Source of the DNA: Ulota crispa | Lineage: Eukaryota; Streptophyta; Bryopsida; Orthotrichales; Orthotrichaceae | Reading direction: 5' to 3' | DNA length: 64,000 bases | NCBI GenBank assembly: GCA_963920765.1 | Contig: OY987242.1 | Coordinates: 39,607,264 to 39,671,263 of the forward strand | Shown here: one piece after another, positions 1-64,000 of the stretch | How positions within the stretch are numbered: position 1 is the first letter of the stretch | Layout of the letters: each line of letters starts with the position of its first letter | Made by a program: the position numbers and the translations under genes | The notes under the pieces: model-generated | The model's input: the letters and a program-made list of their open reading frames with translations, nothing else | Told to the model about the DNA's origin: nothing | Databases searched by the model: none

Positions 1-3000
1 GGGAAGTAGTTGCATTTCATGTTCAAATGTATGGTGTATGTCCTTCAAGACTACATAAAAACCAAAAATTTCTTACCTCAACATTGCAGATGGTGCTGCA
101 AGCCCTCACCACAAAAAACCTTGTTCCATTTGCAAGAAGGACGATGTTACAATGATGGCAAGGCCAATTGCGTAGATCACCTACTCCAAAAGACAAGGTC
201 ATTTTTAGAGACCGTAGCAGCCACGACTTAACGAATGCTCTATATGAAGGCCATGCATATAAATGATAGATGAAATGAAAGGACAATAACTCTCGTTTGC
301 AGAGAACTTAACATCCACTCTTGTGACTCACTCATCCCCAAGCAACCTATAATCAGATATGCACGAAGTCTTCTTGTAATCAAAAATAGCATGGATATGG
401 GCTTTGTTGCTTTTTTACCTTTTTAATTTCTACCTTTTTCTGAAAAGCAGGACAAATCAAACAACACTTGGAAGATCACCACAATGCCGCAGTGCTGAGC
501 TTTCACAGAAGCCGCTCAGTATTGCAAACATTTTGTCTAATTATTCTTTGGCCTCAACTACATCAACTTTTGCGTGGTATGAATTCCACGAGCTCCAAGT
601 GATTAATTGTGAAAGCACGAAATTGTATGGATGAGAACACTGTATTATGCCATACCTGAGGTTTATCTTTCCGCATAAACATAGTTGCTCTTTTACGTAC
701 AAGAGATTGTCAGTTGTTAGAAAAGTGCTGCGCTCCAAATTACGTTACTTCTCTATTTTTTGCTCCAAAATCTCTGAAACTCAGTCTTTGATTGCCTCAG
801 TAGTTGACATCAGTTTTAGGGTTTCTCAGCTCCTTTGAGTGGTAAATCTTGCTTGCTCATTTTACCCTCATTCAAAATTGACATCTTACGCTTGAGAAGA
901 CAGGTCTCGACTGAACATCTGTACATCTCATAGCTGATGTCATAGGGACATAAGGTAATCATGGTTAGTGAGTTACACTCTAGTATCTGCAATGATGACA
1001 TCATGACTCACTGAACAGTTAGACGTCTTGAGTTACTAATTGCCTCGCCAAAGTTAATGTGAGTGGAAATGCAAATTTGGATGGGTAGTATTAATTATGA
1101 CACTTGAGGGGAATTTTGATTCACTTCAATCACGCGCTACCTTCTAAAATTTTAACGACAGCAATTCTTTGAGTTGCCTTCATTGCAGCAAAGTTTAGGT
1201 CGACAAGGAAGGCTATTGCTTTGTTTGGGCGCGACTTTTGAGAGTACTTTCAAGATTGCAAGCACAGTAACAGGTATGTGCCTCTCACGATTTCTACCTC
1301 AACTCAAATGCAAAATTCTACTTGCCACTTCAGTCAAATGTTTGAAAGTCTGTGCAGGCTTGTATCCGCAATGCATTGATGAATGCGCTCATTGAAGAAT
1401 TGGTGAAGTTTGAGCACATGTAATTCAAAAATCCTCCACAATATGTTAGTTTTGCTTTTGAATTTCCCTACCATTTGGTCATTGTATGTTGTAACTGTTG
1501 ATTTGGTAATTGCGTAAACAATTCAGCCCAGGCTGTTCAAGCTGCAGTAATTACGATTGACTCTCAAACTCATCGTCAAAGTTGAATTATCTTGAAGACT
1601 GACGGTGGTGAAATTATAGAAATTTTGGTGAGTCACCACACTTTTTATTGAAATCTGTTTTGCAAATGCTCCACAGATGTTCCTTAACAAATATTACGAT
1701 GTAATTTAATTCCAAAATTAGAGTTTTCAGTTTTTGTTGTGCTCTTGATACATGAGAAAGATGGCTACTTGTGAATTACAAATGTAATGCAAGTTTCAAT
1801 ACTTTATTGCTATTTGAGACGGTACAACAAGTTGGAGCATTTCACGTCTCACTTTGTAACTGCACCTTTGAAGAGAGAAGAATTACCATTACAAATTATA
1901 ACATGACCTCTATCACAATGCAGAGGACTAAACCAAATGAGGACATACAATGTGGAGGAGGCTTATCATATCGAGAAGGGAATTGCTGCAAGAATGGGCA
2001 TTACTTGATACTGATGTGGCTGTGAAGTTTGTCATGGCTTCAAAACTGAGACAACAGAAACAGTGGACCATCACCATCAACGCTTTGGTCGGGATATTCA
2101 GTTGGTGGAACCTCTACTGGTATTGTACTCATCGCAGCTGCAATTCTCTCTATGTAAATAGAAAAAAATAATAAGGGTGAGGGTTTTTGGTTGAACTTGA
2201 AGGACAAAGTATGACAAGTCTTCAGTCATATCTAATGTTTTTCCACTTTGTAGAAGTCATTTTTTCCTAAAATAACACAAGATTGTATAGAACAAGTACA
2301 TGGACTACATGAGTGACATCCTACAAGTAAGGTAGAGAACAACCTTCCAAAATGGTTTGTTTCATATGTAGGGGATGCTCAACATGTCGTTGTACATTGT
2401 GAAATCTGTGCTTCTATTAGCTGTTTTGCAATTTACAAGTACGTGTTGCTTCTTTGTAATTTGTCATTCATATGTGAATTACTAATCACAATGTTTTCAA
2501 TGAGTGCCTGAATGTTTGGACAATCACTGTCGGCTTCAATAACACTATTTGTAATGGTTGACATATGAAATTGAAGCAGTCAGTATAGTCTACCTTCCTC
2601 TCGTAAAAAAACTATAACCATGTAAGGTGCTATATGAATTCAATTTATGTGGTAAATACTTGTATTAGTGTGTCCTTTGTTTTGCATTTGAATTAGTAAT
2701 GAACTCATTGAATTATTGTGTTCACAAGTATACCATTCAATTCTAAATGAAATTTAATATTCACCTCAATTTGAAAAGTTTTTAATCTAATAATTGACAA
2801 CATTTTTTTCCAATACAAAATTTTCCTAACACAAAAGCATTATATATTAACTGGAATGAACATTTCACATAATTGCATGAGTAACTTATACTCATTTTCA
2901 TTTAGTCTTCTATAATTACATTAACAAGATTCGATACTACTCCAAATTTTTGGATTAGTCCCACCTGGTTTGTGTTTGCCAACGACATTTTATGTTGGAT

Positions 3001-3017
3001 GACAGAGTCTCCTTGGC
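1..3017. other. No recognisable gene; AT-rich intergenic DNA
   Basis: Only short open frames (at most about 84 codons) occur here on either strand, and none resembles a protein family I know. The stretch directly precedes the first readable piece of the CACTA transposase, so part of it may be that transposon's 5' region. I found no convincing CACTA terminal repeat that would fix its left end. Confidence 0.5.
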
Positions 3018-3950
3018 TTGTTTGTAAACAACATGGAGGACTTCTCTGAGGGAAACAATGACAAGGCCTTTCAAGTGCCCTACAAAGATCCAGCAATATC
3101 TGAAGGTTACAAAGAACCTCAGAGCAACACCAACATCAATTATGAAGCTATGGCTGAGAGTTTCTTTGCGCGAGTGGATGAGATTCATAATCATGGCAGG
3201 GAAGAGCAAGAGTCAACTGTGCACTTTGAAGACCTCTTGTCAGCAGAGGATGAAGTGGACAAATTAGAAGTTCTAGAGTATATATACCAAGAGTTTACAC
3301 GGCTTTTATATCCAGGCTCCAAAATTAGCAGCCTACAATTCAGCACAATATTAATGTCTTTGTGTCCTTTATTTTGCACCAGCCATAGTTTCTTGGATGA
3401 ATTACTGACCTTCATTAAAGAGAATGTTCTGCTTGAAGATAGCAACTGCCCTAAAAATTCTTACAAAATGAAAACTATGTTAATGAAGTTAGGATTAAAT
3501 CATGAAACTATGCACTATTGCCCATGTAGGAAAGTGTTATATTAGAAAACAAAATGTAGATTTGAAATTTTGCCTCGTTTGCAACATGTCTAGATATGTA
3601 GAGGGCTCTTCCTCTATTCCTTGTAGGGTGCTACGATACTTCTCTCTTATCAATAGGCTTCAAAGGATGTTTTGTTCACGAGAGATTTCAAAGCTTATGC
3701 AATGGCATGCCAACAACCAATAAAAAGACGGAAAGATGCGGTTGGTGGTAGACGGGGAGCAGTGGCGTTTTATTCAAGATCTCTATCCCCGATTCAGTAG
3801 TAGCATAAAGAATGCAAGGTTGGGACTTTTGTTGGACGGTGTCAACCCACATAGTCTTCAGTCATCCAGGCACTTTGTATGGCCATTACTGACCGTTTTT
3901 TATAACCTTCCACCCTACTTGCTAACAAAGAAGTTCTTTATGGCCTTGAC
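3018..3950 (+). pseudogene. CACTA transposase, N-terminal part with start of the tnp2 domain
   Basis: The open frame at 3018-3545 encodes 175 residues ending near LGLNHETMHYCPC, which matches the family pattern 'LGLgYe.IhaC'. After a stop, the reading continues in nearby frames: CLVCNMSRYVEG resembles the family's 'CPvCg.sRw', VLRYFSLINRLQRMF resembles 'VLRHFPLIPRLQRLF', and MRLVVDGEQW and RLGLLLDGVNP resemble 'MRHPADGEAW' and 'RLGLasDGfNP'. The frame runs to FMALT and is cut there by the foldback element. It resumes with MALTMLILGPKSP after 8259. Several stops make it a pseudogene. The domain call comes from remembered family motifs. Confidence 0.82.
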
Positions 3951-4426
3951 AACGACGCTAGATTTTGATCAGTGAGCAATGAGCAATAAGTGGTGAGCGT
4001 GAGCAATGAGCGGTGAGCACTGAGCAATAAAAGAGACTTTTTAGAGTTTAGGAGGAGAAATGAAATTTTCCATAACTTGAGATTGGATGTTTGAAGCAAC
4101 AAAAAAATCCTTAAAGTAATAGAATTTGTCTCTAAAGTGCAGTAATCATTTGAAAGAGGGAGGATGTGGATGAAATACATCAACAATATTCATTAGAGCC
4201 AATGAATGAAAATTAACACGGATGAAAAGTGGCGGTGTAAGGTGGATGAAAAAATCCGTGATGGTTGTTTAGCATACTGAAATCAATGAACGTTACGCAA
4301 ATTATATTCATAAAAGACCTACATTTTTATTGCCATGGGTAATGGATGCAATCATTTTGTAGATCATGTATAATTAATTCAAGCAACTTTCCTCAATTAT
4401 ACATAAGTCTATCAATTTCTTCTTAC

Positions 4427-5353
4427 TCCTAAAAGACCAGACCCCCTTTTTTAGTCCCTCTTTTTTTAGCAACATAGCAATTTTGGGTAGGTACCTATAA
4501 TTGAAGCTTTTCATACTTTAGGCTGAAATTTTAATATAATGTGGGAAGAAGGTCTATCTTTCAAATGCACTAAATTTCATGACATCTAGAATTTTGAGTA
4601 AAAAGTTATGGCCTAATATGTTGCTTTTTACTTTTGTCGAGTAGCCTAAGTAAATTTTTAAAAATCACTTTTTTGAAAACAATTTTTTTGAATTGGTTTA
4701 GGAGATTTATGTGAATGTAGGAAGCTTTGAATCATTCCATTTTGATCAACGAGATGAAAGTTATGAGGGTTTTTTGTTTGCGGGCAGTTATGGATTCTCT
4801 ACTCTAAAATAAACTTTGAAGTCCTTTATTTTACTCAATTTTCAACATTTTGGAAAAAAAACAAAGCCAAAGGATGTAGATTGTTTATTGCAACATTATG
4901 ACCATTGGAATTGGCATTTTTCATTTCCATAATTAAATTCTTAACAATTTTGTGTTTTGAATCATTCTTTACTTCTTTTTACTTACTAATTTTGTTCCAT
5001 ATGTTATACAATTCTAAATGATTTGAAACTTTTTTGACATGTACTTTACTTAGGTGGAATAAGAAATTTAGAGAACTACCACCCACACATACTTTTTTCC
5101 TTAGGAATTTCACTTTTTGAAGGGTAGTTGCTTGGTTTTTCACAAGACATTTTTGAATATTCAAACCACTCTATCTTCCAATCCATGCAGTGAAAAACTA
5201 TGAAAATTTTTCCACATCTTCTAGAACTATTCTTCTACAAGATCCTATGGTCACATATGCATAAAAACGTTTTTGTTTTCAAATTTGGTTAATGCTCTAA
5301 AAATGGCAATTTTGGAGTGTTTTTGGTGAAAACTTTGCTTGGTCCTTTAGGGG
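4427..5353. mobile_element. TTAA-flanked piggyBac-like non-coding element in the left foldback arm
   Basis: The element lies between TTAC (4423-4426, a decayed TTAA) and TTAA (5354-5357). Its right end reads GGTCCTTTAGGGGTTAA, and the left end is a diverged copy of the same inverted repeat. The matching site in the right arm of the foldback, at 6843-6846, holds a single TTAA and no insert. The interior has no coding potential and resembles the other members of this family in the window, for example 22860-23100. Confidence 0.8.
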
Positions 5354-5710
5354 TTAATGACTCAACATGACTCATGCTGCCATAGTATCAAACACTCTTT
5401 GCTTTGGAAGAATCATTTTGTAGATCATGTATGGTACATTCAAGCATCTGATTTGATTATACATAAGTTGAATTATTTATTTATTTATTTATTTATTTAA
5501 GATTTAGTAGCCTAGTCTTGCATAAATACCGCATCCATGTTCCTCTAAAAGTAGAAAAATTTATTGAGAGAAATTTTAATATTCCAACTAGCATATTATT
5601 CAGCATAAATAATACTTGCTCCATATTGGAGATTTGAAACAACCATTAGAAAGCCAAATTTAAATGTTATCAACAACATAGTTTCTAGAGAAAATTGAGG
5701 GTATGCGTTA

Positions 5711-5993
5711 GAAAAAAAAATGGGCCCTCAATAAGGCCCTGAGTTACCAAGCATGGGAACCTTGGGCACATTATACCAAACTCAGCATGCACAATTTGAC
5801 ATGGCACCATTGGTGCCACGTCAATTAATCAATTAAAAAAAATCATAAAAGTTTCTAATTCTTTTCTAAGATTTTTTATTTTTATTTATTTTTAATTAAT
5901 TTTTTTAGGCAACCAACAAGGGTGGTTCAAGGCTGGCTCCCACATTGGGAATATTTTTTATAAAGGCCTTACTGAGGGCTTCCATTTTACCTA
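5711..5993. mobile_element. hAT-like MITE, 283 bp, in the left foldback arm
   Basis: Imperfect inverted ends share the core GCCCTCARTAAGGCC: TAG-A-rich-GGGCCCTCAATAAGGCC on the left and, reverse-complemented, TAGGTAAAATGGAAGCCCTC on the right. The flanks are ATGCGTTA (5703-5710) and AATGCTTA (5993-6000), which read as a decayed target duplication of about 8 bp. The right foldback arm, near 6495-6515, has the uninterrupted version. TIRs starting with TAG and an 8-bp duplication suggest hAT, but this is from ends alone. Confidence 0.6.
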
Positions 5994-6979
5994 ATGCTTA
6001 AAGGTGTGAACAACTAGTTAGATCAAGTTCTTGCTTTGCACATTTGGAACTTGAGTTCTTGAGGTCAAGTACAATGTCCAAATGTTAATAGAAGAAAAAG
6101 ATCAACACCTCTTAGGGGTTAAAAAAGTAAGGAATACAGCTCCTGAATGCCATGGAAAAGGGCAATTTGAATTCTAATTGCCACTTAGTGGATGCACACT
6201 AAAGAAGTGAAATAGTTTAAGAACTATCTTTAGAACTACTAACTCAAATACTATTTGAGTTATTAGTTTTGAAAATAGTACTATAACTATTTCTCCTCCT
6301 CTCTATATCCACTAAGGGGCAATTAGAATCCAAATCGCCCTTTTCCAAGGCATTCAAGAGCTGTATCCCTCACTTTTTAAACTCCTAATAGGGGTTGATC
6401 TTTTTCTTCTATTAACATTTGAACATCATACTTGACCTCAAGAATTCAAGTTCTAAATGTGCAAAGCAAGAATCTGATTTGGCCAGTCCTTTGCACCCTT
6501 AAGCATACCTTCAATTTTCTCCAAAAAATGAGCTATTGAAAACATTTCAGTTTGACTTTCTAATAGTCATTTCAAATCTCCAGTATGGGAGCAAGTATTA
6601 TGTATGCTAAATAATATGCTACTTGGAATATTATAATTTATCTCAATAAATTATTTTGCTTTTAGAGGAACATGATGTGGTATTTAGGCAAGACTAGGCT
6701 TTTGAATCTTTATAAATAAATAAACAAATAAACTTATATATAATCAAGTAAGATGTTTGAATGTACTGTACATGATCTACAAAATGATTCTCCTAAAACA
6801 GGGTGCATTTCTTACTATGGCAGCTAAAGTCATGTTGAGTCATTAAGAAGAAATTGATAGACTTTTGTAAAATTGAGGAAAGATGCTTGAGTGTATTGTA
6901 CATGATCTACAAAATCATTGCACCAATTATTGCTCATGGCAATAAAAATGTAGGTCTTTTATGGATATAATTTGCTTAA

Positions 6980-7918
6980 CCCCTAAAGGACCAAGCCCTT
7001 TTTTCAGCAATAGTTACTAAAAACTGCCACTTTTGGAGGAATGAATAGAAAGGTAGGAAAACCAATTATTTTTGGAAATCCAACCGTAAGATCTTGTCTT
7101 AGAGACTTAGACTATGGGAGGTACTTCTGGAAAAAAATCATCTCATTCAAGATGTAGAGGAGTGAGATATTGACATCTGAAGTGAAAAAAAAGTTTTTTC
7201 CCTGCTACCCAAAAATTTTGGAAGCCTTTAATTGCCCCTAAATCAAAAAAATTGCTCTATGCAAAGTTGAGGTTTATTTTTTCCATGTAGAAGACCAAGT
7301 TAGGTAAGTGTGGGAGATTTTCCAAATGAATTGGAGGTGTGGATCATACTTTGTAAAATCTTACAATGCCGTAAGGACATGGAATTTGCATATACACTAG
7401 GCCAAATTGGAGGATTTATGTAAAATTGAGACATATGAATACTTTTGATCCAAATGGTGAAAACCAAGGAATCCTGGTCTACTAAAACTTGGAAGAAAAA
7501 GGAGTCAAAAATCAAATTCACAAAGAGCTCATAAAAGTAATGCACCAAAGGCAAAAGGAATGGAGGTATGGAAATCCCGTGCATGCCCATAGACCAAAAC
7601 TTTTCACTCATAAATCAAAATTGAAAGATTCAAAGCTCCTCACATATGTATAAATTTAAAGAATGAATTTCAGATTTTTATTTCAAAACAACGTTATTTT
7701 TAAAAAAGTATTTGGTTGCCCGGCCTCCCCTGATTTTCATAAATTCATGCATAACTTCTTTAATAAATGTTGGAATATAGGAAAAATTAGATGCCAACAC
7801 AAATATTTGAATTTCCCATCTTCAATAAAAGTTTCAAAAAATCACACAAAGTAGTTTAGCCATAGGTACATGCCCAAAATACCATTTGTCCCCCAAAGGG
7901 ACAATTGTCCTTTAGGAG
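6980..7918. mobile_element. TTAA-flanked piggyBac-like non-coding element in the right foldback arm
   Basis: TTAA at 6976-6979 is followed by CCCCTAAAGGACCAAG. The right end, GTCCTTTAGGAGTTAA, finishes with TTAA at 7919-7922. The equivalent site in the left foldback arm (4293-4296, now TTAC) has no insert. About 100 bp inside the right end is the subterminal block shared by several copies, whose reverse complement includes GGGCATGTACCTATGGCTAA. No transposase is encoded; the 103-codon minus-strand open frame at 7300-7611 resembles nothing I know. Confidence 0.83.
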
Positions 7919-8258
7919 TTAATGTTCATTGATTTCAATATGCTAAACAACCATCACGGATTTTTTCATCCACCTTAGACCGCCACTTTTCATCCATATT
8001 AACTTTTATTCATTGGCTCCAATGAATATCATTGATTTATTTCATCCACATCCTCCTCTCTTTCATATGATTACTGCACTTTAGAGACAAATTCTATTGC
8101 TTTAGGGAATTTTTTGTTGTTTCAAAACATCCAATCTCAAATTATGGAAAATTTAATTTCTCCTACACTCTAAAAAGTCTCTTTTATTGCTCATCGCTCA
8201 TTGCTCACTACTCACCGCTCACTGCTCACTGCTCACCGTTCACGATTTAGCAACCCTA

Positions 8259-8830
8259 ATGGCCTTGACTATGTTAATCCTAGGTCCAAAGTCCCCTTTG
8301 GAGGAAATCGTCGACGTTTATCTTCAGCCACTAGTACATAAACTAAAAAAACTATGGGTGGAAGTCCCAACTATGGATATGTCAAAAGAAGAGGAGGACA
8401 ACAAGAATTTCAAAATGCAGGGCATGCTCTTATAGACAATTAACAACTTCCATGCATACACACTTATTTTTGGTCAAGCCAGAAAGGGTTATGCAGGGTG
8501 CCCAGTCTGCGAAGAACATACTATGGCTGAACATTCAAAGGAAGCAAAAAAGATTGTTTACTTGCAAAATTGGAGGTGGTTATGGCCTGATCATCATTGG
8601 AGGTCTGCACAAGTGTGAGTGCTCAAACCTCTCCCTTGAGAAGTAAGCGCAAGCACAATTGGGTTCTAACAAAACTAGGAAATGAGCTATAATAGCAACA
8701 GCGTGGATTTGGTTGTAGATTTCCAACTAAAGATGCCTTCCAAACAATGGATCTTTACTAACAAACCTACAACATACAATGATGAGCAAAGAAGAGGACA
8801 ATCTACTTAGTGTTTCTCATGCTGGATTTT
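8259..8830 (+). pseudogene. CACTA transposase, tnp2 domain, second piece
   Basis: The frame that stopped at 3950 resumes with MALTMLILGPKSP, then VDVYLQPLVHKLKKLW, matching the tnp2 signature 'LIPGPKSPgkdIDVYLqPLIdELkeLW'. After a stop it continues with TINNFHAY, GCPVCEEHT and YLQNWRWLWPDHHWR, which correspond to the family's 'TINDFPAY', 'aCPiCn' and the histidine- and arginine-rich segment. Further in-frame stops follow before similarity fades near 8830. It was continuous with 3018-3950 before the foldback inserted. Confidence 0.8.
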
Positions 8831-9479
8831 GTGGTTAATTGAAATGGGGACGTGAATAATTATACCTCATAATGGGGGTTCACATACCCTACGTCTTGCT
8901 TGTGAATGGGCTCCATTCTTTTGTGATATGGTGGTGCTGGATTAATGTATAATGACTCTACTCTAGAGACAAATAATCACAACACTCTAGGGGTTGGTGG
9001 TCCACTCCGTATTACTGGGCCAATTTGGGTTATTGCCGTGTGATGAATAATCACAACATAAACTGGCTTTTGTACTTAAGGGTCAAGGATTATCTTAATC
9101 CTTTGGTACTCAAGAATCAAGGATTATCCAAATCCCTTGGTGAATTGTCAATGCATTCCAAATGCCAGAGGCTAACTCCTTTCTTGGCTACTTAATGAAA
9201 ATATGACGCCTCGTTGCTCTACGTACCCCCTATGACATACTTTTAATTCAATCAAAATGAAGATCTCCTTGTACTTTGGGCCAAGTAGTTAAATATTTAG
9301 TCAAGACAAAGAGTAGATGAGCCCAATTAGTGGCTCTACTTCCCCTTCCCTCTTAGTCAAAAATACCTTGAAAAATTGGAAGGCGGACTTGCTAGCCCAA
9401 TAGGGGCGGAGTTCAAGGCTTGGAGGCGGGTTGATACCCGGCAATGAGCCCGGGTATTGGCCAAGCCCAAGTATGGTAG

Positions 9480-9690
9480 GGGTCTAGAGGCAGGTCCTTT
9501 GGCGGCTGTGGCTGCGCTAGTTGCTGTGAGCAGAGCTCAAAGCCCTGCTGCTGTGACTGAAGCTCAAAGCACTGAAGCTTGGACTCTGCCGCTATGACTG
9601 AGCTCAAAGCTCTGAGCTCTGACTGAAGCTCAAAGCACTAAGCTTGGGGCTCTGCCGCTGTGACTGAGCTTGAAGCTTTGATGCTTGGAG
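9480..9690. repeat. Tandem repeat of ~60-65-bp units rich in GCTGTGACTGAGCTCAAAGC
   Basis: The phrase GCTGTGACTGAAGCTCAAAGC recurs about three times with variation, alternating with CTTGGACTCTGCCGCT-like segments. It lies directly upstream of a second, shorter-period array and is distinct in sequence from it. No open frame runs through. Confidence 0.65.
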
Positions 9691-9694
9691 TTCT

Positions 9695-10370
9695 GGGATT
9701 TAAGGCTAGGCCGTGAAAGCGAAGCTCATGGAATTTGAAACTAGGTTGTGAGGGGCAATCTGGTTGGATTTGAGGCTAGGCTGTGAGGCAAGGCTGTGGG
9801 ATTCTGAGGCTAGTGTCGTGAGGCAAGGTTCATGGAATTCTGAGGCTAGTGCTGTGAGAGCAATGTGGCAGAATTTGAGGCTAAGTTGTGAGAGCAAGGC
9901 AGCAGAATTTTGAGGCTAATGCCGTGAGGCAATGCTCATGGAATTCTGAGACTAGGCCGTGAGGCAAAGTGGTAGAATTTGAGGCTAGTGCTAAAAGAGC
10001 AGAGCTCGTGGAATTTTAAAACTAGGTCGCAAGGGGCAGGGTTCACGGAATTTTGAGGCTAGTGCTATGAGAGCAATGTGGCAGAATTCAAGGCTAATGC
10101 TATGAGAGCAAGGCTCATGGAATTCTGAGGCTAGTGCTGTGAGAGCAGAGTTCACCGAATTTTGAGACTAATGCTGTGAGAGCAAGGCTCATGGAATTTT
10201 GAGACTAGGCCATGAGGGCAGGGCTCATGGAATTCTGAGGCTAGTGCTGTGAGAGCAAAGCTCACAAAATTCTGAGGCTAATGCTGTGAGAGCAAGGCTA
10301 ATGGAATTTTGAGGCTAGGCTGTGAGGGCAAGGCTCATGGAATTTTGAGGCTAGTGTTGTGGGAGCAAGG
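9695..10370. repeat. Minisatellite, ~40-45-bp unit GAGGCTAGTGCTGTGAGAGC...
   Basis: Roughly fifteen diverged copies of a unit built from GAGGCTAGTGCTGTGAGAGC followed by AAGGCTCATGGAATTCT. Variants replace GTGCTGTGAGAG by GGCCGTGAGG or GTCGTGAGG, so two unit subtypes are interspersed. The divergence between copies indicates an old array. Confidence 0.8.
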
Positions 10371-11889
10371 GGGCCGTTGCTACTGGAGGGAAGGTTGGTT
10401 CACCCGCTTAAGGACTCTGGTAGCAAGGCAAGCCTCAAGTTAAGGGAGTCAGTGAGCAAGGTGACTTCTCATGGAACTGCCGAGGGAATTGAGGGAGCTG
10501 GCCACTCAAGGCTGAGCTACAAGGATTCCCCGCGAGCTACTATGAGGACTTGTTTTGGTATGGAAGTTTTGATAGCGGCTGGTAAGGGGACTCTTAGGTA
10601 AGGGCCCTTGTTCTAACTAACAATGGACTTAAACTCAAATGGACTTCTAGGAAGCATGGAAAAGCGGCGTCGCCAATCGTGATCCAACTTCCTAGGGGTT
10701 AGTGGGACCAATGCACAACTATGTTCTAACTAGGCACCTAAGAGAGGGGATTCCTCCAAAGGCAAGGCACAAGAAAACTAAGGAGTGGGCAAGATACAAG
10801 TGATGGAGGAAGGGACACAGGTGACAAGGGAAGTACAAGTGATGGCAAGTGGCCTAGAGCAAGGAAGTGATGATAACAAGTGACAAGGGATGGGATTACA
10901 AGTAATGAGTGATCTACAAACACAAAGTGATGGTTTGGGAGGAGGTGGGCCTCCCTTTATACTTTTGAGGGAGGACACCTTGGCCCTCTATCTAGGGGAT
11001 CCATAGATCCCTTGAAATCTACCTAAAATCTAAGAAAGACTCAAAATAGATGAAATTTGGATGAATTCATTATAACTATTGGAGCATGGCTTCAACAACA
11101 AATGAATGGTGGAATTGGATTCCTTGGACTCAAAATCATTAGTTTTGGTTGTTTACACTTCCAATTCCAAGCTACAGGGCGTCGGGAAACTTGAATGAAG
11201 GATTAGAGGTGGATGGATGAAAAACTCAGAATTAGGAATTCATCCCAAATTGAGAAATTGACTTTTGGAGGTCTTCCAACGTTGTTGGGGGAGCCAGGAA
11301 ACACTCCTTGCTTCCATCAATGGAGCTCCAAATAGATGATATCTTGAAATTGGATATTGCGCACTTTCTTGAAATTGGATGGATGTTGTTGTTTGAGGCC
11401 TTGCCACTATCAAAATGGCTTAAAACTTGGGGGATCTTCATAAATCTTTGAGAAACTCTTCCATGAATTTTGGTGGCATTTTATTAGCCATTTGTCAACC
11501 TCCTTTCACCGGGGTTGAGCGATAGCCTAGCAGGGCTAACCGCTTAGACTCACGCTCCTTTAAAGAGCTAAAGGTATTGGGCACCTTGGGCATAGACGCA
11601 CCAAAATGTTGTTGCTGATAGGTGTTGGGTTGTAAACTGATGATGTGGCCCTTGGCTGTGGCATAACTAATCTACTCCTAAACTACCCTTCTTTAATTAG
11701 GCTAGTGGGGACTTTTGGAGGGGATCCCAAGCCCCTAGTATGTGTGTCACTCAAACTAACTAAAAACTACTAAAACCTCATCAATCGCTCCTAACAACTC
11801 ACCAAATGGAGTAGGATAAATGGCGTACAGCTAACCATTTGGTTTAACTACTCTAAATCAACATAAATGGCTATTCCACTTATATTAAT

Positions 11890-12170
11890 GTGATTTCAAA
11901 GCTAAGTGAAACAAAAACTGAATTCAAGACTTCTGGTGCTGAATCTGGGACTCACAACAGGCAGCTTTCAATGGAGCTGAGGAGTTCTAAAAAGCCCCTC
12001 CTTAGCACTCTAGTCTTACAATTGTTCAACATGGCGCATCAAGGGAGAAATTTTTTGAAAGAAGGAGGACGACCTAACTCAGAAAGCGACCCTTTCAAAA
12101 AAATTGGAGTGAAGCAAATTAGTATTCTTTACAAATTGCCGTACTGGGTAGTGAGCTCTTCTTCTTGAAA
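11890..12170 (+). pseudogene. CACTA transposase, end of the tnp2 region
   Basis: The 92-codon open frame ends with DPFKKIGVKQISILYKLPYW, which matches the tnp2 segment 'KKKSIFFdLPYWk' that in intact elements lies just before the RHNLDVMHIEKNVC motif. That motif is found here at 13700. The intervening 1.5 kb is therefore an intron or another insertion. Confidence 0.6.
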
Positions 12171-13689
12171 TTGAATTATATAATCATGATATAATGTCCA
12201 TTTTGTGCTCTTTAAAATATGTACATAGATATTTGCTTAGTTACTTGAGGTCTGTTGACATGTCAATATTAGAGAAGTACATGCTCACGTGAAGGTTAGA
12301 GTAAAGTGGATTTTTACCTTTACCTTCAATAATTTTTAAGTAATTACAGTCTTTGTATGTATGTACTGTACTATGGTAATTGGATTTCAAGGGTGGACTA
12401 TCTGTAAGAATTAAGTCATTACAAAATGTCATGTTCCATGTATAATAAAGTAATTAAATATATGGTAATTTAAGAGTAGAAGTCATGTGATGTGTGACAA
12501 TTATTAATAGAATAAAACAATGTAATGGGAATTTTTAGAATTACTGGCACTTCCACGTAGATAATCTATATTGCAAAACTAGGAATTAAAGGGAAGCCTT
12601 TAATTTCCCCCATCTCTTCATTCATGTATTAAGTGTGAATGTGTAAAGAGAAAAGTGAATTATGATATTCATATTGTGGATGTCAATTATTTAGCTATAT
12701 CATGATCCTGTTCTGTGATGCTAATATCTGTATCCCTTGACACCGTGATAGGTAAGTGACCAGGACAAGCTTGTAATTCATATTCCCAAAGTATTGTTTT
12801 TCCGAGTTTTTTCTACTTTTCTTTGGGTATGACTACACTCTTTCTAATCAAAAAAATGACTACCTAGAAATTATGTTGTAGCAAAAGTAAAAAATTTATT
12901 CATGTTATTAGGGAATGCTCTATATATTGACCAAAACATGATTTGGAATGTTAAATAATCTTGAATCCCACAATTTAGGTAGATGGAGAAATTGAATTGA
13001 AGTCCCTTATTTTAATTCCATTTCAATTGAAGTTTCAAAAGTAGATAGTGAGACATTCAATTTATGGGAACCCCTGGTTTTTCCATTTTCCTCACTCACG
13101 TTTTTTGTTTAAATGGATGAAAAGAGAATTGAGTTATCATCTTCATATTGTTAATTTAATCCTTGTATGTACGTGATGCTAGATTCCGAATGCTTGATAT
13201 CCACAACATGGAACAGAGTAGCGCATATCGGTAAATAATATTCTTTAAAAACTTGAACAGCTTTTTATGTTTGTTTAAGTTGTTTTTAGCATAATTTTGG
13301 ATATGCTAGCACATGAAGACAAGGAGTAGTTATGACCTTTGTTAATCAGAAATAAACAACACCTATATTGTACTTAATACATAATTTCATGAATACTAAC
13401 AACTTCCTAGATTGGATTATTAACTTATTCCTGACTTCAAAAGTGTTAGCGTGCTTCTAAAATTTATGAAAGCTTAGTACTTGTAAGAGTTATAGATGCA
13501 TCACATGCAGTCGTAGTGACTATTGCGATGGCAATTATAGGGCTCACCAAAATTTAATGAAATAAACCAGTTCATATTGACTTAGTTCTGCATTGTTTTT
13601 AGTATCCTTTATAACACTTCAAGAGTTGTTTGTTAATATATTGTATAGCAATTTATTTCTCAAACAAATGACCTCAGTGTTTTCATTGT
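12171..13689. other. AT-rich gap inside the CACTA element, intron or insertion
   Basis: No protein similarity was seen. The two flanking pieces of transposase would be adjacent in an intact protein, and TGATGACAG precedes the next coding piece as a possible splice acceptor at about 13699. I cannot tell an intron from a decayed insert. Confidence 0.4.
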
Positions 13690-14596
13690 TTGATGACAGG
13701 AACTTCCTATCAGGCATATGGTGGATGTTATGCACACAGAGAAAAAGGTGTGTGAGAATCTTGTGGAACTCTTGTTTGGAGAATCAAATGGAGTCAAATC
13801 AAGGGAGGATTTGTGTGCCAAGGGGATAAGACCGCATTTGCATCTACAAGGACAAGGTGATGGGGAAGCTTTCTTCATGCTTGATGCCCCATATGTCTTA
13901 TCAAAGACTAATCAAGAAAATTTTTTGAGGACATTAAGCAATGTGAAATTCCCATCTAATTATGTATCAACTTTGAGGCAAAGAGTAGTGGATGGAAAGC
14001 TAAAAGGTCTTAAAACCCACAATTAACATACCCTAATACAACAAATTCTATCCCTTTGTTTGAGAGAAGTTGGCAATGCTCTAGTTGTAGGAGCAATCAT
14101 GCGTATGTGTAGAATGTTTCACAAAATATGTTCAAAAGTTATAGATGTTAGCCACAAGGAACAAATGAGGGAAGATATGGCAGAAAGTATTTGTGCTTTA
14201 GAGAAAGAACTCTCTCCATTAGTATTTGTGATAATGCTTCATCTACCTTTGCATTTAGTAAATGAGTTACTCATTTGTAGGCCCGTCCAAACTAGATGGA
14301 TGTACCCATTTGAGAGATTCATGAAAACTCTAAAAAGTTATGTAAAGAATAAAAGTAAATCAGAAGGCAGTATGGCCTTTGGTTACATGCAAGAAGAATC
14401 CATTGGATTCTTGACGGAATACTTCAATAGGTACACACCGACTACAAAAAGGGCTTGGGATACTAAAGAAGAGGCATCAATGAAGGACGAGAAAATGCAA
14501 GAATTTGGTAAGCAAGATCAACCAATGACAACAACTTTCATGAAATGCATTCGTGATTTTGTATTGCAAAATACAATACATATGGAGCCATATTGA
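13690..14596 (+). pseudogene. CACTA transposase, HMVDVMHTEKKVCEN motif and DUF4218
   Basis: LPIRHMVDVMHTEKKVCEN matches the family's 'lrHNLDVMHIEKNVCDn'. It is followed by SREDLCAKGIRPHLHLQ and, in the frame of 14060-14596, a clear DUF4218 domain: ICSKVIDVS, LEKELSPLVFVIMLHLPLHL and TRWMYPFERFMKTLKSYVKN correspond to 'ICSKVIDv', 'LEkyFPPSFFDIMvHLtvHL' and 'RWMYPFERyMKvLKgYVrN'. A stop and a frame change separate the two parts near 14025. The C-terminal EESIGFLTEYFNRY is also typical. It ends at a stop at 14594. Confidence 0.88.
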
Positions 14597-16429
14597 AGGT
14601 ACTGTTCTCCTTACATCTAATAGACAGTTGAATATATTGTACTAAGGAAAATGTTGTTGTTATTTTCATAGTTGTTGTGGCTTATATCATGTTGATGACA
14701 TGACTGTTTTGAATGACCATAATATGTTAGAATGCGGAAGGTAGTACTTGTTATATAGTGACTATAATAGTGATGGCATATCACTCCTTAATTGGTTTGT
14801 TTTAGCTTAATAAGAAATAAAGTAGCAATGGTTGTACAGAATGTGGAAGTTTGTAAATCAAGCATTAGCGTCCACTAATCACTAGAATTAAATTAGTAGT
14901 TACTATATTGAAGGTTAATTATGTGTTCTTACAGTAGAGGTATGCAAATGTAGACACAAAGTTTTTTATTATGCTAGCTTGTAGATGATGGGAGGGACAC
15001 TTAGAAATTTAGACGGTTTATGGATACAAGTTAAACGCTCATAAGAGAAGGGCTCGTGGTACATGTTAAGTAAGTGAGATGTATTCTATAATTCTTATAT
15101 ACATTTCACTTGAAATACAAGGTATATGTACATTCACCTCAAAGTATGTAGAAATGCATAGATTTCAGGAACTACTTATAATAAGTGGAGTAAGACTAGC
15201 ACAAAAGGACAGAAATTACTCAGGTTCTATAAGTGGGTTTGTTTTACTTAATTAGGTGTTTGCTGTGAGGATGAACACGTAAAATGGATGGCATGTTAAA
15301 CTGTAGAGATGTTTAAAGTCTATGCTGTTATATGCCATCAGCTTTAGAGAGTCATAGTAATGTAATGAGGTAAGAATAAAAAAAAGAAATAGATTGTGCA
15401 CCATGGAAGGGTTAATGACACATGTTTGCAATGAACAAGTGACATAGAAGTTATCTTAAAAAATTAGAACATGCACTGTATGTACTGATGTGAGTGAAGT
15501 GATTGATGGGTTATGTACGTGAAGGACAGAGTACTTGTCTAAGTTGTATTCTCAAATTCTGTTTTTGGGGTTTAGAGTCATGCTTGGGTGGCATTAATTG
15601 TGAATGGTTTCTTACATGTCTGGCTTCATTTATCTCAGGTTTGGAGTTGAAGATGGGACGTTTGTAAGAAATTTTATGGAGTCACTATTTTTTTTTTGGC
15701 ATAACATACTGAATGGCTGAATCCTATTATTGTTTGTGTAAACAAATCCAGTAACAAATTATTGAGCATAACTGAGATGTTGAACATTTGAAATTAGTTT
15801 GAGGGGAGGTACTTGTTTGAAAGTGATTGCGTCAATTCTATATTCCATTAGACCCTTAATAAACACTTTGGCTATAGAGTAGTACAAACAACTAAAATCT
15901 TGCTGATTTGTATTTCTTGTATCCCTTGCTGTGTCTATATAATTTAGAGCACCAAATATAAAAAGTCTATAATTGGTATGTAAATACCCAGAAATAAAAT
16001 AAAATAGGTAGTCTAATGAATTCAAAATAACTGCATATTATGAGTATTCGTTTGCTTGTTGCCTAAGTTACTCAGAGCGGACGCAATTATGTTTGTCTTT
16101 GTTGACATACTAATTTTGTAGTATGTAACTTAGTATATGATCTTTGGGGAATTGAAGGATTACTACTTAAGTTTATGATTTGGGCATGTCAAAGTATGAC
16201 AAGAGTAGCATTATTATGAGTATGTATTGAGGTGCATTATGCATGTATAGCTATAGTACCATTTCATGCTTAACATAGAATTTCTTGAGAATTTAGTGTA
16301 TTTTGGCAATAATTGCATCAGGTGATGCACTACAATGCATTAACATGTCATTATTAAATGTGCAGGAGCTATGATGAGGCAAAGCGTACATAAGAGTAAA
16401 AAAGGACTAATTATTGGAACCTACATCAA
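14597..16429. other. Non-coding gap between DUF4218 and DUF4216 pieces
   Basis: This AT-rich sequence has no recognisable protein; the 88-codon minus-strand frame at 15759-16025 resembles nothing known to me. In CACTA elements the two domains usually lie in one gene, so this is a likely intron or a decayed insertion. Confidence 0.4.
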
Positions 16430-17608
16430 AGGGGGGGAAGGAGAGCAAGATTTGTGTTTTCCAAGGAACTGCAAGTGTTACCAGCTTTTGGAGATTGGGT
16501 TCTTGAGGAGGCAAGGCAACAGCAACTAGCAGGTGTGTTTGTTGATAGCAAGGTCATGGACACTGCATGGGGTCCATTGCCTACTGCTACTATTTACAAA
16601 GCTATGGCTACCTTTGGTAACCAATTCCGAGTTCTTGCTGCAGAGAGAGCTATGAAAACCTCAAACAGTGGTATTGTAGCAACTATTGGACAACTATGCA
16701 GGGCTAGAGTGCAAAATACTAATCCTATTCTAGCAAATGTGGAATATATAGGTCATATTAAGGAGATTTTAGAGTTAAATTATTGTTGTCACTACCTAGT
16801 AGTTTTGGTTTGCGATTTTGTGAAGGCAAACTATACCGGTGACCATGCAACTGTTAAAAAGGATAAGTGGAGATTTACATTAGCAACTTATGAAAGAAGG
16901 TTGGGTTTTGACAGTTTTGCATTTCCAAGACAATGTAGACATGTATATTATTTGGACGCACTAGATGCACCTAGATGGGGAGTGGTTTTACAGAAAGATG
17001 TTTGAGAGAAAAGAGTAATACCAGGAGTAGAAGATGATGAAGACATTTATATGTTTGACATGGGTGAAGATGAACAATTTTTGGGCCTAAGGCCTGAACG
17101 GTCTATCAGAGAAGAAACCACTTTTGTTGTAACCACAGGACATAATGTCATATTAAAAAAGCATCTTGTTCTAAGGCAACATAGATCGGTTGGCACATCA
17201 AACAACAGAAGAGATCAAGGAGGACCAAATTTTTGAGCTAGTGATACAAACCAAACCAGGAACATGGTTGAGGACCTTTGTGGCAGTCGTGCAATTGGCA
17301 AAAGTAGCAATTGTCAATGACGGAGTAGTGGCTCAATGAATCATGCATTTGGAAATTTGACTGGAGATGACAAGGAAGAAGGACAAAGTCTAGTTTAGAA
17401 TGGCAGATGAAGACCAAGTTCAAGGCAAATCAGACGTAGAGAAAATGTTTCCGAAGTTGGAGAGGATGGAGGATTTTCTCAGTATGTGGATAAGGTGAAC
17501 ACTGCAAAAGTGGAGGATGAAGACGTGGATTTCCGTACTAGCTCAGCTACTGATTACAGTGACTCCGTGTCAAGTGGTGCAAGCCGTGACAAAGTCAATT
17601 TTTCTTAG
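16430..17608 (+). pseudogene. CACTA transposase C-terminal region with DUF4216 and an acidic tail
   Basis: The 183-codon frame at 16454-17005 includes NVEYIGHIKEILELNY and, near its end, CRHVYYLDALDAPRWGVVL. These match DUF4216 ('.v.YyG.i.eI.eLdY' and 'qVfYv.Dp...W.vV'). After one stop the same frame continues EKRVIPGVEDDEDIYMFD. A further, frame-shifted stretch up to 17608 is rich in Ser, Asp and Glu (for example SSATDYSDSVSSGASRDKV), typical of the tail of these transposases. It is broken by stops and is not functional. Confidence 0.75.
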
Positions 17609-19202
17609 AGGTAAGTGCACAAATATTGCAAATGCAATTCATTACGTAATCTTGTATTGCCAAAGGCTTGCCATTCCAGCTTTGTTGTTTATTTGTCCCT
17701 ATAACTAGGCGTGGCAGTTATTCTTGATATTCAAACACAAAGAAGCAATGAAAGTATAGTATTGGAGTGAAGAGAACCATGTATAAATATGTATCATATT
17801 TCTTTGCATATGTGGACTTTGACATGATGAGTGCAACCTTAGAAATCACAAAATTATGTGGACCTTGGTGAGTATAAGTGCTTTGGAGTTAGCCTTCTGA
17901 TCATTTGATATGTAGTACGTAATTTAACAATAAAAGCGTCTTTGCTGTACTGGCAGGAATGGGGAAAATGGCACATAGGATATGGTGTAAGCTCTGGTGT
18001 AAGACAATAGCTGCCGCCTGAATGGGAAAGCTGATGTCCTCCAAGTAGCACAGGCTTCATACATAAACGATCAATTGGAAATTGCCCAAGCTGTCCTACT
18101 CTGAAGAAGCATCGTACCTTTTTGCAAATCAGAATGACTAGGACTGGCCAGTGCTCTCTCTATACTACGAAATGCTGGAGATTCTATAGATTCTTGGAAG
18201 TGGAACCCTAGTTTCAGTAGAAAGGTTCACAGTGATAGTTCAAATATTCTTTTCTTTAGTCATTGCCATTCATGTAATCCTTGCTGTTGAAGCAAATGCA
18301 AAAACAATTGGCGCAATATTCATATTGATTTATTTTTTTCAATGTGTATTTGGTATGTTGAGTTACGTTGGGATGAATTGTTTTGTGCGGTGAAGATTGT
18401 ACAAGCAAACTCTTGAATACTACTTGTAGAGTTTTTGATTACCATATGAGAAATTCAGCATATGTGTTGCTTTTATGTCATTTTAAGTAACGATTGTTGA
18501 AATGGAAGCCTGGACCTATACTTGAAATAAGCATGTAGCAATGAGTGATGACACTTACCAGAACTTCATCCATGAAATTTGAATACTAGTAACGTATACT
18601 GGTTTTGGACAAATGAACTATTTTCATGATATCATCTTTTTTGCTATTTCTAATCACCTAAGCCATTAAGTACATCTCTATTAACCTAAGTCAGCATTGT
18701 TTCTTGGAAAGTGGATGCAATACAAATTGAGGTCCCATTTTTAGCTCATGTGTGGATCTCATTCACCTGTAGGCAACTAGAAAGTCTGACACAATGTACA
18801 AATATCCATGAACATGCTTAAATAGTGAAATAAAATAACTTGATGTGATTGAGTTGGGTTAAAACATGTTCTCAAGTCTGTCATGGTGGACCAATGGGAG
18901 GGGATGTGGAAAGAAGCTCTTAAATAACTAGCATTCTAAAAATAATACTCTGAATTCTTGTATGCAATGAGTGAACAGTGAAAGTGGATGGTCTTGTCAA
19001 AATGAACATAGTACTATCAGATTTTAGTCATTTTCACCTCCATCTCCTTGTAGTGTGACTTCTACTCTCAAAAGTAAACTTAGGACACAAAAAGATTTAG
19101 TTCTAACTATGTCTTTAGCTAACATTGTTTGTGACAATTCTCAAATGCTCTTGGTGCAATCAAGTATAATGGTTTCATGAATTATGATGTTTAGAAAGAC
19201 AT
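17609..19202. other. No recognisable gene
   Basis: Short open frames only, none with recognisable similarity. The segment probably includes the 3' non-coding part of the CACTA element. A CTTGTAGTG at 19047-19055 resembles a CACTA right end, but no matching left end was found. Confidence 0.45.
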
Positions 19203-19206
19203 TTAA

Positions 19207-21054
19207 TCCCTGAAGGACCATTGTCCCTTCAAAGGACAAATGGGACTTTGGGCATGTGCATACAATCATACTAGTTTTATATAATTTTTTGAAACTTTTA
19301 TCAAAGGTGGGAAATTCAAAGACCTAAATGTGCATTTAATTATTTCTTCATTCCAAAGTTTGACAAAGAAATTATGCAAGAATTTATCAACACTAGGGGA
19401 GTAGTGGCAATATGGACAAGGCTTCTCATTAGTATGTGGATCTTGACTTCCCAAATTAGGCAACATGTGAGGGCAAGAGATGCAACAAGTTGGGCAAAGG
19501 AGGGCCAAGAAGAGGGAGGAGTGGGGCTTGGAAGCTAGCCTTTGTGCACGCTGGCAAGTGTAAGAATGGAAGGTTATGGAGCTAGAAGCTAGCCCCAAGT
19601 AGCAACTTGTGGAGAAAGTGTTAGGAGCAAGGTTGGAGAGCCAAAGCGGCAGTGCAAAAGGTGGGGTGGAATGTGCCCATCCTATGGAATGTTTAACCCT
19701 CCTTTTCACTTGCCCTTTGTAAACATTCAAACTTTAATTTTTTTGAGTGGGTTGTGTAACTATGTTGTTTTAATTTTAATTTTTGGCACGTGGTGGTATA
19801 CTAAGATTCCTTGGTTTTCACCATTTAGAATAGTATAATTCAAATTTCCAAGTTTTATATAAGGGTAGATGCATGGTTAAGTGGCTCAACTTTGGCAAAA
19901 GTCCCTATTCTCAAAGTCCCTTAAGTGGGCTTAAGGATTTTGACTCAAGTGTTAATTTGTAATTGCATCAAGTGTCAAGGTGGCTCAGTGGCCTCTTCAT
20001 GTCTATAATGGACTTATAAACTTAGTCAATGGCTTAACGTTTCTAGATTTGATCTTTTTGTAATTACACACAAGTTGTGTTCTACGGCTTAGACTTAAAT
20101 CAATCAAAGTTATTCAAAAAGTCCTTATTGCTAAAAGCTATCCTAGAACTTAGAAAAAAATTCAAGTTGAAAAAAAATTAGAAAAAAAATAAAAGGCAAA
20201 GGAGAAAAAGGCCTCATAAAATCCAAGGTTAAAAAGGGCATTAAAAAGTCCTTTGCAAACATTCAATACACATTTACAAAACAAGATTATAATTTCTTGA
20301 AATTTTACCCAAATACCCATTAGAAACATAGTCCTTTGTATTCTCTTAGGTAACTAAATCATCTTTAAAAACTCCTTGAAAAACTTGCAGACAGCAGAAA
20401 TGTCACACTCACGTTTTTTCAAAAGTCCTCCATACCTCCATAAAATGCCAAAAAAGAAACTAAACAACATTGTTGTAGTTACAATAAAGTTTAAGTCTTT
20501 GCAATGGACTTTTTTTCTTTTTTGAAAATTTCCAATGTACCGTTTGGGCATTTGAAAATTGAATGAGTGCAATTTTTTATAGTTTGTCATGTTTTTGAGC
20601 CACTCAACCATGCATTCACCCATAATGCCTCTAGTTTTGCATGTATTATTTTCAAATTTCATGACCTTTTGGCAATCCAAGATTTTATAGAACTTGTTGC
20701 ACTTCTCCAATTCATTTGAAAATTCTCCCACACATACCTAACATGATCTTCTACATACATGGGAATTAAAATTCAACTTATTGTAGAACAATTTTTTATT
20801 ATTGTAATAATGGTCAAAGCTTGTGAAAGTTTTGGGCAAGAAGAAAAAAAACCTTTAACTTTTTAGTTTGGATGTCAATATCTCACACTTCTTCATTCAA
20901 TATGAGCTCATTTTTTCCCACAAATGCCTCATGTAGTTTTGGGAAAAATCCTTTGGATAGTTTTTCAAAAATATTTGTATCTTTTTAGTCATTCCTCTAA
21001 CAGTGCCAAATTTTAGTTAATTTTATAGAAAATTAGGGGGTGATCCTTCAAAGG
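19207..21054. mobile_element. TTAA-flanked piggyBac-like element, 1.85 kb
   Basis: TTAA at 19203-19206 is followed by TCCCTGAAGGACCATTG. The right end reverse-complements to CCTTTGAAGGATCACCC next to TTAA at 21055-21058. The left subterminal block (GGGCATGTGCATACAATCAT, then an AAACTTTTATCAAAGGTGGG motif) matches those of the elements starting at 21986 and 22215, so they belong to one family. The minus-strand open frames of 154 and 125 codons inside resemble no transposase. Confidence 0.7.
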
Positions 21055-21985
21055 TTAATTTGAGCTTTATATTCAATCTTCTTCTTTTAAACATTTGCAA
21101 TAAAAGCTGAACATTCTCCCATGAGAATCTGTTTGTCAAGCCAATTTACCAAGGCAAACATTTAGGCACACCTTTGCTCTCTAAGCTTAACTATCTTACC
21201 TTTAGTTTTTGAAAAGAAATATAGAAAAACTATAATTTAGATGTCAACAAAGTACAATTGTGATACAATATATCAATTTGATGAAGATGGCACTTTCATG
21301 CATATACTTTCAAGGTGCCTATGCTTGTAAAGTGCACATTATTAAATTTATCCGGTTGTAAGAAATGTGTAGATCCTTTTTTTCCTATGAACCAATAACA
21401 AATATACTCGGGAAGATCACTCTTTGTGATTTTCTAGTATACACGTGGATTAAGAGGGTATTTGATGTAGGCATATTCATCTAAAATATGGCATTTAAAA
21501 TGACTATATTTTTATATAAAATGTTGCACGGATTATGATTTTGGTACCTTATATTTTTTTATAAATTCATTCATTTGGTTTTTAAATGGGGCTATTTTAT
21601 GTATAAATTTTCTTGATCCAATTTTATCTTATTTTCATTATTCATCAAAAAAAAATCTTTCTTTCTATTACATATACATACATAGTATTCACCATGAAAC
21701 CACTAACAAGCTTATGAATTAAAGGGCTATTGTCCAAGCAAAAAAAATTATTAACATTTTTTTAGTATTTCTCAATTCTATGGCATGTATGTAAAATAAT
21801 TTAACATGGAGAGCAACACACAACACTAAACATTTTTACAACCCCTATTTGTCAAGGCTAATTTATCAGTAGAGAATCCTACTACTTGATGTTTTTACAT
21901 ACCCTAATTAAAATGTATTAAAATATGTAGTGTTTCATGAACCCTATACTAGCTCTACATATTATGAAATTTTTATGTCCTTTAA

Positions 21986-23556
21986 CCCCTAAAGGCCCAA
22001 CTGTCCCTTGGGGGGACAGTTGAGATTTTGGGCATGTACCTATAGTTAATCTAGTTTTTGTGATTTTTTCAAACTTTTGTTAAAGGTGGGGAATTCCAAG
22101 GCCTATTCGGGAATCTAATTTCTTTGTCATTTTGACATTTGAAGATAAAGTTATGCAAGAATTTCTGCTGCCCAAGGGAGGGAGGGCAATCCAAGCAGTC
22201 CAAAAACTTCTTAACCCCTAAAGGCCCAAGAGCCCTTTTGGAGGACAAATGGAATTTTGGGCATGTATCTATGGCTAAACTACTTTGAGTGGTTTTCTAA
22301 AACTTTTATTGAAGGTGAGGAATTCAAAGATCTACATGGAAATATAAAAAAATCTGCATTCCAACATTTATAAAGGAGTTAAAAATGAATAATTAAAAAA
22401 CAAGGGACTCTAGGCAACCCAAAAACTTTTGTAAAAAATTGCGTTTTTTTCAAAAAAAAATCTGAAATAGATTCTTTAGACTTACATAGACGTGGGGAGC
22501 TTTGAATCATTTAGTTCTAATAGATGAGATGATAGTTATGAGAAGTTTTAGTTTGCGGGTAGGTGTGATTTTGATATATAAGTCTAAAGAACCTATTTAA
22601 GATTTTCATTTGAAAAAAACGCAATTTTTATATAAGTTTTTGGGCTGCCTGGAGTTCCTTGTTTTTCAGTTATTCATTTTTGACTTCTTCAATAAATGTC
22701 AAAATGCAGATTTTTTTATATTCCCACATAGATTTTTGAATTCCTCACCTTTAACAAAAGTTTCAAAAAATCAAGCAAAGTAGTTTAGCCATAGGTACAT
22801 GCCCAAAATTCCATTTGTCCCCTAAAGGGACAATGGGCCTTTAGAGGTTAAAAATTTGTATTTTCTAAAAATAGAAATCTAAAATTGGTTCTTTAGATTT
22901 TTTTATATGTGGGAAGCTTTTAATCATTCAATTCAATTGATGAGATGAAAGTTATGAGATGTTTTAGTTTGTGGGCAATTATGGATTCTCTACTCTAAAA
23001 TAAACTTTGAAGTCCTATATTTTCCATAATTTTCAATATTTTGGAAAAAAAAACCTAAACCTAAGGAAGTAGATTGTTTATCACAACATTATAACCGTTG
23101 GGATTTTAATTTTTTAATTTTATTAATTAAATTCTTAACAATTTAGTGATTTGACTCATTCTCTACTTCTCTTTACTTACTATTTCCCCCCATGTGTTGT
23201 ATAGTTCCAATTGATTTGAAATTTCTCCCACACATATCTAACTTAGTATGCTACATGGAAAAAATAAACCTCAACTTTGTGCAGAGTAATTTTTTTCATG
23301 TAAGTGTAGACAAAGGCTTTTGAAATTTTTTGGACAGCACAAAAAGAAACCTTTTCTTTCACTTTAGATGTAAATATCTCCCTCCTCTCCATCTAGAATG
23401 ACTTGATTTTTTCCTGCAAGTACCTCTTCTAGTCGAAGGCAAGATCCTATGGTTGGATTTGCAAAGCAAATTTTATTTCCTACTTTTCTACTCATTCCCC
23501 CCAAAGTGACAGTTAACAGTGACTTTCATTGGAAAAAACTGCTTGGCCTTTAGAGG
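21986..23556. mobile_element. TTAA-flanked piggyBac-like element carrying a nested relative
   Basis: TTAA (21982-21985) precedes CCCCTAAAGGCCCAACTG. The right end CTTGGCCTTTAGAGGTTAA closes with TTAA at 23557-23560. Removing the nested element 22215-22847 leaves about 0.93 kb, the same size as the copies at 4427-5353, 6980-7918 and 35694-36647. The interior at 22860-23120 is closely similar to that of the copy at 4427-5353. No coding capacity is seen. Confidence 0.8.
22215..22847. mobile_element. Palindromic TTAA-flanked element nested in another of the same family
   Basis: Flanked by TTAA at 22211-22214 and 22848-22851, with ends CCCCTAAAGGCCC and GGGCCTTTAGAGG. Most of its 633 bp is a long inverted repeat (arms of roughly 250-280 bp) around 22530, a fold-back variant of the family. 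It interrupts the larger element at 21986-23556. Confidence 0.82.
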
Positions 23557-23628
23557 TTAAATTAAATGGACCCTATCTTTTTAACTCACTAATTTCTAAA
23601 ACATAGGCTAGTGATCTCCTTGAGCAAA

Positions 23629-24138
23629 TCTATATAATAATAGAATATTGCACGGCGGTCAAACTTGATGATTCTGTAAGTGAAGAGGACAATTCCGCAA
23701 AACCCATCTTTAGTTCCACCTAAAAAGTACTCAAAGTCCAAATTCCGTCTATCTTTCATTGACAGTTCCACCACAACTAAATTAGGAAATCATTGGATAG
23801 CAAATAGATAAGTAAGATAGAAACCCTCATGCTTAATAAGTAATTGGATATGTGGTGTATTGGCTTGGCCATTAGCTTACTAAGCCCAAGGTCTTGAGTT
23901 CGAGCCTCGAGGGCGGCCGGCGGCAATTTGGGAATAAAAGGGCACGGGGATAGGAGGCACAGGGATAGGGGGATACGGGGGACAAGGGGATATGGGGATA
24001 GGGGGACAAAGGGGCACAAGGACAGAGGGGCACAAAAATCAACCCATTGGTACAACGGGTGAGTAAACTTGAGAATAAGGGGGCACGAGGATAGGGGGTA
24101 GGGAGCATAATTCCGTCGGTACGATGGGTAATATACTA
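23629..24138 (+). mobile_element. Helitron-like non-autonomous element, unit 1 of 3
   Basis: The 5' end is A|TCTATATAATAATAGAA, with the expected TC preceded by A. The 3' part ends with a hairpin (CCGTCG-GTA-CGATGG) followed by a short AT-rich stretch to ACTA, where the next unit's TC begins. Inside are the block TTCCGCAAAACCCATCTTTAG, a tRNA-like segment and a G-rich minisatellite of GGGCACGGGGATA-type units. A second hairpin, CCCATTGGTACAACGGG at 24043-24059, suggests that this unit is itself composite. No Rep/helicase gene is present. Confidence 0.7.
23861..23910 (+). repeat. tRNA-like (SINE-type) pol III box A/B segment inside a Helitron-like unit
   Basis: TGGCTTGGCCATTAG (23861-23875) approximates a pol III A box, and GAGTTCGAGCC (23896-23906) is close to the B-box consensus GGTTCGANTCC, at a spacing typical of tRNA-derived sequences. 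The segment does not fold into a full tRNA as far as I can see, so it looks like a SINE head or tRNA relic rather than a tRNA gene. Confidence 0.35.
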
Positions 24139-24346
24139 TCTGTATAATAATTGAATATCAAGCGGTCACGCTCAACAGTTTTGTAGGTGAAGAGGATAAT
24201 TCCGCAAAGTTCATCTTTAGTTCTACTTAAAAGTAGAGTAGAGTACAACCTCAACTAAAGTTATAAATGGATTTAAGTAAATTTAAGGGGCATGGAGATA
24301 GGGGGCACAATGATCAACCCATTGGTACAACAGGTGCGTAATCTAG
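24139..24346 (+). mobile_element. Helitron-like non-autonomous element, unit 2 of 3
   Basis: It starts TCTGTATAATAATTGAATAT directly after unit 1 and ends in the hairpin CCCATTGGTACAACAGG followed by TGCGTAATCTAG. CTAG is a standard Helitron 3' terminus and the next base is T. It shares with units 1 and 3 the internal block AATTCCGCAAAG(T/C)(T/C)CATCTTTAG. At 208 bp it is too short to encode anything. Confidence 0.72.
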
Positions 24347-24546
24347 TCTATATAATTACAGAATATTGTGCGGCAGTTGCACTCAACCGTTCCGTAGGTG
24401 AGGAGGACGATTCCGCAAAGCCCATCTTTAGCTCCACTCAAAAATAGAGTAGAGTTCAAATTTAACTAAAGTTATAAATGGAATAAAGTAAAATTTGGGG
24501 GCACGGGTCATGCATAATCTTGTCGGTACGACGGGTAGTATACTAG
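24347..24546 (+). mobile_element. Helitron-like non-autonomous element, unit 3 of 3
   Basis: It begins TCTATATAATTACAGAATAT immediately after the CTAG of unit 2 and ends with the hairpin TTGTCGGTACGACGG, then GTAGTATACTAG before T. The last 12 bases (GTAGTATACTAG) are identical to the end of the minus-strand copy at 34458-34852. It is non-coding. Confidence 0.75.
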
Positions 24547-24629
24547 TATACTAATAATTTGAGATTGCAAAATGTATTGTGCACATGTAAAGAAGATCAT
24601 CTTAGATTTATACTTACCTCTTCATTTAA

Positions 24630-26099
24630 CCCTTTAAAGACCACACACATTTTCACAAAATCCATTAGAAACCCGAGTAGTAAACTTGGATGTGCAGTTG
24701 CATTAGATATGGACTTGATTTCAATAATCCAACCGTATAAATGGGAACTAAGGTATGTACACCCATAAGCGTCAAACTAAGGGTTTTGAACATGATGAGT
24801 ATCAATAAACATCTATCAAATTATAGGATCCTATTAGGAACAAAAAAATAATGAGTTTGCACTTTTGAATGTATTATATGGATACTGTGAGAATCAATTG
24901 CAAAGTTTTAAAGAGCAAATTTCCATTGCACCCATAACCACTTTCAAGATTTCATGTTCACATGTTGTACATCCTTGTCATTACATCTATGCACTTCCAC
25001 AAATTTTCCAAGATTTTTAGAGGTGACGGTTATGGGGACACTAATGCTTATGGGTGTACATACCTTACACTTTGTTTATTATGAAGTATCAAATTTTCAA
25101 CTAGATCTACCATTGGAAGTGAAATATTATAATAATTGAGTGAGTTGTAGGTGGAAAATCTCTAGTTTTTGTGCTTGTGTGGTTTTGGATCTTACTACTT
25201 CATACAAGCTTTGTTTGAGAAGAGCCTTATATTTCTAAAAAGCAGCATTTCTCAGCTTTCCAATGACACTAGTTTCACACAAAATGGATAAAAATAGCAA
25301 TCACAAGGTGTAGCTAAGTGGGCAAAAAGGGTAAAAAATTCCACTTTATTTGCTACCCAAAAACAATTTTACAAGAAAATTGATAAGTGCTATGAAAAAT
25401 CCAATTGGTGAAAATAATAAAGAATTGGCCTTAAATGTAGGACAACAAATTTTTAATATGAAATGATAGCACCATTTCAATAGATCTTCAGATATTACAA
25501 TTATACTACTACCGTATAAAGAAACAATACAAGCATATTTCATGAGGAATTTGAAAAATTTTAGGATTGCACAATTGAAATTTGACATTCTTCTTGGATG
25601 TTTGATGTATTGTGTTGTTGCTTTGATCCATCTTTGACCAAATATGGATACATATTTTGAGGCCATGCCGTGTAAACATCATTATTTATCAACTCACATG
25701 CTTGATTTCATTGTTTTTTATTTGGTTGGAAGCAAAATTCTTGTGAGAACAAGCTCTCTTCAAGACCAATTTCCAAATTGTTGAGCAATTTTTGATAAAT
25801 AGGCCAAAAACTACTCCCAGCAACCAAAATATGGTCGCATGGTCCTTAACCCTTGAGCACCCAACTCAAAATTTGGTTTAGGCAAACCTACTCACACTCA
25901 CAAGCCTGTGGTTTCTACAAAATTAAGATAGCTCATGTTAAACCAATCATAATCACTAGGAACCTAGGTACCCCACTCCATGTCACCCTTGTACCACCCT
26001 ACCCTAGTTCTAGTACATCATACTAGCATGACTTAGGTACCTATTTTCAAATTTTCAAGAGGAATTATACTTCCTCTGGGGCACTCAAGGATTAAAGGG
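24630..26099. mobile_element. TTAA-flanked piggyBac-like element whose right terminal repeat holds another
   Basis: TTAA (24626-24629) is followed by CCCTTTAAAGACCAC. At the far end TGGTCC at 25840-25845 is separated from AGGGTTAA by the insert 25850-26091. Omitting that insert and one TTAA gives TGGTCCTTAAAGGGTTAA, the near-perfect inverse of the left end. The outer TTAA is at 26100-26103. No transposase is seen; the 106-codon minus-strand frame at 25346-25666 resembles nothing I know. Confidence 0.75.
25850..26091. mobile_element. Short TTAA-flanked element, subfamily TTAACCCTTGAGC, nested in a terminal repeat
   Basis: TTAA at 25846-25849 precedes CCCTTGAGCACCCAAC. The right end, GGGGCACTCAAGGA, abuts TTAA at 26092-26095. 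It shares the CTTGAGCRCCC terminal motif with the element at 35254-35481 and differs from the CCCCTAAAGGACC subfamily. At 242 bp it is non-coding. Confidence 0.78.
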
Positions 26100-26103
26100 T
26101 TAA

Positions 26104-29100
26104 GCAATATCAATGCCTACTCTCCATATCACATTGATATGCAAACGCTGAAGATACTTTGAGAATTGTGTATCTTATTATGGTACTAGACATTATGGAA
26201 TGTAGTAAGATTTTTTTAGATTACCAAAGAAAATCCTTTTGTGTGATAGGGAATCTCTATTTGAGTCACTAACATTCTTTAAGGTTGTCTATTGACCTTC
26301 ACAAAATCACAGATTTATGTAATACCTTTGGCTAAATTTCAGTAACAGGGCATTTTTTTAGGGCAAATCTGTTTTCACCAGATTCGCAACCATGCCAGCC
26401 CATTGCTCAATAAATGGCGGGATGACATATCACTGGCAAGATTTTTTGCCAACTGGCAATAAATTGCCAAAAAAATCCGCTATTCAATAAGTCTTAAATC
26501 CATACTAGTATACAGGCACACGTTTTGTGCAAGTGGGACATGTGTAGATAATGCAACACTCAACTTTACAAAATCAAATCAATTGGTCTAGAATCTAAAT
26601 TCTAATGTATTTTTCAGAAAATCAATACCTAGCTGTTGGTTCAAAATCTAACCTTGATGCACTTTCAATTTCACCCTTGTTTGAAACTAAAAATGGTAAT
26701 TGCCTTCATCACAATGCTACTCTTTAATACTTTGATGGGGATGCTTGGCAATTTGTTGGTTGTCTAGTACATGATTGATTTTATTTGGTGTTCTATATTT
26801 GGGAAATTTTTATTACTTCAACTTACACCTAAAAGTTCTAGAGGGTTTTGGAAAAGGGCGCATAACCAAAATCCTCCCACTTAGTAGTATAGATTTCTAC
26901 AAAAATAGCAACAAAAAAATGTCAATATCAACATGAAAATTGCATTTGGAACTACTCAAAACCCTCTTGCCATTTTGTTTTAATGCTTTTTTTTTAATAA
27001 TTTCTTGCTTGGGATTTTGCTCCAAAAATTTGGCTGAGGCTACCAATTTTACAAATATTGTATAGATCACCATATTCATTAAATTAGGAATTTTGTAACA
27101 TTTTGGGTTTAAGTTGACCAACTTAAACCAATCATTAGGGTACAACTTGGAAATTTGGTTTTCCCAATTTAATGATATGGTGTTATAGTGTGTTTGTTGT
27201 TCTGGCACCCTAATAATTATTTTTTGACAATTTAAAGAAAAATAAAATGATTGAGTAAATTAAATAAGTACATTTGATATCAAGAGAGGCTCCATTTTTT
27301 TTGAATGTATATCATATTGGGTTGGCAGAAAGACCTAACAACCCACTTAGAAAAATTGCTACAAAATATGACAAGAAAATGTTTGTTGAATTTAGTCTTG
27401 AGTTAGAAGATTACTGTAAAATATCCGTTATGCATAAAAAACTTTCACACTCCACAATATCAAAATACACTAGATAACTTTTTGAAAGTCACAAATCTCA
27501 AGAAAGTTATGAAGCTGTTAACATGTTTTTATTGAATCCTAAATTTCTAGATATGTATTCTTTAGTAGATTAAAGGGGCTTGCACTGAGTAGAAAAGTTC
27601 AAGGATTATGACTTTTATCTTATATCAATAAAAAAAAAAGCATTGTTGTTGTGGAACTGTCAAGTTTAATATTTTAGATGTGATGTCTTCTACGAGCCAA
27701 CACAATTTAGCCACATACATGATGGATTTGGTCCATTTACATGCAAAGCTCCTCATATATCAATGATTAATTTCAACTTAAATAATTTTTTATAATTGTA
27801 TTGCGTTATTGATTTGTTGTAGATTGTGACTAATCTTGCAAGAGACATTGCTTATGGTTTTCTCATATGAATATCTCCATGAATATGTTGATGATAGTGA
27901 GTGATATGCTTGTATTACAACTTATAATTGGTATCAGGCTATTTGGTGAGTGTAAAACAGTGAGCCATGAGTAGGGACTCAAGATTCTGTGAGCTTAAAC
28001 AAATTTTCAATTCAAAATCAACGGAATAACTGATAAACAACAAGTTTTTTAAGAGACAATAGTTTAAAATGCACAATTATAGGGCACTATGAACACAATT
28101 ATAAGGGGAATTTATATATTTTGAAAAAGAATTGGACTCACTATTCACGGCTCACGGATCCTCATCATGAAGTAGCATTCCCAACAAAACCCACAAGATG
28201 ACATGGTTTATTTCAATAGTTGGTGATTTAGATTCAATGCTTTTAATTTATTTATTTGTGCATGAACATCGTCTTAACTTTTTCTTGAGCTTGGAATAAG
28301 GACCATGTGTACTGGAGTAGAAGGTCTAAGCACTTGTTATTTACCAAATATGAAGGCTCATAAATAAAATAAAGAATGATGAGGAGTGGTTGGCAAAAAA
28401 GTATTGAAGTGGGAGAACCTTTTGAATAAGTGTCACTCAACAAATCCATCATTTAAATACTCGTGCAGTGTATAACATGACATTTATTCTCTATTTTTAT
28501 CACTTGATTGAATGCATGTTATATTGAATTAAATTTGCATCAGTAGATGTGCTTTTTAACACACATTTGAAAGTTTTGGTGATTTTTGCTATTCTACACC
28601 TATCATAATAATTACCCTGATAGTACATCATCCTATTGAATAATCTTGGTGTTTTTATTTTATTTTTTTGATTTTCATTGGAAGGGATTTAAATGTATGA
28701 TCATGATATAAGTCCAAGAGCAAAAACACCAAATTTAGTGTTAAAGTAATAGATTGTACTATTGATTCTTTCAAAATTGTTCATACACATTTTGGAAGGC
28801 AACATCTTTTTGAATTCACATTGAAGAATTGGTCCTTCCACTTGAACAAGCTTTCTCTATTACATACTAGTTAACAATAGCCTTCCTTTCTAGTTGTTTT
28901 TTTGCTTAATTACATTTAATAGAAACTATGGTTGTTTGTACTTTACAAATAATATAAGTCAATGGGGGATGCAAATGAATGGATCATACTTACTTGCATT
29001 CATTTGAATTAAATTGACCAAGAGAAGTAGAATTTATTCCCAAAAATAAATATAACTTCCTCTCATTGCTATATGCATATCTCAAACAAGGTTCTTGGAT

Positions 29101-29347
29101 TCTTGTTTTGGGGTTGCTTCAAGGAGGAATGACATACAGCTTCTAATAAAGTGGTGTTATTGTCTTAGAATACTTAGATTACTTAACTCAAGGAAGAATC
29201 CAAGTATCTAAAAAGTTCCATGTCAAAAACATCATTTATGCTACATTTAATAAAATATAGACTTTCCAAAATCCATAAATAATAACCCAAAAATTGCTTT
29301 GGTTTGCAAAACATTGTGATGTGCGTGTAAATCATCAAGACATATTT
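26104..29347. other. AT-rich stretch without a recognisable gene
   Basis: Open frames of 60-103 codons occur at 26897-27208 (minus), 27274-27477 (plus) and 28252-28452 (minus). None resembles a protein family I know, and base composition does not change across them. No element ends were recognised. Confidence 0.5.
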
Positions 29348-29498
29348 GCAAAACATCCAATGTTATGCATCTTGCAAAACATCCAATGTTATGCATCTTG
29401 CAAAACATCCAATGTTATGCATCTTGCAAAACATCCAATGTTATGCATCTTGCAAAACATCCAATGTTATGCATCTTGCAAAACATCCAATGTTATGC
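29348..29498. repeat. 26-bp tandem repeat, about 5.8 near-perfect copies
   Basis: The unit GCAAAACATCCAATGTTATGCATCTT starts at 29348, 29374, 29400, 29426, 29452 and 29478, and the last copy is partial. (The unit is 26 bases; its core is AAAACATCCAATGTTATGC.) Copies are identical by eye, so the expansion is recent. Because 26 is not a multiple of three, all three forward frames stay open through it; those reading frames are artefacts of the repeat. Confidence 0.95.
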
Positions 29499-30494
29499 AA
29501 AATTTCAAAAAATCTTCCATGTTCAAAGACATTCACAATCTACAATTACATGAATGAATGGTCCATTACTAGTTAAATTTGTTGTATTTTCTTTCTTTCT
29601 TGACACAAAGCTAGATACATTCAAATTGAAGAATGAGACCAATGGTATGAAACCAACCAAAATACTAAAGTGTAGTCACAACCAAAATACTACAGTGTAG
29701 TCACAACCAACCGTAGTGTAGCTACAGTAAAAAAGGTGGACAAACAACACTGCCCTAGAATGACATGTGAGTGTGTGTATGTCAATACCACAAAGGAAAG
29801 AAAGATATTGAAGGGTTTGCGATATGTCACAAAATATTGCAACATACAAAGCGAAGGTGAGTTCAAATGGTTAATGCATGTACTGGCCTAAAGTCAGCCA
29901 CAACTTGGCACTGAAATCCACTAACATTCTTCTATCGCTTTGAGCCCATTTGCCGAACCAAGATGCTCCAATTTTATTCTATGTTCTCTTTTCAATACAA
30001 GTCTTCTAACGCCATTGGTACATAGCATCATACAACTCCGGACTTTATACCCTATTGAAATAGTGGATTTCCTTTCCCGTAGTAGATGACGCGCCATGAG
30101 TTTACTCACAAAGATTCTCACCACACTATAGAGCAGATTCAAGAATAAGCAAGGGGTTTATGGACTCCGGAGTTTAAGGAAGGCAAAGAGACCCTCACAA
30201 TTGTGCACAATATTATATCCTCAGCCAACTATCGTACGCAAGTGTAGCTATTGCCAACCATAGTACAACAGAAAACAAAACAAAACAAAACAGAGGGTGC
30301 GGTCAACACTACGATCCCTAGAATGTTACAGCCCAAAGATCCCTTAGCAGGGATATCAGTCGCTTGTACAATCAAACACCAATCTGAAGTACATCTGAAC
30401 AAAGTGTACAAACCTCAAAACTCAAATTGCGAATCAATCCAAAATCCTTCAGAAGAGCTGCGCAAATCACAAGAAAATCAAAGTCAATGCAGCA
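29499..30494. other. Intergenic, 3' flank of the PADRE gene
   Basis: No coding similarity. Two near-identical short repeats of ACCAAAATACTA(A/C)AGTGTAGTCACA occur at about 29658-29705. The rest is presumed to hold the 3' UTR and downstream flank of the minus-strand gene ending at 30495. Confidence 0.4.
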
Positions 30495-31970
30495 TCACCA
30501 TCTACTTAGACTGACCGCAGAGTCGACTCGAAGCAATCCATTGAGCATGTCGAGCTCAGAAATGCATTCCAATCCGGGTCTCCACCGATTCCTGCAACTG
30601 CCGAACTGCACTGATTTAGCAACACCTGGTGACGACCCTTTTGAAGCATCGTCGTTCTCGTCGTTGTTCAGTTTCTGGAAGGAGAATCGAAATCTCACTC
30701 TTTCGGGAATTATTCTTGCGCTCATGCGCACCAGCGACCTCACGAGCTTGGATTTAGCTACCCTTCGCCTGACCTTCCGGAACTGGCCTCGGTGCCTCCC
30801 AATCCAGCTCCTCACCCTGTGATTCTCCATGTTTTCTTCAGCTTTGGGAGCCGGTTTTTCATTGTCTGCACGCATAGCAAATATCTCATTACATTGGCGA
30901 TGACTGAGGTGTGTAAGTGGTTCTTCCTATGAATGCTAGATTGACTCTAGATTTGCAGAAACCTCTGCTATTTGCACTGAAATTTGGTAATTGCTCATGC
31001 TCAAAGTGTAATGTAGAAAGCCCACTTTGGAAGATGATGAAAATTCCACCACATCGGTTACTATAATTTAAAATAATTAGAACGATTTCCTCTTTGAAGC
31101 CTCCTCCATGATTTATTCCAATTTCTGTAGCTATGGTAATAATCACTAGGAACGCGACATTCGTTAATTTGGAAAAAACCCCGATTATGGGACTTCTGAA
31201 TTTTTCATGTCTAAGAGTTTTTAGGTTTAATAAAGTGAATTTTATGATAATTTCTTCAAGGCTCTACATCAATGATGAAATACCTCGAAGGAATTATCAA
31301 AAAATTCACTTTAAGTTACCAAAATATTCTCACAAATGCAAAATCTTAATATCCCCAAAATCCGTTTTGGGAAAGTGTTTTTCGCAAATTAACGAATATT
31401 GTGTTTAGGACGCTTGAGGAGTTAATCCCACAGTATTGCTAGAGATAGCAAAAAGCGGCCCATTTCATCTGTAGGAGTCGAAATCAACCATGGAGGAAGC
31501 TTCAAGGCAATGAAAAATGTGCCAATTCATAGAGGCAATCAGGAGCTACATTTTGAAATTGTAGTGTTACGAAAGTTACTGTATAATGAACTTCCAACGT
31601 GGACTTTCGACTATTAGCTTGAGAAGTGATGGATTCAAAGTTGCTGAAAGGTACCTTGCAGGGTATCGCTGTGGGAGTTGAAGCAAGGGCAACATTGCGA
31701 GTTAGGGTAGGCGCTGGCGAGATGAGGCAACAGCCGGGGCAGGGGGAGGAGAAGATAAATGCGCCCTTCTTCGAGCACCATGTCGAAGGGCAGCATGCCG
31801 CTGTGGTAGAGAGGCCCGGTGGAGGTAGGCTCGCAGACGAAGTGATGAGGATGACATTTGAGTAACTCCCCAACCGTGACAGGCCGCGCTAAGCTCCGGA
31901 TGTGGCCGTCTCCATGGACGACTTGCACTGGTTGCCATGCGCATATGCAGTTGCAAAACAAACCCTTCAT
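30495..31970 (-). CDS. PADRE (DUF4228) domain protein, two exons
   Basis: Exon 1 (31970-31655) encodes residues 1-105 and exon 2 (30865-30495) completes 228 residues. Exon 1 has the PADRE pattern: VQVVHGDGHIRSLARPVTVGELL, then HFVCEPTS, then LEEGRIYLLLPLPRLL (residues 15-81). The donor CAAG|GTACC and the acceptor GTGCAG|ACAATG agree in phase. Exon 2 is very basic (RSWIGRHRGQFRKVRRRVAK) and carries NRWRPGLECISE, like the W-x-P-x-L-x-x-I-x-E motif I recall near the C-terminus of PADRE proteins. The family is plant-specific and linked by expression to stress and pathogen response; its biochemistry is not established. I start at M31970 because a TATA-like motif lies at 32160, although the frame stays open up to 32192. 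N-terminal C6 and C8 could be acylated. The intron holds a MITE (31151-31404). Confidence 0.78.
31151..31404. mobile_element. ~255-bp MITE in the PADRE intron, TIR GATATTYGTTAATTTGGG type
   Basis: The ends CGACATTCGTTAATTTGG and, reversed, ACAATATTCGTTAATTTGCG are inverted repeats. TAGG lies outside both ends as a possible target duplication. The interior is also partly palindromic (AAAGTGAATTTTATGATAATT pairs with its inverse near 31290-31310). A close relative lies at 41051-41310, and a second subfamily sits at 44751-45008. Superfamily not assigned. Confidence 0.65.
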
Positions 31971-32157
31971 GGCAAATCTACGCAACCAAAATCCTCCTGA
32001 GTGGCCTTCACGCCATCGTCGATTGCTGATCCTACCTCGCCTCCGCTTTAGAGACTCTTTTCCATAGCGCGGTTTCGAATATTGAAGCCATCTCATCCTC
32101 TGCTCCAATCCTCTTTCCTCCTCGCGCTGTGAGCCATTATCCAACTCCACAACATCA

Positions 32158-32170
32158 GGCTCATATAAAT
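32158..32170 (-). promoter_or_regulatory. TATA-like box upstream of the PADRE gene
   Basis: On the minus strand the sequence reads GATTTATATGAG, about 190 bp upstream of the chosen start codon. It would place transcription start near 32130, downstream of the alternative upstream ATG at 32192, which supports the shorter protein. This is inferred from the motif alone. Confidence 0.35.
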
Positions 32171-32750
32171 CCTGTCTCTTTCTCTCTTTCAAATTTTAGG
32201 TTAACGCAGTTCGAAGAAATCATTCGCTTCGTCGCTTTGCAGGTTCTTGAGCTGGCAAACCCCGTCTATGTAGAAACTTCGGAGACTCGCAATGGAATTA
32301 TCCCGTATAGACTATAGAGACTACAGATTACGGCAAAATCAAAATTTATCTCTCGAGTTGTAAGCATGTGCAACATCAAACCTTAAGGCTTAAAGACCAG
32401 GTCATTAGTATGCAAAGCTTCTGCTACAATTCTGGACCCGTGGTATAAAGAAATTTTGGACCTATGGTATAAAAAACATTCCTGCTTCATAACTTCGCAT
32501 GTGCTAGCACGGCAAACCTCACTCACATATAGAACCTCACAGACTTGCAATGGAATAGGATGGTTAAGACATAAGGACTACGATTCTTCTCGTCATTTGA
32601 AAATCAACAAGAACGTTTCAAACTATAAATTAAAGCGCAATGCTGAAGGTCCACTCCACCGCAAATGAATAAACTCTGACCTCTTTTCGAAACAGATTAC
32701 AGAGAAGGCGTCGCTTCTCACTAAGGTTACTACATTTGTTCTCGCCAATA

Positions 32751-33822
32751 TCGTCCACAAACAAAGAGACGACAAGAGTGGAAGATTATTAAAAAATCGA
32801 CTTAACTTTCTTCTATTTTTGATGCACCAACACGTGCCTGCATGTAAGTGAGGAGTGCCTGTGTTATCGAGATAGCTCTTTAGAAAAGTAGTACACGCAA
32901 CATGAAATGCAGGTTTGCACAAGAACCTCCACCGCCTACGTAATGTTTTTAGGTACAAGAATTAGAAGTGGACTTGCAGCTATGGTTTTTGTGAGAGAAG
33001 CTGCGAACGTACCGCAATGAGAGCGAGCTCGACGTGAAGGCCGCATTCCCAGGAATAGTTGGTTTAGAGACGCAGAAATGTCGATGGAACACCAGGTCGG
33101 GAAGTAAATGCGACATGCGAGAGAAAGAGTACTACGCGCTTCGTTAGAATAGAGTTGTGAGGGAAGGAATAATGGCTGTATTCTATAAGGTTAGCTTTGA
33201 ATGTGTGCATATATGCACGGGGAATTCTCCGTAACGGTGAGCTTCAGAAGAAGAATATCTGATGCGAACCTCGATGTATCGTCTACAAACAAAGAAACGA
33301 CAAGAGTGAAACATTATTAAAATCGGCTTAGTTTTCTTCTGTTTTCAATGACAAAACGATGCATCAACACGTGCCTGCCTGTAGGTAAGAAAGTGCTTGT
33401 TTCATCAAGGTAGCTCTTTAGAAAAATAGTACACGCGACATGAAATGCAGGTTTGCTCAAGAACCTTCACCAGCTACGTAACATTTTTAGGTACAAGAAT
33501 TAGAAGTGAACTTGCAGCTATGGTTTTTGTGAGATAAGCTACGACGTACCGCAATGACGTGAAGGCCGCATTCCTAGGAATGGTTGGTTTAGAGACACAG
33601 AAACGTCGATGGAGCACCAGGTCGGGAACGAAATGCGACATGCGAGAGAAAGAGTACTACAAGCTTCGTTAGAATAGACTTGGAAGGGAAGGAGTAATGC
33701 AATGGCTGTATTCTATAAAGTTAGCTTTGAATGTGTGCATATAAGTTATGCACGGGGTATTATATTCTATGTAACGGTGAGTTTCAGAAGAATAATATCT
33801 GATGCGAACCTCGATGCATGCG
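32751..33822. repeat. Tandem duplication of a ~530-bp segment upstream of the PADRE gene
   Basis: Unit 1 (32751-33278) begins TCGTCCACAAACAAAGAGAC and unit 2 (from 33279) begins TCGTCTACAAACAAAGAAAC. They stay collinear through CAACACGTGCCTGC, ACATGAAATGCAGGTTTGC, AGCTATGGTTTTTGTGAGA and GATGCGAACCTCGATG. Identity is roughly 85-90% by eye, with small indels. No open frame is conserved between the copies, so it looks non-coding, perhaps upstream regulatory sequence. Both copies contain the CACGTG G-box-like core in CAACACGTGCC. Confidence 0.85.
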
Positions 33823-34457
33823 AGAGAGGAGCTTTGGTGGACGATCCTGGCCTCTTTTTTGCAGACTGTGCAACAGGGACTGCCTGTGAGCTTCAGCGAG
33901 AACTGGGCATCGCAGAGTGGGTCAGTGCGAGAGAGACAGACAGACAGACAGAGAAAGCCAAGCAGAATCACTGCGTACTACTGTGCTATTACCGCCCCCG
34001 CCTCTTTCTGAAATCTACCAAACTTTGCTGGGAAAATCTACCAAGGCATAAATCTACCTCTACTCTATTTACCGAAGCAAGTCTACTTCTGGAATGTACC
34101 CGTTGCAAATCTACGGATTTGAGTAATCCGAGGTTGTGGAGTGTGCAGATGTGGAACATACAGTGGCGGTGTCTTCAACCCTTGAACAACTAAGCTGCTA
34201 CAGTATAATACACAGTATCTACGCTGCTGTATTACTGGCCTTAGCTACCAACAAAAAGTTTTAATTTGGGATCCTGACTACCTCACTAGAATTGATTCAA
34301 AGTAAAGACTCAATGTAAATCATTTTATTCATACATCATTTTTTTTCCTATTGGTCCTTTGCTAAAAAGACAAATGGGTCATTGGAAGTTGCACCATCAC
34401 AATCTCTCACTCAATCAAAATGAGTGGTTTCACCAAACACATTCTTTTATATATATA
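33823..34457. other. Intergenic, no gene recognised
   Basis: The 163-codon frame at 33702-34193 covers part of the duplicated unit and this flank but resembles no known family. It contains a short GACA run (33937-33953) and several AAATCTACC repeats near 34010-34110. Confidence 0.4.
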
Positions 34458-34852
34458 CTAGTATACTACCCGTCATACTGATGGGTTTATGCCCCCACCC
34501 CTATCCTTGTGCTCCCCGATCCTTGTGCCCCCATATTGCCGTGCCCTTTATCCCCAAGTCCTCCTATCCCCGTGCCCCCTTATCCCCAAGTCCTCCTATC
34601 CCCGTGCCCCCTTATCCCCATGCCCTCTTTTGGCCGAGAGAAAGTTGTGGTGCAATTGCCAATAACGGTGCAACTGCCAATGACTTGTTGTTAATGTCTA
34701 GTGAAGTAAACATAGGTGATTTTACTTTATTCATTTATAACTTTTTTGATCCTAGTCATGCCCAAACCTAACTTATGCCCGACCCTAACTGATTGAACGC
34801 TATTATATGATAGGCCCTAACTGACTGAACGCTATTCTTTTATTAATATAGA
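34458..34852 (-). mobile_element. Helitron-like non-autonomous element, minus-strand copy
   Basis: Read on the minus strand it begins A|TCTATATTAATAAAAGAATA and ends with the hairpin CCCATCA-GTA-TGACGGG, then TAGTATACTAG followed by T. It contains the same GGGCACGGGGATA-type minisatellite as the unit at 23629-24138 (about five C-rich units on the plus strand at 34497-34625). At 395 bp it has no coding capacity. Confidence 0.75.
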
Positions 34853-35253
34853 TAGTGGAAAGTGAGAACCAAATGTATGAATAAGATAAAATGCATCCAC
34901 ATATCATTAGAAAGTAGTTCTTGTCTATTTTTCAACAACATGACTGATTTGGTCATTGGATGTTTCATGATTATTATGCAAGGTTATTGCCATTTCCTCT
35001 CTCTCCCCTCTATCATACATAATTTCAAATTTATGGTATTAATAGAAATTTCTGAATTTCTTGTTACAGACATACACTTGGTGTTTTATAGGAGAGACTA
35101 GTGTAAGCTTTTGAAAAGTGCAACGTCCAAAATCACACTAATTTGGCTGAATCAAGCCTTGATAGTATGGTGTGACATGCATTTCACTCTTGTTTTCCAA
35201 GTAGAATTATGGCCTCTGCCTTTTGCCACCAACATGGAAGTTTATCATCTTAA

Positions 35254-35481
35254 CCCCTAAGTGCGCAGAGTTATTTTAGGATTTAGGAGAAATTGGGGGT
35301 TTAATGGCCACCACAGCTTGGAAAATTATATCCAAAAAAAGTGATTGCAAAATTTGGAAAAGGACTACCTTCGTTGCTAATGGGGACCAACCATGACTGT
35401 TTTCACCGTACGGGTTGAGAGAAAAAGTGAGATAAAGTTTTTTGCCCATCAACAATATAATGTCAACCGGGCGCTCAAGGG
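35254..35481. mobile_element. Short TTAA-flanked element, 228 bp
   Basis: TTAA at 35250-35253 is followed by CCCCTAAGTGCGCAG. The right end CGGGCGCTCAAGGG meets TTAA at 35482-35485. Its terminal motif (CCCTTGAGCGCCCGG when reversed) groups it with the element at 25850-26091. Non-coding. Confidence 0.75.
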
Positions 35482-35693
35482 TTAATGGCACAACCTTCGT
35501 AACTTCACAATTTGCACACAATGTTCAGTTGCGATAGGTGCTTGCACATTCTCCTTTGAAATTTTTTTCCACTTGTGTCACACTAGTTGCAATAGTATGT
35601 AAATACAAAAAGCTCATAATATATCAAATTTACCTTACAAATAATGAGTTATTAGAAAGACCTATTTTCCAACATTAGCAATTGGTACTTTAA

Positions 35694-36647
35694 CCCCTAA
35701 AGGACCAAGGGTGTTTTTTAAGAAAAAATCTCAAAAATTGCCAACTTTTAGTGCATTGCCCAAAATTGGAAATAAAAACTTTTTTCTCAATTTCAATTGT
35801 ACAAAAGTTTGTAAAACCAATAAGCCAACATGTGCAAAAAATTTCAGCCCAATTGACCACGCAAATTGTAAGATTATAACGTTTGAAGTGAGAAAAACAA
35901 CTTTTTTTGATTCTTGCAAAACAAGGTCAATAGACTTTGAGCCTTCCTAGGGTAATATTTTTGCTCTACACAAATTTGAGCTTTTTGACCATTCACAAGT
36001 ATATGATGTTAGGTTCACTCGTGAAAATTTTTAGATGCAGATATAGAGTCCAACTTATTCTAAATCACCCTCCAATGCAAAGAGGTTTAGTGAATTAACA
36101 ATACATTAGTCATTCTTTCATGATTTCTTGTGCAATGTGGAAGTCTTTTATTTGAAATCTAAAAGGTGAAAAGTTGGAGACAAGCATTTGGAATATGTGA
36201 AAAAAAGTTTCAAGAGATTTGGATTTATATATTGAAAGAAAATAGGGCTTGAAATTAGAGGAATTTTTTTTCTTGAAAGTGCCCAAACATAGATAACAAA
36301 GTTTGACTTCCTTCAAAATGTGATGTGAGAGCTCAATTTTATTTTTCTTTTTTTGACAATTGTGCACCATGGTTTTTTAGTTACATACTTGCCAAATTTC
36401 AAAAGTGATGAGAGCTTTAGCATAAGATTCTCCAAAGATGCTCAAATTGCCCAAACTACCCAATTTCTTTTGGGCAACATAACTTTTGAACCAGGCATCC
36501 AATTGGGGAAAAAATTAGATTTCCACTTGGGAAATACATATTTGCACCTTATGTAACAATTTTGAGAACATCCATTAAAATTTGACTCCATATGACCCTA
36601 CCCAAGTTCTCAAGTGGCTATTGAACAGCCACTTGGTCCTTTAGGGG
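35694..36647. mobile_element. TTAA-flanked piggyBac-like element, 954 bp
   Basis: TTAA at 35690-35693 is followed by CCCCTAAAGGACCAAG. The right end CTTGGTCCTTTAGGGG is an exact 16-bp inverse of the left, with TTAA at 36648-36651. This is the cleanest terminal repeat of the family in the window. The ORFs inside (79 and 86 codons) are unremarkable, so it is non-autonomous. Confidence 0.88.
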
Positions 36648-36754
36648 TTAAAGGTATACAAAAAGCTACTTTTTGTCCAATTAAATTTACTACTTAGTAT
36701 GAGCACTTTTACTACATAAGTTATTTAGTACAGTATACAACAAGACTTTGAATA

Positions 36755-37218
36755 GGGAATTGATATGCATACCACACCTTCTTGACTATCCCACCACACC
36801 GTGGGGTAAATTTTAGATTTCTACCATCAAAAAGTTGAATTTGAGAATTTGGAATTCAGCTTTGGACTTAAGAGATCATGATTTTGTCTAGAACCATAAA
36901 AAAATGTTGTAATTGAACAACACCCAATGAAAAAGCTTAGCTTAGGGAAAAGTATAACTTTTACTTTTGTATATAAAAAGGATAAGCTTTTTCATTAGGT
37001 GCTGTTCAATTAGAACTTTTTTTATGGTTCTAGACAAAATCCAAGTCTCTAAGCTCAAATCTGAATTCCAAATTTTCAAATTCAAGGCAAAATCCAAGTC
37101 TCTAAGTCCAAATCTGAATTCCAAATTCTCAAATTCAGCTTTTTGATGGTAGAAATCTAAAATATACCTTGGGGTGTGGTGGGATAGTCAAGAAGGTGTG
37201 GTACGCATATCAATTCCC
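36755..37218. mobile_element. Mutator-like MITE, 464 bp, with a 9-bp target duplication
   Basis: CTTTGAATA at 36746-36754 is repeated exactly at 37219-37227. The ends GGGAATTGATATGCATACCA and, reversed, GGGAATTGATATGCGTACCA start a long inverted repeat covering most of the element. The right arm contains an extra copy of an internal block (AAATCCAAGTCTCTAAG occurs twice near 37038 and 37089), so the arms are unequal. A 9-bp duplication with long TIRs is characteristic of Mutator-like elements. Non-coding. Confidence 0.88.
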
Positions 37219-37227
37219 CTTTGAATA

Positions 37228-38185
37228 GTGCCAAATCCATTTGTACTTATTGGAATGAATTATAATTGATTATTGTGAAGATGTGGTATGCATCTTGTCC
37301 TTGTTCATCAAGTAGGTTTTAACCACAACCTTGAGTTGTCCCACAAGTAGCAATTTGGTGGCAAAGCTTTTATTATATGGCATACTTCATAAATTTTCTA
37401 ATAGAGCTACATTCTTGCTAAATCTTCATGAAATTTTAACCACTTGAGTCACATTCTTTGAGAAAACGTTTATGTATTGTAACCCACATTATATTGAATT
37501 AACCTAATCCCAGCCACAAACACAGCCCACACTTGTCCCTCCGGAGTGGGTTCTACACACGGGGTTTCTACCATAACGTTTTGCAATCTATTCCCATTAG
37601 AACTTAACATCTCCATTTCAGATACAGCTAGGAAATTTTCTACTCATGTATCACATGTCTCATACCTTTTGTACTATTTTATATCACAGACCACGCAGCT
37701 CAGAAAGAAGTTTGAAGGACCCGAATGCTTTCTAAAGTGATTTGCCAGAGAGAAGTGGTCATCTACCAAGCAATCAAGCTGCAAATGGAACCAGAATCAA
37801 ACTCCAGACTTGGCACCCAGAATCCACAGCGCTTTAAGACTTCGAGGCGGACAGGTTCACACAGGTTGATTACAAAACAGTTCTATCATGCAAAGACAGG
37901 CATGCCCTGTACCTTTGGTCCAATGAAACCCATTAAGGAAAGGAAGGTACGACAATCCATTTCCAAAACGTGACCCGTGAATCTGTCCCTAGGAATAAAT
38001 GAGAACCTGTCAGAAATTTGATGCAAAACCTTCAGTTGCAAAGGGTCTTCATTGATTAAAATCCGATATTAAGTAACAGTTTAGGGTTCCTGAGCCCTTA
38101 TATACTGGAATTCTCAAAGGGACAGAAATGAGAGTTCCTACCTTACCTTTAATATTTGGGATAATGCCTGACCAACCAGTATTTA
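37228..38185. other. 3' flank of APC11
   Basis: No separate gene recognised; the frame at 37725-37973 resembles nothing I know. Part of this should be the APC11 3' UTR. Confidence 0.4.
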
Positions 38186-40260
38186 TCAGTCTCCCCGAAA
38201 TTTCCAGTCCCGACGACACATGGGACACTGAGGGCGAGGACTCTGAGAGTTCACCCACTTCAAGATGCAGTGCAGATGAAATGCATGGTTGCATGCTCCC
38301 CACACTGCCACAAAACATCACCACTATCAATTAGTCTAAGCAATGTGCACATATAATCTGCACTCTTTCCAGCAAAGACTTGCCTTCGCAATCTGCAGAC
38401 ACCAGTGCTGTCCAGTGAAATTATTTTGTGCTAATTATCGCTTTTTGCTACACCAAATTGGGGTGGCTAATTTTCTATAGTATTTTTTGAAAAAATGTAA
38501 AATATTAGCCAACTCTTATACACGGGTTTGGGAGTAGGAGCCTGGTTTTCAGGGTTCCACTTGATGTTGCCTCACCCTATTGGTGCAATATACTAATTTC
38601 TCACATAACCATCATGAGATTTAGCTTTGATGAAAGGTTGAAAGCATCCAACTTTACATCTGTAAAAAAAAAATTGTAGCCATCCTTGCTACTCAACCAT
38701 TTTTTGGTTAGAAAAAAAGCTAAGGCCACATCATCCAAAATATTTTCACTAGTGCTGACCTTCAGGTTCTTATCTAATTCACATCACAAACAAGGTTCAC
38801 GAAATGCCAAGACTTTCTCAACTGCTCATAAACGTTAAATATAGAGCTCACCAGCGAGATCACTACAAAAGTTGAACTTTTGAGACCAACTTGTTTCATC
38901 ACTATGTATGAATTTCTTGTGCAATAAGTAAAAAGGAAAGTTACAAACTACTTTTGAAAGAACAAAAGACAATCATGATTTATATTAAAAGATCAATGAC
39001 CACATAACCTGAGCCAAATTATGCTTGCACCATGCGAAGGCCAAACAAGTGTAGTGAATGAGATGAGTTGATGTTGGGGAGGGGAGCCATTCAATAGGAG
39101 ACAGGATCAGGGGTCCTTCACGGTATTGAGGTTTTAGTATCTTCTTCCTTATCATTCTAGGAAAATGACATAACAAGCACAAAATCAATATATGTTCTGA
39201 GTCGAGGAGATGGAAATGTAACATACTCAGGGGGCAGTCATCGCCTGGATTTTTGCAGTCGGGACAACAGCCATCAAATGCCATACGACAGATTCCGCAT
39301 GCGTCATCATGCGCATCCCAAGTCCACGATGCAACAGCATGCCACCTGCAAGCACACCCTCAGTCAAATTTAATTTTCTTGCAAAAACAACTGATAGCCG
39401 CATTGTTCTCTTAACGGTAAACCCTAAATGCTCAAGCTATGGACTCTTGAAAAGCCCACTTTAGAAGTCAATAGTCAATTATAATAACTTTCAAAAACGT
39501 ATTTCTTATTGTTCCAAATTGTAGGTTACGGTTTCTTCTTCCTCTTGAGACATTTTGTTCCATCCCCTAAATCTTCTCCTATGATTTATTTCAAATCCTA
39601 CAATAAAGAAAGCAAACACTATGAGCCATTTGAGCACTAAGGACTAATATCAATTTCTCTCAATCAATAACCAGCCATCCTACTGTTTCTTTACAAAACC
39701 TCAAAGCACTAACAGAGTCGTTTGAAATTCGAATAATGCTTTGCAGTTACACATCTCGTCAATCGAAAAGGCATTCACGAGAACCCTAAATACTAAAAAA
39801 CTGGAACCTAAATCCTGAACCCTAAACATTCTCCTAGAATTCTTCGGCGTGATGTTATTTAAGACATCAATACTGGTCTGGAATTTATACAAAGATCGAG
39901 AAAGTAACGCCAAAAAAACATAACCTAAAAGCAAATCAACCATGGTATTGCCGTTTCAGTAAAAATGCACGACAGAGGAGGAGTTCAAGAAAAGACTCAC
40001 TCTGAAGATCATCAATAAAGCGGAATTGGCGCCATCAAGTCAAGGAAGCATTTCACGATTAGCCGGATATTACAACTCAAATTACAGAGTATTCACAAAA
40101 ATGTACACTCGAAACAATTGTATCCCGTAACCGAACTCAGTCAATTCAGTGCCGTAACAAGCCGTGTGTATTGCGTTAGTATCACATCCGCAAAACAGAG
40201 AACAAGAGATTCCAGGTGTTGTGCAAAAGTAGAAAGGATACTTAGAATCTTGACTTTCAT
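38186..40260 (-). CDS. APC11: Anaphase-promoting complex subunit 11 (APC11), RING-H2 protein, three exons
   Basis: The joined product is 85 residues, as expected for plant APC11 (about 84). Exon 1 (40260-40242 or 40241) encodes MKVKIL. Exon 2 (39345-39227) encodes [20 protein letters not shown] up to DDCPL. Exon 3 (38304-38186) encodes [20 protein letters not shown] to the stop. The RING-H2 zinc ligands can be seen: C23, C26, C37, C44, C51, H53, H56, C59, C73 and C76, plus the APC11-specific C33/C34. APC11 is the catalytic RING of the APC/C ubiquitin ligase, which recruits the E2 and drives cyclin and securin destruction in the nucleus and cytoplasm. Exons 2 and 3 join in phase to give M47. 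The exon 1/exon 2 junction is unusual (see findings). The intron lengths are about 0.9 kb each. Confidence 0.92.
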
Positions 40261-42686
40261 GATGCCACGCTCCTGCTCACAAAGAAACAGAAATTGATGA
40301 AGAAGAGCGGTAAAAACCCCAAACAAGGAGAGCGACGAGGAAGGCGACAGAAATGAATGAATGTCATCTGTTTTGGATGAAACCAAGTCCAAGGACCTGT
40401 TGATTGGTCATCCAATCGTTCTAATGGAAGCCGCGCATTAAGTTAGAAGCAATCTGAAAGTGAGTGTTCTTTTAGTCAACCTCTTTCTTTCCTATATTTC
40501 TTCGTTTTCTTCAAATAGATCCAACAGTGAAAAAATTTAATGTTAAGGAAAATGCCGGAATTATTAAATTTATCTTAATAGATCGTTTTAGGAAACTTTG
40601 AATTCATGATCGGAATTGGAGACACTCTGCTAATTTACTATGATTAAATTGGGTGAAAATGAACTATAGAATATTGGGACAAGTTTCTTACTAATTATTT
40701 GATCAGTAAAAACAAATCTAATCCAGGGGTTCACATAAAAGGAATGAGGAGATTTAGGGAAAGATGGGAAGGAAGCACCGCGTTTACAAAGAACTCACCT
40801 CCACTTGTTCTCAAAGCTTGACTTATATGTATTAGGGTAATTGTTTTCTTAAAACTGGTTATCAATGCAGAACCGGTTTTGTTGTGCAACAGCTTAGTAG
40901 ATCCAATTTTGCACTGACGACCAGCTCGAAGAAAAGATTATCGAACGTAATCGGTTTCTAATTTTTTTTTTAAGTCAATTGTTACATGTCACATCAACCA
41001 GACATCGCTTATGATGAGATCCATCTTTGGAAATGTCACATCATTGTCTAGAACACTATTTTTTGTTAATTTGGGAAAACTGTTTTCCCAAAATAGATTT
41101 AAGAGATACTAAATTTTGCATTTGTGGAAATATTTTTGGTGATTCAATGTGAGATTTTTGATAATTCCTTCAAGATTCTTCATTGTTGATGTAAGGTCTT
41201 AAAGAAACCATCATAAAATTCACTTTAAATCACCAAAAAAAATTTAAAAATGAAAAATTCAAAAGTCCCAAAAATTGGGTTTTTTTCCCAAATTAACAAA
41301 TATCGTGGTTCTAAATTGGCATCTCAAAACCAGTTTCTAGTTTCAAATTGTTCATAGTTATTTTTCCATGCTAGTTATCAATTGAGGATTGCTCTTCCAA
41401 GAGCCAATTGCTAAGCGGCACCCACGTCAGAAGAACTCACAAAGAAACCAATTATGAAAAGTTCCAAATTCAAGTATACAAATGGTTCCATTTGTACTGA
41501 TAAAAAAGTTGCAAGGAAAATTGACATAGTCTACAACATTGTTATTTTTATTGGCAAACTTTTGCCTAAATATCACCTCAAAATCCTTGTGGCTACCGCT
41601 ACACTAAAAAATTAGGCTTAAAAATTGGATGAAATCGCTAGATGTCACCTTGAGCAAACATACAATTTGTCAGCTTTTGGATGAAAGTAGCTTATACTAG
41701 TAAACTTGTTGTATGAACATGCATACATCATTCATTCCTTCCAATATTAGCCAAATTTTTCTTACTTGCAGGCTTTCTACGGTATGAGTTGCATCTAAGA
41801 TAGACACACCCATTCCCAACCTCTCCCCAATCCTGTATCCTAGATTTGAGGCTTTCACCACACAATATTAAACCCATAGTGGAGCAAAGAATGTCACTTG
41901 CACAAGCAAATTTTGCCACATGTTAGTTGCTACACTACTTTGGGATGGCTGGGAATGGGACCATCTAGTGCCACTATGGAACATACCCAAGCACTTTCGA
42001 GGGTAGTTTAGAGTTGCTAGTAGGGACCCTTTGAGCTGTAACTTTACCATTTAATATAAAATATTCTACAATACTTTTTTCCACAAAAATTACATTCCCA
42101 GACAACTTGATAAAAAGCTAACCCTACCAAAAAGAAATTCCTGAATATTTGTAGACCTTGACTTACCCCAAACCCTTAAACGGTCGGGTATGGGTCTGTT
42201 TACCTTACCTTGCAAAAACATAAAAAAAAACACTGGCCTACGAGGAGCGAGGGTGTCACCGAAGTCTACACAAGAAAAAGGTAATTCTTGATCCCACGAC
42301 TTCTTCTGCATGATTCCCTGATTGATTCCCTGATTGATTCTCTCACAAGTCTTTCAGTCTCCACTTCTCTGGTGATTTTTCTTCCTGGTGAGTCAACCTC
42401 TCCTTGCCTCCTGTAATTGACATTTGTCGGCACTTCGCAACCGTAGATGATTTCCGCATCATCTCAAACGAGTGGAATAATAATAAAAGCTCTTCTGCCG
42501 AGTGTTAAGCATCACGCATCCACGCAAACGAGAAACACTCTTGTGTATGAATCGATCCACGTCCAGCACTGTAGCCTCATTTCGGATTCAAGGCAGAGTA
42601 GAGAGAAAGAGAAGAGAGTAAGATCGATCTCCTCACAAACCACGTGAATTCGGCCATAGTTGTTTGTTGCGGAGACTAAGCGAGCA
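40261..42686. other. Intergenic: divergent upstream regions of APC11 and the membrane-protein gene
   Basis: APC11 (minus) and the gene starting at 42687 (plus) are divergently arranged about 2.4 kb apart. Apart from a MITE at 41051-41310, nothing coding is recognised. The sequence just upstream of 42687 is richer in GC and in CT runs, as expected of a 5' UTR. Confidence 0.45.
41051..41310. mobile_element. ~260-bp MITE, same subfamily as the copy in the PADRE intron
   Basis: The left end GAACACTATTTTTTGTTAATTTGGG-type sequence and the right end CCCAAATTAACAAATATCGTGG are inverted repeats. The interior shares AAAATTCACTTTAA and the CTTCAAG...TTGATG hairpin arms with 31151-31404. Non-coding; superfamily unassigned. 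Confidence 0.65.
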
Positions 42687-45600
42687 ATGAAGCCCGCCGA
42701 CATTGGCAATTGGAGCTTGCTCCAGGTTTTTCAAGAAGGTGGAAGGCTGTTGCGTCAAGAGTTCCGTAAATTTTGGCCGTGCATCGTCGTCGTCATCCTG
42801 CCCGCCTCTCTCATCACCGTCATGCACGCTCAATTCGCCGCCGTGTTACCTCCGAAGGCGGGTCCGAAGGTGTACATTAATCAGGTCTCTCTCCTGCTCC
42901 ATGACTTAATTTCTGCCTTAGTTTGCTTGAGTGGATCGTTCCCGAACATGTCTCGGCACTTTTCTGGACGGCCGCTCGGACCTGTTCTGGTCCTAATTAC
43001 GAGAGCTTTGCGTATTGCGATTTTCTTGATATCGGCGTTTCGGTTTCCAGTCTGGTCATATTAACCCCTGAACGGCTCGAAGGCCCTTTCTGGTCGTATG
43101 TACAAGTTTAATAAGTATGAATTGTTATCATATAATGCATCAATTTCTATTGTGAAACTCTTGATTATCAACCACAATCACACAAGTTTCAATTTTTGAT
43201 GTTGTTTTGCGCTTCTTGAAATTTGGTGAAAATAATATTTGACTAATACAACCTTGTATCTCCAAAGCCTGGGCCATTTAGGGGTTAAGTACTCTGGGCA
43301 AAAGGGAGGTACCATTTGGTACTCCACCTTAAACCCAAAAAGTTACCATAAACTAGATTTGAGGTATCAGATTCAATCTGAGCCACTAAGATTTCTTCCC
43401 TCGCAAATTCCTCCTCTTGGGAGAGGGCACGTGTACAAAAAAAAAATGCCTACCTCGATTTTAGGTGATCACCTAAAACCTTCAAAAGTCCCAAAATGTA
43501 CCCTTTTGCCTAGATTACTTAATACTCCCTCTGTCCTGTTATAAAGCTCCAAAAAACTTCAGTATGAGGGATTAACTATATTTTTAGTCATTATGCTAGT
43601 AACAAGTGCATTCTAGAATCAACATACCATCTACCAAATGTGTGCAAAATCTCTAGCTTTGATGTTGCCATTTGGACATCCAAATACTATGCAAAAAGTA
43701 CCATACTTGTACATGTTGCCCAATTCCTCATTATTGATGATTTAAAGATTAGTAGCAACAATGATACCTCATATGGGCAAGGCCAAGCTTGTGAGTAGAA
43801 GAATGCTCTCTAATTACTTAACTTGCCCCCATGATATCATTGGACATAGCAATTGAAATGAGCGAAAGAGAGCTTTTTAGTGGGACAAGAACTAGGCCTA
43901 ATTTGGAGCTTTAAATTGGGACGGGAGGGAGCATGACATTATTGAGAATACAAAACCTTAGCGGCGTCTGTTTCGTAATTGCGTTTGAATTAAGTTACTC
44001 TCAACGTAGAGTCTCATCCTTTTCGGTTCTGTTTGTGTTTAAAACAATCCAGTTCTTATCCGAGCTGCTGACAGAGATTGAAGGATGTTGAGATTGTTGT
44101 GGAACTAGTATTAATTCGAGAAAATTGAATAAAAACTGGTTTGAATTCGTGCCGGTTTCAAATGGTCCTTTGTGGAATAGGCCATTTCACAAAATTATGC
44201 AAATCTAAAATACGCAAAAACAAAAGTAGCTACGGTTTGTTGAAGGCGGATTGATTGCTGGCTGAAACGTGTGCAGTGTCGGTTTTTGCAAAAATCAGGG
44301 GTCTACGGATCTAGCGGAGCCGAAACTCAACTATTTCCACTTGTTTTTCTTGATTTTCTCGACGCTGCTCTTTGCATCGCCATCATTTCTCGTTTGGATG
44401 AGCATGGTCTGGATGTCCGTTGCGATGACGAACACAATCTACAACGACGAGGCGGTTGAAACAACGAGGCACACGGAATCGATTCGTCACTCAAGCGACC
44501 TCGCTGCGGGTGTCGAAGATGTCGAGACAGGTGAGCTTCTCTCTCATTACGGACGGGGTTTTGAGACCTCGGCGAAAAACATAAATTTTCTGAGATGTGA
44601 AAAACAAGACTTCTCATGCAAAATGCGAGATTTTTCTCATGAAATACCAAAAGTTGCGCTCATCTAGCGAGTTGCAAGAAAATGCAAGCGTGGGCTGATT
44701 TTGTGTGTGAGAAAACAAAGAAAATGACAAGAGGTGTGGTCTCTCTTGTAAACACGATATTTGTTAATTTGGGAAAAACAGGGGTCCCAATTTGATTTCC
44801 CCTCAAACCCAAAAAGTTACTTTAAACCAAATTCAAAGGTATCAGATTTAGTATGAACCACTAAGATATTTTCCCTTGCAAACCCCTCCTTTCATGTGAG
44901 GGCACATGTGCAATAAAGAAAACACTGAGCTCGGTTTGAGGTGATCACCTCAAACTTCTGAAAGTCCCAAAATGTACCATTTTTCCCAAATTAACGAATA
45001 TCTTGTTTGTATGATAAAACAAAGAAAACTATAAGAAGTTTGTTTTGCAAACACCGTGCAAAGTCAGGTTCTTTTCTAATTAAAAAAAAAAGGTCTAGAT
45101 GGGATGGAACAAACCAATTTAGAAGCAAAATGTGTCAAGTTTCATAACTCTTCAGTAGGGGATTTTAAAGCTTGGTAGATTTTGAAACTAAACTTGTTTC
45201 ACTCTTTGGCCTTTTTTGAGAGAGAAAAGTCTTGATTTTGCACGGTAATTTCAAGGTTGCCTTCTTTGTTATTTCCCATGTTTTTTCACATGTTTTATCA
45301 TGCAAGAGAGACCTTGCCTTTTGATGTTTTTTTTTTTTTCACACAATATAATCCACATTTGCACTTTCTTACAATTGGCTAAGTACAAAAACTTTTTGCT
45401 TTTCTCATGCAAAATTGCTACATTGCGTGATAAAAGATTTGAAAACGGCTTGTTTTCCTTTGAGGTTGCTTTCAACTCCTATGTTGTTTCACTTGATTAT
45501 TGCAAGCTTATGGGTTGAATAATTAGGGTTATGTGTAGAAAACATTGCAAGTTGCTTGTGCCCTTACATCACAAGATTCCAAACAAATCCATGAATAAGA

Positions 45601-46506
45601 ATGTAAATAAATGCAATTGGTTTGAGTCTTGTAAAGGACTTGCGCCATTGCAGGATTGGTAAATTCTGCTACAAAGAAGTTGCTCATAGTAGGTTCTTCT
45701 TCCCAAGTCCCATTGAAATCTCTGAAATTTTGATTGATAGAGAGTTAAAAACTGGAACTTGTAGCTTCACAATACGTTGCAATCCGGGGTTGCAATTTGG
45801 AGTCCTAATCCTCATAAATATGCTCACACGGCAGTTCTTTTTGGAAGTTTTGATGTCAACAAAGTGGGACATACGTTGCAATCCGGGGTTGCAATTTGGA
45901 GTCCTAATCCTCATAAATATGCTCACACGGCAGTTCTTTTTGGAAGTTTTGATGCCAACAAAGTGGGACTTTGTTTATTGGAGCCGTTGTTGGCTACGCC
46001 AACAAATTGCAGCCCACAGCAAGAGAGCCCATGAGGCTGCACTGGCTCTCAGATAAAATTAACTAAAAGGGTGCTGGGATGTCAAACAAATTGAGTTTGG
46101 TGCATAAAAATGAGTTGCAGTAATTGATTTGCAAGAACCTTATTCAAGGATCTTAAAGGATCATGTGTGATAACCTAATTGTTTGTTTGTCTGACTTTTA
46201 GCAGAGAATTCGGCTTTGCTGACCACAAAAACAAAGCGTCCGTTGGTTGGGGGAATCTCAAGGGCGTCCAAGGAGAAGAAGCTCAAAACGCTTGCTGTCA
46301 CGATTGTGTTGGGTTTGCTTTACTATCTGGGCATGGTGACAGGTGACTGCTTCACGCCGGAGGCGGTGGCGGCAATGGGATTGCCGCCATGGATGGTTTT
46401 TGTGTTCACCTTGCTCATCATTGTGCTGGTGACCGTCTTCAATAGCTATTTGGTTTTGGTGTATCTTTTGGTGTTCACTTGGTTAGGCTCGCCATCCTCG
46501 AAGTAG
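42687..46506 (+). CDS. Multi-pass membrane protein, plant type, three exons
   Basis: Exons at 42687-42884, 44299-44530 and 46205-46506 join in phase (0, then 1) to 243 residues. Splice sites are AATCAG|GTCTCT, AAATCAG|GGG, GACAG|GTGAGC and TTAGCAG|AGAATT. Hydrophobic segments at about residues 30-52, 79-113, 173-188 and 206-237 predict four or five membrane spans. The opening NWSLLQVFQEGGRLLRQEF...FWPCIVVVILPASLI resembles the start of a family of uncharacterised plant six-span proteins, where a short cytosolic helix precedes the first span. The protein is shorter than those, so it may be a reduced relative or miss an exon. No catalytic motif is seen, and I assign no function. An acceptor at GGATCTAG|CGG is an alternative for exon 2. 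Both introns are crowded with MITEs. Confidence 0.65.
43065..43284. mobile_element. Short TTAA-flanked element in intron 1 of the membrane-protein gene
   Basis: TTAA at 43061-43064 is followed by CCCCTGAACGGCTCGAAGGC. The right end GCCTGGGCCATTTAGGGG meets TTAA at 43285-43288. The inverted ends are shorter and more diverged than in the larger copies. At 220 bp it is non-coding. Confidence 0.75.
43290..43510. mobile_element. Partial MITE related to 44751-45008, without its outer ends
   Basis: GGTACCATTTGGTACTCCACCTTAAACCCAAAAAGTTACC-like sequence and the later block GGTGATCACCTAAAACCTTCAAAAGTCCC parallel the interior of 44751-45008 in order. The GATATTTGTTAATTTGGG ends are missing, so this is a truncated or diverged copy. 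It lies directly against the TTAA element at 43065-43284. Confidence 0.6.
43525..43931. mobile_element. Stowaway-like (Tc1/mariner) MITE, 407 bp, in intron 1
   Basis: The left end TA|CTCCCTCTGTCCTGTTATAA and the right end, reversed, CTCCCTCCCGTCCCAATTTA share the well-known plant Stowaway terminus CTCCCTCCGTCCC. TA precedes the left end; the right flank is CA, a decayed TA. The inverted similarity continues to AAAGCTCC on both sides. Non-coding. Confidence 0.8.
44751..45008. mobile_element. ~258-bp MITE in intron 2 of the membrane-protein gene
   Basis: Inverted ends ACACGATATTTGTTAATTTG and, reversed, ACAAGATATTCGTTAATTTG. The interior contains the palindrome TTGAGGTGATCACCTCAA. It shares its ends with 31151-31404 and 41051-41310 and its interior with 43290-43510. 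Non-coding. Confidence 0.7.
45774..45971. repeat. 99-bp tandem duplication, nearly identical copies, in intron 2
   Basis: The unit starting ACGTTGCAATCCGGGGTTGC at 45774 is repeated from 45873. The copies appear to differ by a single T/C change (GATGTCAAC against GATGCCAAC). Because 99 is a multiple of three, all forward frames stay in register across it, and two overlapping frames remain open through 45622-46056. It might be an unannotated exon or a captured gene fragment; I do not recognise the protein. Confidence 0.9.
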
Positions 46507-46617
46507 TGTGGATTTGATACTAGTTACCCTGAGCATGGCAAATGTTATGAGTTGGGGGATTCTTCTTCCCCTTTACTTCAAAGCAAGAAAGGAGTTTGAC
46601 CTCTTTGTGTGGGGTTA

Positions 46618-46985
46618 GAGCAACTCCACCCCCACCACCCACCCCAACTGACCCCAATTTTCCACCCCAACCGCCACGCTAACTTTGTATCTAGATGGGG
46701 AGTAGGGCTGGTTTTTGCACAACTCATCTTGGTTGGCACCTAGGTTTGTTGTTTTGCCATTTCTTACTAGTTCCTCTTCTCCATCAACCTTTGATTATTG
46801 TAACTAATTAAAGTAGCCATGTGGTAGCACAAGATAGGATAAGAGGCCCAACATGTCCCTTTCTACGTGCCATTTGGGAGGGATTTGCTGAGACCTTCCT
46901 CCATTAGCTAGCAACATATTTCCCTAGCCTAGCACTACCGGCATTGATGGTTGGACTTGGACTAGTTGGCCAAATGGAAATGGTC
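46618..46985. mobile_element. Possible PIF/Harbinger (Tourist-like) MITE downstream of the membrane-protein gene
   Basis: TTA (46615-46617) is followed by GAGCAACTCCACCCC. At the other end TTTGGCC-AAATGGAAATGGTC is followed by TTA (46986-46988). Reversed, this end is GACCATTTCCATTTGGCC, a diverged inverse of the left end and close to the plant MITE end GAGCATCTCCA. A 3-bp TTA duplication suits PIF/Harbinger. Evidence is terminal only. Confidence 0.45.
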
Positions 46986-46988
46986 TTA

Positions 46989-48026
46989 AGGTTTCCTTTT
47001 TGTCCCTACTTTGGTGACAAGGAGAAAAGATGTTGTATTTAACTAATTATGGATTATCCAAAACCCATGAATAATATTGCAAAAATAAACTTGAGTATAT
47101 TGGTTTGCAAAATATTGGAAAATAAACATAAAATATTGAGAAGTATTTGCAAAACATTGGGAGATCACCTTAGAAAGTCCATTATTACATGAATAATCTA
47201 TAACTAACTAAAACATGTCACAAACAAAGTCCAACCACTTTGTGAGCTTTCAGCCCAGCCCAGATTTTGGTTCCTGGCTGGCAAGAGAACATCTTGAAAA
47301 CTAAACTTGAACGTATTATCTAACCCTGCCGCCGATTTGTTACATCAAGAACTTAGAGACGCAATCATGAGGAGCATTGTTGTACTGAACAATACCTTTC
47401 TCACTGCAAAAACCAATGTGCATAAAAATAATATCTTGGTATGAATTTAGAAATTTCAAAGCAACATGAAATCGACAAGCCTTTGTGCCATTTTCGTAAC
47501 AGCCACTCTAGTGCTGATGTGAAACCAATGCAATCCAACTTACATCCTTTCTCAAAAGGGTTTTACACAAGCAGCCATGTCCTGCTCGATTGGACGTGGT
47601 AGAACATCAGGTGACCACGTCGTCCTGATCATTTCCCATTTCATAAATGAACTTCGAGCAACACAAATGACTACAATACAGATATTAGCGTTCAAGTCCA
47701 AAGTACATATGGTTTTGCAACCCCGTCAAAATAGCTATAAGCCGAGTATGCATACTTGCATATACAAAAAAAAAACAAAACAAAAGCCTTTGCAATAGCT
47801 TCTCACCTGCGAATTCGTCATCAGGCAAAGCAATTCGCATAAGAGATTTGGAAAAATTTGTACCTCCTATACACTAGAGCGAGCCTATCTGTAAGAGAAC
47901 GCCAATGTGAGCATAACTGGTCATAGTTTGCAGCCCTTGAGCAGAAAAGTTACTTATAGAATCGTAGTTGTTGATGCTGCATGAAGCAAAGAGCAACTGG
48001 AAAGAAGACACCGAAGAGTACGGGAA
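46989..48026. other. Convergent intergenic region between the membrane-protein gene and RDR
   Basis: No separate gene was recognised. It should contain the 3' UTRs of the plus-strand gene ending at 46506 and of the minus-strand RDR ending at 48027. Confidence 0.45.
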
Positions 48027-51000
48027 TCAGAATCCGTGCCGCCTCGTGGATGAAGACCTTTTTATGCGGAAAAGGATGTCAGATATAACCCAAGGAAAAC
48101 TGAGGAGGTGGACGTCATTCCTGCTCACAGAGGAATATTGGTCTTCTTGATGAAGGTAATCAGGGTGGTACGTCACATGATACCAAGCAGAAGCTTTAGC
48201 GTACTGGTCGTCTTCCCGGTAATCCTCCTCCTCTTCGCTGTAGTCGCTGTAATGATCCGAAAAGAACCACTCTCGTGCTTCCCGTACAAGAGCTTTCACT
48301 GCCAGACGAATTCTTTGCCTGGCCTCCCCAGCATGCTTCCGGTAATGTCTCGAGAGTCGCAAGATGTTGCCGCTCATCACTTCAGCCTCGGTCTCTATGC
48401 CATACTGGTTCATTAGGCCCATCAGCTTCCTGTCATAAGCGTGCCTATAATAATCCGCATCCATCAAAAAATCTTCGTAGCCTGATACCTGCGCATTGCA
48501 GTGATATTGTTTCGAGTTAGTTTTCACGTTACTATCAATATTTGATAAGTCAATGATCAACTTGGCTCATGACATGTTACCTGTAACTGGCGGTCATAAT
48601 TCAGCAGCATAGTCTCCTTTGATAACTTCAAGCTACTGGATTGCTCTTTGGCAGCCTCTATCACAGATCTAAACAAAACTCCAATTACGCACTCTGACTG
48701 GTACGTTTGTTTGTCCTCCTTCTCCATAAAGTCAGGGTAAAGTCTAGGCCGAAGATAAGAGGGGATAATTGCAGGTACACCCGTCTTCGGGAAATCTACC
48801 GCAACAGAAAAAAGCTGTGCAAGTGCAATGCACTTGGGGCTTCTTGCTTTGAGTGGCTCAGAGTCGGCAAACACAACATGTGCATTTGATATCTGGCCTA
48901 AGTTATCGTTCACCATATAATTCACAAAAAACTCATGAAGCTCCTACACAAAAGGCAATTGCACGAGTCTTTAGAGAAAGAGACATAGTCACAACTCTGT
49001 GCCGCAAAGTCGGTTAAATCATCAGTACGAAATGCACAGACAGACACCAATTCAGAGTGTTTCTACTAGAGCAACCAAGATTGCCGAGATTTAGACATAA
49101 TCAGATCATAGCACTCCAAAGTAGACAATCATGCTGTTATTTCCAAATAGAGTAAACAAATGAAATCCAGCACAAAACTGGGGTGTGCTGTAGAAATTGG
49201 ACAGTGATGAACTTACTGCCAAAGATACCGAATGATCCAGTTGCACTTTAGGGGCAGGGGTGTAATCCATAGGCGCCTCTGTGGTGGGAGGAATGAGTAC
49301 TTCATCCCAAGTCACAAAGTAGAGATCCCCATCCAGATCACTTCCTGAGCATTCGTTGGGATGCGGTCTGGGTTTCCATCATTTCAAAGTTAGCTAATAA
49401 ACATGTATCCAGGAACAGCAACCTCAAAAATTCTGTATATCAGTAAACATTTTTGAGCAGGTGAGGATCATGCACCTGTGACCTTCTTGAGGGAACACAA
49501 GACAGTTGACCATATGATGCAAACTTGGGATGTCGACGGCTTGCAGAACACGAACGTCACCAGGATGAACACAAGGATTTTTTGCCACTACCACTGTCCC
49601 GGTGACAACTCTGGCCACCATATTCTCGTGCGTTCCATGGTAATATCTTTGGAAATCGCTTAGCCCATCATTAAAATGGCGGCGATTCCCCGGTGCCGGT
49701 GTGAGCTGCAGAAACACCTCCCCGTAGTTGAGGTAGGAAGTCTCATCAAGGCAACCCATTAAGCATGCGCCTTTTGGTATAAAAATCCTCGAACGTGTCC
49801 GCAAATTGAGTAGCTGAAATGCCCGAAAGGCATCCATGATACTCTTCAAATACGGCTCTCTATTTGGGAGATACCCAGCCTCCAACATCTGGGTCGCCAC
49901 TTTGTGTGTTTCCTCAGAGAACGTCGCCTGCAGTAAATTAACCACCTCAGTGAACATGTTTCATATTAGCAAGAGAGAAGACCAGTCACTCCTTTGTTTA
50001 AAGCAAGTACAAGATGAATAACATCAAATGTGGCTTGTACAAAGCTATGCTCCAGGCAACACGCTATGGTGATATTACCTAGCTAGCATGCAAATCAGAG
50101 GAGCCTAAAAAAATGGTCCTACAAAATAGTGGTGTAGGTTGTATTTAGCAGGTGACACGACAACTCGATGATATACGACAGGCTCAATCTAAATTTATAG
50201 CTTGCTCGAATCAACTGAGATATCCTACAGGTCATTGCAGATTGCAAAGAAACTCATAATGGCCCACAGAAGTCAAGCTGAGCAGTGCCAATGGCAGTTC
50301 ATATCATTCACTCTTCCAAAATGATCAATGAAAAATAGATATCGTTGAGTTCTACGCATCGACAATGCAATCACGATTGTTGCCATTGCTGTGATAGAAG
50401 ACCAAACGGACGGTCTTCTTTCTACTGGAAGTTTGCCATACCTGCAAGATTTCAATAGCTGCTACAGGGTCATCCAGCATGGCATCCAATTGCGTGAGGA
50501 CGGATCTTTGCATCCGTTCAAACACGAAGTCTGGAACGCCAAGGGTGGACAAAAGTGTTATTACTTGGCGGTTCAGATAGCAGGGCAAAAATTTGCTCCA
50601 GTTCAGTATGTCAAGGCCTATGTGTGGCGAGGAGAACTTATTCATACTAGGCCGCAAGGATAGTTTTTCCTGTGAATGGGGATCAACAGCCACAACACCT
50701 TTGAACCCTCCATAGCGAATCTGGAACGCAGACGGAGTTATTCCTCCCGTTCTTTTGAAACCGCATTTACGGGTCACTTTCTCAGCAAGTTCCTTCGAAA
50801 TCTTCCCAATGCCATCGGAAAAGTTGTACTTGACGCCTGTTGAATAATCCACCCTTTCCACGTCGGGGATTAATTCTACTTCGTCTCTGGGAACTTCAAG
50901 TGTGGGAGTAGATGTTGAGAAGCACTGGCCCATGCGGGCTGCACACAATGCTACATTCCGGATGCTCAGAAAATCCCCCATCCATTCCCTGATACCTTGT

Positions 51001-52661
51001 GCCGTGATGCTATCAAGTGAAGCGAACATCCAAAAAGACTGCTCTCGCAGCTGGCTAGATGAGAACGCCAAAAACTCATATTTTTTTTCTGCTAATTCTA
51101 CGCCATCTCGCATCACTGACAATATTCTATCATACACAGGGGATCGTTCCTGGTCCACTCCTGAGGATAGTGCACCAGCCGATACACTATTCCAGTCCTC
51201 ATCAACAAAAGAGACACGAAGAAAGTTGTCAATCTTGTCAATATATTCTCGTGTCACTCGGTTTGACATGTCAATCTCTGGGCCGTAGCAGTAAACCTTC
51301 GTGGGAGTAATGTACAGACGATGCACATTCAGTAAACCTTCTTCAGGCTTGATAGCGCCCTCGTCGGAAATCTGCGTTCTCCGGTTGCGGTGCTTCTGTA
51401 AAACTCTCTTGATCCAATCCGTTGGGTCGTAACATATACTCTCGGAGCACCATATATCACGAAGGGCCAGTTTCACGTACTCAACTGGTGTTCTGTGCAG
51501 TAAGGAATAAAAGGCACTGGTAAGCTTGACGGGAAGAACGTATCCGGATTGAACCAGCACATTCAATAGAAACATAACATCAAAACCGATGTTTGTGCCT
51601 CGGGGTGCGTTGACAATGGGTACGAGGATTTGGCAGGTCACGTTTGATGCTTCCGTATGTTGTAGGACCAGCCTGCGGGGCGGGTATGGATGCGAAGCTA
51701 ACCTAAACCCAGCCAACTTTGATAAAATCTCATTTTTCATCTTCATGCTTACACTGCTTTGACATTTGAGAAGATAAGCCCAAGACTGGCCAACAGCGCT
51801 ATTTGGGGTAAAATCTGTAGCTCTAACCCAAGGCTCCTCCTTTTCGAACTTGTAAAAACTCCAGAAACCTTCCATGATCTCAGTCAAACTATCAGAAGAA
51901 GACGAATCCGCTTGTTTTCGAAAATATATCTGGGGAGGATTTCGTAGCTGCGATAAAGACAGTAGGGAACATTGATGAGAAAATAGGAGCACGAATTGCG
52001 TTAGACAAACTAAAAAAACAGGAGAGATCCGAACTTCTATAAATTGGCATCGCTTGCTTGCTACCGCTTGTTTCTTGCCCTATGCACACTGCTAACATGT
52101 CCCCTATTAAATATCACGTACCTCAAGTAAGAAGCCAGAGAATCCATCTCGTGGTAGGTTAGCAACCTGGATCGAGACAAGATCCTTGAAATGAAACTCT
52201 AGCTTGTATTCAAAAGTTCCCCTTGTTCTTTTCAGCACAAAAACATGTCTCACCCTCCTATGATTAAAGTCAAATTCCGTGGTCACTTTCGGCTGTGACG
52301 ACCATAAGACTTGCATGGTGTCTTCCTGAGTCAAGCATCCCATCTCCAGTATACCTTCCTCGAGGCTGATGAGATTATGTTTGGGCTTATGCACAATGTC
52401 CTTGCTGTGGACGTTCAACCTCAGAGCTCTAGAGCGCAATATGAGGAGGCCGGTGTTGGATAATTCTGCAGCTTTGTGGGCAGCTTCTTGATCTTCGAAC
52501 TGGACTATGGCTTTCCCCATGGACCTCAAAGTGTTCTTGTTGTATTGGATTTCCGCCGAGAAGATGGTACCTTGACCGACACATCCCTCCAAGAACCTGA
52601 CCAGTTCTCCCGCATGTGCTTCCCAGGGAATATTGCTCACGAAAGTCTTCACTTTCTCCAT
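48027..52661 (-). CDS. RNA-dependent RNA polymerase, RDR1/RDR2 type, six exons
   Basis: RDR copies single-stranded RNA into double-stranded RNA for Dicer-like enzymes in RNA silencing. Exons on the minus strand: 52661-52122, 51947-50442, 49927-49476, 49367-49217, 48943-48581 and 48488-48027. All junctions are GT-AG and keep phase, giving about 1157 residues, normal for RDR1/RDR2 (about 1110-1135). Residues 5-95 resemble the N-terminal RRM-like domain of this clade (TFVSNIPWEAHAGELVRFLE, closest in feel to RDR2). The core includes VKYNFSDGIGKIS and IRYGGFKGVV (exon 2), CLDETSYLNYGEVFLQ (exon 3) and the catalytic DLDGD at residues 843-847 (49339-49325, exon 4), with the three metal-binding aspartates present. 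DLDGD places it in the RDR-alpha class. The C-terminal exon ends with LLSFPWVISDIL, typical of the clade. No break is seen, so it looks functional. RDR1 and RDR2 cannot be told apart here without a tree. Confidence 0.94.
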
Positions 52662-54983
52662 ACCTCACCAAGCGGACGGTAATCTGAAAGAGTCTAGAGA
52701 CTTCCGCTGATGAAAGGTCCGCGCTGTTTAGACAGCTATGTATAAATGGACACCTCGGAAAATTTGAAGGGCTCTGTGATACACCAGCAGAAATTTAGTT
52801 GCAAAGATGGCGAACCTGGCATTTCCATAGAGACGTATTACGCTCTCATAGATCTTCCTCAGTCAATTGCCTATCACTTAACAGTTCGATTCACAAATGC
52901 TTCCCAACATCGAACCAACAAGACCTCATTTGACCTACGATTTCTAAATTCCAGAATAATAAGAATTGAAGAGTCCGGCTGAAGCTCACGGTCAAAAGCC
53001 AACAAGAGTAACATCAAAAAATTCAAAGCAATAATAGAGTTCATGAGAAAAGGGTGCAGTAGTCTGAGAACCAAGGAAAAAGACAATTTTAAAGTGCAAG
53101 AGTACCCCTACCGACCTACCGTATGACACAATATCAGCAGTACTACAATTTGTGAGCAACACACGAGCATTACGAGGATACAAGAAATCACTTGGATAAA
53201 ATTAAACTATGGTGTGGTGTACGCTATGCTAAATTGACTGGATATGGACAATGAAACATGACACCATCTCCAGCTAAATTCGGAAGAAGAGAAGATCGAA
53301 CCAGACAAGTGAAATGGAATCATCATCCAACAAACAAACAACAGAGAGATACATGGAGAAATATACACTTGTCTCTTGAGTCCAAGTAGGCGCTTGAGCA
53401 CTTAATATTTCCCGACGATGAAAAATTCAGGGACGCCAGGAGCAGTGTCCCGCTGTATTTGACAAGGCCTTTTCAGTCGTCAAAGCTTTGAGCTGCACAA
53501 CAAATAGCTATGTCAGTTCACGAGAAACTGGTACCCTCAGTTTGTGGCAGACGAATATTGTTCAGCATGAGTCGCAAAGTGAATGTAAAAACATGCATTA
53601 ATGAATCAGCATGATAAGTCACATACCTTGACGGAAAAAGGCCTACAGTCAGTGAAAGCAAGCTGCAAACTGTAATCACTTGTAATTTGCGCAGACAAGG
53701 ACAAAAAGGTGGATCAAATATTGACGATCTTCAGCAAACGTAAAGAGAGACATCTCAAGAGAGCATTAAATGACTTGTTCAGCTTCTAAACAGCCTTGGC
53801 CATATTTTTCTCAAGAAAGACCTAATAGAGTCGATAAATAGTGGAAAGAAAGCATGAGGTATTTAATTGCACAAGTCGTCCGGCTTAAGCATTCATAACA
53901 AGCTTGAAAAACAGCAGCATCATCCTCAAAAGTGAAACATTGCGGTTCTGCAACGGCACCGGCGTACATTAGGAGTTTGCAGACTCTGAATCTCATGTCA
54001 TAACCTACGTTCAGCAGTTGCAACAACCTCACAACGCAGAACGAAAGCAGCAACGACACAGGCAACCATTAGAGAATTCCAATATCTCAAGCACGTTGTC
54101 ACTCTATCTCTCAGAGCAACGTCAACATCTTCTTGAACTTTAGATATCATCATATAGTGTCATCATCATCTGTCTTCAATTTTCTAAACAATAATATTTG
54201 AACTCTGCTTGCATAAAACACAGGAATAGCAAGGACTACAACAACACAACACACATTTGCTGGTTGGAAAGATGAGAAAGGGGAGCCTTCTTCAGCTGAA
54301 GGGTTCTTCGGCAGACCAAGTTAAGTTCTTTCAAAGCTACATATTTTCTCACCCAGAACATTGTCAGTTTGCCACCGCCAAACCTGCTTCAAGAACGTCG
54401 TCAAAGAATGCGCTTAAACATATTCCACCATGCACAAGCAATAACAGTTTCAAATCTCACCGGTGAGTCACATCCGCGACGAGATCAACCGAGCAACTCA
54501 AGCACTACAACGGCGAGTTGAATATTTGAGTATTGCCATGAATAAACAAATACATGCACAGAGCGGCTCTAAAAATTCTCAGAATCTTCAATTCCGCACA
54601 CAATACAACTCGCAGACACACACATTGAGAGAGGCAACGACAACACCCTGCAAGCTCTGAACAAAATCGTACTTTACCAGACAAGACAATTGACAACGCA
54701 CGTTCTGTGCCACAACATCACTTCTGGCACCAACTCTACTGATAAGAAGGACAAAGGGAGCAATTGCAAAGAGAGAATTAGCACTTGAGTGGAAATTGAT
54801 GATGCAAATATGGTAAACTCTTCACTCTATATATCCACTATCCACCTGACGTACAAGGGAGCAATTCTCAAATCATGAGAAACTATCAAGCTTTTATACA
54901 CCCTAAAAAGTACGAGTAATTAGCATGCACAATCACGCAAGCTAAAATATAACCAACTGATTCACACTTTATTGTTTTTTTCT
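52662..54983. other. Upstream region of RDR; no separate gene recognised
   Basis: Base composition is genic rather than repeat-like, and short frames occur on both strands, but none is recognisable. It may hold the RDR promoter and a 5' UTR with introns, or a non-coding transcript. Confidence 0.4.
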
Positions 54984-55258
54984 TGTAATAGAGCATTAGG
55001 AGTTTGTTCTAGGTCAAAGAAGATATGTTAAATAGAATATTTAGCATTGGAGAGAGAGTATATGGTAGGAGGCACCTCATAGAAAAGATCAGCCCATGAA
55101 TGTGGTTATTCGAAATGATTAGGTGAAAGAAGAGTGATTGAAAGAGTACATAGATGAGAGGGTTTCCAAACCCTCTCATCTCTTCCATTTGTATCTTATA
55201 CATTTGAGTATATCATGTGTGCCTTTGCTCTTTTATCTTCCCTATGTTTTCAATAAAT
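54984..55258 (+). repeat. 5' LTR of the copia element
   Basis: It begins TGTAATAGAGCATTAGGAG, parallel to the TGAAATAGAACATTAAAAG of the 3' LTR, and ends near CCCTATGTTTTCAATAAA. It contains an inverted repeat, GAGAGGGTTTCCAAACCCTCTC at 55157-55178 in part, shared by both LTRs. The exact 3' border is uncertain by a few bases. Confidence 0.8.
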
Positions 55259-58200
55259 TATAAGCCCACTTCTAAGAGTGTGGAGATACATCGAGGTGAG
55301 TGCAAATCACATTTGAGGTAAATAAACTTTTGGAATTCAACATTATGCTCTTGGAAGAGTTCTTTAGCTACTCTTGAGTGTTGAGGTGTTTTTTGTAGTG
55401 AGATTGCTTCTTATTTGAGCTACTTCAGCACTTGTCCTATCTTGTAGAGCATTTGGAGGATTACTTGTGCTTGTTTCTTGGTTTGTGATGCATTTGTTGT
55501 GGAAGAGGACCTTTGAGAAGTTTCACTTTTTTTTGCATGTCTTTTGGAGTCTTTGGAAATCTTGTTTTGCCTCTTGAAGAGTGGCTAATCCTCATTTAGC
55601 TTGGTGGAACACCAAATTCAAGGTTGTGGAGGTATGGACTTTGTTGGAGCTTGTTGGAGAATTTAATCTATCATATTAGAGGAGTTGATTCACTTTAGAA
55701 TTTTTTTGGAAGTCCATTTGGTATTGCACAAACTTTTGGAAGAGTAGAATTGCTAAGGGTGGAGTTGCACCACCAAAGTGCTTGTTTGAAGCACAATGAG
55801 GTGATTTATGAGTTTGTACTTGCTTTAGTTGGTTTCTACCCTTGCTTAAAATTGTTTGCTCAAGTGGATGTATAATATTTGCTGAAAGGAGGCTAAAATT
55901 ACAAGGAGTGAGTTTGAGATTGAGGTTTGAGTGATAACTTCACATTTTGGGTAGATTTTGTGCTCTTTTGAGGGTTGGGTTGTATATGTCAACCCCTTGT
56001 ATGTGGAGATACCTAGGGTTTGCTTGGGAGGTGGTTAAGTTTATTACTTCAGCCCCTTTGTGTACATAAAGAGCTAGAGATTTGCTTGAGAGGTGGTTGA
56101 GTTGCATACTTTAGCCCCTTGTTTTTGAAGCTAGCTAGCATTGAGAATGGTTGAGTTGCTTACTTCATCTTTTTGTGTGTGAAGAAAGCTAGAGTTTACT
56201 TGATTGGCAATTAAATCCTCTATTTCAATCCTTTGCTATTTTTTTGTGGCAGTGAGAGAGCTTTGAGTTGCTTACTCTAATCATGGCCACTTATAAAGGT
56301 AAGACATCCCGTGTTTTGGACAAGTTCAATAGAAACAATTTCTCTTTGTTCAATTTCAAGATGAAGATGATCTTTAATGAGAAGGATTTTTGAGACATTG
56401 TTGAGGGCAATAAGACGGCCCTTTCAAGTGAGAATGACTCCGAGGTCATTTCGACCTTCAAGAAGCGTGAAAAAACGGCATTTCGTATCTTGTGCACTTA
56501 TATGGTGGATGTACAAATCTCACACGTCAAGTCATGCAAAAGAGTTGCAGAAGCATGGAAAACTCTACGCGGCATCCACAAGACCAAAAGCTTGACCAAT
56601 GTGTTGTTTTTGAAGCGCAAGTTCTTCACCATGAAGATGCAAGAGACCGATGACCTCTTGCAATACATCAACAAGGTGAAAACTCTTGCCTACCAACTCA
56701 ATGCCCTTGATGTGCCCGTGACGCAAGGAGACATTGTCATGACTATTTTAGAGAGCTAGCCATCTTTTTATGAGAACTTGATTGTGGACATGGAGACCAA
56801 GGACATCAAGGAGCTCACCCTCACCTACGTGACGTTGCGGTTGATGCATGAAGTGACAAGGAAGAAGGTGCATTGTACCGTGGCCACGGAGAATGCGGCA
56901 TTGATTATTTGCCACAAAAGTGGTGGAGATTGAATTAAAGTTCAAGGTGAACCTTTTTTATACTTCCATCGTGGCAAATCCAGACATTTTGCTCGTAATT
57001 GCTACAAATGCAAAAATGGCAAGGGTTAAAAGGCCAACAAGGCCAAAGCAGATGAGAGTGGTAAGGACTATGCATTCATCGCCTCTCATAATGGTCCATT
57101 AAGCTTGGGGGGTGATTGGATCATGGACTCGGGAGCTACCACCCACATGTCACCTCATGAATCTCATTTTGACATCTTTAAAGTCATTTCGGCAAGGAAA
57201 GTGTTCATCAATGATAAATCGATACTACAAGCAATTAAAAAGGGCTCCATTTTTGTAGATACCCTTGTTGAGAGATGCACCAAGCGCATTTGATTTAAAA
57301 ATATATTGTATGAGCCCTAATTGCAAAGCAACCTCCTTTCAATAAGCAAGATAGTGGAGGGGTAGTTGAATGTGCAATTTGGAAGCCTTAGATGCATTGT
57401 GAGGTCTTCTAATGGAGACATCCAAGCCATGGCATCACGTGAGGGCAACTTGTATCGTTTGCAATGCAAGGTTGTGCATAAAGGAGAGAGTGCTCAAATT
57501 GCCACATCTACCAAAAATGGGCTGGTTTTGTGGCATCAACGCATGGGGCACTTGAATGTACAAAGCTTGAAGGCTCTTTCAAACTTGGTGAGTGGCTTTG
57601 ACCTTCCCAAATCCCATAGTGATGGCTTGCTCAATGCTTGTGAGAAATGCATTGAGGGCAAACAACAGCGGCACTCTTTTCCAAATGATGGTGCCACATG
57701 TGCCACCAAGGTGTTGGGCATTATACATTTAGATGTGTGTGGCCCTATGAAGACTACATCATTGGGTGGAGCAAGGTATTTTTTAATCTTCATTGACGAT
57801 CTTTTAAGAAAGATGTGGGTGTACCTTCTCAAGGCCAAGAGTGAGTATTTTGAGCGGTTTAAGGAATTCAAAGCGTTGGTGGAAAAAGAGGCACAGTGCT
57901 TCATAAAGGTATTGCGGTTCAACAACGGCGGAGAGTACACTTCCAATCAATTCAAAGCCTACTTGAAGGCCTATGGTATTGTGCACCAAACTTTAACTCC
58001 ACATACACCGCAACAAAATGAAGTGGCCGAGAGGGCCAATTGTACTATTGAGGAGATGGCTAGAAGCATGATCTATGGCTAAAAGCTTGGATTGAAGTAT
58101 TGCGTCGAGGCGGTAAGCAAAGCGGTGTACATTTGCAATAGATGCCCCACTAGTGCGGTGGATGGCAAGACTCCATAAGAAGCGTGGAGTGGAAGAAGGC

Positions 58201-59889
58201 TTTCGGTGGCATACATTATGATATTTGGGTGTGTTGCGTATGCCAAGATCCCTGATGCATCAAGGACTAAGCTTAATGCAAGGCCGTGAAGTATTTGTTT
58301 TTGGAATATTATGAGGGCTCTAAGGCATACATGCTAATTTGTTTGGAGTCTAAAAAGATCATTCAATGTTGTGATGTGACCTTTTGTGAACAAGGAAAGT
58401 TGCAAGGAGAATTAAAATTGGGTTCAAATGGAAATAGTGGTGATTTTGTTGTGGATTCATCTCCAACGCCTTTGGATAATGATGATGATGGAAAAGATGA
58501 AAATCAGCCCCTTGAGGATGGAAATGGTGACTTTGTAGAGGATGCAAGTGCAAGCCAAGGCGATGATGGCTCCAAGCCCAAGAAGATTACAAAGAAGAAA
58601 AAGATACAAAGAATTGCTCCAAATAATGATGTGGGAGGAAGCCAACATCTGGGAGGCGTGCGGCGGTCCACAAAGATAAGCAAGCTTTTGGAGGAGTGGT
58701 AAAAGAATCATATCTTTCCTCAACCATCTTCAAACTCGGATCATGCTAATGTGGTCTTTGTTCATGATTCCACTACACTGGTAGAGGCTTTGGAGTCTTG
58801 GGATGCAAACAAGTGGGAGGCGGCCATGGAGGAGGAATACCACTCCCTCCATGCCAACGGCACGTGGGAGTTGACCACCCTTCCTTCATTTTACAAGGCG
58901 GTGGGATGCAAGTGGGTGTTCAAGACCAAAAGAAATGTCACGAGAGAGATTGTGCTCCACAAAACAAGGTTGGTGGCAAGGGGGTTCTTTCAAGTCCAAA
59001 TAGTAGGTTTCAACAAGACTTTTGCTCCCGTAGCCAAGTTCAGTACTATACGGTGCATTGTGGCTCTTGGAACTTCATTAGACTTAGAGATGCACCAAAT
59101 GGATTTGATGATGGCATTCCTCAACGATGACTTGGAGGATGACATTTACATGGAGCAATCCAAGGAATTTGTGCAACGTGGTCATGAGCACCTAGTTTAC
59201 AAGCTCACAAAGTCCTTGTATGGGCTGAAACAAAGGCATGGTACCAAAAGATTGATGCATGTCTTTTGGGTTTTGGTTTTGAGAGAAGTATGGCGGACCA
59301 TAACTTATATTTTGTCCAAGTGGGAACCCATCTGATGCTTGTGCTTGAATATATTGATAACTTGATCATATTCTCTAGCAACGTGGAAACCATGAGTGCG
59401 TTAAAGGTCAAGTTGGAAGCAAAGTACAAGATGACAGACTTGAGGAAGTTGCACTATTGTCTTAGAGTGGAGTTTGCCAGAGATTAAGGTGTGAGAAACA
59501 TCACCATGAGCCAATCCAAGTATGTGGAAGAAGTGCTGAAGCGGTTTGGCATGGAAGATTGCAAACCCATTGGCACTACATTGGACATCAAAGTGAAGTT
59601 GGTGAAGCTTATCATAGAGGAAAATGATGCGGAGGCTTCGAGGATGGTGAGTGTGCCTTACATATCAGCAGTTGGATCCTTGATGTATGCCATGATGGCT
59701 ACAAGGGCTGATTTAACTTTTGCTAGAAGAAGGTGGAGAAGAGAAGCATCACATTGGAATATTGCTCAACTAAAGACATGTTGATAAATGTGATGACAAA
59801 GGCGTTGGCGAGAGATAGACATGAGCGTTTGACAAGGGCCATGGACATTGGGAACTTTGGCCATTTGCAAAGTGGAAGTGTTGAAAGGT

Positions 59890-60163
59890 TGAAATAGAAC
59901 ATTAAAAGTTTGCTCTAAACCAAAAGAAATATGCTAGGTGAGGTACTTAGCATTGGAGAGAGAGCATGTGGTAAGAGATACCTCATAGAAAAGATCAGCT
60001 CATGAGTGTGGTTATCTCATATGGTTAGATGAAGAGAGAGTGGTTGGGAAAGTATATAGAAGAGAGGGTTCTCAAACCCTCTCATCTCTTCCATTTGTAT
60101 CTTATACATTTGAATATACCATATGTGCCTTTATTCTTCTATCTTCCCTATGTTTTCGATAAA
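59890..60163 (+). repeat. 3' LTR of the copia element
   Basis: Collinear with 54984-55258. TTAGCATTGGAGAGAGAG, CCTCATAGAAAAGATCAG and CATCTCTTCCATTTGTATC are shared exactly or nearly so. A purine-rich stretch precedes it at 59871-59889. Divergence from the 5' LTR is about 15% by eye. Confidence 0.82.
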
Positions 60164-62106
60164 CCTTACCGTACAAGACGTACTGACAGAATAAAGATTT
60201 AATGAAGGTCTGCTTAGCATAACTAGGAGTGTCTGTACTAAAAGAGGCTTCAAATTGAACAAGTCTGCAAGCATATCAATAGTCACGGCCCTCACGCATG
60301 GACGCCCCCGATGCATCTCACTAAAACACAACTTGATGCACATTTAACTTTATTAAGTTCATGCGATTCTGCGATAGAAACGCACAGAAGCTCAATCTTG
60401 CATTCGACCTTCAATGCTGAAATACGTAAACAAGAACTGCCTGTATTTCTCTGGCTTTTCCCTACTCAGCAATAGAAAAGCTCCACTGAGATTTTTTGCA
60501 AGAATGTAATATCCAACAGCCGACTAAACCGCGATAGGTGCAATATCCGAAGCACTACAGTACACTGCTACTGTGTGCTTGTTGCCGACTCCATCGCTGT
60601 TTACCACCAGAGTTTACTGTAAGACCTAAAGCGACATAGGAGCCAGTCTACAAGGAATAAAACAAAGAAAAAGAAAGCGTATGTCGTATGGTACAGATGG
60701 TCCTAGAACGAGCAGTTTTTAACACATGTATCGCCGATCAATCGGTGATGGAATTCTCTCGTCCAAAACAATCTCATACATTGAAGTTACGTCACTTTGG
60801 CAGCTAAAATTTCGGAAAAGTGTTGCAAACTATAATTTCGCCATAGCTCTAGCGCACAGACACCAGCTCTGTACGAATTTACATACAAAAGAGTCGGGAC
60901 AAGACGCTAAGGAGAGATGGCGAGACGGAGAGGAGGCCAGCAATGACCGGATATGACCGGTATTGGAGGCAAGTGACCAGATATGGCCAGTACTTGGCGC
61001 TATTTTAGTGACTATGACGTGTTATGACCGGGTTAGGCTGGACCTTGAAGACTGCGACCGGGTATATCCGGTGAGGAGAGGTCCGTTGTTGGCCTGCAAG
61101 GGTGCTGGCTATGGCGTGCACAAGCCAATGAGGTTGTCGAAACGAATTTGCACGGTCCCACCGCGCGTCCCTCTCTTCCGGCACGGCTCAATTCGTCGTG
61201 ACGAACGGTCCATGCATTGTGCTCTTTCATAAACCGTTTTCAGATTTGTTTTTAGTGTTCAATCGCTCTTGGGAGCTCGTGGACGGCAGATTAGGCGTTG
61301 TTACATTTCCGTCGGTGTTCGGCGTTTCCGACAATGGAGAGGCGGATGCATGAAATTCTCTGGTTTGCTATACTTGCTGAACTGCCGGGATGCGACGCCG
61401 TTGTTGTACTTGCGAATGATTGTGCCTGACCGGTGAGAGTTCGAGGTGTTCTTGCTCGTGCTTGGTGGAATTTGTTGTATCACGTAAATCTTTGAAGCAG
61501 ATTTCGTGGTAGCAAACTAGCGATTCTCCGGAGCACATTTTTCCGTCTTCGAAGAATGCTACTTCGGCTCCGGGGTATGCATCACTTGAGCTGAAGGTCG
61601 CTCTATCTTTCCTTCGAGTAATGTCAGATTGTGTTGTTGTTGTAATTCTTTGATGTTCCCGGTGATGCACGTGAGCTTAATTCAGCTATCGTTTTTAAAG
61701 AGCTTATAACGTAACAGTATTATTTGGTGGAATTTAACAATTTGAAGAATAAGATTGCATTAATGTTAGGGATTAGAGAGATAGGCAGAATTTTCTCATG
61801 GTTGTGCTTCTTTAGAGCTGCGTTGTGATTTGTTGGAGCTCTTGATGACTAAAGTGCAGTTAATTCCCGCGGGGACCGAGCTTTCAAAGCCTGACGTGAC
61901 CAATTCGATTGATCATATTGCTAAATAACAACTTTAGACGGGATTCAAATTTTTATATCACCACAGTCAGTGAAGAACACTGTATGTGTTGATTAAAGAA
62001 AAAATATATGTTCTTACATTTGCAACTCTTTTATTCACGATGTCGAGTTTTTGAAAACATTCCTGTTCTGGTTGCAGTTTCAGGTGTACACATTCAACAA
62101 ATCGCA
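60164..62106. other. Upstream region of the gene at 62107, probable 5' UTR with intron
   Basis: No separate coding sequence was recognised. A candidate splice acceptor, TCTGGTTGCAG at about 62068-62078, lies just upstream of the start codon, so the 5' UTR probably contains an intron. GC content rises from about 60900 on, as near a promoter. Confidence 0.4.
60944..61072 (+). promoter_or_regulatory. Cluster of TGACCGG/TATGACCGG repeats
   Basis: ATGACCGGATATGACCGG at 60943-60960 is followed by TGACCAGATATGGCCAG, TATGACCGGG and GCGACCGGGTATATCCGG within 130 bp. These five or six related motifs form no exact tandem array. They may be a decayed short repeat or a cluster of protein-binding sites about 1.1 kb upstream of the start codon. 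Function is not known. Confidence 0.4.
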
Positions 62107-63588
62107 ATGGGCCGGGATTCTGCTGCTTTGATTGGTGGAAAACGGACCCGACCAGCTGACGATGAAGCCTATTTGGACAATTTTCACAACCACAAACGTT
62201 ATCTCACGGAGGTGAGGAACATCTTGCTACCAGTTTTTTAGACCTGCACCTTGAATTTAACGCCTGTTCTGAGGATTAAAAATTCGTTTCTTTTGCCAGA
62301 CTTCGTGTGCATGGTCACGAGATTTTTGTTGAGCTTCGCCGCATTCAAAAAAACTGGTTCCTGTTTTGTATTTCGGAATTGCGTGTTCTCGAGATTTTGG
62401 TTAACTTGGTTGCTGGTCATGGCAGGTGATGGCATCAAGTTTGAATGGGCTGCGAGTGGGAGAATCAACGTCTCACTCACAAAGATCATCCCCACCCTTG
62501 ATTGACAACATGGTGTCTCCTGCTCACACAGAGACAGCAGGACTTTCACGATCCGCATCGTCTTTCCCCACGAGTCACGGGTATGTTCCGGCAACCGCAA
62601 CCAATGTGACAAACCTCTTTTGTGGCGTTAGTCGTAGCAAGTTTGAACCTGTTTTTTTCTGGTTCTCTCACATCTGTTTCGTTGCAATTTTGACCTCTGC
62701 AAGCTCTGACAGTTGAACATGCGCAGGGATGACTTGTCAACGTTAGACTCTCCGATGTCGGACGACAGTGACGAGAGTGTTGGCTTTCGGATGGGCCGTG
62801 CATTAGAAAATCCTACCTTTTTACCTGTTTCTACACTAGAATCAGTCTCTGTAACCCCTACCAGCCCTGTATCCCCGCGTCGGAAGGAGCATTTCCCTCC
62901 CTACATCCCTACATACTGCAGTGCTCTGTCTTCACGGCAGCAGACTCCGCCTCCTTACACACCTTCACTTCCTCTCCCCTGTTCTCAAAACCGAGTGAAA
63001 GGAACTGACGGCGAGGGTCGCTTACCGCCCTCGCCGACTTCCGACCCTTGCCAATCTGCTGACCTGAGGAGAGCAGCTCTTCTGCGGTCTCTACAGATGA
63101 GATCGCAGTTTCCCATTAGACCAGCATCCTCAACAGTAGCTCCTGAGAAAGGGGCAGAGAAAGTCGAGGAGTTGGAAGAAGGCGGGGATCAGAGTTCTCC
63201 CAGCCCTTCAGTGTACCCTTCCGAACACACAGGCTGTAACTGCGAGGACTTAGGAGTGACCGGCACCACCATCTTTCCGCCCATCAGTACCAGAGCAGCC
63301 ACTCGTGTTCGGAGTCTTCTTTTAGATGAACCGGTAGTGGCTGCCACCATGGCGTTGTCCAGCACGTTGCCACAAAGTCTAGCTCCAGATACTGATAGTG
63401 ATACCGGCGCTCAGGAGTCCCGGTTTGAGCCCAAATCCTCCCAGCCGAAAAGCCTCCTTCGAGGTTGTTCCAAGCTTGCGAGAGCCATATCCAGTGACGT
63501 TATTGTATCAGACGCTGAGTCCAAACCACTTCGTAGGCCATCCGGTGTTATGGAAAAGTCCAGCTGTAAGAGGGCAAAACCACTGTGA
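62107..63588 (+). CDS. Uncharacterised plant-conserved protein, three exons, disordered and Ser/Pro-rich
   Basis: Exons 62107-62211, 62426-62580 and 62727-63588 join in phase to 373 residues. Splice sites are CGGAG|GTGAGG, GGCAG|GTGATG, CACGG|GTATGT and CGCAG|GGATGA. The N-terminus, GGKRTRPADDEAYLDNFHNHKRYLTEVMASSLNGL in outline (residues 10-44), together with SPMSDDSDES, matches a motif set I recall from a family of uncharacterised angiosperm proteins (F-L-D-N-F-H-x-H-K-R-Y-L-x-E-I-M-A-x-S-L-N-G-L). The rest is low in complexity, with Ser, Pro and Thr, a Glu-rich patch near residue 240 and basic residues at the C-terminus (SCKRAKPL). KR-rich segments suggest a nuclear location, as inference only. 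No enzyme motif is present. The start codon is the first in frame after the probable 5' UTR intron. Confidence 0.8.
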
Positions 63589-64000
63589 TGCAGATTAGGG
63601 TTTAAAGCATGGCTTTTGAGTCTTGCATCAAAGCTGTGGATGATCCAACTCTAAACCCTCTCACACCAATTCCATCAGAAAAGCGAGTTCAAGATAGCTA
63701 TAAGACTTCTGCTCAAGTCCCGAAGCAGGACAAGTGCTGCTCCCATCTCCGACACCTGAACTCTACCGATTGTAACACGGTAAAGGCAATTTCTAACATA
63801 ACCACTGGTAATTATCTGTAACGCGGCTAGTATATTTAGAATACCTGTAGAGGATGGTTTAGGTTGTAGTGTAGTTGGGGCCTCGTGCTGTCCCGAGAAG
63901 CTGAATCTACACGCGCCTGACGCAATGCTGGCCCCTTTTGAAGAACCTGAGAAGTTTCTCGAAGCTTCGAGAAGCGAAAGGAATCACGGGTGATGTAAAT
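63589..64000 (+). other. 3' UTR and flank of the preceding gene
   Basis: A 70-codon open frame (63609-63821) starts 20 bp after the stop and lies in a different frame. It resembles no known protein and is most simply 3' UTR. Other than the GAAGCTTCGAGAAGC hairpin near 63960-63974, nothing was recognised before the window ends. Confidence 0.4.

Follow-up and report, generated by a model that had tools for sequence, protein, structure and literature searches.

piggyBac, known chiefly from animals, is in wide use as a vehicle for gene transfer. According to the accessible portions of the published accounts, its hallmarks are a TTAA target and ends that start with CC (PMC2872659, PMC10813416, PMC10045372), the termini reading 5'-CC..GG-3' (PMC10045372). 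A CC[C/T]T tip is described in the available text as general, not universal (PMC2872659), and several other tips are listed for animal piggyBac (PMC10813416). In the part of PMC7351741 that is available, the left end of T. ni piggyBac carries a palindromic repeat at bp 17–33 that is bound by cysteine-rich domains, with the minor groove narrowed at approximately bp 25; the ends are asymmetric, and the repeat is present in a different arrangement at the right end. For piggyBat of Myotis lucifugus, the accessible text reports an imperfect palindrome at the left end, placed 3 bp past a bp 11–16 motif, and none at the right end (PMC11707139). Such palindromes are not universal among piggyBac elements. 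Finally, the piggyBac-derived MITEs of Acropora corals (CMITEs) are described, in the portion of the source available, as non-coding, TTAA-flanked elements of several families that insert into one another and occur as filled and empty alleles, with tips that fit CC[C/T]T; piggyBac transposases were also recovered from these corals, in one case with ends identical to theirs (PMC2872659).

For land plants, the record in the sources consulted, which were available in part, consists of tables from surveys, labels given to repeats and brief mentions. In a 2015 survey PiggyBac is one of the superfamilies that occur in every group studied, among them land plants (PMC4438587), and a genome table for the fern Ceratopteris gives 1,230 'PiggyBac' copies amounting to 122,417 bp (PMC6890710). 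One review counts PiggyBac as one of seven angiosperm MITE superfamilies (PMC10004981), another names it as a class II superfamily of plants (PMC10794571), and its occurrence in plants is stated in two further papers (PMC8086355, PMC10813416), the former citing Bouallegue 2017. A further candidate source, PMC10619864, uses only the word 'piggybacking' in its available text and was discarded. The Ceratopteris entries share both the label and a land-plant host with the elements reported here, but they are a repeat-annotation count for which the accessible part of the source describes neither ends nor a transposase (PMC6890710). A description of land-plant piggyBac ends together with their transposase was not met in the openly accessible literature searched, insofar as the texts were available. 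The view of the first-pass annotation that land plants have little or no record of piggyBac is weakened by these sources. piggyBac in land plants is already on record; what is added here is a set of four insertion sites that could be resolved and a subterminal palindrome that lies as far from the element end as in piggyBac.

The window, that is, the whole 64-kb stretch of DNA analysed here, contains ten TTAA-flanked candidates, named E1–E10 in coordinate order and given without strand. All ten were located where the first-pass annotation had placed them. Five belong to one family (family A): E1 (4427–5353, 927 bp) and E2 (6980–7918, 939 bp), which lie in the left and right arms, respectively, of a larger palindrome; E3 (19207–21054, 1848 bp, of which 759 bp are a foreign insert); E4 (21986–23556, approximately 938 bp without the nested E5); and E5 (22215–22847, 633 bp), a foldback nested in E4. 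The others are E6 (24630–26099, approximately 1.2 kb without the nested E7; ends CCCTTTAAAGACCA / CCCTTTAAGGACCA), E7 (25850–26091, 242 bp), a MITE in the right terminal repeat of E6, E8 (35254–35481), a 228-bp MITE with the ends CCCCTAAGTGCGC / CCCTTGAGCGCCC, E9 (35694–36647, 954 bp) and E10 (43065–43284), a 220-bp MITE with the ends CCCCTGAACGGC / CCCCTAAATGGC. Immediately to the right of E9 there is a strong foldback (36748–37225) with 123-bp arms that are 91% identical.

TTAA flanks or close variants had been proposed for every element, and TTAA is present on both sides of nine: E2 (6976–6979 and 7919–7922), E3 (19203–19206 and 21055–21058), E4 (21982–21985 and 23557–23560), E5 (22211–22214 and 22848–22851), E6 (24626–24629 and 26100–26103), E7 (25846–25849 and 26092–26095), E8 (35250–35253 and 35482–35485), E9 (35690–35693 and 36648–36651) and E10 (43061–43064 and 43285–43288). 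The exception is E1, which has TTAC on its left (4423–4426) and TTAA on its right (5354–5357). Similarly, CCC starts or close variants had been noted, and CCC itself begins 13 of the 20 tips; the 5'-CC..GG-3' form of piggyBac is seen in 16, CC being absent from the left tips of E1 and E3 and the right tips of E2 and E7. The first base is C or T in all 20. The strict CC[C/T]T tip occurs at five ends (E3 right, both ends of E6, E7 left and E8 right) and CCCCT at nine. The exact 16-bp inverted repeats reported for E9, CCCCTAAAGGACCAAG, were confirmed; as the target site is a palindrome too, the repeat continues over 22 bp. The earlier estimate of about 8 kb, or about 13% of the window, also agrees with the union of the ten elements, 8157 bp or 12.7%, a figure that includes the 759-bp insert in E3 (19863–20621). 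This insert has inverted ends of the type GGGT..ACCC and a 4-bp ATAA duplication, and E2 supplies its empty site. As had been noted, recognisable coding sequence is absent from the elements, several of which, at 0.9–1.2 kb, are long for MITEs.

The elements do not form the single family that had been proposed; four to six interior types were found instead. The family-A members E1–E5 are homologous, with 69–81% identity between copies, and E5 consists of one family-A end present twice, its 275-bp arms being 86% identical. E9 has approximately 92 bp of one end in common with E1. When the interiors of E6, E7, E8, E9 and E10 were compared (10 pairs in two orientations, giving 20 comparisons with 100 shuffles each), 18 of the 20 scored below the best of the 100 shuffles. 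The two exceptions are both inverted comparisons: E7/E8, which tied with the best shuffle (30 and 30), and E7/E10, which lay barely above it (29 and 28). The interiors of E6, E7, E8 and E10 thus appear to have no convincing kinship with each other or with E9. Four to six interior types with common ends are what a single transposase acting on several lineages would be expected to leave.

E1 and E2 lie within a palindromic (foldback) element of 4.3 kb (3951–8258, both included) that is itself inserted in a CACTA transposase gene. The foldback element splits Transposase_21 into two parts (3727–3954 and 8259–8612), is flanked by the 11-bp target repeat ATGGCCTTGAC at 3940–3950 and 8259–8269, and has short GTGAGC-type tandem repeats at its tips; the length of the target repeat recalls Mutator-like elements. 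Elsewhere the window contains a plant-type RNA-dependent RNA polymerase gene with RRM and RdRP domains and an RDR6-type second domain (50355–52664, minus strand), an APC11-type RING-H2 gene in two pieces (approximately 38195–39308, minus strand), a PADRE-domain gene stretch (approximately 31716–31934, minus strand), Copia retrotransposon stretches with GAG-pre-integrase, integrase and RVT_2 (57366–59332) and a tandem array of 18.6 copies of units of approximately 37 bp (9703–10370). The CACTA matches are DUF4218 and Transposase_21, together with a DUF4216 match below its cut-off. PADRE and these CACTA domains are typical of plants. The gene and domain content is consistent with a land plant and, since E1 and E2 lie within other plant transposons, contamination is unlikely.

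As the elements had been selected for TTAA, proof was sought at insertion sites without assuming that sequence. Four insertion sites could be resolved, three of them (E1, E2 and E5) through a homologous unoccupied site and one (E7) through the restoration of a terminal repeat. E1 interrupts the left arm of the foldback element; the right arm (6780–6929) is unbroken and has a single TTAA (6843–6846) at the same point, where it reads CTTC-TTAA-TGACTC. E2 interrupts the right arm, and the left arm (4227–4425) is unbroken at the homologous point, where the empty site (4293–4296) is GTAA on the complementary strand, one base off TTAA. Excision of E5 from E4 in silico allows E4 to be aligned with E2 across one TTAA, in a divergent full-length alignment with 675 identities, 158 mismatches and 223 gap columns; when E5 is left in, E2 aligns onto the nested E5, and the removal of E5 resolves this. 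E7 occupies a TTAA within the right terminal repeat of E6, and only after excision of E7 is this repeat restored, reading CCCTTTAAGGACCA where its left counterpart has CCCTTTAAAGACCA.

The boundaries of the elements were examined by blastn with 200-bp flanks. Among the 14 inter-copy alignments that touch element ends, 11 end 4 bp outside the element and 3 end 5 bp outside; two self-comparisons reach farther, 10 bp for E5 and 6 bp for E9. In total 41 inter-copy alignments were obtained, of which 27 lie within elements, 4 represent the palindrome arms that flank E1 and E2, and the other 10 involve E5, for which the flank is E4. Not one of the 41 extends more than 5 bp from an element into non-element flank. 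Together with the resolved sites, these data show that the TTAA target is duplicated on insertion. The proposal that a land-plant genome here carries non-autonomous elements which duplicate TTAA and end in CC..GG, as piggyBac does, is supported.

Inside the termini, a palindrome was spotted in E4 and E9 before any comparison with the published piggyBac position. At the left end of E4 (21998–22022) it spans bp 13–37 with its centre at bp 25 and all 10 arm pairs formed (CAACTGTCCC..GGGACAGTTG), and at the right end of E9 (36611–36635) it occupies the same span and centre with 9 of 10 pairs (CAAGTGGCT..AGCCACTTG). The right end of E2 (7883–7907) has 9 of 10 pairs centred at bp 24 (CAATTGTCCC..GGGACAAATG), the right end of E7 (26058–26077) has 8 of 10 centred at bp 24.5 (AGAGGAA..TTCCTCT), the right end of E5 (22812–22836) has 8 of 10 centred at bp 24 (its left end has 6 of 10), the left end of E3 (19219–19242) has 7 of 10 centred at bp 24.5 and, with E7 excised, the right end of E6 (25817–25841) has 7 of 10 centred at bp 25. 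Thus, at least 7 of 10 arm pairs are formed around a centre at bp 24–26 of one end in seven of the ten elements (E2, E3, E4, E5, E6, E7 and E9), while E1, E8 and E10 have no palindrome there, their best value being 5 of 10. The letters of the palindrome vary from element to element, yet the pairing is maintained and the centres remain at bp 24–25. At one end of family A the order is terminal inverted repeat, palindrome and then TTTTGGGCATGTACCTATGG, and the opposite end differs.

In a hairpin test with 200 shuffles of each end, the observed structure was matched or beaten by 0 shuffles for E4, 0 for E9, 1 for E2, 4 for E7, 5 for E5 and 58 for E6, so that the E6 value is not significant; at the other end of E3 a hairpin at bp 20–37 was reached by 5 of 200. 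The position of the centre was then assessed over 128 centres at both ends of E4, E6, E7, E8, E9 and E10 (12 ends in six elements), with E1, E2, E3 and E5 omitted on account of their kinship with E4. At bp 25 the arm score averaged 5.0 out of 10, which was the highest value among the 128 centres and was reached by 0 of 4000 composition shuffles, a figure that overstates the evidence because the palindrome ends are partly related and are not independent samples. For comparison, 580 control ends at 290 other TTAAs averaged 2.7 at bp 25, with 0.5% reaching 8 and 3.6% reaching 7 at bp 24–26. A second shared palindrome position was not seen across the element ends. Beyond bp 37 the left end of E4 resembles the right end of E9 (0 of 300 shuffles), and weaker, suggestive similarity is present for E9/E7 (3 of 300), E4/E7 (7 of 300) and E4/E6 (11 of 300). 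On this pattern the palindromes may share descent from one ancestral end and, if so, the change of letters with the pairing kept is the point that matters.

The duplication of TTAA, the CC starts, the lack of coding sequence, the nesting of elements and the bp-25 palindrome in seven of ten elements lead to a piggyBac-type reading. The elements are probably non-autonomous piggyBac-type DNA transposons, mobilised in trans by a transposase whose gene would lie elsewhere in the land-plant genome. Like T. ni piggyBac and piggyBat, as described in the available texts, they have a TTAA target, asymmetric ends and a palindrome near bp 25 of one end. Beyond TTAA and CC, the agreement in palindrome distance is the best evidence here for a piggyBac-type transposase. 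They differ from both in that no transposase gene of this type was found here in approximately 1–47 kb, the tips are mostly CCCCT, the host is a land plant and the palindrome letters differ between families; moreover, in T. ni piggyBac, according to the portion of its description available, each end has the repeat, in differing arrangements. With the coral CMITEs they have in common a non-coding, TTAA-flanked structure, the presence of several families, insertion into one another and filled and empty sites, whereas the corals yielded transposases and, in the accessible account, have tips that fit CC[C/T]T (PMC2872659), as against five of 20 here. That count weighs against piggyBac but is not decisive, because other tips exist among animal piggyBac elements in the available listing (PMC10813416). 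The four tips without CC, the lack of the palindrome in E1, E8 and E10, the GTAA at the E2 empty site and the failure to find a piggyBac transposase domain in approximately 1–47 kb weigh on the same side.

If the homology with piggyBac holds, the ends would be paired by a transposase dimer across the first approximately 16 bp, and the cysteine-rich domain of the transposase would grip the palindrome. The element would then leave by way of TTAA hairpins and be inserted at another TTAA, and the DNA that it left would be resealed. As only the ends would be required, four to six interior types of 220 bp to 1.2 kb could be served by one machinery.

Candidates for that machinery were sought in a Pfam scan of both strands of approximately 1–47 kb, with stops read as X and a threshold of E 0.05, and in selected reading frames of 47–64 kb. 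In approximately 1–47 kb the matches were to CACTA domains and host genes, with two more below threshold; neither DDE_Tnp_1_7 (PF13843) nor any other non-CACTA transposase domain was found on either strand of that interval. Neither a tRNA nor an Rfam family that reaches its gathering score was found in the window. An exact 20-base element end has no match in viral or prokaryote genome contigs, a result that is uninformative for plants. The missing transposase domain in approximately 1–47 kb is compatible with an undescribed TTAA-targeting plant superfamily in which CC starts and a palindrome at bp 25 evolved independently, as is the fact that CCCCT tips are commoner here than the CC[C/T]T of animals; however, TTAA, the CC-start ends and the palindrome distance must then all have converged, and we regard this explanation as unlikely.

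Besides a piggyBac-type origin, a Sola-type one was considered, as Sola3 uses TTAA. The available Ceratopteris table lists 2,739 Sola copies (PMC6890710). We hold this origin to be unlikely. Kolobok-type cut-and-paste elements likewise duplicate TTAA, the duplication that is shown here for the elements of the window, and in the accessible text they are recorded in chlorophytes and red algae (PMC9587614). Kolobok and T2-MITE elements have the TTAA duplication in common with the present elements, but their ends are given, in the parts of the sources available, as 5'-RR..YY-3' (PMC6004289, PMC9587614), whereas a purine start is seen at none of the 20 tips here. Kolobok was rejected on this ground and is a very improbable source.

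The excess of element-like ends over chance was measured against simulated windows of three Markov orders, 60 per order. The window has 18 TTAACCC ends, 13 of them belonging to elements; the simulated means were 7.8, 5.2 and 4.8, and the maxima 15, 11 and 10. Pairs of TTAA[CT]C[CT] ends lying 150–2000 bp apart were then counted over 16 compared bases. At least 11 of 16 identical bases were found in 7 pairs, with a simulated mean of 0.02–0.03 and a maximum of 1; five of the seven are true pairs (E4, E5, E7, E9 and E10, the last with 11 of 16) and two are cross-pairs of the nested E4 and E5. At least 9 of 16 identical bases were found in 11 pairs, compared with 0.3–1.0 in simulated windows. The ends of E3 and E8 match at 10 of 16 positions, which is near chance by this count and makes E8 weak alone, and the count does not catch E1, E2 or E6. 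E3 is supported by homology, and E1, E2 and E6 are supported by insertion sites. That TTAA and C-rich patches in AT-rich DNA were simply selected by eye is scarcely credible, for although ends comparable to those of E8 alone arise 0.3–1.0 times per simulated window, chance is ruled out for E1–E7 and E9 by the four resolved insertion sites (E1, E2, E5 and E7), by copy-to-copy similarity that ends at TTAA and by seven end pairs where 0.02–0.03 are expected. E1–E7 and E9 are almost certainly transposable elements.

Overall, the resolved insertion sites and the common end design in a plant provide a direct handle for locating the plant transposase, and a palindrome at a fixed distance with changing letters would give a protein-free sequence test for an end gripped by a cysteine-rich domain. 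The wider meaning, to which we give an even chance, would be that a piggyBac transposase whose cysteine-rich domain binds the palindrome is, or was until recently, native to this land plant and has driven four to six non-autonomous lineages; that piggyBac-type DNA, at approximately one-eighth of the window, is a major component of its genome; and that the bp-25 palindrome is ancient, functionally kept and common to animals and plants.
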